A stretch of DNA of 64,000 bases from an uncultured Oscillospiraceae bacterium (GTDB lineage Bacteria > Bacillota > Clostridia > Oscillospirales > Oscillospiraceae), in NCBI GenBank assembly GCA_947623745.1, contig CANQHN010000002.1:1-64000 (forward strand), in the 5' to 3' direction. The number at the start of each line of letters is the position of its first letter. Positions within the stretch are counted from its first letter, which is position 1. Position numbers and translations under genes: made by a program. Below, in pieces: positions 1-64,000 of this stretch. Under the pieces are notes generated by a model, which was not told the DNA's origin, did no database searches, and saw only the letters and a list, made by a program, of their open reading frames with translations.

Positions 1-1
1 T

Positions 2-77
2 CCGGGTGTAGCGCAGTTGGTAGCGCGCATGGTTCGGGACCATGAGGCCGTGGGTTCAAATCCCGCCACTCGGACCA
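2..77 (+). tRNA. tRNA-Pro (anticodon CGG)
   Basis: A complete cloverleaf can be folded: acceptor strands at 2-8 and 67-73, a GTAGCGCAG-type D arm, an anticodon stem CATGG/CCATG enclosing the loop TTCGGGA (anticodon CGG, reads CCG), the T-arm motif GGTTCAAATCC, discriminator A and an encoded CCA at 75-77. Its 3' half is the integration target of the element that follows. Confidence 0.93.
52..77 (+). repeat. attL core (26-nt direct repeat)
   Basis: Identical to 8437-8462 and covering the T arm, acceptor 3' strand and CCA of tRNA-Pro. This is the usual crossover region for tRNA-targeting tyrosine integrases; integration leaves the tRNA intact. Confidence 0.9.
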
Positions 78-116
78 AAAAATTCCCTGTATTTGTTATG
101 AATACGGGGAATTTTT
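78..116 (+). terminator. Terminator after tRNA-Pro
   Basis: An A-rich/T-rich hairpin with arms AATTCCCTGTATT and AATACGGGGAATT ends in a T-run, immediately downstream of the tRNA. After integration this terminator lies inside the element, so the element supplies a replacement terminator for the tRNA transcript. Confidence 0.7.
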
Positions 117-203
117 TCACTTTATTTCGTTTTACGTGCCAGAATAGTTTGATATGCGAATTGAGGTGTTAGTGCTTTACCCCTTAATTGACCCCTTGAC
201 GGA

Positions 204-803
204 CTACACAAACACCCGCAGCGGCCTGGACACAGCTGGGGCCCGCAGGGCCCGCATAGCGGCGGCAAGCGCTTTCCTGTCTGCGTCTTGGCCCAGATAA
301 TACTTGGACACTACCACCGCCCGCTGTGGTTCTGTGAGTGCCTGGAGGGCCGCCTCCAAGGCGGTGTGGAGACGCTCCGCCCGGTCCCGCTCTGTCACAG
401 TCTCCAGGGCCTCTGTGGCTGCTGGGTCCTGGATCAGCTCCCCCAGGTCGCTGCTGTCCTCGCTGTTGGGATCCGCCGGCGCGTCCAGGCTCAGCGGGGA
501 ACACCGCAGCGGATCCGCCTGCTGCTTAGTGGAGCGGCCCCCGCATGTTTCCAGAAAAGCCGATTTCAAGGCGATCCCGTAAAAGGTGAGGAAGCATTGC
601 CCCGGTTCCCACCGTCCCAGCGCGTCAAGAATTGCAAGATAGCCGGCCTGCATGAAATCCTCGGCCGTCGCGCCGCCCCGCACTCCATAGGCCGCCTCCC
701 AGCGCAAGGCTTGCCGGCGGGTGAACCTCCATACCTGGACCCACAGATCCATAGGCTCCCGCTCTCCGGCCTGGACCGCCGCTGCCAGTTCCTCGTTCGT
801 CAT
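204..803 (-). CDS. Sigma-70-like transcription factor, short region 4
   Basis: A 199-residue protein whose N-terminal half (residues about 35-90, with AEDFMQAGYLAILDALGRW and FLTFYGIALKSAF) resembles sigma region 2 as found in phage and plasmid sigma-like regulators of Clostridia. The C-terminal half contains a helix ending LTEPQRAVVVSKYYLGQ, the expected beginning of region 4. The helix-turn-helix that normally follows is replaced by a short stretch DADRKALAAAMRALR, so the DNA-binding part looks shortened by an in-frame loss. The start ATG follows GGAGG-type sequence and lies about 60 nt after the capsid gene. It may have been a late-gene activator of the element; activity is doubtful without an intact region 4. 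Confidence 0.6.
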   Translation of the reverse strand: MTNEELAAAVQAGEREPMDLWVQVWRFTRRQALRWEAAYGVRGGATAEDFMQAGYLAILDALGRWEPGQCFLTFYGIALKSAFLETCGGRSTKQQADPLRCSPLSLDAPADPNSEDSSDLGELIQDPAATEALETVTERDRAERLHTALEAALQALTEPQRAVVVSKYYLGQDADRKALAAAMRALRAPAVSRPLRVFV

Positions 804-822
804 TGCACCAGCCCTCCTATCA

Positions 823-853
823 GAAAGGGCCGCTCCCGGTCAGGGGAACGGCC
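823..853. terminator. Hairpin between capsid and sigma-like genes
   Basis: Arms AAAGGGCCG and CGGCCCTTT lie in the 61-nt gap. The rightward copy ends in a T-rich tract, the leftward copy in TTTCTGAT, so it may work in both directions or as a processing site. Confidence 0.5.
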
Positions 854-864
854 CTTTTGTTGTT

Positions 865-2010
865 TTATTCTGCCTGCACCTTGGCCCGGCGGAAGGCGCT
901 GGACAGCCGCAGCTTGATATCATACCAGGCGGTGAGCACGAACAGATACTCGCCCTTGGCGACGTCCTTATCCGTGTCGTAGATGGCCCCGATATCGTAG
1001 TTGATCCGGCAATAGGAGAGATCACCCACAACAGGATCCTCCGCCTCATCCACCAGGATCACCGGTTTCCCGAACAGGGTAAGGGGCTGGCCCTGGAAGA
1101 AGGTGCCGCTCTGGTTCAGATTGTCCTTCCACATGCTGTACCAGTCTGCGCCGCTCATGACGATGGAGGCATTCCGCCGGAAGGCCAGCGGAAGATCCGC
1201 CAGGGCCTTGGCAACGGCCTCCTGCTTGGTGGCGCCCTGGATCTCCTTCACGGCGTTGTCGGCGGAGTAGAAGGACATCTCCTTGTAGCCCTAGGTGGGC
1301 TCCTTGGCGAACATCCGGGCCAGCTCGTTCACGGCCAGGCCGTTGCGCAGACCGTTCTCGATCTCAGTCACCAGGTTGGTGTCCGTGCCGTGAATGACGG
1401 TATCACTCACGCGGGCCATGACCTTCACCTTGTGGCGGCCATAGACCACGCTGTCGCCCTTCATCTCGATCTCCTTGGCAGTCTCCTTGTCGGTGATGTC
1501 GTCATAGGCTCCATCTACTGTGAAGGCCAGCCTTGGCTCCTCCAGGCCGGTGACGTTGGACATGCGCACCGCTGCCCGCAGCGGATTCTCCACCTTGGGC
1601 TCTACGATGATTTCGTTGCTCAGGTTGGTGGGCAGGAACCGGTCCCCGCCGGCCAGGTCAGGATCCGCCGCCGGAACAGCACCCAGGCCGGCATAGCTCT
1701 TGGCAGCGCCCCCAGCAAAAGCAGCCCGGTAAAAGGTGGCTTTGGCCTTGATGGTTTCACTGTCATTGCCGCCGGTATAGGTAAACTTGTTTTTCACTTG
1801 CTCCATCTGTTTCGCCTCCGTTTCATCGTGCTCCTTCTTCAGCTCCGCATACTGGGCAGCCAGGGAATCCCGGTGCTCCACACGGGCCTTCAAGGTCTCA
1901 TAGGGGATTGAAAAGTCGTTGCCCATCTTGGCGATCTCATCGGCCGCGGCCTGGATCTGCTGTTTCAGAGCGTACAGCTTCTCCTTCTTCTCGAACAGCG
2001 CCTCTGCCAT
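865..2010 (-). pseudogene. HK97-type major capsid protein, split by amber codon
   Basis: Two parts in one reading frame encode an HK97-fold phage major capsid protein. Residues 1-75 form the charged coiled-coil delta region typical of the scaffold segment, followed by FLPTNLSNEIIVEPKVENPL and the A-domain. After 239 residues the frame meets TAG at 1291-1293; the next codons continue without shift into the C-terminal part, readable from ATG at 1278, which includes LFGKPVILVDEAEDP and ends at 865. Joined length is about 380 residues, normal for the family. A GTG at 2016 is an alternative start. The gene is translationally coupled to the 47-residue ORF before it. It is either a nonsense-mutated relic or needs amber suppression; no terminase, portal or protease neighbours it. 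Confidence 0.8.
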
Positions 2011-2012
2011 GT

Positions 2013-2156
2013 TCACACCTGCTTTCTGAGGAACTTGGCGTTTTCACGGATGATCTCGCAGCGCTGCTGCCACTCCTTCGCGCTGATCCGGCGCGGAATG
2101 GCCTTCCCTACGGCTTTTCGGAGAATAGACAATTTCTCCACTATCTTCGAAAACAT
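2013..2156 (-). CDS. Small hypothetical protein (47 aa)
   Basis: A 47-residue basic protein starting MFSKIVEKLSILRKAVGK and ending ENAKFLRKQV. Its TGA at 2015-2013 overlaps the GTG that is the alternative capsid start, so it is coupled to the capsid gene. It has the size and charge of small phage or element proteins of unknown function; I do not recognise a family. Confidence 0.4.
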   Translation of the reverse strand: MFSKIVEKLSILRKAVGKAIPRRISAKEWQQRCEIIRENAKFLRKQV

Positions 2157-2260
2157 CTTACACATTCTCACTGGTCCTTTCCCTCTATATATTTATATTT
2201 TGAAATTGCCAATCGATTGGCAGTTTCAAGCTGTCCATTTCCTTTCTCTCCCGAGGGGAT

Positions 2261-2295
2261 CCGGGGGCGGGTGAAAGGATAAGCCCCGCCCCCGG
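2261..2295. other. GC-rich inverted repeat
   Basis: Arms of 11 nt (CCGGGGGCGGG and CCCGCCCCCGG, at 2261-2271 and 2285-2295) with a 13-nt loop, in the gap between the capsid operon and the next small gene. No T-run follows on either side. Role unknown. Confidence 0.45.
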
Positions 2296-2302
2296 ACAGC
2301 AT

Positions 2303-2346
2303 AAGAAAAAGACATGGGAATCAGCCTGAACGCTGTTTCCCATGCC
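2303..2346 (-). terminator. Terminator for leftward small genes
   Basis: On the minus strand the stem CATGGGAA-CAGC pairs with GCTG-TTCCCATG (one A/A mismatch) and is followed by TCTTTTTCTT. It would end transcripts from the genes at 2410-5900 and separate them from the capsid block. Confidence 0.65.
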
Positions 2347-2409
2347 TCTATTGGCTAACCCTTGCGGGCGGTACTCCTTATACTATATTTAGTATAACAT
2401 GAAACAGCC

Positions 2410-2580
2410 CTAAAAGCAACCCCGCTTGCCAGTTTTCGGCGTGGTCAGATAGATGTGCCGGTATGGCGGATGGGCGTCGCTCTCCTTCACCCTCGCGGCC
2501 GGGTGCAGCCGCAAAAGAGCAGCTAAAACGGCAGCGGCGTCCTCGCGCTCATCCGGGAGAAAGCTTAGCTTAAACTTCAT
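2410..2580 (-). CDS. Small conserved element protein (56 aa)
   Basis: A 56-residue ORF starting MKFKLSFLPDEREDAAAV and ending TGKRGCF, with AAGGAG nine bases before the ATG. Its shape (a hydrophobic beta strand, an acidic stretch, then HPPYRHIYLTT) recurs in my memory of small proteins from integrative elements of gut Clostridia, but no function is known. A hairpin made of GACCGCCTG (2597-2605) and CAGGCGGTC (2666-2674) lies directly upstream of its ribosome binding site and could control translation. Confidence 0.55.
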   Translation of the reverse strand: MKFKLSFLPDEREDAAAVLAALLRLHPAARVKESDAHPPYRHIYLTTPKTGKRGCF

Positions 2581-2718
2581 GCGTTTAACTCCTTCTTTGA
2601 CCGCCTGTCCCTTTTTTGGGGAGGGGTCGCATAGAAAATCCCCCCGCAGTGTCAGGTGAGGAGGCCAGGCGGTCTACGCATTCCCCCCTGCCTGCTTTCA
2701 CAGGTAGGGGGGTAGGGC

Positions 2719-2985
2719 CTACGCCTTGACCGCAGTTCTGCTTTCGTCAGCGAACACCATCCACGCCCTCGCCGCCTTCAGAAAGTGAGCGACGGTGTGA
2801 TTGACTGCCCGAGAAATGTACGTGTCCATCATCTCCAGATCCCCGTCATCCAAACCGTGTTCATAGGCATCATTGATGATGGGGAGCCATACAGCAATGG
2901 CCTCCCGCTGATCTGTGGTCAGCTCCCGGTGGGTCAGGTGCTCCTGATGGGCTATGAGTTCATCGAGCGATACAGGAAAATTCAT
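2719..2985 (-). CDS. Hypothetical element protein (88 aa)
   Basis: An 88-residue mostly helical, acidic protein (MNFPVSLDELIAHQEHL at the start, ending in SRTAVKA). AAGGAGG lies ten bases before the ATG and the ATG overlaps the stop of the upstream gene in an ATGA junction, so the two are translationally coupled. No recognisable domain. It belongs to a leftward string of four small overlapping genes between the replication ATPase and the terminator at 2303-2346. Confidence 0.6.
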   Translation of the reverse strand: MNFPVSLDELIAHQEHLTHRELTTDQREAIAVWLPIINDAYEHGLDDGDLEMMDTYISRAVNHTVAHFLKAARAWMVFADESRTAVKA

Positions 2986-3194
2986 GCTTTAGCTGCCTCC
3001 TTTTTGTCCTTTCGTGCGTTCCTTTCAGCGTTCTGTCCACGCTGGAAACCGTAGTTGTAGACCGCACCCAACATCTTGAAAAAGTCGTCGCTGTTGCCGA
3101 AATCCCAGAATACCAGCATTTCACTGGCTTTGAGTTGATACCGGCCAGGAGGAAATGCCCGCCCCATATTGGCCGCCCATGTCATATCCTTCAT
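2982..3194 (-). CDS. Hypothetical element protein (70 aa)
   Basis: A 70-residue protein beginning MKDMTWAANMGRAFPPGR and ending in a lysine-rich tail. GGAAAGGA precedes ATG 3194, and its first codon overlaps the stop of the zinc-ribbon gene upstream (ATGA), which favours this start over the TTG at 3203. Similar short proteins occur in element cargo; the function is not known to me. Confidence 0.6.
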   Translation of the reverse strand: MKDMTWAANMGRAFPPGRYQLKASEMLVFWDFGNSDDFFKMLGAVYNYGFQRGQNAERNARKDKKEAAKA

Positions 3195-3370
3195 GCTTGA
3201 CAATCCTTTCCCCGCCCTGTTACAATATGGGCGGATTCGTTTAGTTGACTGCTTTCCGGGTCCACTTTGCCGCCGCCGATGTTCGCAGCATCGGCGGCGG
3301 TTTTGCAGTCGCAGACCTCGCCCGGATCGAGGTGAGCGCCGCAGCGCAGGCAGGTGCGGTAGTAACTCAC
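3191..3370 (-). CDS. Small zinc-ribbon protein (59 aa)
   Basis: The frame opened by GTG at 3370 encodes a 59-residue protein with CLRCGAHLDPGEVCDC near the start, a two-pair cysteine arrangement (CxxC and CxC) that can bind one zinc ion. The GTG overlaps the TGA of the upstream gene. The longer upstream extension in this frame lies inside the neighbouring coding region and is less likely. Function unknown; tiny zinc ribbons of this sort are common in phage and element cargo and may bind nucleic acid or host proteins. Confidence 0.5.
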   Translation of the reverse strand: MSYYRTCLRCGAHLDPGEVCDCKTAADAANIGGGKVDPESSQLNESAHIVTGRGKDCQA

Positions 3371-3528
3371 AGCCGCATCTCCCCGCGCGATCTCAGACAG
3401 CCAGGCAGCGCACAGGCGCCGGTCTGACCCCGGCCCTGAGGTGGGACATACCAGGCGCAGAAAGCGCCTGCGCAGGTGGTGAGGCCGTCCGTGGCTTTCA
3501 GGGACAGAGGGCAATACTTTTCTTGCAT
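3367..3528 (-). CDS. Small cysteine-rich protein (53 aa)
   Basis: A 53-residue ORF starting MQEKYCPLSLKATDGLTTC with five cysteines, preceded by AAAGGAG six bases before the ATG. It begins a run of four overlapping small genes (3528 down to 2719) that ends at the terminator at 2303-2346. Spaced cysteines suggest a metal site, but I cannot name a family. Confidence 0.5.
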   Translation of the reverse strand: MQEKYCPLSLKATDGLTTCAGAFCAWYVPPQGRGQTGACALPGCLRSRGEMRL

Positions 3529-3604
3529 GTGATTCTCCTTTCCCAAATTAAAATACCATATATTTCCATAATTTGTTGGAAGCACATAAAAATAACAGCC
3601 GCCT

Positions 3605-3671
3605 TGTGTATGAGCGGTTCCCACTATAGGGGGCAGGCTTTTAGCCCCCTATGGTGGGATACTCATACACA
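3605..3671. other. 26-bp hairpin next to the replication gene
   Basis: Arms 3605-3614 and 3662-3671 pair over 10 bp; after a small internal loop, 3619-3634 and 3644-3659 pair over 16 consecutive positions (one G-T), leaving a 9-nt loop. It lies between the RepA-like gene and the small cargo genes. It could extrude as a cruciform and serve as an origin or initiation structure, or act as a transcript barrier. Confidence 0.7.
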
Positions 3672-3787
3672 TACAAGGAAATCTATTTCAATATAATATA
3701 CTGTTTTTTTGAGGTTCATTTTGGAGAGAAAAAACGGAAGTTTCTGTTTTTTGAGCCCTAGGGAAAAAGTCGGGAAATCATGTTTTC

Positions 3788-4837
3788 TTAGCCTGTCGGT
3801 GGGACTTTGACCACCTTCCCAGATATGCGGGAAAGGCCGGGATGTTCATCTACCATGTTTCGGATGGTCTGGCCGCTCACTCCCAGGTAATCAGCCAGAA
3901 CCTTGACAGTGGGGATTTTTCCGTCTGCACTACAGACATCATAGGCGGCCAGAAGTCTGTGCTTGCGTTTCCGGAGTTTATCTTCCTTGCTAGATCTGGC
4001 GTTCATAGCCCTCCGCCACGCTGGGAGCTCATGGTGCGGTGCTACCTCTTTAGAGTCGAAATGTTCCACGATATGCAGCGGGTAATTAAACCAGATATCT
4101 ACAGGGTCAAATGCTTTGAACTCTCGAAGTGTCCCGGTTACTCTCCAGGCTGTAACCCCTCTTTTTCGACGTTCTGGAGGTAATTCCAACTCAGTAACAT
4201 CGAGTAGAGCGTCTACATCACGGGCGAATACGCCGGAGCCGCTGGCACGGTCTGCGGAACGTTTCCAGCTTTGATCCCCCTTGCTGTGGTGATGGCAATA
4301 GATAATAGAAGAATCGGTTTCAGTAGCAACTTGTTCGAAATAGTTGCAGAATTTTCCCATATCTAGCGCACTGTTTTCATTTCCTGTAAGTACTTTATAA
4401 ATGGGGTCTACCGTAATTGCCTTATATTCCCTGTTTTTTGCCCGGCAAATCAGCTTGGGAGCTAGCTTGTCCATGGGTACAGACCGGCCACGCAGGTTCC
4501 ACACGTCGATGCAATCGATATGCTTTGGGAGCCATCCAGGGACCTCATACACATCCCGAAACCGATGCAGGCAGGACGCCCGGTCCAGCTCCAGATTAAC
4601 GTACATGACCCGCCCTTGGGTGCAGGGGAACCCAAGCCAGGGCTGTCCCTCGGCGATGGAGATGCACAGCTCGATGAGGGCGTAGCTCTTGCCGGCCTTA
4701 CTGGGCCCGGCCAAGAGCATCTTGTGGCCCTGACGGAGCACCCCGTCGATGAGAGGCGGGGCCAGCTCTGGAGATTCATCAAAAAGTGATTTCAAGGTTT
4801 CGACATCCGGGAGATTATCAGACTTATCCTTTGCCAT
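3788..4837 (-). CDS. RepA-like AAA ATPase with C-terminal HTH
   Basis: A 349-residue cytoplasmic protein of the RepA/AAA_25 group (RecA-fold helicase-like ATPases of plasmids, satellites and ICEs). Walker A is GPSKAGKS at about residues 44-51; the Walker B-like strand is YKAITVDPIY near residue 140; IIYCHHHSKGD fits motif H3 near residue 180. The C-terminus (SADGKIPTVKVLADYLGVS) looks like a winged helix that could read the origin. Its ATG overlaps the stop of the gene before it. It probably starts element replication after excision; the long hairpin at 3605-3671 is the nearest candidate site. No separate primase is present. Confidence 0.75.
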   Translation of the reverse strand: MAKDKSDNLPDVETLKSLFDESPELAPPLIDGVLRQGHKMLLAGPSKAGKSYALIELCISIAEGQPWLGFPCTQGRVMYVNLELDRASCLHRFRDVYEVPGWLPKHIDCIDVWNLRGRSVPMDKLAPKLICRAKNREYKAITVDPIYKVLTGNENSALDMGKFCNYFEQVATETDSSIIYCHHHSKGDQSWKRSADRASGSGVFARDVDALLDVTELELPPERRKRGVTAWRVTGTLREFKAFDPVDIWFNYPLHIVEHFDSKEVAPHHELPAWRRAMNARSSKEDKLRKRKHRLLAAYDVCSADGKIPTVKVLADYLGVSGQTIRNMVDEHPGLSRISGKVVKVPPTG

Positions 4838-5127
4838 TATTCGCCCGCCTTCTCCCGCTTGCCGCGCAGATGGACCGTGTGAGCCCGGTACAGTTCCCCG
4901 AGATCCAGGGCGATATCTCTTTTTTGAGGCTTGCCTACCCCCAGGACAGTCAGGCCGGCGCGGTCACACAGGCGCTCGATCAGTTCTGTGGAGCTCTGCC
5001 CCACCAACTGGGCCGCCTGGAGCTGGGCGCGGGTCAGGACAAGCAGTTCATCCCGGTCCTCGCCAGTGCTGTGGTCGTGGACCTTCAGCGGGAAGGCCCG
5101 GACGGTGATGGTGTAGTTGGTGATCAT
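4837..5127 (-). CDS. Hypothetical element protein (96 aa)
   Basis: A 96-residue protein starting MITNYTITVRAFPLKVHDHS, with a polar, mixed alpha/beta composition and no signal or membrane segment. A G-rich SD (AAGGGGGGG) precedes ATG 5127; a TTG nine bases upstream overlaps the previous stop and is an alternative start. It sits between the AlpA-like gene and the RepA-like ATPase and overlaps the latter by one base. This order suggests a replication or control accessory. I do not recognise a domain. Confidence 0.6.
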   Translation of the reverse strand: MITNYTITVRAFPLKVHDHSTGEDRDELLVLTRAQLQAAQLVGQSSTELIERLCDRAGLTVLGVGKPQKRDIALDLGELYRAHTVHLRGKREKAGE

Positions 5128-5132
5128 GGTTG

Positions 5133-5321
5133 TCAACCCCCCCTTTTTCCTGCCTGGGCCTTGACCCAGTCTTCCAGGCCGGCCACATAAACCAACACAC
5201 GGTTTCCGACGGTGAAGGATGGGAAGTCGGCACGGCGGGCGAGGTTATAGGCCGTCGGGGCCGATACGCCCAGCAGCTTTGCCGCCTCCTTGACGCTGAT
5301 CGTCAGCTTGTTCCCGGGCAT
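5133..5321 (-). CDS. AlpA/excisionase-family HTH protein
   Basis: A 62-residue MerR-like helix-turn-helix protein of the excisionase (HTH_17) family: SVKEAAKLLGVSAPTAYNLARR forms the HTH (residues 9-30) and VGNRVLVYVAGLEDWVKAQ the following wing and helix. Such proteins either bend DNA for excision (Xis role) or activate integrase and excision genes (AlpA role). Here it lies in the leftward operon headed by the Cro-like gene and so should be made only when the repressor at 6031-6444 is relieved. Confidence 0.8.
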   Translation of the reverse strand: MPGNKLTISVKEAAKLLGVSAPTAYNLARRADFPSFTVGNRVLVYVAGLEDWVKAQAGKRGG

Positions 5322-5324
5322 GGT

Positions 5325-5696
5325 CTACAGCCCCCTTTCATCATGGACGTGCTGGGTGGTATCTGTACTCACCGGGAGCGCGTCATGGTCTTGCGCCGCC
5401 CGGCCTCGGGGCATCTCTGCCCTAACTTTGGCCTTTTCGAGCGCCGCCCTGGCCGCCTGCCTCTGTGCCTCTGACATTTGCCGTGTCGGGGTGATCCTCA
5501 CCCACGCTTTCGGGATAATGTAATCCGCCGCCCGTCCCCCGTGGCTGGTCCGCTCCAGGCGGTACTTGTCCGTCTGGGCCTGGGCTAGTTTCTCCAGCTT
5601 GTGGAGCAGGGCCACGTTGTGGGTATAGACGCTGGCCGTGGCCTTCTCCTCGTTGAAGTTGATGATGGTTTCCTGCTCATAGCGCGATAGCTGCAT
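5325..5696 (-). CDS. Hypothetical element protein (123 aa)
   Basis: A 123-residue protein beginning MQLSRYEQETIINFNEEK. The first 65 residues resemble a short protein often seen in Clostridia integrative elements (NFNEEKATASVYTHN and RLERTSHGGRAADYIIPK); the last 50 are an alanine- and arginine-rich helical tail. A GGAGG motif overlaps the end of the upstream regulator gene. Function unknown; position between Cro-like and AlpA-like genes suggests early control or replication. Confidence 0.6.
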   Translation of the reverse strand: MQLSRYEQETIINFNEEKATASVYTHNVALLHKLEKLAQAQTDKYRLERTSHGGRAADYIIPKAWVRITPTRQMSEAQRQAARAALEKAKVRAEMPRGRAAQDHDALPVSTDTTQHVHDERGL

Positions 5697-5699
5697 ACC

Positions 5700-5900
5700 T
5701 TACGCCTCCTGTTCGATGATTTCAGCCACGGGGACGCCCAGCCCCGCTGCCAGCTTGCCCGCTGTCCTGGGCTCACAGGTTCCCCGGCGAATAATCGTGC
5801 TGACATTCTGGGCAGAAATGCCGCTGCGCTCAGATAGGTTGCGCTTGGTCAGCCCCATTTCGGCCATCAGGGTTTCAATGCGTCGTGTGTTGATGTTCAT
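5700..5900 (-). CDS. Cro-like XRE regulator
   Basis: A 66-residue single-domain XRE protein: MAEMGLTKRNLSERSGISAQ and NVSTIIRRGTCEPRTAGKLA show the five-helix fold with the HTH at about residues 17-38. It is the first gene of the leftward operon (5900 down to about 2410) and faces the larger XRE gene at 6031. In such an arrangement the short protein usually plays the Cro part, antagonising the repressor and auto-limiting the early operon. Its start is set by GGAGGTG just upstream. Confidence 0.8.
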   Translation of the reverse strand: MNINTRRIETLMAEMGLTKRNLSERSGISAQNVSTIIRRGTCEPRTAGKLAAGLGVPVAEIIEQEA

Positions 5901-5916
5901 TCGGTTTCACCTCCGT

Positions 5917-5936
5917 AATTATTCGTTTGAATAAAT
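5917..5936. promoter_or_regulatory. Operator 1 of the XRE switch
   Basis: Inverted repeat with arms AATTATTC and GAATAAAT around GTTT, one mismatch. The same arms occur perfectly in operator 2. Confidence 0.7.
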
Positions 5937-5963
5937 ATTAACACTTACACACGAATAAGTCAA
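5935..5963 (-). promoter_or_regulatory. Leftward early promoter
   Basis: On the minus strand TTGACT (5963-5958), a 17-nt spacer and TAATAT (5940-5935) drive the Cro-like gene. Operator 1 overlaps the -10 box. Confidence 0.75.
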
Positions 5964-5973
5964 TAGATTTTTC

Positions 5974-5993
5974 AATTATTCTCTTGAATAATT
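5974..5993. promoter_or_regulatory. Operator 2 of the XRE switch
   Basis: A perfect 8-bp inverted repeat (AATTATTC TCTT GAATAATT). It covers the -35 box of the rightward promoter, so the repressor would control its own gene. A half site CGAATAAG lies between the operators at 5952-5959. Confidence 0.75.
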
Positions 5994-6012
5994 TCTGAGC
6001 TCATGATAAAAT
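5984..6012 (+). promoter_or_regulatory. Rightward repressor promoter
   Basis: TTGAAT (5984-5989), 17-nt spacer, TAAAAT (6007-6012), directly upstream of the 6031 gene. Confidence 0.65.
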
Positions 6013-6030
6013 AGCAATGAGGTGATACAC

Positions 6031-6444
6031 ATGGATATTGGGGAATGTATAGCTATCGCAAGAAAGGCCGCAGGGCTAACTCAAGCCCAGCTTGCAGAAA
6101 AAAGTGGAGTTGCTGCTATCACAATTCATCAATACGAACACGGTAAGCGTCAACCTCGCCTTGATATGCTAGGCAAAATTGCTAGGGCCTTAAATACTTC
6201 TGTCTATGAAATGGTTGGCTCAGACTGGAGCGGGATAGATATGTCTGACGCCTTTGGAAGAGATCAATCTACCTCCACGCAATCGATACCTCCACGCGCC
6301 CGACTGGATGCCGCCTATGCACAGTTGAATGTACCCGGCCAGGAGAAAGCCGCTGATGCGGTGGAGACTATCGCAGGAAATCCCAAGTACCAGCGCCAGG
6401 ACCCAGACCCCACCCCCGAAGAAGATCCACCAAAAGGGCAGTAA
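6031..6444 (+). CDS. CI-like XRE repressor
   Basis: A 137-residue protein with an N-terminal XRE HTH (residues 4-58: IARKAAGLTQAQLAEKSGVA and ITIHQYEHGKRQPRLDMLGK) and a polar tail of about 60 residues ending in a proline- and glutamate-rich stretch. No LexA-type peptidase residues are evident, so induction probably depends on an anti-repressor or on another phage rather than on self-cleavage. GAGGTGAT six bases upstream selects ATG 6031 over the GTG at 6022. It faces the Cro-like gene across two matching operators and is the likely maintenance repressor. Confidence 0.8.
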   Translation: MDIGECIAIARKAAGLTQAQLAEKSGVAAITIHQYEHGKRQPRLDMLGKIARALNTSVYEMVGSDWSGIDMSDAFGRDQSTSTQSIPPRARLDAAYAQLNVPGQEKAADAVETIAGNPKYQRQDPDPTPEEDPPKGQ

Positions 6445-6468
6445 ACGCCCACAGAGGAGGTTTTCCCG

Positions 6469-6741
6469 ATGATGTATCCATTCCTGACCCTGGACGACGA
6501 TACGGAGATCGTCCACTCCGAGATGCGGCCGGATGGCAGCGTGAAGGTGTATGTTGAGACGCCGGATGAGAAGGATGGCTTTCACGACGCCACTTGTTTT
6601 TTGCCGGAACACCGCTGGACTGACATCCATGGCTATTCCGACAAGCAGATGGAGCGGTTTCAAGAGATCGTCCGCAACAACGCCCATCTGATTCTGGAAT
6701 TCGCTCAGAAGGGCGGTGTGCTCAGTGCCGCAAATTTTTAG
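6469..6741 (+). CDS. Hypothetical partner of DUF4160 protein (90 aa)
   Basis: A 90-residue acidic protein beginning MMYPFLTLDDDTEIVHSEMR, with WTDIHGYSDKQMERFQ and a C-terminal helix. GAGGAGG precedes the ATG. It overlaps the DUF4160 gene by 26 nt. DUF4160 genes are commonly paired with a small DUF2442-type gene in toxin-antitoxin-like pairs; this protein is of similar size but I do not see a clear DUF2442 motif, so the pairing is inferred from position. Confidence 0.55.
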   Translation: MMYPFLTLDDDTEIVHSEMRPDGSVKVYVETPDEKDGFHDATCFLPEHRWTDIHGYSDKQMERFQEIVRNNAHLILEFAQKGGVLSAANF

Positions 6742-7003
6742 GATCGGGCCCTATATCGTCTACTTCTGGTCCAATGAAAGCGACCCTTTGGAGCCGATCC
6801 ACGTCCACATTGCGGAGGGTCGGGCCACGGCGAACGGCACCAAAGTGTGGATCACCAGTAGGGGGAAAGCGCTGCTGTGCAACAACAACGCCAAGATCCC
6901 CGCGCCCATCCTGCGCAACCTTTTGCGGGTCATAGAGGCCAACAGCGCCGACATTGTGGAAAAGTGGCTTGCCCACTTTGGAGAGATCCGTTACTTCTGC
7001 TGA
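6716..7003 (+). CDS. DUF4160 family protein
   Basis: A 95-residue protein with the DUF4160 pattern: FRIGPYIVYFWSNESDPLEP followed by IHVHIAEGRATANGTKVWI and a C-terminal helix VIEANSADIVEKWLAHFGE. The GTG start at 6716 lies within the gene before it. The family is found beside DUF2442 genes and is suspected, not proven, to form toxin-antitoxin modules. In an integrative element such a pair could stabilise the DNA after excision. Confidence 0.65.
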   Translation: MCSVPQIFRIGPYIVYFWSNESDPLEPIHVHIAEGRATANGTKVWITSRGKALLCNNNAKIPAPILRNLLRVIEANSADIVEKWLAHFGEIRYFC

Positions 7004-7011
7004 TTTTAGGC

Positions 7012-7049
7012 AAAAAAACCTCCCCCGGCGCTGCTAACACCGGGAGAGG
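7012..7049 (-). terminator. Leftward terminator before integrase
   Basis: The minus strand reads stem CCTCTCCCGG/CCGGGGGAGG followed by seven T. It blocks leftward read-through towards the DUF4160 gene; on the plus strand no T-run follows. Confidence 0.5.
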
Positions 7050-7148
7050 CAATGCAGTCAAATACCAGGACGTCAATCAAGGCACCAGCCTGCCCTTTTA
7101 TGATACCACAGAAAGGGCCGCGGTGCAAGAGTGAAAGGAGTTTTTACC

Positions 7149-8302
7149 GTGGCAGAAAAAAGAAAAGAGGGGCCCGCGGTGCCGGCACGATCCGGCAGCG
7201 GAAGGATGGCCGGTGGGAGGCCCGCTTTGTGGTCGGTGTGGACCCCGGCACTGGGAAGGACATCCGGCGTAGCGTCTACGCTCCCACGCAGCGAGAGGCC
7301 CGGCGGAAAATGACCGAGGCCATAGCCGCCCTAGACCGGGGGATCTACCGGGACCCGTGCCGCATGACCCTTGGCCAATGGCCGGACATATGGACGGCAG
7401 AATATCTGAACAGCATCAAGCCCCGGACGTTGGAGGCCTATCTCTCTATCATCAAGACGCATATCCGCCCCGGCCTGGGCGCGGTGAGGCTAGAGCAGCT
7501 GAACGCACACACCATCCAGAAGTTTTACAACAGCCTGGATGGACTCTCGCCCAAAACCGTGAAGAATGTCCACGGCGTACTCCACAAGGCGCTCCAGCAG
7601 GCCGCTGCTATTGGCTATATGACAGCCAACCCCGCTGATGCCTGTTCCCTTCCACGGGCGGAAAAGCCGGAACTGCACCCGCTAGATGAGGATGATACGG
7701 GGCTCTTTATCGAGGCCGTGAAGGGCCACCGCTATGAGGCTGTGTTCCTGTTCACCTTATTCACCGGGGCCCGTCAAGGCGAGGTCCTAGGGCTCACCTG
7801 GGACTGTGTGGACTTCACCACCGGCACTGTCACCATCAATAAGCAGTTGCAAAAAGCGCCTCGCGGATCTGAGTATAGCTTGGTGTCACCCAAGAACAGC
7901 AAGGGCCGCACCATCTTCCCCGCCCCTTACGTCATGCGTCTGCTGAAGGAGCAACACCAGCGTCAGGCGGAGTGGCAGCTCCGGGTGGGCCCGGCCTGGG
8001 AGGGCAGCGGCCTGGTGTTCACCGACGAGCTGGGCCGCCACCTCATGCCACACACGGTCTATCATGCATTTAAGAAGGTTGTCGCCTCCATTGGCCTGCC
8101 AGACGTTAGGTTCCATGATCTTCGTCATAGCTATGCCGTGGCGTCTATTAGAGCCGGGGACGATATCAAAACGGTGCAGGGGAATCTTGGACACGCCACC
8201 ACCAGCTTCACCCTAGACGTCTACGGCCATGTCACCGAACAGATGAAACAGGCCAGCGCGGAGCGTATGGAGCGCTATATCGAGGCCATTATGAGCCGGT
8301 AA
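7149..8302 (+). pseudogene. int: Tyrosine integrase, apparent N-terminal frameshift
   Basis: A phage-type tyrosine recombinase: AP2-like N-terminal strand region (AGTIRQRKDGRWEARF), core-binding SAM-like domain, and a catalytic domain with TGARQGEVLGLTW (Arg I), HDLRHSYAVAS (HxxR) and GHATTSFTLDVYGH with the nucleophile Tyr. It would insert the element into the adjacent attR-side tRNA-Pro end. The natural start is GTG 7149, nine bases after AAAGGAG, giving MAEKRK; the rest of the protein (RGARGAGTIRQR onward) is in the -1 frame. One extra A in the run at 7163-7166 would restore it. Starts further upstream in the long frame (7052, 7097) have no good SD. So the gene is either frameshifted, mis-sequenced in an A-run, or read by slippage. 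Confidence 0.75.
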
Positions 8303-8701
8303 CTCTACCCCTCAAAATACCCCTTACACCATGGGACAGCCTTCTACTGTTTTTACATAATTAACGGAAAAACACGTCAAATTATAAGGAATTGGCCTTG
8401 TTTTACTGCATTTTATAGCAGTTTGACCGGGACAAAGGGTTCAAATCCCGCCACTCGGACCACCTTGCTTGGTCTTATTGGAGAACAATAGACCGTGCAA
8501 CTCAGAAAGAAACACTCCCTGTTATTGGGGGGTGTTTCTTCGTTTCTGCACCAATTTTGCTCTGAGTGAGCTAACAAATGCTACTGAAATTGCACCACTT
8601 TCTGAGTCGATGCCATATCTTCAAAAACGGCAGATTTGGCTTATTTTGAGCCAATGCACCAATTTTGTCACGGATAATTTCAAAAGTGGTGCAAGATATT
8701 T
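8303..8701. other. Non-coding stretch around attR
   Basis: No convincing gene. It holds two CCCCT repeats (8306-8328) that mirror a pair at 178-200 and may be integrase arm sites, the attR core, and a hairpin at 8508-8539 (AGAAACACTCC against GGGGTGTTTCT) that could be the original terminator of the tRNA transcript. From about 8540 the DNA turns AT-rich. Confidence 0.5.
8437..8462 (+). repeat. attR core
   Basis: Perfect 26-nt copy of the tRNA-Pro 3' end (52-77), 135 nt downstream of the integrase stop. Confidence 0.9.
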
Positions 8702-10335
8702 CTAATCACGTGCTATGCAACGCACGGTAAATCCATTGGAATTGGTGATGTAGCCAGTAGGAGAAAAAGAAGAGTTGTAGATAATTAAGGCGTAGGTGTA
8801 TCCCTCTCTAGCCGTCGCAGTGCTAGACCAGAAGTAAGCGCCGGCATTCTGATAATATGCATGCCCAGCAGCATATTCGCCAGAAAGGATGTATTCTGGA
8901 CCACCATTAGATTCGGTTTCCACCATTAATTCGTAGGATAAATATTTACTATAAAGATTGTCAAAATCACCTTTATTACTTCCCCTTGGCAATCTCCAGC
9001 CTTTCGGGCAAATTGAACTTGTAGCGTTTTCTCCAGGGGCCAATGCTTTTTACCGGTTCCAGCCGTGGCTGCATGCCAAGAATAATAGCCACCGAATGTA
9101 GCCTTTTCAGAGCCACTATCTACGGCAAGATAAGCGCTATCGACATCAAGTGAACTCCCGAACGACGTCTTATTACTTGCAGGAATCGTAAATGGATCAC
9201 CCACTATATCGGAATCAATTGAACTAATGGTTTTATCCATAATTTTAATATTGTCAATCATCCAGCATTGACCGTCCTTCAATTTACGCACTCTATAAAT
9301 ATTGTTATCTCGGGTATCCGTTACGGTACCATAGTCAGTCACTCTCGGAATCTTTTCGCTGCATTTGAACTCTTGCATTGTGCCTAAATACCCCAGATCG
9401 CGAGGAGGATCAAGTTTCCATATCGCAAAAACTTGCTTATTATTAGCGTTAGCCTCCTTCTGCAGCTCCCACTCTATGGTGCCACCAGGCTCATAAAATT
9501 GTCCCGGACATTCACTCGTAGGGCTAGGTGGCTGCTGGTCGCACCAACCTAAAAAATTATAGCCGTCTAGGGTGAGAACAGTTTCAGAAAGTGTTACCTT
9601 TGCCTTATCATCGGTCGTTTCACCGGAGTGATCGTCCTTCGGCATCGCCACATCCTTATCGTCGTCACCACCCGGTAGATAACTTAAGCTATATTGCACA
9701 GTTTTCGCTGTCGCCATAATAACAATTTGCCCGGTATATGCACCGGCTGGCTGAGTTCCGTCTACTTTGGCACCCAGCGTTAAAGTATACTTAGTCGTTT
9801 TGCCATACTCGCCATCCACATCATCTAGTAATGTTGCGTCTTTCGTTGGCCCAGGGCGAAATTTGCTATTGGCAGTGCTACCACCTGTAATTTTCCATCC
9901 CCATGCATTGCCAAAATCGTTCACATTGTCTTTTTCTTCTACAATAGACGGTATCGTTCGACACTCTTTGCTGATCAGGGGCAGAGGAACTTTTTCGCTA
10001 TCGGAGGCAATGCTGAGTATGTAACCCCAATATCCCTCATCCTCCAGCGAAACATCGGCTGTGGCCTCACTACCAGCAGTATCAGAGGACGAAGTAGTTA
10101 ACGAAAACGAACCAGGTATTCGGAGCGTTATCGCAGTCGCTGCGAACGCTGTCGGTGCTGTTATATATGGCAACGCCAATGCGACGAGCGTTGCGCACGC
10201 AGTTACACCTACTAAGCCCCATTTCTGTGCCAACGGGAGAAGTAATGAGCCGCTGGCACAGAAATGGGGCTTAGTATGTCGTAACATTCTGTTTATGCTA
10301 TTATCTAACTTTTCTGAAGTTGCTTTTGCTTTCAT
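8702..10335 (-). pseudogene. Secreted InlB-repeat/Fib_succ_major surface protein, frameshifted
   Basis: Read from ATG 10335: a signal/membrane segment (about residues 38-68, GLVGVTACATLVALALPYIT), a beta-rich region (residues 70-210), an InlB_B-like repeat (TLDGYNFLGWCDQQPPSPTS, then FYEPGGTIEW) and the start of a Fib_succ_major domain (DTRDNNIYRVRKLKDGQCWM). After GTGKK the frame is lost; the domain continues in another frame as APGENATSSICPKGWRLPRG to VRCIARD at 8702. One more A in the A5 run near 9050 would join them into about 540 residues. This domain order is typical, in my knowledge, of Saccharibacteria secreted proteins. Adhesion or host contact is the usual guess. AT-rich codon use differs from the chromosome. 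Confidence 0.7.
10210..10276. repeat. Perfect 23-bp palindrome inside the ORF
   Basis: Arms 10210-10232 and 10254-10276 are perfect reverse complements with a 21-nt loop. They encode part of the region just before the signal segment (TKPHFCAS to LAQKWGLVG). It looks like an inserted palindromic element rather than normal coding sequence. Confidence 0.8.
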
Positions 10336-10391
10336 GTTGACCTACCTCTCTTGATTTAGATATATATTGCAGGTCATTTTGCTACATACAA

Positions 10392-10544
10392 AAATGGCAC
10401 CGCAAGGGGTGCATTACTATATTATCTATCGATCAACTTGCCCAAAGGCTTGTCGCAAATAGACAACCAGTACCTTACGGTGCCATTTATATCTATTTGC
10501 GATTAAAAAACGCTGATCGTTAATATAAATAATATAGTAATGCA
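10392..10544. other. Highly structured intergenic element
   Basis: Four sets of inverted repeats: 10410-10425 with 10529-10544 (16 bp perfect), 10430-10435 with 10514-10519, 10453-10462 with 10493-10502 (10 bp perfect), and 10392-10402 with 10478-10488 (11 bp perfect). The first three nest into a rod; the last joins the rod's loop to sequence outside it, as in a pseudoknot. It lies in the 5' region of the surface-protein gene. Candidate structured RNA or mobile hairpin element. Confidence 0.65.
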
Positions 10545-10559
10545 TTTCTATTATAACAT

Positions 10560-10868
10560 ATTCGCAATTTTTGTGTGACATTTCGTATTCTTCATTGCAA
10601 TCAAGCAACGACGGGAATGTCATAATTAGGGGCACAAATCAAGCATTCGCCTCTGTTATAGACCCATCGCATCGCCCATCCATTCGCTCGGGATTACAAG
10701 CGCCTACAAGCGGTGAAATATGGCGAAACCCTGGCCTTTAAGGGAGCAGGCTCTATATCCCTTTCGGGATATACTTTGCCAAAGCCGGACGGCGCCTAGT
10801 CCGTGTACAAATCTGGTTTGATTTTTTTAGTTTGAATCCGTTAGATAATTTGATGCTATAATGGGGGA
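10560..10868. other. Non-coding region with hairpins and promoter
   Basis: No gene seen. A perfect stem TATATCCC-TTTC-GGGATATA (10753-10772), a CGGAC/GTCCG stem and CAAATCTGGTTTG followed by ATTTTTTT (about 10807-10827) suggest the 3' end of a structured transcript on the plus strand. TATAAT at 10857-10862 lies only six bases before the ATG at 10869. Confidence 0.45.
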
Positions 10869-11264
10869 ATGAATAGCACAAAGCAGAGAGGCAGAATTAT
10901 TATTCCGGGAGGCCGTCACCCGTGGCCACACGAAATGCGTATCGCAGATATTTTGGCTATGGCTGGTCATAATATCGAGTTTTTGCCGGAGACGAATGTT
11001 AGCACGGCAGATATCTTACTAGATGGAGCAGAATATGAACTCAAATCCCCCTTTACTAACAAAACAGACAAATTGGAGCGCAACATCAAACGGGCATTAA
11101 AACAATCAAAAAATATCGTTTTTGATTCATCACGAGTGAAGAATATGCGTGATGACAATTTGCGACGTTTTCTTATCAGGAAAGCTAAAGAGCAAAAGCA
11201 AATCGGCGAGTTAATCTTCATTACTAAGCGTGGACAAATAATTGACATTAAATCGCTTGTTTGA
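10869..11264 (+). CDS. CdiA C-terminal-like nuclease domain protein
   Basis: A 131-residue protein resembling the CdiA-CT tRNA-nuclease fold (CdiA_C, a PD-(D/E)XK-like domain). MRIADILAMAGHNIEFLPET, then ADILLDGAEYELKSPFTNKT (D, then E-x-K), then LERNIKRALKQSKNIVFDSS are the characteristic strand-helix pattern. In CDI systems the domain is the toxic tip of a large exported protein; here it is free-standing, without a recognisable exporter or immunity gene. Stand-alone versions are common in phages and Saccharibacteria and may be nucleases of other purpose. TATAAT ends six bases upstream of the ATG, so the mRNA may be leaderless. Confidence 0.65.
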   Translation: MNSTKQRGRIIIPGGRHPWPHEMRIADILAMAGHNIEFLPETNVSTADILLDGAEYELKSPFTNKTDKLERNIKRALKQSKNIVFDSSRVKNMRDDNLRRFLIRKAKEQKQIGELIFITKRGQIIDIKSLV

Positions 11265-11456
11265 TATAATATAAACATCGAAGTTCTTGCACGGGGCAGT
11301 ATGCTCCTACCGCAGGGGCTTCTTTTTATATGAACACAAAGTGCCATTTGCGCAGAACCTGCACGGTAAATTGCAATATTGGTGCGCCCCGTGTTATTAT
11401 TGGTTCAGTGGCCTGCATTGGTAAAAATCGTTCTCCAATAAGACCATGGAACACAC

Positions 11457-11493
11457 GTCGCCGCAAGCTTCATATCGCTTGCGGCGACTTTTT
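11457..11493 (+). terminator. Stem-loop terminator a
   Basis: Perfect 12-bp arms (GTCGCCGCAAGC and GCTTGCGGCGAC) with an 8-nt loop, followed by five T. It belongs to a set of three similar units in this region. Confidence 0.65.
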
Positions 11494-11601
11494 ATGCCTA
11501 TGGCAAAAAAGTCACCTCGCGCTCATTCCGCTGCGGCTTCTTTCCAAATCGAACCCGCTCCGCCGGGCTTCAATTTGGTTTTCCCCGAATCCTGAAATCA
11601 T

Positions 11602-11620
11602 AAATCCTATAATTACACTC
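11602..11620. repeat. Island direct repeat, left copy
   Basis: Nineteen bases (AAATCCTATAATTACACTC) repeated perfectly at 16566-16584. Both copies sit 6-10 bases before a terminator hairpin. Together they bracket the nuclease island and are candidate att remnants. Confidence 0.65.
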
Positions 11621-11630
11621 GTACCAAAAT

Positions 11631-11675
11631 AGTGCTTGATTTCGGCTGATATCGCCGGATTCAAGCACTTTTTTT
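11631..11675 (+). terminator. Stem-loop terminator b
   Basis: AGTGCTTGA pairs with TCAAGCACT, with an inner CGGC/GCCG stem, followed by seven T; directly after the left 19-nt repeat. Confidence 0.65.
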
Positions 11676-11732
11676 CGTTTTTCTGCCTGCGTGTGTGATC
11701 TGCCCCAAACAAGACCCAAACCAGACAACTTC

Positions 11733-11765
11733 GAGGGAGCGCCACTTGTTTTCCGGCGCTCCCTC
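11733..11765. terminator. Terminator at integrase remnant 3' end
   Basis: Eleven-bp perfect arms GAGGGAGCGCC and GGCGCTCCCTC just past the stop of the truncated integrase. Confidence 0.55.
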
Positions 11766-11789
11766 ACTTTTCTGTAGAGTGTTTTCACT

Positions 11790-11951
11790 TTAGACCGCCT
11801 GGGCCAGCAGGGTCCCGATCTTCTCCGCCGCCTCACGCTGCATGTCCTTTGTCGTATGGGCATAGACGTCCAGGGTGAAGCTGGCCGAGTAGTGCCCTAG
11901 GATGCTGGAGACCGTCTTTGCCTCTACCCCGCTCTGGAGTGCCAGGGTCGC
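11790..11951 (-). pseudogene. Tyrosine integrase C-terminal remnant
   Basis: The last 53 codons of a tyrosine recombinase remain: ATLALQSGVEAKTVSSILGH, then YSASFTLDVYAHTTK with the catalytic Tyr and the GH motif. Intact relatives would have HDLRHTF directly before; here that point is the junction to an IS3-type fragment. No start is present, so it is a dead relic of the enzyme that once moved this island. The gene next to an att site and a terminator fits an element end. Confidence 0.8.
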
Positions 11952-12166
11952 ATTTGGAGAATATGCACTATCCGGGTGGTCTCTTTTTTGAGCGTATTGT
12001 AGTCGGTCAGCATGTGGCCTTCTGCATCGTCACCGTATTCCCGCAGCCAGCGGTACAGGGTACTCTGGGCAATCCGGTGCTTTTGGCACAGCTCCTGGAT
12101 AGACGTGCCATTTTGACAGGACACAACGATCTGCTTTTTGAACTCCTGCGGGTACTTCTTCGGTAT
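11952..12166 (-). pseudogene. IS3-family OrfA remnant
   Basis: The frame encodes PKKYPQEFKKQIVVSCQNGT, then IQELCQKHRIAQSTLYRWLR and a leucine-zipper-like stretch EYNTLKK-type, the usual N-terminal HTH of IS3 OrfA transposases. Its normal ATG is replaced by ATA, and the C-terminus runs into the integrase remnant. OrfB is absent. It is a fragment left by an insertion or recombination event. Confidence 0.7.
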
Positions 12167-12244
12167 GGTGCAGCACTTCTTTTTTTGAGTTATTGTGCCA
12201 CGGAGGATTGCTATAAGCGTTTCTCTTTCCCGCAATCTTCTTTG

Positions 12245-12533
12245 TGACCACTTTCTTTATAACTTTCGATTTTTTACCTCTCGATTCAAAAGCCGCTGCA
12301 CTGGTGCAAGCGGCTTTTGAAATGTTGGATGGAAAAACCGCTGTTCTGGCAGGTCAACTTCGTATATTTAAATTTTATATCTTGACGTCTCACACATGTA
12401 CATTGTAAAATGAATTTTAGAAAAGCCTATTAAACGGCATAAAATTTAAATTAACATTATATCAGAGTGATTTGAAAAAGGGCTTTAGGATAGAAAACCA
12501 CAAAACAAAACTAGATATAGAAAGGGAGCGAGT
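12245..12533. other. Upstream region of the zinc-ribbon nuclease gene
   Basis: AT-rich and gene-free. It contains a hairpin CAAAAGCCGCT/AGCGGCTTTTG (about 12288-12319) and a possible promoter TTGACG (12382-12387) with TGTAAA (12404-12409). Confidence 0.4.
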
Positions 12534-15305
12534 ATGATGGCACGTGAGCCGTCACTGGAAAAATGGTGCCAGGAGAACGGAAAAGAGGAGCTGTTAAAGC
12601 AGTGGGATCCCCAGGGGAACCCCTTCACTCCAGCGGACATCTACTATCATTCACGAACACAATGCCGCTGGGTCTGTGAAAAGGGGCACAAGTGGTCCGC
12701 CGCTCCGGAGCGGCGGACCAAGCATAAGACTACCGCGTGCCCATACTGCACCAACAGGCTCCTGACCCCGTCTGTCAATAGCCTGGCAGCGCTCTATCCC
12801 TCCCGGGCGGCGTTCTTTGACAGCGTCCGGAACGGAATCACACCGGACCAGATCTTTCCCCAGACCAACCGCCGCTATTGGTGGCGGTGCAAAGCGGGCC
12901 ATGAGTGGCAGGCGACGCCAAACAGCTTTGTGAATGGAACGGGCGAGTGTCCTTACTGTGCCCACCGCAGGGCCAGTCCGGAATATAATCTGGAAACGGA
13001 GTTCCCATTTATTTCCAGCGAATGGGTGTTAGAAAAGAACGATGGCGTCCCGTCTGATTATATGCCGCACAGCGAAAAGTCCGTGTGGTGGAGATGCCAC
13101 TTCCACCCGGATCAAGTGTGGAAATCCCCGATCTGCTACCGCACCACCAGCAGGACCAGCAACTGCCCCGTGTGCCGGAGGGAGCGGAATACCTCATTCC
13201 CGGAGCAGGCCGTGTATTACTATCTAAACATGCTTTTCCCGGACGCTGAGAACCGAAGCCTGGTCGAGGGAAAGGAAGCGGATATCTTTCTCCCCGCGCT
13301 CAAACTGGTGATAGAGTACGACGGCTATTATTATCACATGTCGGACTCGGCACTGCAGAGGGAAGAAAGAAAGGACCGGGAATGGCGCCAGCGGCATGTC
13401 CAGGTCCTGAGGATCAAGGAGTACATATCAGAAACGCCGCCTCCTGTTTCCGATGATATCCTGTGGTATCCGGTTCCGCAGGATTACAGCAAGTATCTTT
13501 TCCTGGAGGATCTGATCCAGCAGCTGGTAGCGCGGCTCAACCGGCAATACAGTTTACATCTGGTCATTCGCCCAGATATCCGTCGGGACAGTCAAACTAT
13601 CATGTCCAGCTATCTCTCCAGGCGGAAAGAGGCCAGCTTAGCTGCTCAGTCACCGGACCTGGCGGCACAGTGGCACAAGACGAGGAATGGCTCCATTACC
13701 CCCGAGCTGGTCGCGGCGACCTCCAGTAAGAAGTTCTGGTGGATGTGCGAAAAGGGTCACGAGTGGCAGGCGTCCCCGTGGAAACGTGTACACGGATACA
13801 GTTGTCCGTATTGTTCCGGTAAAAAAGTCAGCCGGGAGAAGTCTCTGGCCATGCAGAGACCGGAGCTGATCAAATGGTGGCATCTCACGAAAAACGGCGA
13901 TTTGACGCCCTGGCATGTGATGCCTTATTCCGGAAAATCTGTCTGGTGGAAGTGCCCCAAGGGCCATGAATGGCAGATGAAAGTGGCGGACGCTACCCAG
14001 GGATCCCGTTGCCCATACTGTTCTCACCACTGGGTCAGCGAGGAAAATGCGCTGGCCGTACGGCGGCCCGATCTGGCGTTTGAGTGGAACTACGCAAAAA
14101 ACCCGGCTGAGTTGAATCCGAACACAGTCTCCTATTCCTCCGGCAAAAAGGTATGGTGGATCTGCCGGAAAAAGCATGAGTGGCAGGAAAAAGTCAGCAA
14201 CCGCAGTCAGTTGGGGTTGCGCTGCCCGTACTGCTCGGGCCGGCGCGCAACGGAAGAGGACAATCTGGCCGTACTATACCCCACGCTTATTTCTGAGTGG
14301 CATCCCACGAAAAATGGTGATCAGGTTCCCCAACAGTTCCGGCCGAAGTCGAACCGGAAAGTCTGGTGGAAATGTTCCTTGGGTCACGAGTGGGAGGCGA
14401 CGGTATGCAGCCGCACTGCTGGGGCAGGGTGTCCGTACTGCGCGGGAAAGCGCGTGTGGGAGGGGAACTGTCTGGCCAACACCTATCCCCAGATTGCCCG
14501 GTATTGGCACCCAGAAAAAAATGCCCCGCTGACGCCACGGGACGTAGCCCCGCATTCAAGAAAGGAGGTGTGGTGGCGCTGTGAGCGGGGACATGAGTGG
14601 AAGCAAAAAATATGCTACGCGATCGACGCTAAGAGCTGCCCTTACTGCGATGGCCGTTTGGCAACAAGGGAGACCTCTCTGGCAGGGGCCCGACCGGACC
14701 TGGCGTTGGAATGGCACCCCACAAAAAATCTCCCTCTTGCCGCCCACGATCTGACGTTAAAAAGCAAAAAGAAGGTCTGGTGGAAATGTCAGAGAGGCCA
14801 TGAATGGCAGATGGATATCCGTACCCGGGTCAGCGGGATTGGAAACTGCCCCTACTGCATGGGAAAACGCGTGTGTCCTGAAAACGCACTGGCGACGCTC
14901 AGCCCGAAAATTGCCGCCCAGTGGCATCCGGAAAAGAATGGAGACCTAACTCCGGATCAGGTGACCAATCACTCCAGCGCAAAGGCCTGGTGGCTGTGCC
15001 CGCAGGGACACGAATGGGAGGCGGTGATTCGTTCCCGAACCATAATAGGTGCTGGCTGTCCAATCTGCGCGGGCAAAAAAGCGGCTCCTGACTACAACCT
15101 TGCAACTGAGTTTCCGGCTATCGCCGCAGAGTGGGATCACCGCATCAACAAAAAGCCACCGGAGGATTTTCTACCGTTCTCCAACAAAGAGGTATCCTGG
15201 CAGTGCTCTCGGTGCGGGAAAAAGTGGATGGCACGTGTGATCGACCGAACCAAGGCGGGGCGAGGCTGTCCACACTGCCAGAAAGATTCCAGCAAAGCAC
15301 CATAA
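12534..15305 (+). CDS. Eleven-repeat zinc-ribbon protein with internal endonuclease domain
   Basis: A 923-residue soluble protein of unusual modular design. Eleven copies of a roughly 68-residue unit of the PF14311 (DUF4379) zinc-ribbon type each carry a WW-x-C...GHEW...CPYC core: three before and eight after a central domain. Residues 222-300 of that domain look like a Vsr/DUF559-type endonuclease: FPEQAVYYYLN, EADIFLPALKLVIEYDGYYYH (split here by residues 248-268; D250, E261) and RQRHVQVLRIKEY. The repeats probably bind nucleic acid, the core cuts. AAAGGGAG precedes tandem ATGs at 12534 and 12537. It lies 57 nt upstream of a second nuclease gene, between direct repeats, beside integrase debris. 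A defence role is inferred, not shown. Confidence 0.8.
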   Translation: MMAREPSLEKWCQENGKEELLKQWDPQGNPFTPADIYYHSRTQCRWVCEKGHKWSAAPERRTKHKTTACPYCTNRLLTPSVNSLAALYPSRAAFFDSVRNGITPDQIFPQTNRRYWWRCKAGHEWQATPNSFVNGTGECPYCAHRRASPEYNLETEFPFISSEWVLEKNDGVPSDYMPHSEKSVWWRCHFHPDQVWKSPICYRTTSRTSNCPVCRRERNTSFPEQAVYYYLNMLFPDAENRSLVEGKEADIFLPALKLVIEYDGYYYHMSDSALQREERKDREWRQRHVQVLRIKEYISETPPPVSDDILWYPVPQDYSKYLFLEDLIQQLVARLNRQYSLHLVIRPDIRRDSQTIMSSYLSRRKEASLAAQSPDLAAQWHKTRNGSITPELVAATSSKKFWWMCEKGHEWQASPWKRVHGYSCPYCSGKKVSREKSLAMQRPELIKWWHLTKNGDLTPWHVMPYSGKSVWWKCPKGHEWQMKVADATQGSRCPYCSHHWVSEENALAVRRPDLAFEWNYAKNPAELNPNTVSYSSGKKVWWICRKKHEWQEKVSNRSQLGLRCPYCSGRRATEEDNLAVLYPTLISEWHPTKNGDQVPQQFRPKSNRKVWWKCSLGHEWEATVCSRTAGAGCPYCAGKRVWEGNCLANTYPQIARYWHPEKNAPLTPRDVAPHSRKEVWWRCERGHEWKQKICYAIDAKSCPYCDGRLATRETSLAGARPDLALEWHPTKNLPLAAHDLTLKSKKKVWWKCQRGHEWQMDIRTRVSGIGNCPYCMGKRVCPENALATLSPKIAAQWHPEKNGDLTPDQVTNHSSAKAWWLCPQGHEWEAVIRSRTIIGAGCPICAGKKAAPDYNLATEFPAIAAEWDHRINKKPPEDFLPFSNKEVSWQCSRCGKKWMARVIDRTKAGRGCPHCQKDSSKAP

Positions 15306-15362
15306 AAGGTATCCGGAAACTCCCGCAGGAGTGATGGTTTGTTATAGATAATTAGGGAGAGA

Positions 15363-16319
15363 TTGATGATGAAATTAGGAAAGGCTTTTGAACTGTTTAT
15401 AAAGAACCTCCTGATAAGTGTCGGCTTTTCTGAGGTTAAGTCAGATGGGTTATATGTGTTTGATGGTGCGGCCGGACAGATGTTACAGGGGCTGGGGGAA
15501 GCGCATAACGCAGACGTCCTTCTGGAGCCGCCGGTCCAAACACCATTTTATTCTCAGTCAAGGCTTCTGATTGAATGTAAAGATTATAGAACCAAGATTG
15601 GCCTTAATACGGTAAGAAGCGCTTTAGGGCTAAAGGAAGATATCAACAACTTTAATATTGTGGATTCCGGAAAGCTCAAAGCCAGAAGGGCGCAGAGACG
15701 TCATAGTTTTTTACCTACCTATGAGAGATACTCCTATCAGGTCGCGATAGCCTCACTGAACGGATACACATCGCAGGCTCAAGAATTTGCGGCAACTTAT
15801 AGGATTCCTCTTCTTGAATTTGATAGGCTGCCTTTTTGGAGCGAGTTTTGCGGAATACTTGGATATGGAGACGGCTTTCATTGGAATCGTGGTACGCGTG
15901 AGCGTTATACTCTGACAGACGTCTCGGAAGAGCAAATCATTGATTTGGCTCGCAGGATAGGTCAGCGCATGGCTTTGGCCATAACAAGCTCCGGGCAGAT
16001 CCTCTTTTTGTATCATGTGCAAGACAAAAATATAGAGTTCCCTGATGACTATAGGCTGCACTGGGAATCACCCGGTAGTCCTTGGCGGCTGTCTTCTAGA
16101 GGTCAGTCATATTTGTTCCAATTGCCCGATGACATCATGAAGCAGTGGTTGGAAAATGCAACGGATGAGTTGAACATGAAGAAGGCAGCAATTGACTGTA
16201 AAGTAGACTTCATGTCTAATATGGTCGTCTATTATACGCAGTATGACAGGCCAGTCATTCGGATGATCTCTATTGATAAGTATCAGCTTAAAGAAGCTCG
16301 AAGGGCCTTAAAACTGTGA
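15363..16319 (+). CDS. PD-(D/E)XK (Mrr-like) restriction endonuclease-like protein
   Basis: A 318-residue soluble protein. The N-terminal 150 residues have a restriction-endonuclease fold: helix GKAFELFIKNLLISVGF with E10, AHNADVLLEP with D51 and RLLIECKDY with E71 and K73, which form the D...ExK site. RSALGLKEDINNF follows. The C-terminal 150 residues are a mixed domain I do not recognise, perhaps for target or partner recognition. GGGAGAG precedes the ATGs at 15363-15368. It follows the zinc-ribbon nuclease at short distance in the same direction, so the two are likely an operon and may act together against foreign DNA. Confidence 0.75.
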   Translation: MMMKLGKAFELFIKNLLISVGFSEVKSDGLYVFDGAAGQMLQGLGEAHNADVLLEPPVQTPFYSQSRLLIECKDYRTKIGLNTVRSALGLKEDINNFNIVDSGKLKARRAQRRHSFLPTYERYSYQVAIASLNGYTSQAQEFAATYRIPLLEFDRLPFWSEFCGILGYGDGFHWNRGTRERYTLTDVSEEQIIDLARRIGQRMALAITSSGQILFLYHVQDKNIEFPDDYRLHWESPGSPWRLSSRGQSYLFQLPDDIMKQWLENATDELNMKKAAIDCKVDFMSNMVVYYTQYDRPVIRMISIDKYQLKEARRALKL

Positions 16320-16352
16320 TTACTTTAATTGCAACAGGGCTGACTGAACAGC

Positions 16353-16529
16353 GTGTACAAGGTTGATGTATCGGCTGGTGAATTTCAGGAGGTCATAAAG
16401 AGCCAGCTTCCCTGGGAGATGATCTGCGCCGATAACGTCCTAAAATATATGGTCGGCGAAGGTCATCTGTGCGATGTGATCACACAGGTCACTGCGCTTG
16501 ACCGCACGATTAATAAAACCTCTTGCTGA
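16353..16529 (+). pseudogene. Protein fragment of unknown family (58 aa)
   Basis: An open frame from GTG 16353 encodes VYKVDVSAGEFQEVIKSQLP, then WEMICADNVLKYMVGEGHLC and ends LDRTINKTSC. Codon use looks genuine and the composition is protein-like, but there is no ribosome binding site and no start context, so it may be the tail of a longer gene cut when the island inserted. Function unknown. Confidence 0.4.
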
Positions 16530-16565
16530 CAGTTTCCAAACCATTGATACTACCGGGTTTCTTTC

Positions 16566-16584
16566 AAATCCTATAATTACACTC
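16566..16584. repeat. Island direct repeat, right copy
   Basis: Perfect copy of 11602-11620, 4,964 bp away, again just before a strong hairpin. Confidence 0.65.
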
Positions 16585-16590
16585 CGATCA

Positions 16591-16627
16591 CGTCGGAGCA
16601 AAGTTTGCTTTGCTCCGACGTTTTTTT
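16591..16627 (+). terminator. Stem-loop terminator c
   Basis: Thirteen-bp perfect arms (CGTCGGAGCAAAG and CTTTGCTCCGACG), TTTG loop, seven T. After it, a sequence like CCAAAT-GA-CCCGCT recurs from 11544-11559. Confidence 0.75.
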
Positions 16628-16722
16628 GCCCGCTGCTCTCTCCTCTCCAAATTTGACCCGCTGTGCTGAATGGGGAATGGAGAAAGCGGACGACCGCCCC
16701 AAACCTCGCTGCCCGCGTATAC

Positions 16723-16753
16723 AAAACGCCCCTCCTGTTTTAACAGGAGGGGC
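16723..16753 (-). terminator. Terminator of the Pel-CotH operon
   Basis: Stem GCCCCTCCTGTT/AACAGGAGGGGC followed on the minus strand by TTTTGT, 17 nt after the last stop codon. Confidence 0.75.
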
Positions 16754-16769
16754 TGTATCTATCCCATAC

Positions 16770-18533
16770 TCACGCCGGGCCGTTAAAGAAATTCCAGAGC
16801 CGTTTGCGCAAAGTGGGCCTTTTCTGCTCCTTCGGCTCAGGCTTGGGCTTGGGAGCAACAGGCCGGCTCACCGGAGCCTGTTTGGGCGTAGCCTGCTGGC
16901 TGGGCCGCTGAGGGGCTGTCGCTCCCGCAGAGGGCTTTTTGGGCGCCTGCTGGGGCTGGGCTGCCTGCTGTGTCTGGGGGGGCTGCTCAGGCTGCACAGG
17001 CTCCTCCTCATGCAGAACAGCCTCTTGGACATCCTGGACCCTGTAGGACCGGGGCGGCGGATTCACGATCGTCGAGTCCTTGATTTCGAAGTTCTCGTGA
17101 TCCAGAATCTTCCCGTCATAGACCTGCTCCAGTTGGGCGATGACGCGCCAAATCACCTGGCGGTACTCGTTCTGTTGGATCGTCCCATGCTCCATCCGGG
17201 CAATGCTGGCCCGAAGCGTGTCGATCTCATTTTGCTTTTGCTCCAGTTGGAGCGCCAATGCCCTGCACTCCTCCTGCTGTCTGGTGAGCTGGACAGCCAG
17301 CTCGCCATTCCCTTCTGTCCACTGGCTCTGACGGGCCTCCATCTCGGCCAGGCGGTTATTCAAATCATTCTCCCGCTGGGCGGACGCCTGACGCTCCGCC
17401 TCCAGTTGGCTGGTCACCTGGCCCAGGGACGCCTTTGCCGCCTCGCTTTGACGCGTGGCCTCCTCCGCCTGGGCGGACAGGTCGGCCACCTGGGCGGTCA
17501 GCTGTCCCTCGCGGGTTGTCAGCTCGTCCCGCTGAGCGGCAATAGCCGCCAACTGGTCGTTCAGCGCAGTCTCCCGCTGGGCGGACGCCTGGCGCTCCGT
17601 CTCCAACTGGCTGGTCATCTGACCCAGGGATACCTTTACCGCCTCGCTCTGACGCGCGGCCTCCTCCGCCTGGGCGGACAGGTCGGCCACCTGGGCGGTC
17701 ATTGCCGCCAGCTGGTCGCTCAGCGCGCTCTCCCGCTGGGCGGAGGCCTGACGCTCCGTCTCCAGCTGGCTGGTCACCTGGCCCAAGGACTCCTTTGCCG
17801 CCTCACCCTGACGCGCGGCCTCCTCTGCCTGGGCGGACAGGTCGGCCACCTGGGCGGTCAGCTGCCCCTCGCGGGCGGTCAGCTCGTCCCGCCGGGCGGC
17901 CATTTCCGCCAGCTGATCATTCAGCGCGCTCTCCCGCTGGGCGGACGCCTGGCGCTCCGTCTCCAGGGACGCCTTTGCCGCCTCGCTCTGACGCGCGGCC
18001 TCCTCCGCCTGGGCAGACAGGTCGGCCACCTGGGCGGTCAGCTCCCCCTCGCGGGCGGTCAGCTCGTCCCGCTGGGCGGCCATCTCCGTCAGCTGGTCGT
18101 TCAGCGCGCTCTCCCGCTGGGCGGAGGCCTGACGCTCTGTCTCCAACTGGCTGGTCACCTGGCCCAGAGACTCCTTTGCCGCCTCGCTCTGACGCGCGGC
18201 CTCCTCCGCCTGGGCGGCCAGCTCATCCCGCTGCGCCGTCAAATCGTCCCGTTGGGCGGTCATGGCTGCAAGCTGCTCCATCAGCTCCTGCTCCCGTTTG
18301 GTAAAGGAGCGCCGCTGTGCATCCATATCGCTGCTGATCTGAGCCAGGGACGTGCGCAGCTCTTCGCTCTGGCGCTCCGCCTCCTTCGCCTGCGCGGCCA
18401 GTTCCTTGTTCTTTCTGCTGGACAGCAGGCGGATCGTCTCCTTCTCGCCCTCCAGCTTACGGACGTATTCAGAGACCTCGTCCTTGCTGTAGCCCCCAAA
18501 AAGCACGGTGGAGAAAATGTTTTCTTCAGCCAT
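16770..18533 (-). CDS. DivIVA-like coiled-coil repeat protein
   Basis: A 587-residue cytoplasmic protein. The first 35 residues (FSTVLFGGYSKDEVSEYVRK) match the DivIVA/GpsB N-terminal motif that binds curved membrane. Residues about 35-390 are one long coiled coil holding five tandem units that begin LETERQASAQRE, 67, 60 or 53 residues long. Residues 480-587 are proline/alanine/glutamine-rich and basic. It ends the Pel-CotH operon, 15 nt after the DUF4832 gene. It could place or organise the envelope machine at a pole or septum. The repeated DNA makes the length prone to variation and to assembly error. Confidence 0.7.
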   Translation of the reverse strand: MAEENIFSTVLFGGYSKDEVSEYVRKLEGEKETIRLLSSRKNKELAAQAKEAERQSEELRTSLAQISSDMDAQRRSFTKREQELMEQLAAMTAQRDDLTAQRDELAAQAEEAARQSEAAKESLGQVTSQLETERQASAQRESALNDQLTEMAAQRDELTAREGELTAQVADLSAQAEEAARQSEAAKASLETERQASAQRESALNDQLAEMAARRDELTAREGQLTAQVADLSAQAEEAARQGEAAKESLGQVTSQLETERQASAQRESALSDQLAAMTAQVADLSAQAEEAARQSEAVKVSLGQMTSQLETERQASAQRETALNDQLAAIAAQRDELTTREGQLTAQVADLSAQAEEATRQSEAAKASLGQVTSQLEAERQASAQRENDLNNRLAEMEARQSQWTEGNGELAVQLTRQQEECRALALQLEQKQNEIDTLRASIARMEHGTIQQNEYRQVIWRVIAQLEQVYDGKILDHENFEIKDSTIVNPPPRSYRVQDVQEAVLHEEEPVQPEQPPQTQQAAQPQQAPKKPSAGATAPQRPSQQATPKQAPVSRPVAPKPKPEPKEQKRPTLRKRLWNFFNGPA

Positions 18534-18547
18534 ATTGTGTCACCTCT

Positions 18548-19972
18548 CTATGAGCCTTGATAGGTATAAATATAGTTGATCCCATCCTGATACGGGATAT
18601 CCATGGACAACTGCATGGCCGGATCCTCCGTCATCGGATCAAGGATCGCGATCCCCACGGTGTAGCCCTGCCGGAAGATGTCATTGAAGGGGATCTCGCT
18701 GGTGGATATCACCTTCTCCCCCGGGTACACCTGGGTCAGATCGACGTCTACGCTGTCCCAATAACGCAGCTCACCCTGGTTATCGTAGACGTACATCATA
18801 ACGGGCCAGTCGAAGTAGAGCGGAGCGGCGCCGTTGTTTTCCCACGTCAGCTCCAGGCGGAAAACACCTTGGAAAAAGTGGATACGCACATCCAGGTTGG
18901 AGATCCACAGGTGATACCCCAGACGTTTGAGCGCTTCCTTCGCTCCCGGCAGCTCCATTTCACTTTCGCTGGGCGCCTTGGGACCGATAAAGGTCATGTG
19001 GGACTGCTCCAGGAGGGACAGCGTGGTCTGCAACCGGCTGCCCAGCAGCTGATCCATGGGGATGCCGCTGGTGAACTCGCCGCCTACCGGTGCGGTGTTC
19101 CAGATCTCCTCTACCGCCTGGTAGGGGATCACATTTCCGGCATAGCTGTATTCCCCGCCGCTGCGCTGCCACTCCAGCCATTCCGCCGTCGCCGCCTCAT
19201 CGCCAGCCATATCGTTGTAAACGCCCATACCGCCTTCCGCCGCCATGACGTAGGGGCGGCGCATCAGCAGCTTGGCATTGACAAAGCTGTCGGAATACTG
19301 GCCGGCGTACTCCCAGCAGGTCTCGACATCCGGCATAGGCGGCAGCCCCTCGTCCGGAAACACATGCCATTCGCCCCAATGCCCCAGACTGCCAAGCTCG
19401 ACGTAGGAGAAAAACGTATCATGGCTGCAGTACGAGCCCAGAGCCGCCAGAGCCGCCCGGTGTGCCTCCAGGAAAACAGGGTTGTCGTAGGCCGGGGAAT
19501 AGCCCTTGCCGTAGCTGTTGTCATAGAAGGCCCCGTCGCCGGTCTGGTTGAACAGCCACTGGGGGATGTCCATGTGAGATTCGCTCCCGGGCCTGTCGCA
19601 GACAAACCGCAGCACCGCGTGCTTCCCATTTTCCTTCCAGAAGGGGATGTTGTTGCGCGTCTCCAGGCCCGTGATATCATAGATCCCCTCTTGAGGCTCC
19701 CACTCAGCCCAGGTGACGTCGATGTAGACCAGCTGCGGGTCCATAGCCAGAGTGGCTGTGTTCCACGCCGGGTACGCGTATCCAGTCAACGGACTTTGCG
19801 CGGCTCCATCCCAGAATTCAAAACTGCGCTGGCCGGACAGGCCATACACATAGGGGATGGCAAACCACATACCCAGAGCCACGGCGGCGACCAGCAGGAC
19901 CAGAAGCAGGATCACAACGCGTCTCACCCTTTCCTTCACTCTGGCAGCTCGCGCCATTTCCCTTTTATCCAT
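18548..19972 (-). CDS. DUF4832 membrane-anchored glycosidase-like protein
   Basis: A 474-residue protein with an N-terminal membrane anchor (residues 19-42, VILLLVLLVAAVALGMWFAI) and an extracellular domain. The first 250 residues resemble a TIM-barrel glycoside hydrolase (VYIDVTWAEWEPQEGIYD and FSYVELGSLGHWGEWH), and the last 130 form the DUF4832 beta domain. YVELGSLGHWGEWH has the look of a catalytic acid strand. It may trim or modify the polysaccharide made by the upstream genes. It overlaps the DUF4956 gene by 8 nt (ATG 19972). Confidence 0.7.
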   Translation of the reverse strand: MDKREMARAARVKERVRRVVILLLVLLVAAVALGMWFAIPYVYGLSGQRSFEFWDGAAQSPLTGYAYPAWNTATLAMDPQLVYIDVTWAEWEPQEGIYDITGLETRNNIPFWKENGKHAVLRFVCDRPGSESHMDIPQWLFNQTGDGAFYDNSYGKGYSPAYDNPVFLEAHRAALAALGSYCSHDTFFSYVELGSLGHWGEWHVFPDEGLPPMPDVETCWEYAGQYSDSFVNAKLLMRRPYVMAAEGGMGVYNDMAGDEAATAEWLEWQRSGGEYSYAGNVIPYQAVEEIWNTAPVGGEFTSGIPMDQLLGSRLQTTLSLLEQSHMTFIGPKAPSESEMELPGAKEALKRLGYHLWISNLDVRIHFFQGVFRLELTWENNGAAPLYFDWPVMMYVYDNQGELRYWDSVDVDLTQVYPGEKVISTSEIPFNDIFRQGYTVGIAILDPMTEDPAMQLSMDIPYQDGINYIYTYQGS

Positions 19973-20648
19973 GGTACTCTCCGTTGTACTGGATCAGGGT
20001 CACATCCTGCACGCCCTCCAGCGTTTTGATGTTCTCCAGGAATACGGTGCTGTCCGTCCTGAGGAACAGCTCTACCGTCATCTCGGTCAGGCTGCCCCGC
20101 ATGGTCTTGGATTTGAGCTGATACTTGTAGTCCTTGAGCAGACGGATCACCTCATCGCCCACAATCTCGTCCTCATAGTGTACTACCAGGATAAAGATCT
20201 TCCCGATCTTGTGCATGGCATACATGATATGTATCAGCAGCAGCATGACCACGCTGACCGTCAACGCGAGGAAGTGCATTCGAGCTCCGGTAATGATGCC
20301 CACGGAGATGGCCCAGAACAGATAGAGCAGGTCCATGGGATCCTTGATCGCGGTACGGAAACGGACGATAGACAGGGCGCCCACCATACCGAGGGAGATC
20401 ACGATGTTGTTACTGATGGCCAGCGTCAAGGCACAGGTCAGCACCGTCATACCGACCAGGGTAGTGCCGAAGGAGCGGGAGTAGATAACGCCGCCGAAGT
20501 AAACCTGATAGATCTTGCTGATGATGAGGCCCATGATCACGGCCACCACCAGCGCGATGGCGATTTGGACCCACAGCTCGCCTGTGGCCGCCTCGCCGCC
20601 CATAAAGTTTTCCCAGACCGATTTTTTGAAGTAATCTTGTGCACTCAT
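19965..20648 (-). CDS. DUF4956 membrane protein
   Basis: A 227-residue protein with four likely membrane helices between residues 25 and 145 (for example IAIALVVAVIMGLIISKIY) and a 75-residue cytoplasmic alpha/beta tail (LKSKTMRGSLTEMTVELFL). It fits DUF4956, a family that is repeatedly found beside VTC-domain and CotH genes. The match includes ALSIVRFRTAIKDPMDLLYL. The role is unknown; a membrane partner of the VTC enzyme is plausible. GGAGGAG lies six bases before the ATG. Confidence 0.8.
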   Translation of the reverse strand: MSAQDYFKKSVWENFMGGEAATGELWVQIAIALVVAVIMGLIISKIYQVYFGGVIYSRSFGTTLVGMTVLTCALTLAISNNIVISLGMVGALSIVRFRTAIKDPMDLLYLFWAISVGIITGARMHFLALTVSVVMLLLIHIMYAMHKIGKIFILVVHYEDEIVGDEVIRLLKDYKYQLKSKTMRGSLTEMTVELFLRTDSTVFLENIKTLEGVQDVTLIQYNGEYHG

Positions 20649-20672
20649 AGTATTCTCCTCCGAAACTTTTTT

Positions 20673-21482
20673 TCACCAGGAACGCTCGGACCTGGTCAGC
20701 GAGAACATAGGGTCGGTGCGGTGCTGCAGCCGCTCGTAACACAGGGTATATTTGGAAATCGCGGAGAACTCATCCCCGTCCGGGGGAAGGATCTGGCTGA
20801 TCTCTGTGGGGAGATACTCCGTGAATTTTACCTCCAGCACTGTCTGATCCGGCGGGAGCACGTTGTAGGCCGGCAGGGCCGGGTCGAAGATGTCCCCGGT
20901 CATCAGCGCGCCGCGCACGTTCCTGTCAAAGGTGATACGCACCTCTCCCTCATCCATGATAAAGGGCTCACGGTCGTAGTCCACAATGACCTTTGGCCGC
21001 AGCACGTTGGCTACCGACTCAAAGTAGAACTCCTGGCACAGCTGCTGCGGGTGGTGGAGCAGGAAGCCGTAGTCCCCCGCGATGATCCTGTCGTACTCGT
21101 CCCTGGTCAGGGACGCCGAATCCTTGTGGATATAGTTGCTGATCTTGATCTTCCGCTCCAGCTTGATGGTCTCGTCGCTGCAGTTATAGACCCGGATACG
21201 GTACTTTTTCCGGTAATTGACGCCCGCGATCTTCTCGTTGTAGCCGGAGTCGAAAAAGTCGTCAAAATAGAGGCTGCGGATGGTGTACATACCGCCCTGC
21301 ACATGGGGGTCCTTCTGCATCAGCACGCTCAGCCGTGCGGCAAGGGCCTGGGCCTCCCACTCAGAGATGAAATACTTCCACTCGTTCCGGAACATCCCGT
21401 AGTAGCGGTTTTTATATCCCCTGGCGGAGGGGCGCAGCGTGATCTCCGGCATCTTTGAGAGCAATTTACTCTGTGTAGGCAT
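20673..21482 (-). CDS. VTC-domain polyphosphate polymerase-like protein
   Basis: A protein of about 269 residues with the VTC tunnel-fold pattern: FRNEWKYFISEWEAQALAAR, YTIRSLYFDDFFDSGYNEKI, NYRKKYRIRVYNCSD, IKLERKIKISNYIHK and LEVKFTEYLP near the end, with the basic and acidic residues expected for nucleotide and metal binding. In yeast Vtc4 this fold polymerises polyphosphate from ATP. There is no membrane segment; DUF4956 next to it may be the membrane part. Starts at 21500, 21482 and 21452 are possible; 21482 has GGTGG upstream and overlaps the stop of the CotH gene. Confidence 0.75.
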   Translation of the reverse strand: MPTQSKLLSKMPEITLRPSARGYKNRYYGMFRNEWKYFISEWEAQALAARLSVLMQKDPHVQGGMYTIRSLYFDDFFDSGYNEKIAGVNYRKKYRIRVYNCSDETIKLERKIKISNYIHKDSASLTRDEYDRIIAGDYGFLLHHPQQLCQEFYFESVANVLRPKVIVDYDREPFIMDEGEVRITFDRNVRGALMTGDIFDPALPAYNVLPPDQTVLEVKFTEYLPTEISQILPPDGDEFSAISKYTLCYERLQHRTDPMFSLTRSERSW

Positions 21483-23178
21483 CTTCCACCACGCTCCCAT
21501 CCGCCAGTACGTAAAAGCACATGGTCCCGTCTATTGTCCCGCCGTCGATCCCATAGCGGTTGTATGCGATCTGCTCGTGCCCGGAGGCATCCGCAGCGAT
21601 CACCCGGATAAAATACTGGCCCGCGGGGAGAGCCGCCAAAGAGATGTGGGTCTCCGTCATCTTATCCTGCCTGACGATCGGGGCGGAATAGGTGTAGTCC
21701 CGGGCCAGCTCGAAGGTGTAGGTGACCCCCTCCCCCGCCAGGTCGAGCGACGGATCCCAGGACACGGACAGCTGCCCGCCCTGGGGCGCCGGAGAATGGA
21801 GGGTGAACGGCATGGGCACCTCCAGGGAATCCTGATACCGCCTGTAATTCTCCCCAATCTCTCCAAATAAGGAGTTGATGGCCGTATCATACTCGCTGGC
21901 AGTCAGCCGCTCGTAAATCACGTCCGGCTCACTGTAAATGTAGGGCTTGATAACGGCGCTGTACTCCTCCGCCCGCTCACGGATCCTGTCCTCAGCCAGA
22001 TAGTCCGTGCGCAGGTCCTCAATGGCGGCAGTCAGTTCCTGGCGGTAGTGCTCATCCTGGAGCAAGCGGCGCAGGAGGACATTACTCCAGTAGTTGCTCA
22101 CGCCGTCCTGCCAACTGGCCAGCTCGTTTTTCCCCTTGACCATCTCGTCCTCCGTCCGCTTCAGGATCCCGTCGTTGTCCCAGGGGATGAAATAGAACGT
22201 CTCCGCATTCTGAGGACTGTAAAGCAGGAAATTCTCATTCACCGTATCCACATTTCCGGTAAGGATATTGAACGCGAACCAATATATCAGATTATCTGTA
22301 TTAAACCAGTGATGAACCACATCCTGAGTGGAGATAGATTCGTCGTTCACGGCCTCAAGCATATTGAGGAGCTTGGTGTTGTCCGTGTTGCCCCTGGTCT
22401 CCAGGTAGGCGCTGAACGCCTGCTCGTCGTAGGCCGCGTCGGTGGCCAGGCGGATGGCCTCATGCGGGGCGAAATCAAAGTAATTGATCTTGTAGAGATG
22501 GCCGCTGCGGTCCAGACCGTGGTTCCCCAGGTACTCCTTGTTCACCTGCTCCACCTGGGTATACAGGCCGTAGTCCTCAAACTCGCTGTCGCCGCCGTCG
22601 TCCTCGGTGTTGTCCTTGACATACAGGTGGACGAACTGGGTGGAGCAGGTATAGGTGCGGGGCAGGTCCGCCAGAATGGAATACGCCAGCATATTGCGGA
22701 ACCGCAGGCCGTCGGAGACGTGCTTGTTCAGATTGATGACCTGCTGCCCGTTCCAATCGCCCTTGCCGCTCTTAAGCTGGATGCGGTAGCTCTTCTGGAC
22801 GTTGCGGCTGGATTTTTCCCCGCGGATACGCACGGTGGCGTTGGGAGCGGTGGACTCATAGCCGTAGCTGCCAGGGGTGGGGCCGCTCTCATCCCCCACC
22901 TGGAGCATCGCCTCGACGGCGTAGGGGGCGATCCCCTCCTCCTCATACCAGGATTTGGGGTGCGCGTTGACCTCCGCCCAGGAGTGGTCGGTGTTCTCCG
23001 CGCTGTTCCCGCGGGAGACGGTGAGGTACATCGTGGTCACCTCGACCTTCTCCGAGCTGGGGGCCTCCTCCTGATGGGAGGAGGACTGGGCCGGCAGGAA
23101 ATCCCCGCCGCAGCCGGACAGCAGCAGGACCGGCGTCAAGAGGGCGGCCAGCGCCACTCTCCACTTTTTTCTCCTCAT
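21466..23178 (-). CDS. CotH-family kinase, lipoprotein
   Basis: A 570-residue protein with a lipoprotein signal (LLTPVLLLSGCGGD), so it is anchored on the outer face of the membrane. The CotH domain (residues 45-420) shows TTMYLTVSRGNSAENTDHSW, NATVRIRGEKSSRNVQKSYR, INLNKHVSDGLRFRN and FIPWDNDGILKR, the last holding the acidic residues of the atypical kinase site. A fibronectin-like C-terminal segment follows (residues 445-540). CotH of Bacillus phosphorylates spore-coat proteins; here the substrate is probably a surface protein or the glycan machinery. One of three paralogues in a row. Confidence 0.8.
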   Translation of the reverse strand: MRRKKWRVALAALLTPVLLLSGCGGDFLPAQSSSHQEEAPSSEKVEVTTMYLTVSRGNSAENTDHSWAEVNAHPKSWYEEEGIAPYAVEAMLQVGDESGPTPGSYGYESTAPNATVRIRGEKSSRNVQKSYRIQLKSGKGDWNGQQVINLNKHVSDGLRFRNMLAYSILADLPRTYTCSTQFVHLYVKDNTEDDGGDSEFEDYGLYTQVEQVNKEYLGNHGLDRSGHLYKINYFDFAPHEAIRLATDAAYDEQAFSAYLETRGNTDNTKLLNMLEAVNDESISTQDVVHHWFNTDNLIYWFAFNILTGNVDTVNENFLLYSPQNAETFYFIPWDNDGILKRTEDEMVKGKNELASWQDGVSNYWSNVLLRRLLQDEHYRQELTAAIEDLRTDYLAEDRIRERAEEYSAVIKPYIYSEPDVIYERLTASEYDTAINSLFGEIGENYRRYQDSLEVPMPFTLHSPAPQGGQLSVSWDPSLDLAGEGVTYTFELARDYTYSAPIVRQDKMTETHISLAALPAGQYFIRVIAADASGHEQIAYNRYGIDGGTIDGTMCFYVLADGSVVEDAYTE

Positions 23179-23212
23179 AAGCGTCCCTTCCTTCCGTGAA
23201 AGACCTGATTCA

Positions 23213-25459
23213 TTACTCAGTTATAGCAAATTCTGTGATGGAGCCGTCCTCTCCCAGGGTGAACTCCTTGGTGCCAAAAATGTTGACACCGCTGTACTCC
23301 GGGTGCCGAATATAGTCGAAGGCGTACTGGCTGTATCCGGACTCGTTGGTGGCAACGACCCGTATGTAGTAGGTCCCCGCCCCGGGGCGGTCCACCGTGA
23401 CGTCCGGGACAGTCAGGGTGTTATTCTGGTAGACGATATCCGTGTACTGGTAGTCCCGGGCCAGGGTAAAGGAGTAGGTGATATCCTCGTTGTCAAAATC
23501 ATAGGCGATTTCCCAGGAAAACTCCAGCTTGCTCCCGCCCTGGACCAGAGTGGGAGAACCCATATAAAACGGCATGGGTTTCTCCAGAGACTCCAGATAG
23601 CGCTGGTAGTTCCTCCCCACCTCTGATGTCATACTGCCGGCAATCACATCGAATTCGCTCTCATCAATTGGGATATGAAGGAGATCCGGCTCCTGGAACA
23701 CATAAGGCCTGACGGTCTGGCTGTACTTCTCCACCAGCGCCCCCACCTTTTCGTCCGTGAGATAGTTGGCCCGCAGGTCCTCGATGGCGGCGGTGAGCCC
23801 GTCCCGGTACTTCTTTTCCTTGTACATCCGGGAGTAGAGCACGGTGCCCCAGTAGTTGCTGATGCCGTACCGCCAATCGCCCTCCGGCTGATAGCCATCG
23901 TGTTTGATCAGTCTCTCAGTAGCCATCAGGGATACGTCATTGTCCCAGGACAGGATAAAGAACTTATCCACATTTACGGGGCTGTAGAGGAAATAGTTCC
24001 GGGACTGGGTGTCCTCGTTGCCCATGAGGATCTGAAAGCCCATCCAATAGAGCAGGTTCTCGGTGTCGAACCACTTCTCCACCGTCTCCTCGATGGGGAT
24101 GGAGTAGTCGTTGACCTCATCCAGCATCTGGATCAGCTTGGAATGGTCATTACTGCCCTTGATCTCCAGGTAGTCCTGGAACACCTCCGGGTCAAAGTCC
24201 GGGTCGCCGCTCTGCAGGAGGGCGTCCTCATACCGATAATACTCAAAGAATTCGATCTTGTACAGCTGGCCGTTGGGGTCCAGGTTCCGGGCCTTCAGGT
24301 ATGCCTTGTTGATCTGCTCCACCTGGGTAAACAGGCCGTAGTCCTCGAATTCGCCGCTGCCCCCGTCCGTCTCGTCCTTCACATAGAGGTGGACAAACTG
24401 GGTGCGGTTGGCCGTCATATAGGGGACATCCTTCATCAGGTCGTAGGACAGCTTGTTGCGGAACCGCATTCCGTCCTGCTCGTGCTTGTTCAGGTTCAGG
24501 GTCCGCTGGCCCCGCCAGGTCCCCATCCCCTCCTTAAGCTCTACCTTATAGTTTTTCTGCTCATAGCGCGTGGAGGTCTGGCCGCGGATCTGGACGGTGG
24601 CGTTGGGAATCACCGCGCCGTAGCCCACCTCCCCCTCCAGGGGGCCGTTCTCGTCCCCCACCTGGAGGATGGCCTCCACTTTATAGCGGTCGATGCCCAG
24701 GTCCTCGAAATAGTACTTGGAGTAGGTATTGACCTCGGTCCAGGTGTGGTTGGTGCTCTCCGCCGCGTTGCCGGGGCGGACCGTCAGGTACATGGTGACC
24801 ACACTGGTGGGGTCGTCATCGGCATAGATAGATTTATCCTCCCGCAGCTGATAGGCGATGGGCTCCTCCGGCTGCTGCTCCTGCGGAGCGGGTGCCGGCT
24901 CCGGGTCGGGCTCCTGCTCCTGGCTGGCAAACGCATCCTCATAGACGAATGGGTTGACCGGCCGGGCGGAGGCCTGGTTACTGCGCGGGTTCGAGATGAT
25001 GTTCCCCACGCTGAGCACCACGAGCAGGAGGAAAACAAAGGCCCACAGCTTGAGCAGCTGCCTGCGCCGGGCGGGGTCCGGGGGCAGGCGGCTCTCGCCC
25101 TTTCGGGCGGGCAGGAGGCGCTTGAGCCGCCTCAGCCGCCGCTCCTTCACCTTTTCGGAGGGCAGTACCTTGATGTCCTCCAGTCCCCGGGGGATCCTGT
25201 CCTTTATTGGGACCTTTCCGCTCCCCCGCTCGCCGGTGGGGGCGGAAGGATAGGTAAGCACGGCGCTGCGCCCGGACTTTTCCTGTTGCCCGGCGGCCGT
25301 ATCCCCCTTCTTTTTTCCCTTCGGCGAAAAGATGGACCGCTTCCGGTCGGGTACCCGCTTCTTCTGCCGGGGGGGACGACTTTTTTCCTGTTTTTTTATG
25401 CCGCTCCCCTCCTTTCTCCGACGGGGTCCAGTGTGGCTCCCCTGCGGGCCAACCGGCAA
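23213..25459 (-). CDS. CotH-family kinase with long basic cytoplasmic tail
   Basis: About 730-748 residues: a lysine/arginine-rich cytoplasmic region of some 150 residues, one membrane helix (LLKLWAFVFLLLVVLSVGNI), a proline/glutamate spacer and an extracellular CotH domain (TSVVTMYLTVRPGNAAESTN, NATVQIRGQTSTRYEQKNYK, LNLNKHEQDGMRFRN, FILSWDNDVSLM), then a fibronectin-like end. It is very like the next gene but its WDND is followed by V where the others have G. The best ribosome site (AAAGGAGGGG) faces an ATA codon at 25399; the only upstream start in frame is a TTG at 25459 without SD. The true start is therefore uncertain. Confidence 0.75.
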   Translation of the reverse strand: MPVGPQGSHTGPRRRKEGSGIKKQEKSRPPRQKKRVPDRKRSIFSPKGKKKGDTAAGQQEKSGRSAVLTYPSAPTGERGSGKVPIKDRIPRGLEDIKVLPSEKVKERRLRRLKRLLPARKGESRLPPDPARRRQLLKLWAFVFLLLVVLSVGNIISNPRSNQASARPVNPFVYEDAFASQEQEPDPEPAPAPQEQQPEEPIAYQLREDKSIYADDDPTSVVTMYLTVRPGNAAESTNHTWTEVNTYSKYYFEDLGIDRYKVEAILQVGDENGPLEGEVGYGAVIPNATVQIRGQTSTRYEQKNYKVELKEGMGTWRGQRTLNLNKHEQDGMRFRNKLSYDLMKDVPYMTANRTQFVHLYVKDETDGGSGEFEDYGLFTQVEQINKAYLKARNLDPNGQLYKIEFFEYYRYEDALLQSGDPDFDPEVFQDYLEIKGSNDHSKLIQMLDEVNDYSIPIEETVEKWFDTENLLYWMGFQILMGNEDTQSRNYFLYSPVNVDKFFILSWDNDVSLMATERLIKHDGYQPEGDWRYGISNYWGTVLYSRMYKEKKYRDGLTAAIEDLRANYLTDEKVGALVEKYSQTVRPYVFQEPDLLHIPIDESEFDVIAGSMTSEVGRNYQRYLESLEKPMPFYMGSPTLVQGGSKLEFSWEIAYDFDNEDITYSFTLARDYQYTDIVYQNNTLTVPDVTVDRPGAGTYYIRVVATNESGYSQYAFDYIRHPEYSGVNIFGTKEFTLGEDGSITEFAITE

Positions 25460-25468
25460 AAAACGTTT

Positions 25469-27352
25469 TTATTCCACCATATCGGTCTGGCTGACCGTCC
25501 CGTCCGCATCGATACGGAACTCAATCGTCCCGAAAATTTTTGTACTGCCATAATCTGGATCTTTGAGATAATCAAACGCATACTGCGAATACCCGGACTT
25601 ATTGGTGGCGATGACCCGGAGGTAATAGGTCCCCTCGGGCAGGCTGTCTATCACCACTCCCGGGATCTTAACATCATTATCCTGATAGATCAAATCCTTG
25701 AACCGGTAATCCCGCGCTAAACTGAGCGAGTATGTGATCTCTTCATTGTCAAAATCATAGGCGTTTCCCCAGGTAAAGTATAATTTATTGTCGGCGACCA
25801 CTTCCGGCACGCCGATAAAAAAGGGCATGGGCTTTTCCAGGGACTCAAAATAGCGCTGGTAATTCGTCTCAATATCACTCGCAAAATGATCCGCAACCTC
25901 TTCATACTGTTCCTGAGTTAATCCCACATGTGCTATATCCGGATTGCGGTAAACATAGGGTTTCACAACTTGCTTGTACTTTTCCGTCAGCGCCTCCACC
26001 TTTTCGTCCGTGAGGTAGCTGGCCCGCAGGTCCTCAATAGCGGCGGTGAGCCCATCCCGGTACTTCTGCTCCTTGAACATCCGGGAGTAGAGCACGTTGC
26101 CCCAGTAGTTGCTGATGCCGTACTCCCAATCGCCCTCCGACTGATAGCCTTCGTTTAAAATCAGCTGCTCGGTCTCCCTCAGGGACCCGTCGTTGTCCCA
26201 GGACATGATGTAAAACTTATCCACATTACATGGACTGTAAAGGAAATAGTTTCGGGCGTTGGTGTCGTCATTGCCCATGAGGATATGGAACCCCATCCAA
26301 TAGAACAGGTTCTCGGTGTCGAACCACTTCTCCACCGTGTCCTCGATGGGAATGGAGTAGTCGTTGACCTCTTTCAGCATCTGGAGCAGCTTGTAGTGGT
26401 CCTCATCCCCTTTGATTTCCATCACGTCCTCAAAGGCGGTCTTATCGTAATCCGCGTCGTTGGCCAGCCGGATCGCGTCCTCGTACATGTAGTACTCGAA
26501 CATCTCGATCTTGTACAGCTGGCCGTTGGGGTCCAGGTCCCGGGCCTTCAAATATGCCTTGTTGATCTGCTCCACCTGGGTAAACAGGCCGTAATCCTCA
26601 AATTTTCCCTTTCCCCCCGCCGTCTCGTCCTTCACATAGAGGTGGACGAACTGGGTGCGGCAGGCAGTCATATAGGGAATATCCTTCATCAGGTCATAGG
26701 CCAGCTTATTTCGAAATCTAAGCCGCTCTCCCTGGTGCTTATTCAAATTAATGGTTCGCTGGCCCCGCCAGGTCCCCATCCCCTCCTTGAGTTCCACCTT
26801 ATAGCCCTTTTGGTCGTTGCGGCTCGAAGTCTGGCCGCGGATCTGGACGGTGGCGTTGGGGATCACGGCGCCGTAGCCCACCTCCCCCTCCAGAGGGCCG
26901 TTCTCGTCCCCCACCTGAAGGATGGCCTCCACCTTGTAGCGGTCGATGCCCTCATCCTCGTAGTAGTACTTATCATAGGTGTTGACTTCCGTCCATGTGT
27001 GGTCGGAGCTCTCCGAAGCGTTGCCGGGACGGACCGTCAGGTACATAGTGACCACGCTGGTGGGGTCGTCGTCGGCGTAGATCTCCTTGTTCTCCACCAA
27101 TTTGTAGTCAGTCACCTGCGTGGGGGTGTAGACCGGGGCCGGCGGCTGGACCATCTCCTCCAGGGCGCCGGTCCATTCCTCCGCCTTGTCAGCCAGACGG
27201 TGGAGCAGCGGCGGAGCATACTGGACCATAACGCCAAGGACCAGCACGATGGAAATCACCACCGCGCCCAGCTGGAGGGCCTGCTTCACGATGACCTTCC
27301 GGCGATACCGGTTGGAACTTCTGCCAATCAGAGAGAAACCCAGTCGCTTCAT
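25469..27352 (-). CDS. CotH-family kinase, membrane-anchored
   Basis: A 627-residue single-pass protein: short basic N-terminus, membrane helix at residues 27-45 (LQLGAVVISIVLVLGVMVQY), then an extracellular CotH domain with TSVVTMYLTVRPGNASESSD, NATVQIRGQTSSRNDQKGYK, INLNKHQGERLRFRN and YIMSWDNDGSLRE, and a fibronectin-like C-terminus. Its ATG overlaps the pelG stop (ATGA), tying the kinase genes to the polysaccharide genes. Close similarity to the 23213-25459 product points to a recent duplication. Confidence 0.82.
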   Translation of the reverse strand: MKRLGFSLIGRSSNRYRRKVIVKQALQLGAVVISIVLVLGVMVQYAPPLLHRLADKAEEWTGALEEMVQPPAPVYTPTQVTDYKLVENKEIYADDDPTSVVTMYLTVRPGNASESSDHTWTEVNTYDKYYYEDEGIDRYKVEAILQVGDENGPLEGEVGYGAVIPNATVQIRGQTSSRNDQKGYKVELKEGMGTWRGQRTINLNKHQGERLRFRNKLAYDLMKDIPYMTACRTQFVHLYVKDETAGGKGKFEDYGLFTQVEQINKAYLKARDLDPNGQLYKIEMFEYYMYEDAIRLANDADYDKTAFEDVMEIKGDEDHYKLLQMLKEVNDYSIPIEDTVEKWFDTENLFYWMGFHILMGNDDTNARNYFLYSPCNVDKFYIMSWDNDGSLRETEQLILNEGYQSEGDWEYGISNYWGNVLYSRMFKEQKYRDGLTAAIEDLRASYLTDEKVEALTEKYKQVVKPYVYRNPDIAHVGLTQEQYEEVADHFASDIETNYQRYFESLEKPMPFFIGVPEVVADNKLYFTWGNAYDFDNEEITYSLSLARDYRFKDLIYQDNDVKIPGVVIDSLPEGTYYLRVIATNKSGYSQYAFDYLKDPDYGSTKIFGTIEFRIDADGTVSQTDMVE

Positions 27353-28890
27353 GCCGCCCTCCTGTCTTTGACCTTCCGCTCCTTCTTATCCCTGCGCTTG
27401 AGCAGCTTGTTTTCCCGTTTCCCCTTCCGTTTGCGCTCGATCCGGTCCTGCCGGCCGTCCAGCCAACTGCTCAGCAGGGAGAACGGACCGGTGACCTCCT
27501 GCGCCACCAGGGAGTGCCGGCTGAGCAGGTAGTAGGGCAGACGCTTGGTATAATATTCCAGGCGGAGCCAGCTGATCAAATAGAAACAGATGCCGCCGGC
27601 CACAAAGCCCAGCCCGAAGGTGGTGATGCTGCCGAACAGGATCTGCCAGATCGTGCACAGGATGCTGACAACGGCGAAGGCCAGCGTCCCCAGCAGGGCC
27701 CCCAAATAGTCCTCAAAATAGAGCAGGATCAGCATCAGCGTATTACTGACGGCGTACACGCCGTAGCCCACGCACAGCAGGCGGAAGATACCGATGGAGG
27801 TGTTGTTCATGCCCAGGGGCAGAATATCAAACACCAGGGAGCCGACGATGATGAAAAGCAGCGTGGACAGCAGCTGCTTGAGCGCGTTGTTGGTCAGCTC
27901 CTGGCGCAGCACCGAGATCATCTCGCTGTTGGCCTGTTCGATGTCTCGGATGGAGCCGTTGTCGTTGTACAGGCTGTAGTAGTTGCGGTATTTGGGATAG
28001 AAGCGGACCTCCACGGAGGTGACGAAGTTGACCGTGGTGATCAGCAGGGAGAAATAGGCGCACAGCGCCGGCACGTCGTACATGGGCGCGCCGTAAAACA
28101 GACCCTCCACCTGCACCCGCAGAGGTCCGAAGTACATAATGACCAGGTGGGCGAACAGGCCAAGATTGACAAACGCGCCCGTAAACGCCAGGGTGGGAAA
28201 TTTATCAAACCAGCGCAGGAAGGTAAACTTGCTGCCCCGGTTGACGACAAAGTATTTCAGAAGGCGCCGGAAATACAGGGCCATGAGCAGGCCGTAGGCG
28301 ATGATCACGCACAGGAACAGGGAAAAAACGCTGACCAGCTTGAAAAACGCCAGGATCAGCGCCAGGATCAGGCCCACGACCAGGCACAGGGCGAAGTCCA
28401 CCACCAGCGCCTTGTAGTCCTTCAGGGCGGTGAGGTAGTTCATCTCCATCCACGTCACCAGCAGGATCACGAAGAAGCAGAAGCACTCCACCCGGTAGAC
28501 GATCCACACGCCGCAGAAGATCAGGAAAATGATCCAGAGAATGCTGCCGCCGATCAGCATAATGGCGTGGCAGCCGTAAAAGCTGGGCATGACCCGGTCC
28601 ATTTGCTCCTCATAGAGCATATCGGAGATGTAGCGGGTATTGACCATGTTGAAAAAGCTGGTGACCGTCAGGGACGCCAGCAGGCAGTATGTCAGCATGA
28701 CGTTGAGCAGCTCGCGCTCGTGCTGGCCCAGGCCGGCCAGCTGACCCAGGATGTACACGCCCACCAGCAGGATCACGCCCAAGATCATGGGGCCGGCGCA
28801 GATCAGGCCCGCGTAGCCGTACGCCCGGCACAGGCCGAACATGCCCTTGGTCTGGAATAATTTCTTTAGACTGAATCCAATCCCCGCCAT
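27349..28890 (-). CDS. pelG: PelG-like polysaccharide export membrane protein
   Basis: A 513-residue polytopic protein with about twelve membrane helices, starting with the PelG hallmark MAGIGFSLKKLFQTKGMFGL. In Pseudomonas and Bacillus Pel systems PelG is the inner-membrane transport component that passes the nascent polymer made by PelF. The C-terminal 60 residues are very basic. It overlaps the pelF gene by 25 nt. Length is a little above the usual 450-460 residues because of the tail. Confidence 0.85.
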   Translation of the reverse strand: MAGIGFSLKKLFQTKGMFGLCRAYGYAGLICAGPMILGVILLVGVYILGQLAGLGQHERELLNVMLTYCLLASLTVTSFFNMVNTRYISDMLYEEQMDRVMPSFYGCHAIMLIGGSILWIIFLIFCGVWIVYRVECFCFFVILLVTWMEMNYLTALKDYKALVVDFALCLVVGLILALILAFFKLVSVFSLFLCVIIAYGLLMALYFRRLLKYFVVNRGSKFTFLRWFDKFPTLAFTGAFVNLGLFAHLVIMYFGPLRVQVEGLFYGAPMYDVPALCAYFSLLITTVNFVTSVEVRFYPKYRNYYSLYNDNGSIRDIEQANSEMISVLRQELTNNALKQLLSTLLFIIVGSLVFDILPLGMNNTSIGIFRLLCVGYGVYAVSNTLMLILLYFEDYLGALLGTLAFAVVSILCTIWQILFGSITTFGLGFVAGGICFYLISWLRLEYYTKRLPYYLLSRHSLVAQEVTGPFSLLSSWLDGRQDRIERKRKGKRENKLLKRRDKKERKVKDRRAA

Positions 28891-30290
28891 GCCTCAAACA
28901 CCTCATCGTATGCCTGCTGATAGTTGCGGATCATGTCGTTGTGGCGGTAATAGCGCTCCACGCGCTTTTTGCCCACCTGCCCCATTTGGTAGCGCTCGTC
29001 CGCCTTGGTGCACATCTGCTCCAGGGCGGACGCCAGGGCCATCCGGTCCATGGGGGGCACGCAGTAGCCCGCCACGCCCAGGTCGTCCCCCTCCGCCCCG
29101 TTGAGCAGCTCCCGGCAGCAGCCCACGTCGGTGGTGACGCAGGGCCGGCCGGCGGCGAAGGACTCCAGCACCGAGAGGGGCTGGCCCTCTGAGATGCTGC
29201 TGAGCACCGTGAAGTCCAGCTTGGGCATGTACTCCACCACGTTCACCAGGCCAGGAAAGATCACATCCTTTACGCCCAGCTGCTTCACGAGGTCGTAGCA
29301 CTCCTTGGCGTACTCCTTGTCGTCCTCCGGCCCGATGATGTGCAGGCGGACGTTATCAATGTGGTATTTCAGCTCGTAGAAGGAGTAGATCAGGGTCTTG
29401 ACATCCTTGATCGGCGCGATACGCAGCACCGCGCCGATGTCCACCCAGCCGTCCGCTTTTTTCAGTGGGATGTTGCAAAAGCGCTCGTAGTGGATGCCGT
29501 TTCGAATGACCTGACACAGACCCGGGTCGCACCCCAGATCGATCTGGATCTTCCGGGCGTTGTCAAACAGGCTGGTGATCATACTCGCGCGCTGGTAGAC
29601 GGCGGAGGAGAGCATGTAAAAAAACTGGGCCCAGAGGTGCTTAAAAGATGATGGGACCCACCGGGCCCGGATAATCTCCTCTTCGCGCTCCCGGGTGTAT
29701 ATCCCGTGCTCAGTGAGCATACAGGGTACATGGTACTTGTAGCTGCCCAGGCAGGCGAGCAGGCCGCTGTAGCCTGTGGCTATGGTGTGATAGAGGTCCG
29801 CTTTCGGCACATCCTGCCCGATGGTGTACAGCACAGGGAGAAACATAGAGCGCAGGGTGTGGAACATATCGGAGAAGGCGGTATAGGGGTACTCTTTTTG
29901 GCAGACCTCGACCAGGATGTTTAAGAACTCCTCGCTCATCAGGAACGCCATGGGCGCCATTTTGTCGTCATTGTACATCCGGAACAGCACGTTCCAGTCG
30001 GGGTTCCCACAGTGGACAAATTCCGTCAGAGCGGTGATCTCCTCCTGATTGAATTTATATCTTTTTCTGGACGGCGGGAGCTTGAGGGCATCCTGCAGAA
30101 AGACCTCGTGGACTTCCACGACGTTCTCCGGCAATTCGTACCGGAATTGTCCCCGGCTCTCCGACGAGGCGCCCAGTGTCCACAGCACAAACTCGTGCTC
30201 CGGCATGGCCTGGATATACTGGTGCATCCAGGAGGACACGCCGCCGGTCACATAGGGATAACAGCCCTCCAGAATAACACAGATCCTCAT
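28866..30290 (-). CDS. pelF: PelF-like GT4 glycosyltransferase
   Basis: A 474-residue cytoplasmic GT-B glycosyltransferase: MRICVILEGCYPYVTGGVSS is the PelF signature start, and the C-terminal domain has LRIAPIKDVKTLIYSF, LHIIGPEDDKEYAKEC and SISEGQPLSVLESFAAGRP with the GT4 E-x7-E motif. PelF uses UDP-GalNAc or related donors to make the Pel polymer. It sits between the DUF2194 deacetylase and pelG, in the order known for Gram-positive pel clusters. Confidence 0.88.
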   Translation of the reverse strand: MRICVILEGCYPYVTGGVSSWMHQYIQAMPEHEFVLWTLGASSESRGQFRYELPENVVEVHEVFLQDALKLPPSRKRYKFNQEEITALTEFVHCGNPDWNVLFRMYNDDKMAPMAFLMSEEFLNILVEVCQKEYPYTAFSDMFHTLRSMFLPVLYTIGQDVPKADLYHTIATGYSGLLACLGSYKYHVPCMLTEHGIYTREREEEIIRARWVPSSFKHLWAQFFYMLSSAVYQRASMITSLFDNARKIQIDLGCDPGLCQVIRNGIHYERFCNIPLKKADGWVDIGAVLRIAPIKDVKTLIYSFYELKYHIDNVRLHIIGPEDDKEYAKECYDLVKQLGVKDVIFPGLVNVVEYMPKLDFTVLSSISEGQPLSVLESFAAGRPCVTTDVGCCRELLNGAEGDDLGVAGYCVPPMDRMALASALEQMCTKADERYQMGQVGKKRVERYYRHNDMIRNYQQAYDEVFEAWRGLDSV

Positions 30291-30315
30291 GGCGCACCTC
30301 CCTCCGCTTGCGTCC

Positions 30316-32175
30316 CTACTTCAGCTCCAGCGTGACGTCCCGCTGCTCCGCTCGCACCAGGTACAGGTTTTCCGCCACCTGAATGGCCTCCCCGCCGGTA
30401 CAGCCGCTCACCTCGCCGGTATTCACACGTACGAACAGGCTCGCCTCATCCTGGAAATTGTAGAGGGTCAAGTGGATCTCCTTCTCCCCATATTCCAGGA
30501 CCGGCGTCAAGTAGCACCAGCGCTGGACCGCGCCGGCCATTTCTGAACCAGTCAAATTGCGCAGGTCTGGAGCGGAATCGTCCAGCCACTCCAGATAGTC
30601 CTCCAGCGCCCCCTTCAGAGCTGTCCAGCCTAATTCAGCGCCGCGGTCCTCGTCCATTACATCGTCCGGGTGCTGGAAGTGGCTGTTCACATAGTGAAAA
30701 TTCAGTTCCGACATGGCGACCATGTACATAAATTCGTCGATCTGATAGCCGGAAATGATACGGGGCGTCTCAATGATGCCATCCTCTGCAATCTCAAACT
30801 CCTGGCTGTATGCCACGTTGCCCGGCAGGTATGTACTGGCTACCGCCCGCACGTCCAGGAAATCCTCCGCCAGGATCTTCCGCCCCTCGTCCGAGAGGAT
30901 ATTGGAGGGCGGCACATAGACGTGGAATTCCTCATCAGGGAAAATCCATTTACAGAAGCGGTCCAGTTCCTGGAGGGAACCGCGGATATCGTCCTGACTG
31001 TCCCACTGTCGATAACTGTCGTATTCGCCCATATAATCAAAAGAGGGGAGGACCAGCGGCATATGGTTGTAGCCGTGAAAACCGATCTCACCGCCCATAT
31101 CCAGCACCTGATTGCCAAAGTAAGTAAACCGCTGCAAATCTGTATTGCCGTCCAGCGGAAGCGCATGCTCGTCTGAATAATTCTCGATGACCATACCGGT
31201 ATAGCGGATCCCGAACCGCTCCGCCAGCCCCTGGATATCAGGCCACCAAACATTCGTGTAGAAGCTGTTGATATCCATGTGAAAATCGCGGGTGATATAC
31301 TCGCTGTTCCCGTCGGGAACCGGAGAGGGAAAGTCATCCAGATAAAATGTAGAGGCATCGATCACAGGCCAGGCGAACGCATCCCCCAGCAGGCTGTAGG
31401 ACGCGGCATAGAATCCCCGATAGGCTTTGGAGAAGAAGTTCAGGTTATCCACCACGATCTGGCCTTCCCCGTAGTCGGTTTTCCAAATCAGGGGCATCTC
31501 CCGCTGGTCGGCACTGACCAAATATACGGTACAACTGGAGTCCAGCAAAACGGAGAGCGCGGACTCGTAAGGATCTGTGACGGGATACTCAGAATCACTG
31601 CCCAGCATGAATCCCCGCTTAAAACGCAGGCTTTCTACTTTGTACCTGTCGTATTCGCACTCCCGGATCCCCATACGGCCGCTGATCATGGTCATATAGT
31701 TGTCTGGGTCCGGCATGAGCATAACCATCATATTGCCGCCGTTCTCCACAAAGTTGAACAGGCTGAACAGGTCTTCGCCGAAGCTGTCCAACTGTTCCAC
31801 CGCCAAAACCAGCGTCCCATAGCCGTCCAGATTCAAGCTGGCCGGGTGGGCCATATCCACCATGTCAAAAGATACCTTGAGCTGGGGCAATATCTGTGTG
31901 AGCTCCTCCTGGGCCAAAGTGGAGTTCGGCTCCCCGCTGTTCCACAGCACCAGGCACTTGTTCCCCAACTCAGGCACGTCCTCCATTTGGACATTCTCCA
32001 GCATCTGGATCTTGCGCTCTGACGCCTCATAACGAACGTTGCGGCGCTCAGTCAGAAGCACTACGAGCAACAGGACGAATACCAGCATCACCAGCTGCAT
32101 CCGCTTGAAGCGGATCAGCGGCTCCCGCTGCCTCTTCTCTTTTTTATCTTGCGGCTTGTTCTCCGACTTTTTCAT
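30316..32175 (-). CDS. DUF2194 PelA-type polysaccharide deacetylase
   Basis: A 619-residue protein with a basic start, one membrane anchor (residues 27-42) and an extracellular part. Residues 60-260 are a Rossmann-like domain; residues 270-520 form a NodB-like deacetylase with DD at 280-281 (TFYLDDFPSP) and H367xxxH371 (GFHGYNH). The last 60 residues are a beta domain. In Gram-positive pel loci DUF2194 proteins take the place of the deacetylase half of PelA; the hydrolase half is absent here. It overlaps the pelE gene by 32 nt and probably deacetylates the polymer outside the membrane. Confidence 0.82.
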   Translation of the reverse strand: MKKSENKPQDKKEKRQREPLIRFKRMQLVMLVFVLLLVVLLTERRNVRYEASERKIQMLENVQMEDVPELGNKCLVLWNSGEPNSTLAQEELTQILPQLKVSFDMVDMAHPASLNLDGYGTLVLAVEQLDSFGEDLFSLFNFVENGGNMMVMLMPDPDNYMTMISGRMGIRECEYDRYKVESLRFKRGFMLGSDSEYPVTDPYESALSVLLDSSCTVYLVSADQREMPLIWKTDYGEGQIVVDNLNFFSKAYRGFYAASYSLLGDAFAWPVIDASTFYLDDFPSPVPDGNSEYITRDFHMDINSFYTNVWWPDIQGLAERFGIRYTGMVIENYSDEHALPLDGNTDLQRFTYFGNQVLDMGGEIGFHGYNHMPLVLPSFDYMGEYDSYRQWDSQDDIRGSLQELDRFCKWIFPDEEFHVYVPPSNILSDEGRKILAEDFLDVRAVASTYLPGNVAYSQEFEIAEDGIIETPRIISGYQIDEFMYMVAMSELNFHYVNSHFQHPDDVMDEDRGAELGWTALKGALEDYLEWLDDSAPDLRNLTGSEMAGAVQRWCYLTPVLEYGEKEIHLTLYNFQDEASLFVRVNTGEVSGCTGGEAIQVAENLYLVRAEQRDVTLELK

Positions 32176-33085
32176 CCTTCCAAAACCTCAACGCCTGTCT
32201 GGCATTCGGAGAGAGGTAAATGCCTCCCTCCTCCAACGCGGAGATCGTCCGATGGATCTCACTGATATCCTTGTGTGCCAACGCTAACTGTATTTTCATG
32301 AGGTAGCCCTCCTCCTGGTCAGGCCACCTCTCCAACGCGAGCTGCACCCCGGCGTCCGCCGCGGCGTAGTCCTGGATATCCATATCCACTTCAAACTTCT
32401 TCTGGCACAGGCGGAGGCGCTCCTCCTCCGTCCACTGCTCCTCCTCCATCTGGCGGCTCAGTAAATCGCTCAGGATGACCTGCCAGCCCCGGAGCATGTT
32501 GCCGTTGAGCAGGCCGCTGTCCACATAGCGCTCCAGTGTTCTGACGTAAGCGTCCAGCAGGAGCCAGTCGCCCTCGTCCGCCTCCCAGTCCAGGCGCCGC
32601 TGGCGCAGCTCCTCCTCGTAGTCCTTCTGCAGCTCGACCATTGCGGTGGTGGCGTAGTGGACCACCTCGCTGTCATCGTTGCTCTTGGCCGCCATCAGGA
32701 CGTCCACATACTCCCCTACGTTGCTGTATAGGATATCCATGATGAGCTGCCGGCGCACTGTGGCGTCGTTCATCAGCAGCGCTTCTTGAAGGGGGACCAC
32801 CAGGTTCCGGGTGGAGTCCTCGTCCTGAATGATGCTCCTGTACACCTCGTCATTGATCTTCAGCTTCTCAACGCCGACCTCGATCTTGGCCTCCAGGTCG
32901 CCCCGGGAGGCAAACTCCAGAAAAATCAGGCACAGGAAGCCGAATATGGGGATAAAGAGGACGAACACCATGATCATAGAGGTGGATTTCAGTATCCTGA
33001 TCTTGATCAGAATATAGACGATGAGGCACAGCAGCAGGTGGAGCAGCAGGAGCAGCCACAGGACCCAAGTGTATTGCCATGGCAT
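32144..33085 (-). CDS. pelE: PelE-like membrane/TPR protein
   Basis: A 313-residue protein with two N-terminal membrane helices (residues 8-28 and 36-58) and a cytoplasmic helical region of TPR type (residues 75-300, including AAADAGVQLALERWPDQEEG). This is the layout of PelE, the scaffold that ties PelD to PelG and recruits PelF. Four bases separate it from the pelD-like gene. Sequence identity to the known PelE is not something I can measure; the call rests on topology and position. Confidence 0.72.
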   Translation of the reverse strand: MPWQYTWVLWLLLLLHLLLCLIVYILIKIRILKSTSMIMVFVLFIPIFGFLCLIFLEFASRGDLEAKIEVGVEKLKINDEVYRSIIQDEDSTRNLVVPLQEALLMNDATVRRQLIMDILYSNVGEYVDVLMAAKSNDDSEVVHYATTAMVELQKDYEEELRQRRLDWEADEGDWLLLDAYVRTLERYVDSGLLNGNMLRGWQVILSDLLSRQMEEEQWTEEERLRLCQKKFEVDMDIQDYAAADAGVQLALERWPDQEEGYLMKIQLALAHKDISEIHRTISALEEGGIYLSPNARQALRFWKDEKVGEQAAR

Positions 33086-33089
33086 GAGC

Positions 33090-35255
33090 TCACCCCACTC
33101 TCTCCGTCACATGGAAGGCGATGCCAGTTTCCAACAGCCGTCTCTCAACAAATTTGAAGCTGTCCCGGTTGACCTGGGCCAACAGCAGGTACATCGCCCC
33201 GTCCTCCCCTTCGCCAATGATATCCGCCGCGCGGATCCGGCGGGAGAACTCGTCGCTGACCCGCTGACGGTCCCGTTCGTCGATCTGGACCAAAACAAAG
33301 TCGGCGATCTGCGCGTCCTTCATTTCCTGCTGTACCGCCAGGATCTCGGCAAAGCGCTGGGGACGCATGATATTCGTACCCGGGTAGTAGTAGCGCTGCT
33401 CTGTCAGCTCCTCATTCTCCAATGCCCGGAGGAAGGACGTCTGCACCAGGCCGCACAGGATGCGGAAGATATTCATGTAGTTCATGTTGTACTGCTCAGG
33501 GGACGCGTAGTAGCACACCACGAACAACACCAGCTTATCCTCCCGGAAGATCCCGCACCCGTAAGCGGGCATCCCCTCCTCCATCTCCAGGTTCCGATAG
33601 ATCCCGCCGGCCTTGATGGTGTTGAACATCTCGCTCCTCTCGGCGAGGGACATGGATTTATTCAGCGTCTGGCCCATGCGGTTGGAACAGACGACAAGGC
33701 GCGCGAAGCGCTGGTAATCGTCTACGGAATAGATGGCGATAGAGCGGTTTTCCAGGATATCCTCCATGGTCAGCAGGGCCTCCATGAAGATGCTCTGGGG
33801 CAGCACGCTGTCCAGGCGCTGCACCGCGTCAAAAATGCGGCCAAAGCTGTCTTTGAAGCCTAAAATCTGCTTCTTGTAGGCGCCCTTGTTTTCCATCGCG
33901 CCGCGGTAGACGTCCTGAAGGAAGATATACTTTTTGTGGAGCAGATCGTACTCCTCCTGGGAAAACGTGATCTCCTCCGTCCTTCTGTTCTTTACGTAGC
34001 CGGTGATTGCGCCGGTGGCGATATAGATCATGAACGGGATCCAGTTTTCCACGTTATAAAACAGCAGCGTCCACTCGACACCGCCCAGCATGTACTGTAC
34101 CAGAAGCGCGATACTGGCCAGCAGCGCCGCCGCCACACCGATCCACACGCCGTGCATGGTACCCATGATGACCACGAAAAACAGCCGCAGGTCCACATAT
34201 CGGAAATAGATGCTCACGCCCATATAGCGGTTGAGCAGTTCCACCAGGACGAAAAAGACCAGCAGCTCCAGGATCTGAAACAGCGGGTTGTCGCTTTGTA
34301 GGAAATCGTCCACCGCGTCCCGGATCGTGCGCTTTTTCATCCGGTGGCGGATGCAGTACGCCTCATAGTCAGCTTGGAGGTGGTCCAGCACATCCTCCGT
34401 GGGGATCCACCCGTAGGCGCGGCGCAGATCGTTCGGGTACGCCTCCCGGTTGATGGCGTCAGGCCCCTCTGTGAATTTGAATTCCGCCCAGGGCTCCTTC
34501 TCCTCCAGGATGGCGGCCATTTCCCCGAAGGTGTGGTGGAAGCCACTGCACACGTAGTAGCTCTGACTGGAGTCCGCGTTCTCCTCGATGATCCGCTTGA
34601 ACAGGTTGGCCAGGTCATATTCCCCGATAAAATCCACTTCACTGTCCGACGGGTATGGGAGGACCACCTTTTTATTGTCGAAGAGCTGCTGATATACTTT
34701 GCCAAGGAAATTATCCTCGTTTGTGGATGTGGACAAATAGGGAGCCCGCAGGATGACTGTCTTTTGATTGTGGTGGGCGGACAGGTAGCGGATCAACTCC
34801 TCCTCCTGGGCCGACTGAAGCGCAACAGGGCTGATATACTCCCGCCCCTGCATCAGATTCCCGGCAGAGGCCAGTGGGGCCACATAGTTCAGGCTCTCGA
34901 TGGACGAGAGGATGACCACTTTATCGACCGCGTTCTCTTCGCTCTGCTCAAAGAGCTTTTCCAGGTCCTGCAGCTCGCCGTAAAAGCCGGCCTGCCCGTC
35001 GGAGTAACCGGAGGCAAAGATGATCGTATGGAAGGAGTACACATCAAAAATCTGCTCAAACGCCTCTTCCTGGGTGGATACGTTCAAGCAGCGCACATCT
35101 GCATCCAGAACCTCAATGGGCTCGTGGGCGTCCAGGAGGACGACTCTGTAGTCCTTTGCCAGGTTTTGGAGCAGCTCCGGTGTGAAGATCCTGGTCAGAC
35201 CGGTGATCAGAATATCTTTTTTGTTGCGGCTCTCCTGTCCGATGATCCCGCTCAT
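33090..35255 (-). CDS. pelD: PelD-like c-di-GMP receptor fused to epimerase-like domain
   Basis: A 721-residue fusion. Residues 12-300 look like an NAD-dependent epimerase/dehydratase (ILITGLTRIFTPELLQNLAK, VVILSSIESLNYV, VILRAPYLST), though the YxxxK pair is not clear. Residues 330-440 hold about four membrane helices. Residues 470-600 form a GAF domain and 610-721 a degenerate GGDEF domain in which R675-A-A-D678 is the inhibitory-site RxxD that binds c-di-GMP in PelD; the catalytic GGDEF is replaced (GEGEDGAMYLLL). It is the first gene of a twelve-gene operon, started by GGAGGTGA and ATG 35255. It should switch on synthesis when c-di-GMP rises. Confidence 0.82.
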   Translation of the reverse strand: MSGIIGQESRNKKDILITGLTRIFTPELLQNLAKDYRVVLLDAHEPIEVLDADVRCLNVSTQEEAFEQIFDVYSFHTIIFASGYSDGQAGFYGELQDLEKLFEQSEENAVDKVVILSSIESLNYVAPLASAGNLMQGREYISPVALQSAQEEELIRYLSAHHNQKTVILRAPYLSTSTNEDNFLGKVYQQLFDNKKVVLPYPSDSEVDFIGEYDLANLFKRIIEENADSSQSYYVCSGFHHTFGEMAAILEEKEPWAEFKFTEGPDAINREAYPNDLRRAYGWIPTEDVLDHLQADYEAYCIRHRMKKRTIRDAVDDFLQSDNPLFQILELLVFFVLVELLNRYMGVSIYFRYVDLRLFFVVIMGTMHGVWIGVAAALLASIALLVQYMLGGVEWTLLFYNVENWIPFMIYIATGAITGYVKNRRTEEITFSQEEYDLLHKKYIFLQDVYRGAMENKGAYKKQILGFKDSFGRIFDAVQRLDSVLPQSIFMEALLTMEDILENRSIAIYSVDDYQRFARLVVCSNRMGQTLNKSMSLAERSEMFNTIKAGGIYRNLEMEEGMPAYGCGIFREDKLVLFVVCYYASPEQYNMNYMNIFRILCGLVQTSFLRALENEELTEQRYYYPGTNIMRPQRFAEILAVQQEMKDAQIADFVLVQIDERDRQRVSDEFSRRIRAADIIGEGEDGAMYLLLAQVNRDSFKFVERRLLETGIAFHVTERVG

Positions 35256-35291
35256 GCCCGCTCACCTCCAGTCCATGGTAAGATATATCTT

Positions 35292-35300
35292 ATTATATCA
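35292..35300 (-). promoter_or_regulatory. Extended -10 of the pel operon
   Basis: TGATATAAT on the minus strand, 37 nt before the pelD ATG. No clear -35 box is visible at normal spacing. Confidence 0.55.
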
Positions 35301-35350
35301 CAAATCCCTATGGACGGACTATGTTGTTTGTGTACAAAAAAACACTTTTG

Positions 35351-35423
35351 GGAAAGCGACGGTCCGTCGCCGGTATCTGCCCAGTCCAGCTTTGGTCCCG
35401 GCGGCCTCCGGCTAGACTGGACC
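35351..35423 (-). other. Structured region upstream of the pel operon
   Basis: Contains a tight palindrome GCGACGGTCCGTCGC (35356-35370), and two stems that exclude each other: 35381-35386 with 35415-35420 (CCAGTC/GACTGG) and 35394-35398 with 35419-35423 (GGTCC/GGACC). A T-run follows on the minus strand (35334-35341). It may be a short upstream transcript with its terminator or a switch. The c-di-GMP-I riboswitch core was not found. Confidence 0.4.
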
Positions 35424-35619
35424 GCTTTTAGCCGATGCCCATTCTATTTTATCTTAGATTATACTATCTTTGCTTTTGAATTTCAATAAGCCGCGCAGAA
35501 AATCTGTATGTGCACTGTTCCTGTATTATCCATAGCTTTTACAGGGATAAACTGTCAAAAACATGGAAGAAAATGCAGAAAGATGAGGGATCGGACGGGC
35601 CGTGCACCCCAACGCACAG

Positions 35620-35659
35620 AAAAAAACAGCCGCGGGAACCAAAACGGTCCCGCAGCTGT
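35620..35659 (-). terminator. Terminator of the ABC transporter operon
   Basis: Minus strand: CAGCTGCGGGA pairs with TCCCGCGGCTG, followed by seven T, about 40 nt after the last permease stop. Confidence 0.8.
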
Positions 35660-35700
35660 CTCGATGCGTTTATCGGATCGGAGTCCATCCGGGAGAGGGC

Positions 35701-37023
35701 TCACGCCTTCAGGGTCCCGTCGGCCTCCCGCGGCTTGAGCTCCAGCTTGGTGCGCTTGTTGGCGCGCCAGACGTACAGGCCCAGGGACAGGCCGATGACG
35801 CCGTACACCATGAAGGTACGGAAATACTCGCCCAGGGCGGCCTGGCCGAACACGGCCTGGCCGATCTCGGGGCTCAGGATGAACATGGCGTGGAACAGCA
35901 GGCAGCCGGTGATGGCCTGGGAGATGGTGGCCTTGCTCACCGACGCGCCGCCCACCAGGATGGCGGCCACGGAGAAGTAACCGATGTTGTTGTGGGCGGT
36001 GTAGGTGTTCAGGGTGCCCATGTTCTGCAGGTAGATGATCATGCCCCAGGCGGCCAGCACCGTGGACATGATGGTGGCGATCACGCGGGTCCGGTTGACG
36101 TTGATGCCGTTGGTCTCCGCGATGGTCTGGTCCTGGCCGCAGGAGCGGAAGTCCTGGCCCAGCTTGGTGTTCATCAGCCAGGTGATGAACAGGGCCAGCG
36201 CCGCGATGACCAGCATCAGCACCACAGGCACCTCGCGCACCTTGGTCATCCAGCCGCCGGTCACGGCCTGCGCCACGGCGAAGATGCCCACCGCCAGGCT
36301 GAGCACGATGAACAGGACGAACTGGATGGGGCTCATCTTCTCCTTGGTGCCGGGCTTGGCCTTGCGCAGGAACTGATACCACAGGGTATAGGCCAGCACA
36401 AGGAACGCCATAACGGCCACAAAGGGGGCGAAGGGCACCTGGAGCAGGTTGTCCAGGGAGTAAGTAATGGTGCCCATATCCACGCTCATCCGGATGCCGA
36501 TGCCGTCGTACAGGATCATGGGGTGACCCATCTGCACCGGGATAATGACGCCGATGACGAACAGGACGATGAACTGGTAGACGCCGTTGCCGAAGTAGCC
36601 CACGATCAGGGAGGTGATCATCTCCTGGCCCTTGGTCTTGTTGTACAGGATACCGGTGAGCAGGCCGATGATGACCGCGATGGGCAGGGCGATGAGGATG
36701 CACATCAGAAAGCCGCTCAGGCCGCCCATATCCCAGTAGCGCACCGCGATCACGGCCAGCTGGCCGGCGATCGCGCCCACCACGATACCGAAGTTCAGGC
36801 CCAGGCCGGCCACCACCGGGATGATCAGGGAGAGGATCAGGAAGGCGTTGCGGTAGAAGCGGTTGCACAGCTCCGTAAAGAACCAGTCGATGGAGACATC
36901 CCGGGCCAGGAACAGGCCCACGATGATGAATACCCAGAAGATGATGGTGACGATGTTGTCCAGCAGCCAGTTCTTCAGGTCAAAGGAAGAATCTCCCGTT
37001 AATTTCGTGATGATCCCCTTCAT
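35701..37023 (-). CDS. ABC transporter permease (BPD_transp_2), second
   Basis: A 440-residue inner-membrane permease with about ten helices, of the sugar/nucleoside BPD_transp_2 family. Conserved segments include GLGLNFGIVVGAIAGQLAVI and NNIGYFSVAAILVGGASVSK. It ends the four-gene operon and is followed by a strong terminator. Two different large permeases, one fused-type ATPase and a lipoprotein is the pattern of nucleoside importers of the BmpA/Nup kind, but the substrate is not shown by sequence. Confidence 0.82.
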   Translation of the reverse strand: MKGIITKLTGDSSFDLKNWLLDNIVTIIFWVFIIVGLFLARDVSIDWFFTELCNRFYRNAFLILSLIIPVVAGLGLNFGIVVGAIAGQLAVIAVRYWDMGGLSGFLMCILIALPIAVIIGLLTGILYNKTKGQEMITSLIVGYFGNGVYQFIVLFVIGVIIPVQMGHPMILYDGIGIRMSVDMGTITYSLDNLLQVPFAPFVAVMAFLVLAYTLWYQFLRKAKPGTKEKMSPIQFVLFIVLSLAVGIFAVAQAVTGGWMTKVREVPVVLMLVIAALALFITWLMNTKLGQDFRSCGQDQTIAETNGINVNRTRVIATIMSTVLAAWGMIIYLQNMGTLNTYTAHNNIGYFSVAAILVGGASVSKATISQAITGCLLFHAMFILSPEIGQAVFGQAALGEYFRTFMVYGVIGLSLGLYVWRANKRTKLELKPREADGTLKA

Positions 37024-38081
37024 TATCGGTCGCCTCCATTCTTAACCTTGGTCAGAGCATACAGGATAACGCCGTTCTGGACGATGATCCGCATGATGTC
37101 GGACAGGTCGGTGCCGGTAAAGATCTGGTTGGCCACCGGCATAGCCGCGGTCATCAGGCCCTGGAAGAGGCAGGTGCCGATCAGCACGTTGGCGATGCTC
37201 ACCTTGCTGGCGGTAGCGCCGCCCACCAGGACGGCGGCCACGGCCGGGAAGGCCATGTTCAGCGGCCCGTTGTAGAGCTGCACATAGCCATAGCCCTGGG
37301 CGTAGAGGATGATGCCCAGGCCAGCCAGCACCGTGGAGAGGATGTTGGCGATGACCCGGTTCCTGTCAATGTTCAGGCCGGAGGCCTCGGCGAAACGGGG
37401 GTTGCCGCCGCCGGCGTAGATGGCGTAGCCGGTCTTGGTGCGGAAAAACAGGTTGACCACACCGCAGAACACCAGCAGCACCAGGATCACGCCCACGGGG
37501 ATAGTCACGCCGGCGATGTCCACGGCCAGCAGGTCAGAGATGATGCGGCTGGCCTGGTAGTTCTTCAGCTGGATGGTCTCCCGCAGGCCGCTGCCCAGCA
37601 TCCAGCCCATCTTCCGGTTGGAGAAGGGGATGGCCAGCCACAGGATGTTGAAAAATGCCACGATGGCGAAGCCGGAGTAGGTGGCGATGGTCATTTCAGC
37701 GCCCTTCACCGCGTTCATCAGCTTGCCGTAGAGGAAGCCCAGGATGGAGCAGAACACGATGGCCAGCACAGCGGAGGCCGCCATCAGCGCCCAGCCGCTG
37801 AAATCGAACTGCATACAGACGATCATGGCCATCAGGCCGCCCTCGATGCCCACAGGGAGGGCGAAGTTGGGGCCGGTGCCGGATTTGATTGCGGGGAGCA
37901 TGGCCAGCACCAGCACGCCGTTCATGCCCACGCGCTTGAGGATATCGGTCAGCAGTGTGGGGATCGACTGGCCGAGGGCCGCGGCCGCGATCAGGATCGC
38001 TACCAGCAGGGCGCCCACGGCGAAGGTGGGGATGCCGATCTTGTTAATGAATTTCTTGACGCTCTCAACCATTCGTCTCAC
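37023..38081 (-). CDS. ABC transporter permease (BPD_transp_2), first
   Basis: A 352-residue polytopic membrane protein with about eight to ten helices (GVLVLAMLPAIKSGTGPNFA, ANILSTVLAGLGIILYAQGY, VAAVLVGGATASKVSIANVL). It forms a heterodimeric channel with the next permease; its stop codon overlaps the start of that gene (37023). It also overlaps the ATPase gene by 17 nt. Family: ribose/nucleoside-type permeases. Confidence 0.85.
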   Translation of the reverse strand: MRRMVESVKKFINKIGIPTFAVGALLVAILIAAAALGQSIPTLLTDILKRVGMNGVLVLAMLPAIKSGTGPNFALPVGIEGGLMAMIVCMQFDFSGWALMAASAVLAIVFCSILGFLYGKLMNAVKGAEMTIATYSGFAIVAFFNILWLAIPFSNRKMGWMLGSGLRETIQLKNYQASRIISDLLAVDIAGVTIPVGVILVLLVFCGVVNLFFRTKTGYAIYAGGGNPRFAEASGLNIDRNRVIANILSTVLAGLGIILYAQGYGYVQLYNGPLNMAFPAVAAVLVGGATASKVSIANVLIGTCLFQGLMTAAMPVANQIFTGTDLSDIMRIIVQNGVILYALTKVKNGGDR

Positions 38082-39672
38082 CTCCCGCTCTCATTGCCTC
38101 TTCCTTGGAGACGCCGGACATCATCAGGCCGTAGACCTCGTCGGAGTCGTTGGGCGACAGCTCGCCGGCCACCCTGCCCTCGCAGATGATGATGATCCGG
38201 TCGCAGATGCTGCGCAGCTCGGCCAGCTCGGAGCTGGTCATGACGATGGTCATGCCCTTCTCCTCCGCCAGGCTCTTCAGCAGGTCCAAGATCAGCTTCT
38301 TCGCGCCGATGTCGATGCCTCGGGTGGGCTCGGACACCAGCAGCAGATCCGGGTCCAGCGTCAGGGCCCGGGCGATGCACACCTTCTGCTGGTTGCCGCC
38401 GGACAGGGCCCCGGTGTACTGGGCCACGGAGGTACAGCGGATATCCAGCTCCTTGACCATGTCCTCGGCGTGCTTGCGGATGGCGCCCCGGTCGCTGAGC
38501 TTGAAGGGGCCGACGCGGCGGAAGAAGTCGCCCTTGACCTCCATGCCCGAGAAGGCGATGTTCAGGTCGATGGGGCTGTCCAGCAGCAGGCCCACGCCCT
38601 TGCGGTCCTCAGACAGAAAGGCGATGCCCTTTTTCAGGGTCGTATCCGTCCGGGTCACATCCAGGGGCTCGCCCTTGTAGGTCACGGTGCCGTCCACCGG
38701 GTACAGGCCCATCAGGCCGTTGGCGATGCCCAGTTTCCCCTGCCCTGCCAGACCGCCGATGCCGACGATCTCGCCTTTCCGCACGGACAGGCTGACGTCC
38801 TTGACCTCCTCGCCGGGCATCATGACCCGCAGGCCTTTCACGTCCAGCAGGATCTCATCGCTGATCTGCCGGTTGCCCTCCACGCGGTCCAGAGAGAGGG
38901 CCCGGCCTACCATCAGACGCGCGATCTCCTTGGCGGTGATGTCCTTTGTGTTCTCCGTGGCGACCCACTCGCCATCCCGGAGGATGGTGACCCGGTCGGA
39001 GACGCGGATGATCTCCTCCAGACGGTGGCTGATGAAGATGATGCCGATCCCCTGCTTGGCCAGCTTGCGGATGGCGTCCAGCAGGTTCTCCGTCTCACTC
39101 TCCGTCAGCACGGCGGTTGGCTCGTCAAACACCAGGAACTTGATCCCGGTCTTGTCGATCTCGCGGGCGATCTCCACGAACTGCAGATGGCCCACGGGCA
39201 GGCCCTCTACCTGCACATACTCTTCGATGTCCATACCCATGACGTCCAGGGCCTTCCGGGCGTCCCGGGCCATGTTGTCCTTCTCCAAGGATTCCAGCCG
39301 CTTGCCGAACACCTTGGACATGAGGGTGGGCTTAGTGATCTCGCGGTTGAGCTTGATGTTCTCCGTGATGGTGAAGCCGGGGATCAGCATGAACTCCTGG
39401 TGGACCATGCCGATCCCGTTTTCCATGGCGTCATGGGGGGTCAGGATCCCGGCGTTCTTGCCGCCGATGCGCACCTCGCCGGTAAAGCCGCCGGTGGAGT
39501 GGATCACCGGCATACCGAACAGGATGTTCATCAGCGTGGACTTGCCCGCGCCGTTCTCGCCGATAAGGGCGTGGATCTCGCCGGGGCGGACGCTCATGTT
39601 GATGTTCTTCAATACGGCGTGGCCGGAGTACTCCTTGCCGACATTGACGAATTCGAGTATCCCTTCGTTCAA
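38065..39672 (-). CDS. ABC transporter ATP-binding protein, two NBDs
   Basis: A 535-residue tandem ATPase of the RbsA/MglA/NupA type. The first domain has Walker A GENGAGKS (about residues 36-43), a signature region and VFDEPTAVLT. The second has a degenerate P-loop (GGLAGQGKL), the signature LSGGNQQKV and LLVSEPTRGIDIG. Such asymmetry is normal in this family. It energises import through the two permeases downstream. A gap of 120 nt separates it from the binding-protein gene. Confidence 0.88.
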   Translation of the reverse strand: MNEGILEFVNVGKEYSGHAVLKNINMSVRPGEIHALIGENGAGKSTLMNILFGMPVIHSTGGFTGEVRIGGKNAGILTPHDAMENGIGMVHQEFMLIPGFTITENIKLNREITKPTLMSKVFGKRLESLEKDNMARDARKALDVMGMDIEEYVQVEGLPVGHLQFVEIAREIDKTGIKFLVFDEPTAVLTESETENLLDAIRKLAKQGIGIIFISHRLEEIIRVSDRVTILRDGEWVATENTKDITAKEIARLMVGRALSLDRVEGNRQISDEILLDVKGLRVMMPGEEVKDVSLSVRKGEIVGIGGLAGQGKLGIANGLMGLYPVDGTVTYKGEPLDVTRTDTTLKKGIAFLSEDRKGVGLLLDSPIDLNIAFSGMEVKGDFFRRVGPFKLSDRGAIRKHAEDMVKELDIRCTSVAQYTGALSGGNQQKVCIARALTLDPDLLLVSEPTRGIDIGAKKLILDLLKSLAEEKGMTIVMTSSELAELRSICDRIIIICEGRVAGELSPNDSDEVYGLMMSGVSKEEAMRAGGETNG

Positions 39673-39792
39673 AGCTGCTGCCTCCTTTTTTTCAAGGATA
39701 TAGAAAAGGCGAGGGGCCTGTGAGATGCATACAGGCCCCTCGCTTTCTCGCTGAATTTTCTACGAGCAGTACCTATCTATCCTCTCTCAAGG

Positions 39793-41085
39793 TCAGCCAG
39801 CGATCGGAGCGGGATCGCCGAAGTTCAGGAAGCCCTGGAGATAGACCATGTAGTTGTCATACTCCTTGCCGGTGCTGGGATCCTGATACTTGACGAGCTG
39901 GATATCGGTGTTGCAGTAGTCCGCCAGCAGATCCTGGACAGTGCCCATGTCGCACTTGCCCACCTCGCCGTTCATCCACAGGAAGGCGTACTCGGTGCTG
40001 GCCACGGTGTTGGCGATGGAGGCGGGCACGCTCCAGGTGGAGAAGTGGCCGCTCAGGCCGTCAGCCTCGAGCTGGGCGTTGATGGCGTCCACGGTGGTCT
40101 GCAGGCCGTTCACCAGGTCCTCAGGGCTCTCGATGCCCAGGGCGCTGGGGAAGCCGTGATAGGGGCTGGGGCAGCAGGGCAGCGGATAGTAGGCGCCGGC
40201 GTCGCGGACGGCCTCGATCAGGGGCACCTGCATGGAGCAGTTGGTGGCAAAGAACGCGGTGTTCTGGCCGTACTGGGCGACCATCTTGGGCACGTCCTCC
40301 AGGATGAACATCTGGGCACCGGAGACGCCGGCGTCAGAGGTGGGGTCGGGAGCGGTGGCGTCCACGAAGGTGATGCCCAGCTCCTCGCAGCGGGCCTTGA
40401 TCAGGTCGCGGCAACCGGCCAGGGGGGCCTGAGCCATGTGGCGGGGGAAGCTGTAGTGAACAACGGTGTCGCAGCCGAAGGCCTTAGCCTGGTCCGCGAT
40501 GGCGGTGCCCTTGTTGATCTCGTCGATGGACACGACGATGTCGGCGCGGGTCACGATGTCGTCAGCGTTCTCCTGGGGGGTGCAGTAGACGATCAGCAGG
40601 TCGTCCTTCTCGCGGCTCTCCAGGACCTTGTCAACGGCGGCGTTGGAGCCGGGGCAGGCCTGGTTGATGATGATGGCCTTGACGTCGGGGTCGGAACCGT
40701 ACTTGTTGACCACGGACACGAACTGCTCCTGCTCGGTCATGAAGTTATCGGGCATGGTGTCGTGGACCACGCGGTCACCGTACTTCTCTACCATGAACTC
40801 GGCGGAGCGGTACTCCTCCTCGTTCTGGGACAGGGTGTTGGTGATGATGGCGATCTTGCCGTCGGTGGCGGCCACAGCGGCGTTGACCCGGGCCTGGAGC
40901 TCGGACTCCTCAGCGGCGGGAGTGCTGGCCGCGGGGGCGCTGGCCGCGGGGGCGCTGGCGGCGGGAGTGCTGGCCGCGGGGGCGCTAGCGGCAGGAGTGC
41001 TGGCCGCGGGGGCGCTGCCGCCGCCGCAGGCCACCAGGCTCATAGAGAGGGCCAGAGACAGCGCCAGAGCAATCGTTTTCTTCAT
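39793..41085 (-). CDS. DUF3798 substrate-binding lipoprotein
   Basis: A 430-residue lipoprotein (signal LALSMSLVACGGG, acylated Cys at about 20). Residues 22-58 are a low-complexity linker of repeated APAAS/TPAAS units. The rest matches DUF3798, a periplasmic-binding-like fold (IAIITNTLSQNEEEYRSAEF, KAIIINQACPGSNAAVDKVL, YYPLPCCPSPYHGFPSALGI). It is the receptor of the ABC system behind it and is the first gene of the operon, with GGAGGA before the ATG. Substrate unknown; a nucleoside is a guess from the transporter type and the purine genes next door. Confidence 0.82.
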   Translation of the reverse strand: MKKTIALALSLALSMSLVACGGGSAPAASTPAASAPAASTPAASAPAASAPAASTPAAEESELQARVNAAVAATDGKIAIITNTLSQNEEEYRSAEFMVEKYGDRVVHDTMPDNFMTEQEQFVSVVNKYGSDPDVKAIIINQACPGSNAAVDKVLESREKDDLLIVYCTPQENADDIVTRADIVVSIDEINKGTAIADQAKAFGCDTVVHYSFPRHMAQAPLAGCRDLIKARCEELGITFVDATAPDPTSDAGVSGAQMFILEDVPKMVAQYGQNTAFFATNCSMQVPLIEAVRDAGAYYPLPCCPSPYHGFPSALGIESPEDLVNGLQTTVDAINAQLEADGLSGHFSTWSVPASIANTVASTEYAFLWMNGEVGKCDMGTVQDLLADYCNTDIQLVKYQDPSTGKEYDNYMVYLQGFLNFGDPAPIAG

Positions 41086-41149
41086 TAGCTCGTTCCTCCA
41101 ATTCTTTTTGTTGGTCTCTCACGTCGAAAACCGATTAGACCACGTAACC

Positions 41150-41178
41150 ATTATAGTACGTCCGCGCAACAAGGTCAA
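41150..41178 (-). promoter_or_regulatory. Promoter of the DUF3798 ABC operon
   Basis: Minus strand TTGACC (41178-41173), 17-nt spacer, perfect TATAAT (41155-41150), 65 nt before the ATG. Confidence 0.8.
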
Positions 41179-41444
41179 GGTTTTTTTCCATTTTTTATTT
41201 TGGGTCCATGCAGACCGTTCCCCCTGTTTTGCTTGAAAACACGTGATTTCAACGATTCCCGGGCCCTGATAAATTTTTCTTGAATGAATTTTTCCCCTTT
41301 AGCTCATTCATGCCGGTGCTAGTTTATTCCTGAAGTCCCATTTCCTGTATTCCATATTCATTTTTCTTGACTTTCCTCCCCTGCCCTTCTAAAATATAGG
41401 CGTCAGTAATATGCGCCCAAGGGCGCGACAGAAGGAGGATCTAC
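41179..41444. other. Intergenic region between divergent operons
   Basis: AT-rich, no gene seen. GGAGGA lies six bases before the M24 peptidase ATG at 41445. No clear plus-strand promoter beyond TTGACT (about 41368) with AAATAT (about 41393). Confidence 0.4.
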
Positions 41445-42524
41445 ATGAATCACAGCAGACTGAATGTTATTCTGGAGAAGCTGGAGCAGCGCGGCCTGAA
41501 GCAGATGCTCATCTCCGACCCCGCCTCGATCTTCTATCTGACCGGACGCTACATCGACCCCGGCGAGCGCCTGCTGGCCCTGTACGTCAGCCAGGCAGGC
41601 GACCACAAGATCTTTATCAACAACCTGTTCACCGTCCCCGAGGACCTGGGTGTGGAGAAGGTCCGGTTCGCGGACACCGACGATTTCATGGGCCTGCTCA
41701 GCGCCTGCATCCACCCCGGCGAGGCCCTGGGCGTGGACAAGATCTTCCCCGCCCGCTTCCTGCTGCCCCTGATGGAGCGCTGCGGCGCCTCCTCCTACCA
41801 GGTCAGCTCCATCTGCGTGGATGAGGCCCGGGCCTGCAAGGACATGGAGGAGCGGGAGCGGATGCGCGCCGCCTCCGCCATCAACGACAAGGCCATGGCC
41901 CAGTTCCGCACCCTGGTGCGGGAGGGCATGACCGAGCAGGAGCTGGCCGACCAGATGCTGGCCGTCTACAAGAGCCTGGGCGCGGACGGGTTCTCCTTCA
42001 AGCCCCTGGTGGGGTTCGGCCCCAACGCCGCCATCGGCCACCACGAGCCCGACCACACCCGCCTGAAGGCGGGCGACTGCGTGCTGATGGACGTGGGCTG
42101 CCTCAAGGACAGCTACTGCGCCGACATGACCCGCACCTTCTTCTTTAAAAAGGTGCCCTCCGAGAAGCACCGCGAGATCTACGAGATCGTGCGCAGGGCC
42201 AACGAGGCCGCCGAGGCCATTCTGAAGCCCGGCATCCCCCTGTGCGAGATCGACATGGCCGCCCGCAAGGTCATCGAGGACGCCGGCTACGGCCCCAACT
42301 TCACCCACCGTCTGGGCCACTTCATCGGCCTGGAGGTCCACGACTACGGCGACGTGTCCTCCGCCAACACCACCCTCACCCAGCCCGGCAACATCTTCTC
42401 CATCGAGCCCGGCATCTACGTGGACGGCGAGGTGGGTGTGCGCATCGAGGACCTGGTGATGATCACCGAGGACGGCTGCGAGGTCCTCAACCACTACCCC
42501 AAGGTGCTGGACATCATCGAGTGA
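41445..42524 (+). CDS. M24-family Xaa-Pro-type peptidase
   Basis: A 359-residue cytoplasmic metallopeptidase. Residues 1-125 form the creatinase-like N-terminal domain; residues 135-355 the pita-bread fold with metal ligands in VLMDVGCLKDSYCADMTRTF (two Asp), FTHRLGHFIGLEVHDY (His), FSIEPGIYVD (Glu) and VRIEDLVMIT (Glu). It should remove N-terminal residues before proline or act on related substrates. It stands alone, with its own terminator at 42557-42595. Confidence 0.85.
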   Translation: MNHSRLNVILEKLEQRGLKQMLISDPASIFYLTGRYIDPGERLLALYVSQAGDHKIFINNLFTVPEDLGVEKVRFADTDDFMGLLSACIHPGEALGVDKIFPARFLLPLMERCGASSYQVSSICVDEARACKDMEERERMRAASAINDKAMAQFRTLVREGMTEQELADQMLAVYKSLGADGFSFKPLVGFGPNAAIGHHEPDHTRLKAGDCVLMDVGCLKDSYCADMTRTFFFKKVPSEKHREIYEIVRRANEAAEAILKPGIPLCEIDMAARKVIEDAGYGPNFTHRLGHFIGLEVHDYGDVSSANTTLTQPGNIFSIEPGIYVDGEVGVRIEDLVMITEDGCEVLNHYPKVLDIIE

Positions 42525-42556
42525 TCCCCATCGGATACATATTTATACATGGAGCA

Positions 42557-42595
42557 GAGCGTCCGGGTCCCGGTTTTTCCGGGGTCCGGGCGCTC
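42557..42595 (+). terminator. Terminator after M24 peptidase
   Basis: GC-rich stem GAGCGTCCGGG against CCGGGCGCTC with inner CCCGG/CCGGG, T-rich loop, followed by TTCTGCGCTGTTTT. Confidence 0.6.
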
Positions 42596-42827
42596 TTCTG
42601 CGCTGTTTTCCCACATTTTGGCTGTCCGGAGGGCGGTATCCCCGCAGCAGATGTGGAATCCCTCCATGCAGGCGTAAAATGGAAGTAAAGTTTTGTCGAA
42701 ATTGTGAATTTACAACGGCGGCTTTTTCAATAAAATATAACTGTCCGCTCAAAGCAAGACACGCGCACAGCTGCGTATCCCCGCCGCTGTGCGCGCAGTC
42801 GTTCAAAACGTGTGAGGTGAAGGCAGT
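42596..42827. other. Upstream region of the purine permease
   Basis: No gene. A GCGCACAGC/GCTGTGCGC hairpin (about 42763-42794) precedes the ribosome binding site. The conserved cores of purine or xanthine riboswitches were looked for and not seen. Confidence 0.4.
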
Positions 42828-44243
42828 TTGAAACTTCCAAAAGAGATGTCCCACGCGGCCTATGAGTTCGAGGGGAAAATGCCCCTGTCCCAGGCCATCC
42901 CCTTAGGGCTCCAGCACGTGCTGGCCATGTTCGTCGGCAACCTGACCCCCATCCTGGTCATCACCGGCGCCTGCGCCGCCGTCAGCGAGCAGGCCCAGGC
43001 GGAGTTCGCCGCCGTTCAGGTGACCCTGCTCCAGAACGCCATGCTGGTGGCCGGCATCGTCACCCTGATCCAGCTGTTCGCCATCGGCCCCATCGGCGGC
43101 AAGGTCCCCATCATCATGGGCACCAGCTCCGGCTTCATCGGCGTGTTCCAGAGCGTCGTGAAGTCCATGGGCGGCGGCGTCCTGGCCTACGGGGCCATGA
43201 TGGGCGCGTCCATCATCGGCGGCCTGTTCGAGGGTGTGCTGGGCTTCTTCCTGAAGCCTCTGCGCAAGTTCTTCCCCTCCATCGTCACCGGCACCGTGGT
43301 GCTGTCCATCGGCCTGTCCCTGATCTCCGTGGGCATCAACTCCTTCGGCGGCGGCAGCGGCGTGAAGGACTTCGGCTCCATGGAGAACCTGTTCCTGGGC
43401 TTTTTCGTGCTGGTGGTCATCCTGATCCTCAAGCACGGTACCAAGGGGTTCCCCAGCTCCTCCTCCATCCTGCTGGGCATCATCGCCGGCTACATCGTGG
43501 CCTTCATCATGGGCCTGGTGCTGCCCACCACCGGCGTCACCGCCGACGGCGTGGAGTTCACCAAGTCCTGGGTGCTCAACTGGGACAAGGTGGCCCAGGC
43601 CAGCTGGTTCGCCGTGCCTGAGCTGGTCCCCGTGCCCATCGTCTTCGACCTGCGGGCCATCCTGCCTGTGCTGGTGATGTTCGTGGTCACCGCCGTGGAG
43701 ACCGTGGGCGATATCTCCGGCGTCATGGAGGGCGGCGTGGGCCGCGAGGCCACCGACAAGGAGCTGTCCGGCGGCGTCATCTGTGACGGCATCGGCTCCA
43801 CCATCGCCGCTTTCTTCGGCGTGCTGCCCAACACCTCTTTCAGCCAGAACGTGGGTCTGGTGGCCATGACCAAGATCGTCAACCGCATCGCCCTGGCCAC
43901 CGGCGCGGTGTTCCTCATCCTCTGCGGCCTCATCCCCAAGCTGGGCGCCCTGGTGTCCATCATGCCCCAGGCCGTTCTGGGCGGTGCGGCCGTGATGATG
44001 TTCTCCTCCATCGTGGTCAGCGGCATCCAGCTGATCATGAAGGGCCCCATGACCCCCCGCAACCTGACCATCGTGTCTGTGGCCCTGGGCGTGGGCTACG
44101 GCATGGGCGCCAACACCGGCATCCTGTCCAGCACCCCCCAGGCCATCCAGCTGATCTTCGGCGGCTCCGGCATCGTGCCCGCGGCCTTCTTCGCCATCGC
44201 GCTGAATATCCTGTTGCCCAAGGACAAGGCGGATATCGGCTAA
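42828..44243 (+). CDS. NCS2 xanthine/uric acid-type permease
   Basis: A 471-residue polytopic protein of the nucleobase-cation symporter-2 family (about 14 helices): QAIPLGLQHVLAMFVGNLTP at the start and VVTAVETVGDISGVMEGGVG with the family's acidic residue in helix 8. It should import xanthine or urate for the dehydrogenase and phosphoribosyltransferase encoded downstream. The start is a TTG at 42828: GAGGTGA lies seven bases before it, while the next ATG (42846) has no SD. It converges with the MocA-like gene, overlapping by 4 nt. Confidence 0.85.
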   Translation: MKLPKEMSHAAYEFEGKMPLSQAIPLGLQHVLAMFVGNLTPILVITGACAAVSEQAQAEFAAVQVTLLQNAMLVAGIVTLIQLFAIGPIGGKVPIIMGTSSGFIGVFQSVVKSMGGGVLAYGAMMGASIIGGLFEGVLGFFLKPLRKFFPSIVTGTVVLSIGLSLISVGINSFGGGSGVKDFGSMENLFLGFFVLVVILILKHGTKGFPSSSSILLGIIAGYIVAFIMGLVLPTTGVTADGVEFTKSWVLNWDKVAQASWFAVPELVPVPIVFDLRAILPVLVMFVVTAVETVGDISGVMEGGVGREATDKELSGGVICDGIGSTIAAFFGVLPNTSFSQNVGLVAMTKIVNRIALATGAVFLILCGLIPKLGALVSIMPQAVLGGAAVMMFSSIVVSGIQLIMKGPMTPRNLTIVSVALGVGYGMGANTGILSSTPQAIQLIFGGSGIVPAAFFAIALNILLPKDKADIG

Positions 44244-44917
44244 CGCTCCCCCGCCGCCAGGGCGGCCAGCTGTTCCAGCTGCTCCCTGGTGTCCACATCC
44301 ATAAGCTCCAACTCATCCCGGACAGGTACATAGACCACCTGCCCGGGATATTTTTTCACCAGGAAGGAGCCGCCCTTCCCCTCCGGCAGGGCTTTCAGCT
44401 CCTCAAAGAGCCCCGCGGGGAACAGGACGGGGTTCCCGGGGACCGGCTCCCCCGCCTCCATCCGGCACAGCCGGTGGATGCGCTCCGGCGCCCCGGCGAA
44501 GGAGGCCAGCAGGGACAGCAGGCTCTCCCCTCGGAGCAGGGGCTGGTCGCCCAGGCAGAACAGACAGCCCGCCAGCGGCTCCGGAGACAGGGCCTGCACC
44601 CGCTCCAGCCCCAGGCGGACGGCGTCCCCCCGGCCGGGCTGGTCGTGGAGGACCACGTCCACTCCCCTGCCCCGGCAGTAGGCCGCGGTCCCCTCGCTCC
44701 GGGTCACCACCGTCCGGGCGGCCAGGGGCGCGGTCTCCGTCAGGTCCAGGACGTGCCCAATCAAGGGCTTTCCCAGGAAATCCGCCAGCAGCTTGTCCTG
44801 CCAGGGCGCGCCCTCCCGCTGGAACCGGCGGCCCAGGCCGGAGGCCATGACCACGCAGCCCACCGCCGGAATGCCGCGCGGAAGGCTGTCTCTGGATGTG
44901 CGCTGTTCCTCTCTCAT
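44240..44917 (-). CDS. MocA-like molybdenum cofactor cytidylyltransferase
   Basis: A 225-residue nucleotidyltransferase of the MobA/MocA fold. GCVVMASGLGRRFQREGAPW holds the nucleotide loop and DKLLADFLGKPLIGHVLD the following lysine; CLFCLGDQPLL is the metal-binding strand and PGNPVLFPAGLFEELKAL the late motif. MocA makes the cytosine-dinucleotide form of Moco used by xanthine dehydrogenases, which matches the genes on the other strand. Start chosen at ATG 44917; the frame is open further upstream but without conserved sequence. Confidence 0.78.
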   Translation of the reverse strand: MREEQRTSRDSLPRGIPAVGCVVMASGLGRRFQREGAPWQDKLLADFLGKPLIGHVLDLTETAPLAARTVVTRSEGTAAYCRGRGVDVVLHDQPGRGDAVRLGLERVQALSPEPLAGCLFCLGDQPLLRGESLLSLLASFAGAPERIHRLCRMEAGEPVPGNPVLFPAGLFEELKALPEGKGGSFLVKKYPGQVVYVPVRDELELMDVDTREQLEQLAALAAGER

Positions 44918-45014
44918 ACTGTCCGGGCCGCTCCTTTCCCGCCGCAGGGGCCTGGTATGCTCCAAATATAGCAAAGAAACCGCCCGCTGCCAAGGGCCGG
45001 GGCCGTGTTTTTTA

Positions 45015-45043
45015 TTGTGTTTTCCCGGCGGATATGCTAGAAT
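45015..45043 (+). promoter_or_regulatory. Promoter of the xanthine dehydrogenase operon
   Basis: TTGTGT (45015-45020), 17-nt spacer ending in TGC, TAGAAT (45038-45043), 35 nt before the first ATG. Confidence 0.6.
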
Positions 45044-45077
45044 GAGGAAAAATCGCGGCGAGCCAGGGGGGGATTCT

Positions 45078-45884
45078 ATGCTCACCATTCAAAACTACAA
45101 GAAGGCGGAGAGCCTGGAGGATGCCTGGACCCTGAACCAGAGGCGGGGCAGTGTCATCCTGGGCGGGATGCTCTGGCTGAAAATGGGGAAACGGACCGTT
45201 CAGACCGCCATCGACCTGTCCGGCCTGAGGCTGGATAGAATCGAGGAGACCCCCGAGGGCTGGAGCATCGGCTGCATGACCACCCTGCGCCAGCTGGAGC
45301 TCCACAAGGGGCTGAACGCCTACACCAACGGGGCCGTCCGGGAGGCGGTGCGCCACATCGTGGGGGTGCAGTTCCGCAACCTGGCCACCGTGGGGGGCAG
45401 CGTCTGGGGCCGGTTCGGGTTCTCCGACGTGTGCACCCTCCTGCTGGCCCTGGACAGCTATGTGGAGCTCTACAAGGGCGGCAACGTCCCCCTGGTGGAC
45501 TTTTTGACCCGGGAGAAGGACCGGGACGTGCTGGTGCGGGTCATCGTCAAGAGGACCCCCGGGACCTTCCTCTACCGGTCGGTGCGCGGCAGCCAGACCG
45601 ACTTCCCCGTCCTGGCCTGCGCCGCTGTCCTGGTGCCCGCGGAGAACGGGGACCGCCTGAGGCTGTCCGTTGGGGCCCGGCCGGGCCGGGCCGTCCTGTT
45701 CCAGGAGGAAGCGGTTTTCCGCGGCCCCATCTCCGAGGCGGACGCGGCGGCCTTCGGAAAAGCCGCGGCGGAGCACATCGCCACCGGGAGCAACCTGCGG
45801 GGGAGCGCCGAGTACCGCTCCCACCTGATCCAGGTGCTGGCCGCCCGAGCGGCTCTGGAATTGGGAGGTGCGGACCGATGCTGA
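45078..45884 (+). CDS. xdhB: Xanthine dehydrogenase FAD-binding subunit
   Basis: A 268-residue protein of the CO dehydrogenase flavoprotein family: VILGGMLWLKMGKRTVQTAI near the N-terminus is a shortened FAD loop, VQFRNLATVGGSVWGRFGFS is the second FAD motif, and residues 170-265 the C-terminal domain. It passes electrons from the Fe-S subunit to NAD or another acceptor. AGGGGGG before ATG 45078 sets the start. The next gene overlaps its end by 7 nt. Confidence 0.85.
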   Translation: MLTIQNYKKAESLEDAWTLNQRRGSVILGGMLWLKMGKRTVQTAIDLSGLRLDRIEETPEGWSIGCMTTLRQLELHKGLNAYTNGAVREAVRHIVGVQFRNLATVGGSVWGRFGFSDVCTLLLALDSYVELYKGGNVPLVDFLTREKDRDVLVRVIVKRTPGTFLYRSVRGSQTDFPVLACAAVLVPAENGDRLRLSVGARPGRAVLFQEEAVFRGPISEADAAAFGKAAAEHIATGSNLRGSAEYRSHLIQVLAARAALELGGADRC

Positions 45885-46357
45885 TCTCCATCACTCTCAA
45901 CGGCAAAAAAATCACCTCCGACGTCTCCCCCGACGCGCTGCTGCTGGACTGGGCGCGCGCCCAGGGCTGCAAGAGCGTCAAGCGGGGCTGCGAGACGGCC
46001 AACTGCGGGCTGTGCACCGTATTTCTGGACGATGAGCCGGTGCTGTCCTGCTCCGTGCTGGCCGTCCGGGCGGATGGGAGACGGGTCACCACCCTGGAGG
46101 GACTCCAGGAGGAGGCCCGGGAGTTCGCCGGGTTCATCGCCGACCAGGGGGCGGAGCAGTGCGGCTTCTGCAACCCCGGTTTTGTCATGAACGCCCTGGC
46201 CCTGTTCCGGGAGAACCCGGACCCCTCGGTGGACGAGATCAAGGAGTTTTTGGCCGGCAACCTGTGCCGCTGCTCCGGCTACGAGGGGCAGACCAGGGGC
46301 ATTTTGAACTATCTGGCCTGGAAAAAGGCCAGAGGCGGAGAGGGGGCGGCCACATGA
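45878..46357 (+). CDS. xdhC: Xanthine dehydrogenase 2Fe-2S subunit
   Basis: A 159-residue two-cluster ferredoxin-type subunit. The plant-type cluster is bound by CETANCGLC and a following Cys (residues 43-62), the second by CGFCNPGF and CRCSGY (residues 97-140). This is the small subunit of molybdenum hydroxylases. It links the molybdopterin and FAD subunits encoded on either side; overlaps of 7 and 4 nt show tight coupling. Note that the symbol xdhC is also used elsewhere for a maturation factor; here it means the Fe-S subunit. Confidence 0.88.
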   Translation: MLISITLNGKKITSDVSPDALLLDWARAQGCKSVKRGCETANCGLCTVFLDDEPVLSCSVLAVRADGRRVTTLEGLQEEAREFAGFIADQGAEQCGFCNPGFVMNALALFRENPDPSVDEIKEFLAGNLCRCSGYEGQTRGILNYLAWKKARGGEGAAT

Positions 46358-48696
46358 AAGCGGTGAACCGGCCCCTGCGCAAGAAGGACGCCATGCAGCT
46401 GCTCACCGGTCAGCCGGTGTACACCCAGGACGTGGCCCCGGAGAACTGCCTGGTGGTCAAGCTGCTGCGCTCCCCCCACCCCAACGCCCTGGTGGAGACT
46501 ATCAACACGTCCGCCGCCCGGAAGGTCCCCGGCATCGAGGCCATTTACACCTGGGAGGACGTGCCTCAGGACGCCCGGCGGTACACCATCGCCGGCCAGA
46601 CCTACCCCGAGCCCAGCCCCTACGACCGGCTGGTGCTGGACCGGCACGTGCGCTACGTGGGCGACCCGGTGGCCATTGTGGCCGGGGAGGACGAGAAGTG
46701 CGTGGACCGGGCGCTGAAGCTCATCAAGGTCCAGTACCAGGTGCTGGAGCCCCTGCTGGACTTCCGGACGGCCAAGGACAACCCCATCCTGGTCCACCCG
46801 GAGGACAACTGGGAGGCCCTGTGCGACGTGGGGGCGGACAACAAGCGCAACCTGTGCTACCACGAGGAGAGCTCCTCGGGCGACATCGACGCGGTCCTGG
46901 CCGGCAGCGACATCGTCATCGACCGGACCTACCACACCAAGGCCTGCCAGCAGGCCATGATGGAGACCTTCCGCACCTTCTGCACCATCGACCCCTACGG
47001 GCGGCTCCATGTGGTCAGCTCCACCCAGATCGTGTTCCACTGCCGGCGCATCGTGGCCAACGCCCTGGGCATCCCCAAGTCCATGGTCCGGGTGAGCAAG
47101 CCGCGGGTCGGCGGCGGCTTCGGGGCCAAGCAGACGGCGGTGAGCGAGGTCTACCCCGCCTTCGTCACCTGGAAAACCAAAAAGCCCTCCATGATCGTTT
47201 TCAGCCGGGAGGAGTCCATGACCGCCTCCAGCCCCCGGCACGAGATGGAGATCCACATCCGCCTGGGGGCTATGCGGGACGGCCGCATCCGGGGCATCGA
47301 CATGTACACCCTGTCCAACACCGGGGCATACGGCGAGCACGGCCCCACCACCGTGGGGCTCACCGGCCACAAGGCCATTCCCATGTACGGGAAGGCGGAC
47401 GCCTTCCGCTTCACCTGCGACGTGGTGTACACCAATGTGATGGCCGCCGGGGCCTACCGGGGCTATGGGGCCACCCAGGGCTTGTTCGCGGTGGAGTCGG
47501 CCGTCAACGAGCTGGCAGACATGCTCCGCATGGACCCCTTCGACCTTCGGGAGAGGAACATCACCCGGGAGGGCGAGGTCATGCCCGCCTACTTCGACCA
47601 GGTCAACTCCAGCTGCGCTCTGGACCGCTGCATGGCCAGGGTCCGGGAGATGATCCGCTGGGACGAGAAGTTCCCCCTCCGGGACCTGGGAAACGGAAAG
47701 GTGCGCACCGTGGGCATGGGCATGGCCCTCCAGGGCTCCGGCATCGCGGGGCTGGACGTGGGCAGCGCCACCCTCCGGCTGGGGGACGAGGGGACCTACA
47801 ACCTGACCATCGGCGCGGCGGACATGGGCACCGGGTGCGACACCATCCTGGCCCAGATCGCCGCCGAGGTGCTGGAGTGCCCCTTTGACGACATCATGGT
47901 TTTCGGCGCGGACACCGACTCCTCCCCCTACGACTCGGGCTCCTACGCCTCCAGCACCACCTACATCACCGGCAAGGCGGTGGAGCAGTGCGCGCTGAAG
48001 CTGCGGGAGAAGATCTGCGCCATGGGCGCGAAGCTGCTGGGCGTCCCGCCGGAGCGGACGGAGTTCGACGGCAAAACAATATACGCCCTGGACGAGGCTG
48101 GGACCCGGGGCGCCCGCGTGACCCTGGCCGACGTGGCCGCCGCCGCCCAGTCGGGCAACGAGCTGTCCCTGGAGGCCGCCTGCACCCACAGTTCCCCCAT
48201 CTCCCCTCCCCCCTTCATGGTGGGGGCCGTGGAGCTGGAGGTGGACCTGCTCACCGGCGAGACGCGGGTGGTGGAGTTCGACGCCTGCGTGGACTGCGGC
48301 ACCCCCATCAACCCCAACCTGGCCCGGGTCCAGGCGGAGGGCGGCATCCTGCAGGGCATCGGCATGGCCCTGACGGAGAACATCACCTACGACGAGAGGG
48401 GCCGGGTGCTGGAGAACTCCCTGATGCAGTACAAGATCCCCACTCGGCTGGACGCGGGGCCTATCCGGGTGGAGTTCGAGAGCAGCTACGAGCCCAGCGG
48501 CCCCTTCGGCGCCAAGTCCATCGGGGAGATCGTCATCAACACGCCGCTGCCGTCCATCGCGGACGCGCTGTACCGGGCCACCGGGCGCAGGTTCACCGAG
48601 CTGCCCATCACCCCGGAGCAGGTCGCCATGGCCGGCTGGCAGGCGACAGATAAACGGACCCAGAAAACAAACACACGGGAGGACGTCAACAAATGA
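46354..48696 (+). CDS. xdhA: Xanthine dehydrogenase molybdopterin subunit
   Basis: A 780-residue molybdenum hydroxylase catalytic subunit. Residues 20-130 form the a/b hammerhead domain; then come the Moco-binding domains with [12 protein letters not shown] (molybdopterin loop), [20 protein letters not shown] and, near the C-terminus, [14 protein letters not shown] with the catalytic Glu. It hydroxylates xanthine or a related purine, with Moco in the cytosine-dinucleotide form. No in-frame TGA is present, so it is not a selenocysteine enzyme by coding. Downstream xpt starts in the last four bases. Confidence 0.88.
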
Positions 48697-49274
48697 AAGT
48701 ATTGGAAGACCGCATCCGGAAGGACGGGATCGTCCGGGAGGGCAACGTGCTGAAGGTGGACAGCTTCATCAACCACCAGATGGACACCGACCTGTTCGAG
48801 GAGATGGCCCTGGAGTGGAAGCGCCTGTTCGCGGGCAAGCCCATCAACAAGATCCTGACCATCGAGGCCAGCGGCATCGGCATCGCCGCCGTGGTCGCCC
48901 GGGAGTTCGGGGTGCCGGTGGTGTTCGCCAAGAAGGCCAAGAGCATCAACCTGGACGACAACAACTTCACCACCCAGATCCAGTCCTTCACCCACAACCG
49001 GGTGTACGATGTGATCGTATCCAAGAAATTCCTCACGCCGGCGGACCACGTGCTTATCATCGACGACTTCCTGGCTAACGGCTGCGCCCTGATGGGCCTG
49101 CTGGAGCTGGTGGAGGAGGCCGGCGCCACCGTGGAGGGCATCGGCATCGCCATTGAGAAGGGCTTCCAGCAGGGGGGCGCGCTCATCCGCCAGAGAGGCA
49201 TCCAGCTGGAGTCCCTGGCCATCATCGACGCCATGAGTGAGGACGGCCAGATCACCTTCCGGCACCAGGACTGA
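48693..49274 (+). CDS. xpt: Xanthine phosphoribosyltransferase
   Basis: A 193-residue enzyme that makes XMP from xanthine and PRPP. It starts [20 protein letters not shown] and has the PRPP loop [20 protein letters not shown] (about residues 122-141); length and sequence match Bacillus Xpt closely. It is the last gene of the operon, which offers the cell both oxidation (Xdh) and salvage (Xpt) of imported xanthine. Confidence 0.93.
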
Positions 49275-49291
49275 ACCCCGGACAATATACC

Positions 49292-49327
49292 GGCAGGTCC
49301 GCCGCAGGAGCGGCGGCCCTGCCTCTG
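49292..49327 (+). terminator. Terminator after xpt
   Basis: Stem GGCAGG-CCGCCGC with GCGGCGG-CCTGCC followed by TCTGTGCTTTT. Confidence 0.65.
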
Positions 49328-49339
49328 TGCTTTTCAGGC

Positions 49340-49368
49340 TTGTCAGAGCGGCCCGGGGGTGGTACAAT
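49340..49368 (+). promoter_or_regulatory. Promoter of the SGNH hydrolase gene
   Basis: TTGTCA (49340-49345), 17-nt spacer, TACAAT (49363-49368). Confidence 0.65.
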
Positions 49369-49414
49369 TGCAGAGATATGATTTGGGCCTGACGGCCCGG
49401 GGAGGGGAATCGGT

Positions 49415-50695
49415 ATGGAGTTGATGATGCGGTTGGCGCGGCTGTCTATGGCGGCTGCCATGGCGGTGTCCGTCACCGCGGGCCGGGGCGGCGCGCCCCT
49501 CTCTCCCACGGGTCCGCTCTCCCCCGCCGATCCAGTGCCGGCCATTTTGCAGAGCGCCGCCATGCCGGTGTACACTGTGGCGGGCTGGGGGATCAGCTGC
49601 ACCGACCTGTCCTCCGAGGCCGCGCCCGTTGAAAATCGGACCCTCCGAACCATCATAGAGCTGGACGTCTCCGGGGAGGCCGTGCGTGTCCAGCTGTCCA
49701 ACCAGTGGGGGGCGCAGGACCTGACCGTGGACCATGTGACCTTCGCCAAGGCCGCCGGGGGCGGCGGCGCGGTGGAGCCGGATACGGTACAGGACGTGCT
49801 CTTCTCCGGCGGGCGGAAGGCGGTGGTCCCCGCCGGGGGGACCCTGTGGAGCGACCCGCTGGACTTCCCCGTGGAGGGCGGCGGGCGGTACGCGGTCTCC
49901 TGCTACCTGGTGGAGCGGACCGGGCTCGCCAGCGGGAACATCTTCCACGCCGACGCCTACGCCGCCCTGCTGCCCGGGGACCTGACCCGGAGCGCGGAGA
50001 TTCGCGGGACGGCCCAGAGCTCCAATTTCCTGGTGCGTACGGTGGACGTGTGCACCACGTCGGCGGCCGCCGGGGCGTTCGTCATCGTGGGGGACTCCAT
50101 CTCCACCAACCGGTGGCCGGCGCTCCTTCAGGAGCGTCTGGAGAAAAGCGGGACAGCGGACGTCAGCGTGATCTGCCGGGCCGTCAGCGGGAACCGGCTG
50201 ATGACCGGCGGCCGGCTGAGCCGGTTCGGTCCCAGTGTGATCTCCCGGTGGAAAAGCGACGCGCTGGACACCTCCGGCGTCTATGCCGTGCTGCTGGAGA
50301 TCGGCGCCAACGACCTGCTCCATCCCGCCGGGCACCCGGAGTCCCAGGCCTTCCCCGTGGAGGAGATGATCGCCGCTGAGGAGAAGCTGATCCAGCAGGC
50401 CCACGACGCGGGGATCAAGGTGTACATGACCACCATCACCCCCTTCAACGGGTACGACGAGGGGGCGGGGAACCTGTGGAGCCCGGAGCTGGAGCAGGAG
50501 CGCCAGACGTGGAACCAGTGGATCCGGACCAACGACCTGATCGACGGGTACGTGGACCTGTGCGCCCGGCTGGAGGACCCCGCCGATCCCACCTCCCTCC
50601 AGGCGGCGTACACCACGGACCACCTGCACCCCTCCGAGCTGGGGATGGAGCTCATCGCCTCCTCCCTGCCCCTGGCGTGGTTCACGCGGAACTGA
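49415..50695 (+). CDS. Secreted SGNH/GDSL hydrolase
   Basis: A 426-residue protein with a short signal-like N-terminus (LARLSMAAAMAVSVTAG). After a beta-rich region, the SGNH domain shows FVIVGDSISTNRW (block I Ser), VLLEIGANDLLHP (block III Asn) and TTDHLHPSELG (block V Asp-x-x-His). Members remove acyl groups from glycans or lipids outside the cell. Single gene with its own promoter and a shared terminator. Confidence 0.78.
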   Translation: MELMMRLARLSMAAAMAVSVTAGRGGAPLSPTGPLSPADPVPAILQSAAMPVYTVAGWGISCTDLSSEAAPVENRTLRTIIELDVSGEAVRVQLSNQWGAQDLTVDHVTFAKAAGGGGAVEPDTVQDVLFSGGRKAVVPAGGTLWSDPLDFPVEGGGRYAVSCYLVERTGLASGNIFHADAYAALLPGDLTRSAEIRGTAQSSNFLVRTVDVCTTSAAAGAFVIVGDSISTNRWPALLQERLEKSGTADVSVICRAVSGNRLMTGGRLSRFGPSVISRWKSDALDTSGVYAVLLEIGANDLLHPAGHPESQAFPVEEMIAAEEKLIQQAHDAGIKVYMTTITPFNGYDEGAGNLWSPELEQERQTWNQWIRTNDLIDGYVDLCARLEDPADPTSLQAAYTTDHLHPSELGMELIASSLPLAWFTRN

Positions 50696-50704
50696 CAGAA
50701 AAGG

Positions 50705-50741
50705 AAAACGGGACAGCGGAGCTTCCGCTGTCCCGTTTTTT
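50705..50741. terminator. Bidirectional terminator
   Basis: Perfect stem AAACGGGACAGCGGA/TCCGCTGTCCCGTTT with T-runs on both strands between two convergent genes. Confidence 0.85.
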
Positions 50742-50750
50742 CGGTTGAAC

Positions 50751-51104
50751 TCAGGTCTCCGCAAACCCGTCGGGGAACACCACCACCAGCAGCCACTTGA
50801 AGGCCTCTCGCCCGTAGACCGCGTGGGGCACGTTGGCGGGCATGAGCAGGGACTCCCCCGCCCGGACTACATACTTTTCGCCGCCCACGGTGTACTCCCC
50901 CTCGCCCTCCAGGACGGTGACGAAGGCGTCCCCCTCGGACTGGTGGGTGGAGATCTCCTCCCCCTTGTCAAAGGCGAACAGGGTCACACTGACGGCGTCG
51001 TTCTGGGCCAGGGTTTTGCTGGCGATCTCCCCCGGCCGGACGGTGATCTGGCCGGCCAGCTCCACCACCTGCCGCACCGGGAAATTCTTGATGTACCGCT
51101 GCAT
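50751..51104 (-). CDS. Cupin-domain protein
   Basis: A 117-residue single cupin: AFDKGEEISTHQSEGDAFVT and LEGEGEYTVGGEKYVV give the two cupin motifs, with LLMPANVPHAVYG the second metal-ligand segment. Small cupins of this kind bind a metal and either sense or modify small molecules. Read in the same direction as the ProC-like gene 25 nt upstream, so probably co-transcribed. Substrate unknown. Confidence 0.8.
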   Translation of the reverse strand: MQRYIKNFPVRQVVELAGQITVRPGEIASKTLAQNDAVSVTLFAFDKGEEISTHQSEGDAFVTVLEGEGEYTVGGEKYVVRAGESLLMPANVPHAVYGREAFKWLLVVVFPDGFAET

Positions 51105-51129
51105 GCTGTACGCTCCCTTCTGTGTTTGA

Positions 51130-51933
51130 TCAGGTTTTCTTGGGGATATTGGCGGCCAGGCGGGCGATGGCCGGCCCCATGGCCTCCTGCCAGACCTGGA
51201 AGCCCCCCTGGGCGGCGATGTGCTCCTTGACCATGTAGTTGATGCCGCCGGGGGTGCACTCCTCCACCATCCGCTCCAGGCCCGCCGGGTCCAGCTTCAC
51301 CGCCTGCTGGCAGATGGCCTGGAAGAACCCGGTGACGTAGCTGGCGGCCAGCTCCTCCGGCACGCCCTCCCCCTTGGACCACTGGATCAGCGCGTCCAGC
51401 ACCGCGTAGAAGGGGGTCATGCACCCGGTCACCGCCGCCAGGACGGCGGCGTGATAGCGGTCCTCCACCTGGACCATGGAGCCGATGTGCCCGAAGATCT
51501 CCGCCGCCTCCGGCTGGGGCGGGCAGAGGACGATGGGCCCGTCGCAGAAGGCGTTGAAGGTCAGGGGGACCAGGTGGACCAGCACGCTGGTCTCCCCGAT
51601 CCAGCTTTTGATCTGGGGCAGGGTCTTGTCGGACATGACGTTGATCACCTTGTGGTCCGGCCGGAAGCGCAGGCTGCGGCAGACCTCCTCCCCCGCCTGG
51701 GGCAGCACGGCCAGCACCACCCAGTCGGACTTGTCCACCACCTCCTGCATGGTCTCCGCCACGGTGACCCGGTCGGGGTAGGCGGCCTTCAGCTTGGCGG
51801 CCCGGTCCCTGCTGCGGGGGGAGACCACGATGGGGTAGGGCGTATCGGCGGCCCGCTCGCAGAAGCCGGTGACCAGGGCGGAGGTCAGGGTGCCGGTGCC
51901 GATAAAGCCCAGAACAGGTAATTTTTTCTCCAT
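51130..51933 (-). CDS. ProC-like NAD(P)-binding oxidoreductase
   Basis: A 267-residue protein with a Rossmann start LPVLGFIGTGTLTSALVTGF, the VVLAVLPQAGEEV strand and a helical C-terminal dimer domain with TPGGINYMVKEHI, as in pyrroline-5-carboxylate reductases. It is divergent from housekeeping ProC and may act on another imine. AGAGGA precedes ATG 51933; the longer frame upstream is unlikely. It lies between an ACT-domain gene and a cupin gene in one leftward unit. Confidence 0.75.
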   Translation of the reverse strand: MEKKLPVLGFIGTGTLTSALVTGFCERAADTPYPIVVSPRSRDRAAKLKAAYPDRVTVAETMQEVVDKSDWVVLAVLPQAGEEVCRSLRFRPDHKVINVMSDKTLPQIKSWIGETSVLVHLVPLTFNAFCDGPIVLCPPQPEAAEIFGHIGSMVQVEDRYHAAVLAAVTGCMTPFYAVLDALIQWSKGEGVPEELAASYVTGFFQAICQQAVKLDPAGLERMVEECTPGGINYMVKEHIAAQGGFQVWQEAMGPAIARLAANIPKKT

Positions 51934-52007
51934 CTTTTCCTCTTTTCCGCCCCGGTCCGAACCGGGGCTTTGTAGTTTTGATCTGCCGCGGGACAAACAG
52001 GAGGTTG

Positions 52008-52376
52008 TCATCCCTTGATCCTGTATCCCGAGCGCTCAAGAACAGCCAACGCTTTTTGGTAATTCTCCATCTTTACGAAGATATAGTCTGTATTGTACGT
52101 CGAGACCGCGAAGATCGGGATGCCGCTGTCTGTCAGGATCGTTGAGATTTTGGACAGTATCCCAACCAGGGAAAAATCCAACGTGCCCTCAATGCGAAAG
52201 CCCTTCCAGCCGTCGTCACGCTGGACGACATTTTGGGGAACATCCTCTGTGATACATACAAGAGAATTTTCGTCATCTGTTTTTCCGATGAAGCAGTATT
52301 CCGCGTCTAAATCGACCAGGGAATAGTCTTTGACCTTACACACGGTGAAATCTTCCCCGAGTTTCTTTAGTTCCAT
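52008..52376 (-). CDS. ACT-domain regulator (CASTOR-like)
   Basis: A 122-residue protein with two ACT-like halves; the second (LDFSLVGILSKISTILTDSG, then IPIFAVSTYNTDYIFVK) is a clear ACT domain of the CASTOR/aspartokinase kind. Such small proteins bind an amino acid and control an enzyme or transporter. It precedes the ProC-like gene by 75 nt and is driven by a good promoter. Confidence 0.78.
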   Translation of the reverse strand: MELKKLGEDFTVCKVKDYSLVDLDAEYCFIGKTDDENSLVCITEDVPQNVVQRDDGWKGFRIEGTLDFSLVGILSKISTILTDSGIPIFAVSTYNTDYIFVKMENYQKALAVLERSGYRIKG

Positions 52377-52413
52377 GCCGCTACCTCTACGACTGACCTT
52401 GATTTACTGGTCT

Positions 52414-52442
52414 ATCATACCATATCCCCGCGGCCGTTGCAA
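52414..52442 (-). promoter_or_regulatory. Promoter of the ACT-domain gene
   Basis: Minus strand TTGCAA (52442-52437), 17-nt spacer, TATGAT (52419-52414). Confidence 0.6.
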
Positions 52443-52465
52443 GCCGGGAAACCTGTCCGCCGCCG

Positions 52466-52494
52466 TTGACAGGGGCGGCTTTTTTCATTATAAT
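52466..52494 (+). promoter_or_regulatory. Consensus promoter of the moa operon
   Basis: TTGACA (52466-52471), 17-nt spacer, TATAAT (52489-52494): perfect match to both boxes. Confidence 0.9.
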
Positions 52495-52535
52495 GGGCGC
52501 GGAACCTTGGCCCTGTTTTTGGAGGAGATGAGCCC

Positions 52536-53480
52536 ATGACCGACCCCTTTGGCCGGACGATCGACTACCTGCGCCTGTCGGTCACCGACCGGTGCAACTA
52601 CCGCTGCCAGTACTGTATGCCCGAGGAGGGCGTATTCAAGCGCTCCCACAGCGAGATCCTCACGGTGGAGGAGTGCGTGGAGGTGGCCCGGGCCGCCGCC
52701 GCCTGCGGGGTGCGGAAGGTCCGCCTCACCGGCGGGGAGCCCCTGGTGCGCCGGGGGGTGCCGGACATCTGCCGGGGCATCTCCGCCATCCCGGAGATCG
52801 AGGAGCTGTGCCTGACCACCAACGCCGGCCTGCTCTCGGATTTCGCCGCTCCTCTGCGCCAGGCCGGTGTGGACCGGCTGAACATCAGCCTGGACACCCT
52901 CCGCCCCGACCGATTCGCCGCCATGACCCGGCGGGGCACCCTGGACCAGACCCTGGCGGGCATCGAGGCCGCCCAGCGGGCCGGGTTCGAGCACCTCAAG
53001 ATCAACGCTGTGCTCATCGGCGGCTTCAACGACGATGAGATCGGCGATTTCCTGGCCCTCACCATGGACCGGCCCTGGGAGGTGCGGTTCATTGAGCTGA
53101 TGCCCATGGGTCCCTGCGCCGGGTGGGAGAAGGGCCGTTTCCTCTCCAGCCAGGTGGTCCTGGACCGCTACCCCGCCCTGGAGCGGGTGGAGGACAGCGG
53201 CGTGGCCCGGCGGTACAGGCTCCCCGGAGCCAAGGGGACCGTGGGCCTCATCTCCCCCATCAGCTGCGACTTCTGCGCCCAGTGCAGCCGCATCCGGGTG
53301 ACGGCGGACGGCAAGCTGAAGGGCTGCCTCCACAGCCGGGAGGAGATCCCCCTGCGGGGCCTCCACGGCGCCGAATTGGAGGCGGCCATCCGCCGGGGCA
53401 TCGCCCAGAAGCCGGAGCGGCACCACCTCTCCCAGGGGGCCAGCGCCACCCCCCGGAGCATGAACCAGATCGGAGGCTGA
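52536..53480 (+). CDS. moaA: GTP 3',8-cyclase MoaA
   Basis: A 314-residue radical SAM enzyme that begins molybdenum cofactor synthesis by rearranging GTP. The first Fe-S site is CNYRCQYC (residues 22-29), the second [10 protein letters not shown] plus a later Cys in LKGCLHS (residues 246-270). [12 protein letters not shown] is the SAM-binding stretch. The protein usually ends in GG; here the end is MNQIGG, as expected. GGAGG-type SD before the ATG. It heads an operon with moaC, a MOSC gene and mogA/moaB. Confidence 0.93.
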
Positions 53481-53484
53481 ACCC

Positions 53485-53970
53485 ATGGACGAACTGACTC
53501 ACTTCAACCCAGAGGGCAGAGCCCGCATGGTGGATGTGACGGAGAAGGCCGTCACCCGCCGGGTGGCGGCCGCCGCCGGGGCCGTGTATCTGGCCCCCGC
53601 CACCCTCCAGCGCATCCGGGAGGGGACCGTGGCCAAGGGGGACGTGCTGGCCGTGGCCCAGGTGGCGGGCATCCAGGCCGCCAAGCACTGCTGGGAGCTC
53701 ATCCCCATGTGCCATCAGCTGCCCCTGACCGGGGTGGACATCTCCTTCTCCCTCTCTGACGACCCCTGCCGGGTGGAGATCCGCTCCCAGGTGTCCTGCA
53801 CCGGGGTCACAGGGGTGGAGATGGAGGCCCTCACCGCCGTGTCCGCGGCGGCCCTCACCATCTACGACATGTGCAAGGCCATCCAGAAGGACATGCGCAT
53901 CGAACACATCCGCCTGCTGTCCAAATCCGGCGGCAAGAGCGGCGACTACCAGCTCAAGGAGGAAGTCTGA
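53485..53970 (+). CDS. moaC: Cyclic pyranopterin monophosphate synthase MoaC
   Basis: A 161-residue protein that completes formation of cyclic pyranopterin monophosphate from MoaA product. [20 protein letters not shown] and [11 protein letters not shown] at the C-terminus are signature motifs; [17 protein letters not shown] lies in the middle. It is 4 nt from moaA and its stop overlaps the next start. Confidence 0.95.
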
Positions 53971-54410
53971 TGGCAAAGGTGGTATCTGTCAACATCAGCC
54001 AGCGCAAGGGGACCCTCAAACACCCGGTGCCGGAGATCCAGCTCAAGCTGCACCACGGCATCGTGGGGGACGCCCACGCCGGGGACTGGCACCGGCAGGT
54101 GAGCCTGCTGGCCGAGGAGAGCATCGACACCATGCGCGGCCTCTCCCCCATCCCCCTGGACCCCGGCGTATTTGCCGAGAACATCAACACCCTGGGGGTG
54201 GAGCTGAAATCCCTGCCCGTGGGGACCCATCTCACGGTGGGCGAGGCGGAGCTGGAGGTCACCCAAATCGGCAAGGAGTGCCACAACGACTGCGCCATCA
54301 AAAAGGCGGTGGGCAGGTGCGTCATGCCCACCGAGGGCATCTTCGCCGTGGTCGTCCGGGAGGGCACCGTCCGCCCCGGCGACGAGATCACCGTATTGGA
54401 CGGCCAGTGA
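53970..54410 (+). CDS. MOSC-domain protein
   Basis: A 146-residue single MOSC domain. VSLLAEESIDTMR, FAENINTLGVELKSLPVGT and IGKECHNDCAIKKAVGRCVM carry the conserved Cys that binds sulfur or Moco. MOSC proteins are thought to carry or modify molybdenum cofactor; in Clostridia a short MOSC gene is often fused to or beside mogA. It starts at ATG 53970, overlapping the moaC stop. Confidence 0.85.
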   Translation: MAKVVSVNISQRKGTLKHPVPEIQLKLHHGIVGDAHAGDWHRQVSLLAEESIDTMRGLSPIPLDPGVFAENINTLGVELKSLPVGTHLTVGEAELEVTQIGKECHNDCAIKKAVGRCVMPTEGIFAVVVREGTVRPGDEITVLDGQ

Positions 54411-54432
54411 TACCATATCAGGAGGGCTTCTC

Positions 54433-54930
54433 ATGTATACAGCCGCAGTTTTGACAGTCAGCGACCGCTCCTCCCGGGGGGAGCGCGCCGACGGCAGCGG
54501 GCCGGTGGTGGCCGGGATGCTCCGGGAGGCGGGGTATCAGGTGATAGACACCGCCGTGGTCCCCGACGAGCAGGAGCAGATCGAGGCAAAGCTCATCCAG
54601 TGGGCCGACGGCCCCGCCCCCGCCCTCATCGTTACCACGGGGGGCACCGGCTTCTCCCCCAGGGACGTGACCCCGGAGGCCACCATCGCCGTCTGTCCCC
54701 GGCTGACGCCGGGTATCCCGGAGGCCATGCGGTACGCCTCCCTGCGCATCACCCCCAGGGCCATGCTGTCCAGGGCCCAGGCGGGCATTCGGGGCGGGAG
54801 CCTTATCATCAACCTCCCCGGCTCCCCCAAGGCGGCCCGGGAGAACTTGGAGGCGGTCCTGCCCGCCCTGGAGCACGGGCTGAAAATGCTGCTGGGCGGC
54901 CCGGCGGACTGCGCCGCGGAGACAAAATAA
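54433..54930 (+). CDS. MoaB/MogA molybdopterin adenylyltransferase
   Basis: A 165-residue protein of the MoaB/Mog family: YTAAVLTVSDRSSRGERADG at the start, VTTGGTGFSPRDVTPEAT in the active site and LIINLPGSPKAARENLEAVL at the end. It adenylylates molybdopterin before metal insertion. MoeA, MoaD and MoaE are not in the window. It ends 10 nt before a strong terminator. Confidence 0.9.
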   Translation: MYTAAVLTVSDRSSRGERADGSGPVVAGMLREAGYQVIDTAVVPDEQEQIEAKLIQWADGPAPALIVTTGGTGFSPRDVTPEATIAVCPRLTPGIPEAMRYASLRITPRAMLSRAQAGIRGGSLIINLPGSPKAARENLEAVLPALEHGLKMLLGGPADCAAETK

Positions 54931-54939
54931 GGGGAAAAG

Positions 54940-54973
54940 AAAAGTCCCGAGGAAATATTCCTCGGGACTTTTA
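54940..54973. terminator. Bidirectional terminator
   Basis: Stem AAAAGTCCCGAGGAA/TTCCTCGGGACTTTT between the convergent moaB/mogA and MATE genes. Confidence 0.85.
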
Positions 54974-56365
54974 TCATATCTCCTCGCGGGGGGCCGGGCT
55001 CTCCGCCAGCTTTTTGTCCTTGTACCGCAGCCAGAGCCAGAAGGCGCTCAGCGCCACCAGCACCACCGTCCAGGAGACGGGGTAGGACAGGTAGACATAC
55101 TCCACGCCGTATCGGCTGGTATCCAGCAGGCCGCACCACACCAGACGCAGCGCGCAGGTGCCCAGCAGGTTGATGACCACCGGCACCACCGGCACACCGC
55201 AGCCGCGGATGGAGCCCACCAGCACGTCGGCGGCGCCGAAGATGATGTAGTAGGGCACCACCACCTGGAGGCGCAGCACCCCCGCCTGGACCACCTCCGG
55301 CTCCGGGTTATAGAGGCTGATGAACTGTGGGGCGAAGATCAGCACGATGGCGCTGAGGACGATCCCAAGCACGATGGTGCAGATCATGCACAGGCGGAAT
55401 ACAGGGCTCACCCGCTCCCGGCGGCCCGCGCCGATGTTTTGGCTGATGAAGGTCTGGCTGGCGTGGTGGAAGGCGTTCATGGAGCTGTACACAAAGTTCT
55501 CCACGCTGGACGAGGCGCTGCTGCCGGCCACGATGACGCTGCTGTTATAGGTATTGATGGCCCACTGCTGCACCGCGTTGGACAGGCTGAACAGGCAGGA
55601 CTGAAGCCCGGCGGGGATGCCCACGTGGGCCATGCTCTTCAGGCTGGGCAGGTCCATGGTCAGCTTCTTCCAGGAGAAGTGCAGCGACCCCTGGGCGGCG
55701 CTCAGGCACCGCATGACCAGCGCGGCGCTGAGCAGCTGGCTGAGCACCGTGGCCAGGGCCACCCCGGCCACGTCCATTCTCAGGGCGATGACGAAGAACA
55801 GGTTCAGCACTACATTAGCCACCCCGCTGACCAGCAGGTACAGCAGCGGCCGGCGGGTGTCCCCCACCGCCCGCAGGGCGGCGGCGCCGTAGTTGTAGAG
55901 CATGACGAAGGGGGTCCCCACGAAGTAAATGCGCAGGTAGAGCACCGTCAGGCCGTAGATGTCCTCCGGGGTGGAAACCAGCGTCATGATGGGCCCCGCG
56001 GCGAGCATCCCCACTCCACCCAGGGCCACCCCGCCCACGATGGCCAGCAGAACGGCGGTGTGGAGGGCCAGGGAGATCTCCCGGTCCCGGCCCGTCTGCC
56101 CCGCGTTCCGCGCGATCACCACGTTGACGCCCACGGAGATGCCGATGAGCAGATTGGTCACCAGGTAGATGATGTTGGTGGTGCTCCCCACCGCGGCCAG
56201 GCTCCCATAGCCGGCGAACTGGCCCACCACCACCACGTCCGCCGCGTTGAACAGCAGCTGCAGGACGGTGGAGGCCATGAGGGGCAGGCTGAACAGCATG
56301 ATCTTCCCCAGCAGGGGGCCGTGGACCATGTCGATGGTGGAAATACCGGTGCCTCTGGACGCCAA
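54974..56365 (-). CDS. MATE-family efflux transporter
   Basis: A 463-residue membrane protein with twelve predicted helices in two halves. LLGKIMLFSLPLMASTVLQL and NAADVVVVGQFAGYGSLAAV at the start and NALHHASQTFISQNIGAGRR-like sequence at the start of the second half are typical of MatE. It exports drugs or metabolites using Na+ or H+. A TATAAT box lies 30 nt upstream on the minus strand (56402-56397). Confidence 0.88.
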   Translation of the reverse strand: MASRGTGISTIDMVHGPLLGKIMLFSLPLMASTVLQLLFNAADVVVVGQFAGYGSLAAVGSTTNIIYLVTNLLIGISVGVNVVIARNAGQTGRDREISLALHTAVLLAIVGGVALGGVGMLAAGPIMTLVSTPEDIYGLTVLYLRIYFVGTPFVMLYNYGAAALRAVGDTRRPLLYLLVSGVANVVLNLFFVIALRMDVAGVALATVLSQLLSAALVMRCLSAAQGSLHFSWKKLTMDLPSLKSMAHVGIPAGLQSCLFSLSNAVQQWAINTYNSSVIVAGSSASSSVENFVYSSMNAFHHASQTFISQNIGAGRRERVSPVFRLCMICTIVLGIVLSAIVLIFAPQFISLYNPEPEVVQAGVLRLQVVVPYYIIFGAADVLVGSIRGCGVPVVPVVINLLGTCALRLVWCGLLDTSRYGVEYVYLSYPVSWTVVLVALSAFWLWLRYKDKKLAESPAPREEI

Positions 56366-56561
56366 GGCGCTCTCTCCCTTCTAAGAATCAGCGAGATATT
56401 ATACGTCCGTTCTCACCGCCTTTTCTTTGCATATCTTGCCCTTTTTCCTTCGTTTTCGCGCTGATTTTGCTCTTTTCTTTTCCCGGGAAATGGGCTATAA
56501 TACTGCCCGGTCCCGGTCCCCTCCGGGGCAGAGAACGACACCGCACCAGGGAGGAGATCCT

Positions 56562-57740
56562 ATGCGCGCAGCCGGCTACCGCCGCACCATTCACGCCAGT
56601 TACCTGGGCTATATCACCCAGGCCGTGGTCAACAATCTGGCCCCTTTGCTGTTCCTGATCTTTCAGGACACCTACAACCTGCCCCTGGAGCAGATCACCC
56701 TGCTGATCACCGTAAACTTCTGCGTCCAGCTGACGGTGGACCTGCTGTCCACCCTGTTCGTGGACCGGATCGGCTACCGGACGTGCATCGTCGCCGCCCA
56801 CCTGCTGTGTGCCGTCGGCCTAATCGGGCTTGCCCTGTTCCCCACCCTGTTCGGGACCCCCTACGCCGGCCTGCTGTGCGCCGTTGTGCTGTACGCCGTG
56901 GGCGGCGGGCTCATCGAGGTGCTCATCAGCCCCATCGTGGAGGCCTGCCCCACCGAGAGCAAGGCCGCCGCTATGAGCCTGCTCCACTCCTTCTACTGCT
57001 GGGGCACGGTGGCGGTGGTGGTGGTGTCCACCGGCTTTCTGGCCCTGGCGGGCAAGGGCAGCTGGCAGGCGCTGTGCTGCCTGTGGGCTATCCTGCCCCT
57101 GGGCAACGCCCTGCTGTTCACCCGGGTCCCCATCAACGCCCTGACGGAGAAAAACGAGGGGATGCGCCCGGGGGAGCTGTTCTCCAACCAAATCTTCTGG
57201 CTCTTCCTGGTGCTGATGCTGATGGCCGGGGCGTCGGAGCAGGGCATGAGCCAGTGGGCCTCCGCCTTCGCTGAGCGGGGCCTGGGGGTCTCCAAGGCCG
57301 TGGGCGACCTGGCCGGTCCCTGCTTCTTCTCCCTCCTGATGGGAACTGCCCGGGCCCTGAGCGCCAAATATGAGGCGAAGATCGACCTGCTGGCCGTCAT
57401 CACCGGCAGCGGAGCGCTGTGCGTGGGCGCCTACCTGCTCGCCGCCCTGGCCCCCTCCCCGCTGCTCTCCCTGCTGGGCTGCGGGCTGTGCGGGCTGTCG
57501 GTGGGCGTCCTGTGGCCGGGGATTTTCAGCCTGGCCAGCGCCCACTTCCCAAAGGGCGGCACCGCCCTGTTCGCCCTGCTGGCCCTGGGGGGCGACCTGG
57601 GCTGCTCCGGCGGCCCCACCCTGGTGGGGCTGGTGGCCGGGGCCTTTGGGGAGGACCTGAAGGCCGGCCTGCTGGCCGCGCTGGTATTTCCCGCGGTCCT
57701 GGTCCTGTGCAGCCTCCTCTATCGAAAAGCCAAACACTGA
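56562..57740 (+). CDS. MFS transporter
   Basis: A 392-residue major facilitator with twelve helices (ITQAVVNNLAPLLFLIFQDT, FCVQLTVDLLSTLFVDRIGY with the loop 2-3 motif, GLSVGVLWPGIFSLASAHFP). It resembles the fucose/sugar-like MFS_1 group. GGGAGGAG before ATG 56562 excludes the longer upstream frame. It is a single gene followed by its own terminator; substrate unknown. Confidence 0.82.
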   Translation: MRAAGYRRTIHASYLGYITQAVVNNLAPLLFLIFQDTYNLPLEQITLLITVNFCVQLTVDLLSTLFVDRIGYRTCIVAAHLLCAVGLIGLALFPTLFGTPYAGLLCAVVLYAVGGGLIEVLISPIVEACPTESKAAAMSLLHSFYCWGTVAVVVVSTGFLALAGKGSWQALCCLWAILPLGNALLFTRVPINALTEKNEGMRPGELFSNQIFWLFLVLMLMAGASEQGMSQWASAFAERGLGVSKAVGDLAGPCFFSLLMGTARALSAKYEAKIDLLAVITGSGALCVGAYLLAALAPSPLLSLLGCGLCGLSVGVLWPGIFSLASAHFPKGGTALFALLALGGDLGCSGGPTLVGLVAGAFGEDLKAGLLAALVFPAVLVLCSLLYRKAKH

Positions 57741-57752
57741 TAAAATAGGAAG

Positions 57753-57784
57753 CAGCCCGGCGGGACCCCGCCGGGCTGTTTTTT
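57753..57784. terminator. Bidirectional terminator
   Basis: Stem CAGCCCGGCGG/CCGCCGGGCTG with a T-run, between the convergent MFS and thiE genes. Confidence 0.85.
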
Positions 57785-57788
57785 CATA

Positions 57789-58388
57789 TTATTTCGCGCT
57801 CCGGAACCGCTCCAGCAGGGCCGCGGGGTCGGGGCACTCCATGAATCCGCTCATGACGCAGCCCCCCGCCGCGCCGGCCGCCCGGACGGCGGCGATGTTC
57901 TCCGGGGAAATCCCCCCGATGGCGTACACGGGGATGGACACGGCAGCGCACACCGAACGCAGGAAGTCCAGTCCTCGGGGCTCCAGCCCCGGCTTGCAGG
58001 AGGTCGTGAACACGTGCCCGGCGGTGATGTAGGTGCAGCCCAGCTGTTCCGCCAGCACCGCGTCCTCCACACTGTGGCAGGAGGCGCCCAGGACATGGAA
58101 GGAGCTCCGCTCCCCCTCCGACAGCTCCAAAAGCAGATGCAGAGGAAGATGTAAAGTGAAACAGCCTGTCAGCTTGGCCGCCTCCGGAAAGCTGTGGAGG
58201 ATGCAGGGGACGCCGTGCCGCCCGCAGATATCCAGGACTTCCCGCGCCAGGGCTGCGTACTCCCGCTCGGGCAGGTCCTTTTCCCGGAGGATGATCCCCG
58301 CCGGTCCCGCGGCGGCGACGCGCTCCAATTGGACAAGGAAATCTCCTTTACATAGTTTGCGGTCAGTGACACAGATGATATCAGACAT
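57789..58388 (-). CDS. thiE: ThiE-like thiamine phosphate synthase
   Basis: A 199-residue TIM barrel: MSDIICVTDRKLCKGDFLVQ, AAGPAGIILREKDLPEREYA, CTYITAGHVFTTSCKPGLEP and VYAIGGISPENIAAVRAAGA give the ThiE/TenI pattern, with the G-G phosphate site. It joins thiazole and pyrimidine phosphates. The ATG overlaps the thiH stop by 8 nt. ThiE and the isomerase TenI are hard to separate by sequence; the VTDR start and operon position favour ThiE or a TenI-like helper. Confidence 0.8.
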   Translation of the reverse strand: MSDIICVTDRKLCKGDFLVQLERVAAAGPAGIILREKDLPEREYAALAREVLDICGRHGVPCILHSFPEAAKLTGCFTLHLPLHLLLELSEGERSSFHVLGASCHSVEDAVLAEQLGCTYITAGHVFTTSCKPGLEPRGLDFLRSVCAAVSIPVYAIGGISPENIAAVRAAGAAGGCVMSGFMECPDPAALLERFRSAK

Positions 58389-59634
58389 ACAGATAGTCGT
58401 TGAGCACGGGCTGGAGGCCCTGGCCCTCCATGTCCTTGTACATCTTGTCAAAGCTGCGGCCGTCGCTGATCTCGAACTGCTCGTCGCCCTCCTCGCCGCC
58501 GGACTCCTGACCGGTGTACTTGCTCTCGTGGTCGCCCACGCCGGTGGACACTCCGGCGGACACCTTGGTGGCGGCGATGCGGACGATGCCGTCCCGGAAC
58601 CGGGCGTTCTCCCGGGAGGACACCGTGATGCCCGCGAAGGGCAGGAAGATGCGGTAGGCGCACAGCACCTGACACAGCTGCTTCTCCCCCACGTCCAGGG
58701 GGTTGATCTTTTCGTTGTTCACAATGGGCCGCAGCCGGGGGCAGGACAGGGACATCTCCGCGTGGGGGTACTTGCGCTGGAGGTAGTACAGGTGCAGGGC
58801 GCTGGCCAGGGCGTCCTTCCGGAAGTCGGCCAGCCCCAGCAGGGCGGAGAAGGCCACCCCCCGCATCCCGCCCCGGAGGGCGCGCTCCTGGGCCTCGAAC
58901 CGGTAGGGCCACACCCGCTTGTGGCCCATCAGGTGGAGCTGCTCGTAGCGCACGTTGTCGTAGGTCTCCTGGAACACGGTGACGTAGTCCGCCCCGCACT
59001 CATGGAGGTAGGCGTACTCGTCCGTGTTGACGGGATAGATTTCCAGTCCCACCATGCGGAAATACTTCCGGGCAAGCTTGCAGGCCTCGCCGATGTATTT
59101 CACGTCGCTCTGGGCCCGGCTCTCGCCGGTGAGGATCAAAATCTCCTCCATGCCGGAGCGGGCGATGACCTCCATCTCGTGCTCGATCTGCTCCATGTTT
59201 AGCTTCATCCGGCGGATGTGGTTGTAGCAGTTGAAGCCGCAGTAGATGCAGTAGTTCTCGCAGTAGTTGGCGATGTACAGGGGGGTGAACAGGTACACCG
59301 TGTTGCCGAAGTGCTTGCGGGTCTCCAGCCGGGCCTTCTGGGCCATCCGCTCCAGGAAGGGCTCCGCCGCCGGGGACAGCAGGGCCTTGAAGTCCTCCAC
59401 GGAGCAGGTGTCGTGCTCCAGGGCGGCCTGCACGTCCCGGGCGGTGTATTTGGTGTAGTCATAGCTGTCCATCTGGGAGATGACCTTGTCCATCACGTCG
59501 GACTGGATGCGCTCCATGCCGGGCAGGTAGGCCATATGGTCGGCCCGGGAGGAGGGGTCGTTCTCCAAACGGTGCTTCTTCTCCAGCGCCGCCGGGGAGA
59601 GGTATTCAGAGTCTACAAAGTATTGGTTGTCCAT
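58381..59634 (-). CDS. thiH: 2-iminoacetate synthase ThiH
   Basis: A 417-residue radical SAM enzyme that splits tyrosine to give dehydroglycine for the thiazole ring. The cluster motif is CENYCIYC (about residues 126-133). TGESRAQSDVKYIGEACKLA and YDNVRYEQLHLMGHKRVWPY are ThiH features. Length is near that of ThiH and shorter than the paralogue HydG. It needs the anaerobic environment expected for this organism. Confidence 0.88.
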   Translation of the reverse strand: MDNQYFVDSEYLSPAALEKKHRLENDPSSRADHMAYLPGMERIQSDVMDKVISQMDSYDYTKYTARDVQAALEHDTCSVEDFKALLSPAAEPFLERMAQKARLETRKHFGNTVYLFTPLYIANYCENYCIYCGFNCYNHIRRMKLNMEQIEHEMEVIARSGMEEILILTGESRAQSDVKYIGEACKLARKYFRMVGLEIYPVNTDEYAYLHECGADYVTVFQETYDNVRYEQLHLMGHKRVWPYRFEAQERALRGGMRGVAFSALLGLADFRKDALASALHLYYLQRKYPHAEMSLSCPRLRPIVNNEKINPLDVGEKQLCQVLCAYRIFLPFAGITVSSRENARFRDGIVRIAATKVSAGVSTGVGDHESKYTGQESGGEEGDEQFEISDGRSFDKMYKDMEGQGLQPVLNDYLYV

Positions 59635-59650
59635 GGCGCCTCTCCCCTTC

Positions 59651-60421
59651 TTAGTCCCGCAGGAACCCGGTCAGCGGGTCGGAGGCGGCGGCGCCGCGGA
59701 GCAGCACCCGGCCCAGGCCGGACAGGTAGGCCGCCCGACCCGCCTCGATGGCGTTCTTGAAGGCCCCGGCCATCAGGGGCAGGTCCCCGGCGGTGGCCAG
59801 GGCGGTGTTGGCCATGACGGCGGCGGCGCCCATCTCCATGGCCTCGCAGGCCTGGGAGGGTCGGCCGATCCCCGCGTCCACGATGATGGGCAGGTCGATC
59901 TCGTCGATCAAAATTTGGATGAACTCTTTGGCGGCCAGGCCCTTGTTGGAGCCGATGGGGGCGGCCAGGGGCATGACGGCGGCGGCACCCGCGTCCACCA
60001 GGGCCCGGGCGGCGTACAGGTCGGGGTACATATAGGGCAGCACCACGAAGCCCTCCTTGGCCAAAATCTCCGTGGCCTTGATGGTCTCCTGGTTGTCGGG
60101 CAGCAGGTACTTGGAGTCCCGCATGATCTCGATCTTCACAAAGTCGCCGCAGCCCAGCTCCCGGGCCAGCCGGGCGATGCGCACCGCCTCCTTGGCGTCC
60201 CGGGCGCCGGAGGTGTTGGGCAGCAGGGTGACGCCCTTGGGGATGTAGTCCAGGATGCTCTCGTGCTCCTTGGTGTTGGCCCGGCGCACCGCCAGGGTGA
60301 TGATCTGGGCCCCGGCGTACTTCACCGCGGCCTCAATGAGCTTCAGGGAGTACTTCCCCGAGCCCAGGATGAACCGGGAGGTGAACTCCCTCCCGCCCAG
60401 AATCAGTTTATCGTTGTCCAT
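59651..60421 (-). CDS. thiG: Thiazole synthase ThiG
   Basis: A 256-residue TIM barrel that builds the thiazole from DXP, dehydroglycine and ThiS thiocarboxylate. [40 protein letters not shown] and [20 protein letters not shown] are conserved, including the Lys-forming and phosphate-binding strands. It follows thiS by 39 nt. Confidence 0.93.
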
Positions 60422-60460
60422 TATTGGTTCTTCCTTTCCTGTATCGTTTCGGCAGGCGGT

Positions 60461-60655
60461 TCAGCCGCCCCCCACAAAGCTGACGATCTCCACCACGTCG
60501 CCGTCGGCAAAGACGGTCTTGGCGTAGTCGGCCTTGGGGACGATCTCCTCGTTGCGCTCCACCGCCACCCGGCTGGCGTCGTAGTTCCTGGAGCTCAAAT
60601 ACTCCAGCAGGGACACGCCGTCCAGCTCCTGCTCCGTCCCGTTGATTCTTACCAC
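60461..60655 (-). CDS. thiS: Sulfur carrier ThiS
   Basis: A 64-residue ubiquitin-like sulfur carrier: [40 protein letters not shown], and a C-terminal Gly-Gly-Gly. The end residues are thiocarboxylated by ThiF, whose gene is not in the operon. First gene of thiSGHE; GGGGG-type SD upstream. Confidence 0.92.
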
Positions 60656-60677
60656 AGCTGTTCCCCCTTTCCCTCAC

Positions 60678-60730
60678 AAAAAAAGCCGCGCGAAAGCCCA
60701 CACCCGAGGTGGTGTGCCCCTTCGTACGGC
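60678..60730 (-). promoter_or_regulatory. Leader terminator/attenuator before thiS
   Basis: On the minus strand the leader folds into a long imperfect stem (GCCG..CGAA..CACACC with GGGTGTG..TTCG..CGGC) followed by seven T, ahead of the thiS ribosome site. Transcription would stop here unless a signal prevents folding. The conserved TPP riboswitch core is not visible; a thiS-linked RNA motif has been reported in Firmicutes and may be what this is. Confidence 0.65.
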
Positions 60731-60755
60731 GTGCTTGTCCGATACTCTGGCCCCT

Positions 60756-60784
60756 ATTATACTCACCTGGAGCTGGTTTGTCAA
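60756..60784 (-). promoter_or_regulatory. Consensus promoter of the thi operon
   Basis: Minus strand TTGACA (60784-60779), 17-nt spacer, TATAAT (60761-60756). Confidence 0.9.
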
Positions 60785-60790
60785 TGGGGA

Positions 60791-60819
60791 TTGATTCCCC
60801 TTCGCTCCCGGTTTATAAT
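60791..60819 (+). promoter_or_regulatory. Promoter of the DUF3842 gene
   Basis: TTGATT (60791-60796), 17-nt spacer, TATAAT (60814-60819), divergent from the thi promoter. Confidence 0.8.
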
Positions 60820-60848
60820 GAGAAAAACAGCAGGTTCAGGAGGTCTCT

Positions 60849-61271
60849 GTGATGAAGAAGATTGTTGTGGTCATTGACGCCCAGGGGGGCGGACTGGGAA
60901 AGCAGCTGGTGTCCGCCATCAAGAAGTCCGTGCCCTGGGCCCAGGTGACGGCGGTGGGCACCAACAGCCTGGCCACCTCCGCCATGCTCCGGGCCGGAGC
61001 CGACCAGGCCGCCACCGGGGAGAACGCGGTGGTAGTGGCCTGCCGCACCGCGGACGTGATCATAGGGCCCATCGGCATGGTCATCGCCGACGCCCTGCTG
61101 GGGGAGATCACCCCCGCCATGGCCCGCGCCGTGGGCGGCGCCCAGGCCGCCCGCATCCTGATCCCCTTCGGCCGGTGCAGCAACATCGTGGCCGGGATGC
61201 CGGACCTGCCCGCCTCCGCCCTGGTGCAGAAGGCGGTGGAGGCCCTGCTGGACCTGGAACGGGAGACTTAA
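60849..61271 (+). CDS. DUF3842 family protein
   Basis: A 139-140-residue protein: KKIVVVIDAQGGGLGKQLVS, AVGTNSLATSAMLRAGADQA, IIGPIGMVIADALLGEITPA and ILIPFGRCSNIVAGMPDLP fit DUF3842, a small conserved Clostridia family of unknown function with a glycine-rich, nucleotide-binding-like N-terminus. AGGAGG lies before GTG 60849 and ATG 60852. Its stop overlaps that of the convergent gene. Confidence 0.82.
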   Translation: MMKKIVVVIDAQGGGLGKQLVSAIKKSVPWAQVTAVGTNSLATSAMLRAGADQAATGENAVVVACRTADVIIGPIGMVIADALLGEITPAMARAVGGAQAARILIPFGRCSNIVAGMPDLPASALVQKAVEALLDLERET

Positions 61272-62146
61272 TCGTACTTCGCCGTCACGCCGCTGCCGGT
61301 GCTCTCGATGGTCACGGCGCCCTCCCGGGTCAAAAAGACCTGGGCGCCGGCCTGCTCCAGACGGGACACCACGTCCCCGTCCTCCGGCTCCTCCTCCGAG
61401 GAGGTGATAACGGCGATCTTGGGGCTCACCGTGTCGATCAGCGCGTTGGATAGCTTCCCGCTCCTGCCGTGGTGGGGGACCTTCAAAAAGTCGCAGCTGT
61501 CCCTGTGTACGGCCAGATACTCTGTGAGGCGCTCATCCTCCGCGTCGCCCATGAACAGCAGCCGGTCCTCCCCATGGGTGACCGTGACGATGAGGGAGGA
61601 GTTGTTGCTCTCGTCCTTCTCGTACCCTCCCGCGGGGGGATTGACTACACACTGGGCGTCACCCAGAGAGAACCGCAGCGTCTGCGTGACGGTCTGCGCC
61701 TCCAGCCCCGCCTCCTCCAGCGCTTCGACGTATTTTTTGTAGGCGGAGGAGTCCTTGGGGCAGTTGGACTGAAGCACCTGGCCCACCTCTACCTCGGAGA
61801 GCACCTTTGCCGCGCCGCCCACGTGGTCTTTGTCAAAGTGGGTGATGATCAGGCAATCCAGCCGCTCTATCCCCTGGTCCTCCAGATAGCGGACGATCTC
61901 CTTGCCGAACCCCTTCTCCCCGCAGTCGATCAGCAGGGCGGCGTCCTCCGTGGTGAGCAGGAAGGCGTCCGCCGCTCCGGCGGAAAATGCGTGGACCGTG
62001 AGGGTCTCCATGGGCTCCGGCTCGGGGGCGGGAGCTGGAGCGGGTGCAGGCGTGGGAGCAGGCGCAGGAGCGGAAGCAGAGGCGCACCCGAACTGTCCCG
62101 CCATAAGAAGCAGCGCCAGCGCAAGGCCGGCGGCGCGTTTTTTCAT
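61268..62146 (-). CDS. ComEC/Rec2-like metallo-hydrolase lipoprotein
   Basis: A 292-residue exported lipoprotein (signal ending LLLMAGQFGCASAS) with a 20-residue Ala-Pro spacer followed by a metallo-beta-lactamase fold: LLIDCGEKGFGKEIVRYLED, ITHFDKDHVGGAAKVL (HxxxDH metal motif), LLFMGDAEDERLTEYL and LKVPHHGRSGKLSN. This is the hydrolase part of ComEC-like proteins, made as a separate surface enzyme; it may cut DNA or other phosphodiesters outside the cell. GGGGGAG precedes ATG 62146. Confidence 0.82.
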   Translation of the reverse strand: MKKRAAGLALALLLMAGQFGCASASAPAPAPTPAPAPAPAPEPEPMETLTVHAFSAGAADAFLLTTEDAALLIDCGEKGFGKEIVRYLEDQGIERLDCLIITHFDKDHVGGAAKVLSEVEVGQVLQSNCPKDSSAYKKYVEALEEAGLEAQTVTQTLRFSLGDAQCVVNPPAGGYEKDESNNSSLIVTVTHGEDRLLFMGDAEDERLTEYLAVHRDSCDFLKVPHHGRSGKLSNALIDTVSPKIAVITSSEEEPEDGDVVSRLEQAGAQVFLTREGAVTIESTGSGVTAKYD

Positions 62147-62219
62147 CCAAAACTCCCCCATTCTCAAGTCAGGATCGCGGTTTCATCATACGCCATCCAG
62201 GCCATTTCGTCAATGGGGC

Positions 62220-62248
62220 TTGACAATCAGCCAGATTTCTTATACAAT
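62220..62248 (+). promoter_or_regulatory. Promoter of the ECF S-component gene
   Basis: TTGACA (62220-62225), 17-nt spacer, TACAAT (62243-62248). Confidence 0.75.
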
Positions 62249-62255
62249 GAGCAAA

Positions 62256-62373
62256 AGTCCGCAGGAAGCGGACCGCGGGCGCCGAAGCGCTCAAGTTTCC
62301 CTCTCTTTTTGATTTGAAGCGTATGTCAGGAAGGCATACACCACCCCCAAGGGGCGGCGTATGCCCTCTTTTA
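62256..62373 (+). promoter_or_regulatory. Structured leader with terminator, ECF gene
   Basis: The leader holds a stem GTCCGC-AGGAA-GCGGAC (62257-62273) and a strong terminator-like hairpin GGCATAC...GTATGCC (62333-62339 with 62359-62365) followed by CTCTTTT. GTATG at 62321-62325 can pair with CATAC at 62335-62339 and so compete with the terminator. It looks like a riboswitch or attenuator of no class I can name. Confidence 0.55.
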
Positions 62374-62396
62374 TTCTGCCGGAAGGAGTTTTTGTC

Positions 62397-62948
62397 ATGT
62401 CGTCTGTGAAAAAAATCACTACCACCGCCATCTGTACCGCCCTGTGCTACATCCTCCCCCCCGCCTTCCACGCGGTGGGACTGGGCACCGCCCTGTCCCC
62501 CATGCACCTGCCGGTGCTGCTGTGTGGCCTGGTGTGCGGGTGGCCCTACGGGACGTTCTGCGGGCTGGCGGGGCCGGTGCTGGCCAGTCTGCTCAGCGGC
62601 ATGCCGCCAGTAGCGCGGCTGCTCTACATGGCCCCGGAGCTGATGGCATACGGCTTTTTCACCGGCCTGCTGTTCCAGCGCATCCGCACCGGGCAGTTCT
62701 ACGCCGACCTGTACCTGGCCCTGGTCCCCTCCCTGCTGCTGGGGCGGATCGTGGGCGGCGTCGCCCAGGCGCTGGTGCTCCTGTCCTCCGCCCAGCCCTA
62801 CTCCGTCTCCCTGTGGGCGGGGGCCTACCTGGTGGGGACCCTGCCGGCGGTGGTCTTACAGCTGGTCCTGCTCCCTGTGCTGGTCACGGTGCTGACCCGG
62901 GCCCACCTCGTCCCCGAGCGCTACCCGGGCGCAAAGCAGCGCGTCTGA
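62397..62948 (+). CDS. ECF transporter S component
   Basis: A 183-residue membrane protein with six predicted helices, in the ECF S-component family: TTTAICTALCYILPPAFHAV, PMHLPVLLCGLVCGWPYGTF, GPVLASLLSGMPPVARLLYM. The S component binds one vitamin or trace compound and uses the shared EcfAA'T energy module encoded elsewhere. The substrate cannot be told from sequence; the regulated leader suggests feedback by that compound. AAGGAG before ATG 62397 sets the start. Confidence 0.78.
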   Translation: MSSVKKITTTAICTALCYILPPAFHAVGLGTALSPMHLPVLLCGLVCGWPYGTFCGLAGPVLASLLSGMPPVARLLYMAPELMAYGFFTGLLFQRIRTGQFYADLYLALVPSLLLGRIVGGVAQALVLLSSAQPYSVSLWAGAYLVGTLPAVVLQLVLLPVLVTVLTRAHLVPERYPGAKQRV

Positions 62949-62957
62949 ATCGGAAAA

Positions 62958-62993
62958 CGCCAAGGGCGGCCCAAGCAAGGGCCGCCCTTGGCG
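62958..62993. terminator. Hairpin between convergent genes
   Basis: Perfect stem of at least 14 bp (GCCAAGGGCGGCCC and GGGCCGCCCTTGGC) with a 6-nt loop; weak T-run on the minus strand side (CGTTTTCC). Confidence 0.65.
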
Positions 62994-63022
62994 CTTAGAG
63001 AAGGTATATGGCAGGAAAACGC

Positions 63023-64000
63023 TTAACCAAACACGGGCAGTATGTTCATGAACAGGGTGATGATGATGCCGTTGAAGAAGTCGATGAACAGGGAGCCCAC
63101 CAGGGGCACCACGAAGTAGGCCTGGGGCGCGGGGCCGTAGCGCTTGGTGAGTACCTGCATGTTGGCCATAGCGTTGGGGGTTGCGCCCATGCCGAACCCG
63201 CAGAAGGCGGAGGTCATGACGGCGGCCTCGTAATCCCGGCCCATGATATTGAACACAATGAAGCGGGCGAACACAAACATCAGCACGGTCTGGGCCACCA
63301 GCATGACGATCATGGGCAGCGCCAGGTCGGCCAGCTGCCACAGCTTCAGGGACATCAGGGCGATGGCCAGGAAGATGGACAGGGACACGTTGCCCCACAG
63401 GTCGATGGCGGTGGAGGGCATCACGATGTGCCTGGCGTCGCAGAAGTTGCGGATGATGGCCGCGATGACCATGGAGCCGATGTAGGTGGGGAAGGTGAAC
63501 TTGATCACGTTGCCCGCGATCGTGATCTGAGCGCTGTTGAAGGCGGCGGTGAGCAGGGTGCCCAGGCCGGCGGCCACGATGAGCAGGATGGCGGCGTTGG
63601 TGAAGGCATCGGCGTCCAGCCGCTCGGCCCTGGCTTTGTCAGCGGCGGACTCGCCGTCCATCTCCATGATCTCCTCTTCGCTCTCGTTGGACTTGAGGTC
63701 ATACTTATGGATGATGCTCCGGGCGGTGGGTCCGCCCATCAGGGAGCCGGCCACCAGTCCGTAGGTGGCCGCCGCGATGGCCAGCACGTTGGCCCCGGCG
63801 ATGCCCAGGTCGTTCTCCATCATGGGACCGTAGGAGCCGGCGGTGCCGTGGCCGCCCACCATGGGGATGGAGCCGGTGCACAGGCCCAGACGCAGGTCCC
63901 AGCCGAACACGCCGGCCAGTACGCTGCTGAGCAGGTTCTGCATACACACCATGACAATGGCCACGATCAGGAAGATGAACACCTTTTTGCCGCCCTTTTT
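63023..64000 (-). CDS. gltS: Sodium/glutamate symporter GltS, 5' end cut
   Basis: The last 325 codons of a GltS-family Na+/glutamate symporter. Visible helices and hairpin motifs include GSIPMVGGHGTAGSYGPMME and SAFCGFGMGATPNAMANMQV, the two glycine-rich re-entrant loops that bind substrate in this family. A charged loop with SNESEEEIMEMDGESAADKA lies between the halves. The frame is open to the window edge (start codon outside); GTG 63982 is internal, not the real start. Confidence 0.85.
   Translation of the reverse strand, partial: KKGGKKVFIFLIVAIVMVCMQNLLSSVLAGVFGWDLRLGLCTGSIPMVGGHGTAGSYGPMMENDLGIAGANVLAIAAATYGLVAGSLMGGPTARSIIHKYDLKSNESEEEIMEMDGESAADKARAERLDADAFTNAAILLIVAAGLGTLLTAAFNSAQITIAGNVIKFTFPTYIGSMVIAAIIRNFCDARHIVMPSTAIDLWGNVSLSIFLAIALMSLKLWQLADLALPMIVMLVAQTVLMFVFARFIVFNIMGRDYEAAVMTSAFCGFGMGATPNAMANMQVLTKRYGPAPQAYFVVPLVGSLFIDFFNGIIITLFMNILPVFG

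Follow-up and report, generated by a model that had tools for sequence, protein, structure and literature searches.

The repeat-bounded segment and its genes

The window, by which we mean the whole stretch of 64,000 nucleotides that was analysed, carries two neighbouring genes on the same strand: one for a long protein built of zinc-ribbon repeats (12534-15305, +), the zinc-repeat protein, and 57 nt downstream a second open reading frame of 318 aa (15363-16319, +), the partner. The pair is enclosed by two 19-base repeats, at 11602 and 16566, that are identical at 19/19 bases, two matches being found in 0/100 shuffles, and the segment bounded in this way (11602-16590) measures ∼5 kb. The copy at 16566 sits within an ∼80-bp sequence that we call site A, and the copy at 11602 comes with the core half of this site only. 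The features are as follows.

2..77 (+): tRNA-Pro (anticodon cgg; ARAGORN and Rfam tRNA), presumed anchor of the whole accretion
52..8462: separate prophage-like element, outside the cassette, with 26-bp direct repeats at 52-77 and 8437-8462
11602..11626 (+): left boundary, 19-base core AAATCCTATAATTACACTC plus GTACCA, then a hairpin and T-run; core half of site A only
11817..11951 (-): tyrosine-integrase C-terminus remnant (tblastn; 44% identity with the window integrase over 45 residues)
11924..12235 (-): transposase HTH fragment (HTH_Tnp_1, Pfam)
12534..15305 (+): zinc-repeat protein, 923 aa, with three DUF4379 repeats, a predicted EDxHD/Vsr core and eight DUF4379 repeats
12591..13181 (+): DUF4379 repeats 1-3 (12591-12758, 12810-12965, 13014-13181)
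13152..13619 (+): putative nuclease core as modelled, residues 207-362
13659..15284 (+): DUF4379 repeats 4-11
15366..16319 (+): partner, a predicted Mrr-like PD-(D/E)XK protein; frame listed from TTG 15363 (318 aa)
16513..16592 (+): right boundary, formed by site A (∼80 bp) 194 nt downstream of the partner; 19-base core at 16566-16584
16591..16627 (+): hairpin and T-run on the chromosomal side of the boundary, of the type directly 3' of tRNA genes in the genus

The TTG at 15363 is probably unused as a start, with ATG codons at 15366 and 15369 and most of the homologues shown starting at the second ATG. With direct repeats at both ends, the segment is laid out like a tRNA-Pro-anchored CIME-like unit. 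The prophage-like element upstream encodes two capsid-family proteins (865-1278 and 1291-2016), an AAA protein (3788-4837) and an integrase (7052-8302); its 26-bp repeats correspond to the tRNA-Pro 3' end, and it stops at 8462, upstream of the pair. The preliminary description had placed the two genes in a mobile island beside integrase debris. Debris is indeed there, as the integrase-like and transposase remnants at 11817-11951 and 11924-12235 lie inside the bounded segment, but the integrase gene at 7052-8302 belongs to the separate prophage-like element.

Site A and related segments

Strong copies of site A were counted in 31 loci (37 sites), that is, in the window plus loci picked from the best matches of the site searches; two loci that present a core copy and no full site A (L168 and L194) were excluded from these counts. 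Twenty-three of the 37 lie at most 60 nt from a stop codon, compared with 5% of random positions, and the site is found directly behind unrelated genes in many genera. In some related genomes it forms arrays of single-gene units with a spacing of 1.0-1.6 kb. A same-strand tRNA-Pro gene was present within 4 kb upstream of 10/37 strong sites and of 0/37 in each of three control placements; the former is not a population rate because the loci were chosen, non-randomly, from the best matches, and for 11/37 sites less than 4 kb of upstream sequence is available, where a tRNA-Pro could escape detection. In the order-wide search we rely on the figure of 20/295 at E ≤ 1e-9, as the 44/295 obtained at E ≤ 0.001 mixes likely chance matches and missed sites because 15 candidates were scored per genome.

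Two other readings of the site were discarded. An RNA element was rejected because RNAalifold predicted 0 pairs across 14 aligned sites, and the site is by the same result unlike a folded attC-type site. A recombinase gene ending in the left arm of the 19-mer was also considered and was abandoned, since the reading frames upstream of the 19-mer vary between copies. One locus with zinc-repeat pieces beside site A (L257) was at first taken for another zinc-repeat cassette, but the fragment lies on the outer flank of the site.

The related segments carry in part genes of recognised phage-defence families, in agreement with the defence-type setting proposed earlier for the pair, and many of the cargo genes matched no Pfam family. 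In one case the filled and empty states could be compared directly: the genomes G015 and G033 differ by an exact 1.9-kb insertion at the tRNA-Pro 3' end, which contains a DarT and a macro-domain gene and no visible remnants. In thirteen other genomes of the genus the coding portion of the G015 flank has matches at 69-81% identity, a divergence too great for an exact comparison. When an empty site was sought for the window segment, its flanking DNA matched mainly the tRNA-type terminator; the DUF4832 gene that flanks the segment had no match in 63 other genomes of the genus, and no comparable genome was found for this comparison. Integrases were sought with a single query, which matched in three loci (L186, L188 and L189) and in the window, so the absence of integrases elsewhere holds at one-query sensitivity, and no integron integrase was recognised with site A cassettes. 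These data suggest that in the related genomes site A likely forms the end of small gene insertions, which in some cases lie immediately 3' of tRNA-Pro, and that the window pair may belong to the cargo of a tRNA-Pro-anchored, integrase-poor family of cassettes, which would be mobile and involved in phage defence.

Integron gene cassettes consist of one gene and one recombination site per unit, form arrays and may carry defence cargo, and the site A units resemble them in all of these respects; unlike integrons, they lack a conserved fold in the site and use a tRNA gene as anchor. By general description they may also resemble pdif modules, which are integrase-poor and carry toxin-antitoxin genes but have pdif sites, that is, XerC/XerD sites, and tycheposons, which are tRNA-anchored cargo elements but differ in having their own recombinase. 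Our literature search found no published account of such site A/tRNA-Pro cassettes, an absence that is not proof of novelty.

Alternatively, there would be no special cassette system: the bounding repeats could delimit what is left of ordinary integrative elements (ICEs or prophages) after decay, such CIME-like remnants having accumulated at a tRNA-Pro hotspot. We regard this as somewhat doubtful and yet as a serious contender. According to the available text of PMC7563491, CIMEs measure 1.2-13 kb, have att sites and no integrase, include gene-less microCIMEs and can be stacked at a gene 3' end, and the site A units share with them the small size, the att-type repeats, the absence of an integrase and the stacking at one target gene. 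The integrase and transposase remnants inside the window segment fit such an origin, as does L168, a gene-less unit whose core lies ∼95 bp downstream of a tRNA-Pro. However, unlike CIMEs, the site A units often contain one or two genes, and in many genera their stop codon is closely followed by the conserved 80-bp site. The placement of this site behind unrelated genes, the single-gene arrays and the clean DarT/macro insertion are more regular than one would expect if larger elements had decayed. This alternative concerns the carrier only and is compatible with what is proposed below for the enzymes.

The zinc-repeat protein

The 923-aa protein contains 11 DUF4379 (PF14311) stretches (whole-protein E 1.8e-182, 592 bits versus a Pfam cut-off of 24.5), arranged 3 + 8 on either side of residues 217-375 and with repeat starts spaced 68-73 residues inside each block, so that the eleven repeats of roughly 68 residues around a core that had been noticed initially are recovered by Pfam in the same layout. 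The 3 + 8 arrangement is retained in eleven full-length homologues (58-67% identical), as are the predicted active-site residues. A given repeat has a mean identity of 0.66 across homologues, compared with 0.39 for the repeats of one protein among themselves, which is consistent with the earlier remark that the units differ from one another: they are dissimilar within the protein, and each keeps its own identity. The array may read nucleic acid. The literature search found three papers that mention DUF4379 and none that mentions PF14311, and the latter absence again is not proof of novelty.

The model of the core best matches the homing endonuclease I-Bth0305I (PDB 3r3p) and next Vsr (1cw0, 1vsr), an enzyme that nicks T:G mismatches, and its sequence profile also matches 3r3p (E 6e-8). 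The fold is thus shared with both, and the sequence similarity is to 3r3p, a comparison limited to the catalytic domain because the deposited 3r3p chain comprises only this domain; the solved Vsr chains are short. The predicted active-site residues are E224, E248, D250, E261, H268 and K280, their individual roles being putative. In the window protein and its 11 full-length homologues, E224, E248, D250, E261, H268, K295 and E296 are invariant, and in an alignment of 26 diverse cores E224, E248, D250, E261 and K280 are invariant and H268 is present in at least 90%. Both the modelled fold and the conservation of the active site point to a nuclease of the EDxHD/Vsr type (EDxHD being the motif name in the literature); the preliminary description had noted a nuclease-like core with D250 and E261.

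The closest published arrangement is that of phage group II intron homing endonucleases, which in the available text of PMC12350094 join an EDxHD/Vsr-like nuclease to several domains of ∼60 aa that are remote relatives of CapR, DUF4379 and DUF723. The likeness lies in these two kinds of domain; the intron enzymes have three to five such domains followed by a C-terminal nuclease and reside inside an intron, whereas the window protein has eleven repeats split 3 + 8 round the nuclease and is encoded by a free-standing bacterial gene in a repeat-bounded segment. A zinc-repeat gene encoded within an intron was rejected, as Rfam at gathering scores reported tRNA alone, and no intron family, in the window and three viral loci, and the reading frame is open, separate and intact.

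The protein could still be a purely selfish, free-standing homing endonuclease of no benefit to the host, which we consider unlikely without being far-fetched. A homing endonuclease is its best match by both fold and sequence, the published outgroup is intron-borne (as far as PMC12350094 describes it), its top phage family is PHROG 559 'HNH endonuclease' (E 6.8e-73), and relatives are encoded by 144 stretches in viral contigs, of which 79 loci were retained. Against this, the window gene is intact and Rfam at gathering scores gave no intron family in the window, the 11 full-length homologues are conserved along their whole length, and the repeat at the ends of the segment belongs to a family whose cargo is of defence type. 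Furthermore, selfishness and interference are not exclusive, because a phage intron endonuclease is able to block a rival phage, according to the available text of PMC11620839. Among known anti-phage system models in PADLOC-DB no assignment was obtained, the best match being HEase (E 0.0068 for the whole protein and 0.0021 for the first 422 residues).

The partner and the proposed role of the two genes

In the partner, D51, E71, C72 and K73 (318-aa numbering) are invariant in 54 sequences, which bears out the D51 and E71-x-K73 motif noticed initially in a second gene 57 nt on. It shares the PD-(D/E)XK motif with Mrr_cat/MspJI-like restriction enzymes, with an Mrr_cat (PF04471) score of 20.9 bits, just below the Pfam cut-off of 21, and PF04471 is found in some of its homologues; the C-terminal half of the protein has no assignment. 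The top five matches of a PDB fold search were all PD-(D/E)XK enzymes, although weak (AF1548, MspJI, EndoMS and FokI among them) and none at E ≤ 0.001. The assignment to this superfamily, also proposed before, is supported by the motifs and weakly by the fold. We predict that the partner is an Mrr-like PD-(D/E)XK enzyme. It had no PADLOC-DB match at E ≤ 1, and its homologues were not found in phages and gave one distant match in plasmids.

The preliminary description had joined the two genes into one dedicated two-nuclease anti-phage system. Their 57-nt spacing, shared strand and shared segment, the nuclease-like character of both proteins and the partly defence-like cargo of related segments would agree with it. 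However, a profile that does detect the window zinc-repeat gene found such a gene in the fetched flanks of 0/21 partner loci, flanks that are often shorter than 10 kb, with several short contigs and two loci (L016 and L033) apparently from one source. Whole-genome searches recovered a zinc-repeat relative in 4/20 partner genomes (one strong, three shorter or weak), 0/4 within the fetched flanks. Neither is there a widely shared neighbour, as the largest protein group besides the partner spans at most 4/22 loci, and in L017 and L019, which are 94% identical across the tRNA, the partner gene and ∼60 nt further, the partner stands directly behind tRNA-Pro without a zinc-repeat gene. The conserved module was rejected on these grounds, and a single dedicated system is improbable. 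As site A in relatives likely ends small gene insertions, some with phage-defence genes, the pair probably consists of separate passengers, each of which would attack foreign DNA. An RNA-directed or scaffolding role of the zinc-repeat protein, with an inactive core, is very improbable: seven positions do not vary in 26 diverse cores, the predicted active-site residues among them, and an inactive scaffold would not need to keep these.

We lean, with modest confidence, towards the explanation that the pair are neighbours in a repeat-bounded segment, a homing-endonuclease-type cutter and an Mrr-like nuclease, each likely acting alone against foreign DNA. The eleven treble-clef modules would grip a long DNA site, three on one side and eight on the other, and hold the EDxHD/Vsr core in place for cutting or nicking within it, so that a phage, plasmid or rival element bearing the site would be cut and a genome without it spared. 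The Mrr-like protein would be an independent passenger that cuts modified or foreign DNA. The segments could be moved by a tyrosine recombinase acting in trans, through exchange of site A with the tRNA-Pro 3' end, which would leave the tRNA whole and, by repeated entry, give rise to arrays.

More tentatively, as a proposal that we find plausible though less likely than not, Clostridia of this order may have an unrecognised integron-like cassette system without an integrase of its own, in which single defence genes tagged by site A behind the stop codon enter at the tRNA-Pro 3' end and build swappable immunity arrays, one cassette carrying an EDxHD nuclease that reads a long site with eleven modules and would be a homing endonuclease adopted as an immune weapon. 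If so, site A would be a handle for finding unknown defence genes, any gene between tRNA-Pro and site A or between two copies of the site being a candidate, and the system would represent a second solution, besides integrons, for collecting single genes in arrays, with the 3' end of a tRNA as the entry. In the zinc-repeat nuclease, nature would have provided a reader of long DNA sites, made of eleven non-identical modules whose code would be directly testable.

Site A and the segment that holds the two genes

Both window genes, the one encoding the zinc-repeat protein and the one encoding its predicted Mrr-like partner, are enclosed by two copies of a 19-base direct repeat. None of 100 shuffled windows contained two matches to this repeat, allowing up to three mismatches. 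The features concerned are:

2-77: tRNA-Pro, opening the window
52-77 and 8437-8462: 26-bp direct repeats, equal to the tRNA-Pro 3' end, with an 8.4-kb prophage-like element between them
10869-11264, plus strand: stand-alone 131-aa CdiA_C protein (E 2e-10), between prophage-like element and putative cassette
11602-11620: 19-base repeat, left copy (repeat search)
12534-15305, plus strand: zinc-repeat protein, 923 aa (ORF call)
15363-16319, plus strand: partner, 318 aa as listed (ORF call)
16566-16584: 19-base repeat, right copy (repeat search)
16770-18533, minus strand: 587-aa coiled-coil gene, adjoining the right boundary

In the prophage-like element there are an AAA ATPase, an integrase and two minus-strand ORFs with capsid-family matches (865-1278 and 1291-2016). 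The last unit, 11602-16590, carries integrase and transposase remnants together with the two genes; at its left boundary site A, the element described below, is represented by its core half alone. A hairpin terminator begins behind 16590; in 12 of 14 loci examined in the genus, a terminator of this type was found directly 3' of the tRNA gene. Its presence here would be expected had the whole stretch from position 78 on been inserted behind tRNA-Pro. We consider it likely that 11602-16590 is or was a cassette closed by site A. No match to the DUF4832 gene beside the unit turned up in 63 further genomes of the genus, and an empty counterpart of the window's unit could not be demonstrated. Elsewhere in the window, two ORFs that overlap out of frame, of 469 aa and 113 aa (8702-10335, minus strand), could represent a single surface-type gene broken by a frameshift, and five direct repeats of ~300 nt (17222-18262; 65-86% to the reference copy) lie inside the coiled-coil gene.

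The 19-base sequence occurs in the window genome as four exact copies, one copy with a single mismatch and two copies with two mismatches. Many copies terminate a conserved element of ~80 bp, here called site A, for which no conserved fold was found. Site A was present in 14/64 genus and 20/295 order genomes at E <= 1e-9, and in 16/64 and 44/295 at E <= 0.001, where weak matches may be due to chance. We analyzed its placement in 31 loci with 37 strong sites, picked from the best matches. In 24 of these sites the 3' terminus is CACTC(C/G)GACCA, which is the 3' end of upstream tRNA-Pro genes. A same-strand ORF of at least 90 aa ended within 400 nt upstream of 29 sites and within 60 nt of 23, compared to 22% and 5.5% of random positions (5,000, drawn from these loci); the window's site A, 194 nt behind the partner, is among the farther ones. 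For ten of the 37, a same-strand tRNA-Pro was found in the 4 kb upstream; the other strand upstream and both strands downstream gave none. In two loci (L193 and L189) the core of site A is followed after about 10 bp by a further core in inverted orientation, an arrangement reminiscent of a recombinase crossover site with its two arms.

In genome G015 (locus L192, 2815-4795), tRNA-Pro, a DarT gene, a macro-domain gene and site A follow one another within 2 kb. In its sister genome G033 (L275), with flanks 95-97% identical, tRNA-Pro runs straight into the sequence found behind site A in G015. This is an exact empty counterpart of the G015 insertion, and the overlap measures about 12 bp. Units also occur in series: L191, in the window genome, has three sites A, with one gene preceding the second and one the third, and in L254 (7031-12438) four units of one gene each follow one another, the ORFs ending 1-46 nt before site A. 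In L168 of the window genome (C2, 5823-6022), a single copy of the core stands about 95 bp behind a tRNA-Pro(ggg).

The layout of the family is like that of integron cassettes. A literature search for such cassettes gave no match, which is weak evidence of novelty, and we tentatively propose, a little short of even confidence, that site-A units form a distinct cassette system as against ordinary decayed elements. The family resembles CIMEs (cis-mobilizable elements; PMC7563491), and the lone core of L168 would be an empty or minimal unit, like the gene-less microCIMEs.

Cargo of the site-A units

Cargo was screened with Pfam (40 + 8 proteins) and PADLOC (38 + 10 proteins; for the 38, families were taken from 25 of 172 matched families listed). 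ORF calling went by length and may have overlooked small cargo genes. Pfam and PADLOC together identified known or candidate defence family genes in 7/31 loci.

Defence family cargo by locus
L192: DarT + macro
L187: HEC-01A + DUF4276
L188: GmrSD
L191: PDC-M24A/B + FRG
L254: retron-type RT, class RT_VI (E 7.2e-76), two DUF4417 proteins and a shorter relative
L257: RT + FRG
L265: AbiV

The remaining cargo comprised DUF4417, DUF6883, DUF4062, a weak AAA match or nothing known, and two loci contained cargo that does not appear defence-like (CAP/LysM in L271; an opposite-strand HTH gene in L263). Two FRG-domain genes of the window genome, at L191 3284-4258 and L167 4481-5467, are nearly alike and each have a site A behind them, possibly as a result of recent copying.

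The predicted Mrr-like partner

The preliminary description had taken the two genes as one module. The 57-nt gap on which it remarked is confirmed by the ORF call, but the co-occurrence search found no zinc-repeat gene near the partner in 21 loci (20 from the wider genome collection, of which L016 and L033 look like one source, and one from viral contigs), with flanks of up to 10 kb and often less. Relatives of the zinc-repeat protein were present in 4 of the 20 partner genomes: a strong one in the genome of L014, lying beyond the flanks covered, and three that were shorter or weak. In the comparison of 22 loci, the partner was the only protein group shared by more than 4. In three of the 20 loci a same-strand tRNA-Pro lies upstream of the partner, at about 100 nt in L017 and L019 and at about 1.5 kb, with a transposase in between, in L013; thus the partner occurs at tRNA-Pro without the zinc-repeat gene. 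L017 and L019 are 94% identical from the tRNA to about 60 nt beyond the partner. Outside that range, the only parts that align are a stretch at 67% farther upstream and a second, partial copy of the tRNA. In L013 a degenerate site A lies 2.4 kb downstream of the partner, with a nucleotidyltransferase/HepT-like pair between. The partner very likely works separately from the zinc-repeat protein. In L018 (9800-10000), a decayed-looking, tRNA-Pro-like stretch seen by eye just 5' of the partner gene, in which ARAGORN calls no tRNA, suggests that a tRNA copy may be part of the unit.

The partner's listed TTG start is probably wrong, because two ATGs follow and most homologues shown start at the second. 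It has 387 relatives at E <= 0.001, but is rare in related genomes: it was found in 1/99 and in 1/391 of the class, both times the window genome itself. Its proposed PD-(D/E)XK nature held at the level of residues, as H48-N49-A50-D51 and E71-C72-K73 do not vary in 54 aligned sequences. The sole Pfam match, Mrr_cat, scored 20.9 bits against a cut-off of 21, and the structure model (pLDDT 73) gave weak PDB matches, none at E <= 0.001, the top five being AF1548, MspJI (two chains), EndoMS and FokI. We read it as a predicted Mrr-like PD-(D/E)XK enzyme, with the C-terminal half unassigned.

The zinc-repeat protein

Pfam finds PF14311 (DUF4379, a probable treble-clef zinc finger) in 11 stretches of this protein (E 1.8e-182). 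In the genome profile search, three matches start at 12591, 12810 and 13014 and eight more lie from 13659 to 15120, which gives the 3 + 8 layout already proposed; no further PF14311 match was listed for the window genome. Among 7,994 proteins scored, 2,779 were homologues at E <= 0.001, and we aligned the 11 of the best 120 that equalled the window protein in length and were at least 58% identical to it (58-67%). All retain the 3 + 8 layout, and E224, E248, D250, E261, H268, K295 and E296 are invariant. Mean identity was 0.66 for the same repeat across the 12 proteins versus 0.39 between different repeats of one protein, in agreement with the earlier remark that the units differ; the repeats are therefore not homogenised, each being kept in its own form. 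This fits, and does not prove, a module-by-module reading by the array.

The core is predicted, with high confidence, to have an EDxHD/Vsr-type nuclease fold. The array probably binds DNA, and we lean towards the protein cutting or nicking one long site. The zinc-repeat protein is of a published kind, and is itself a new form of it. A phage intron endonuclease that blocks a rival phage has been described (PMC11620839), and the chances appear evenly balanced that the zinc-repeat protein would likewise target invading DNA rather than serve solely its own spread.
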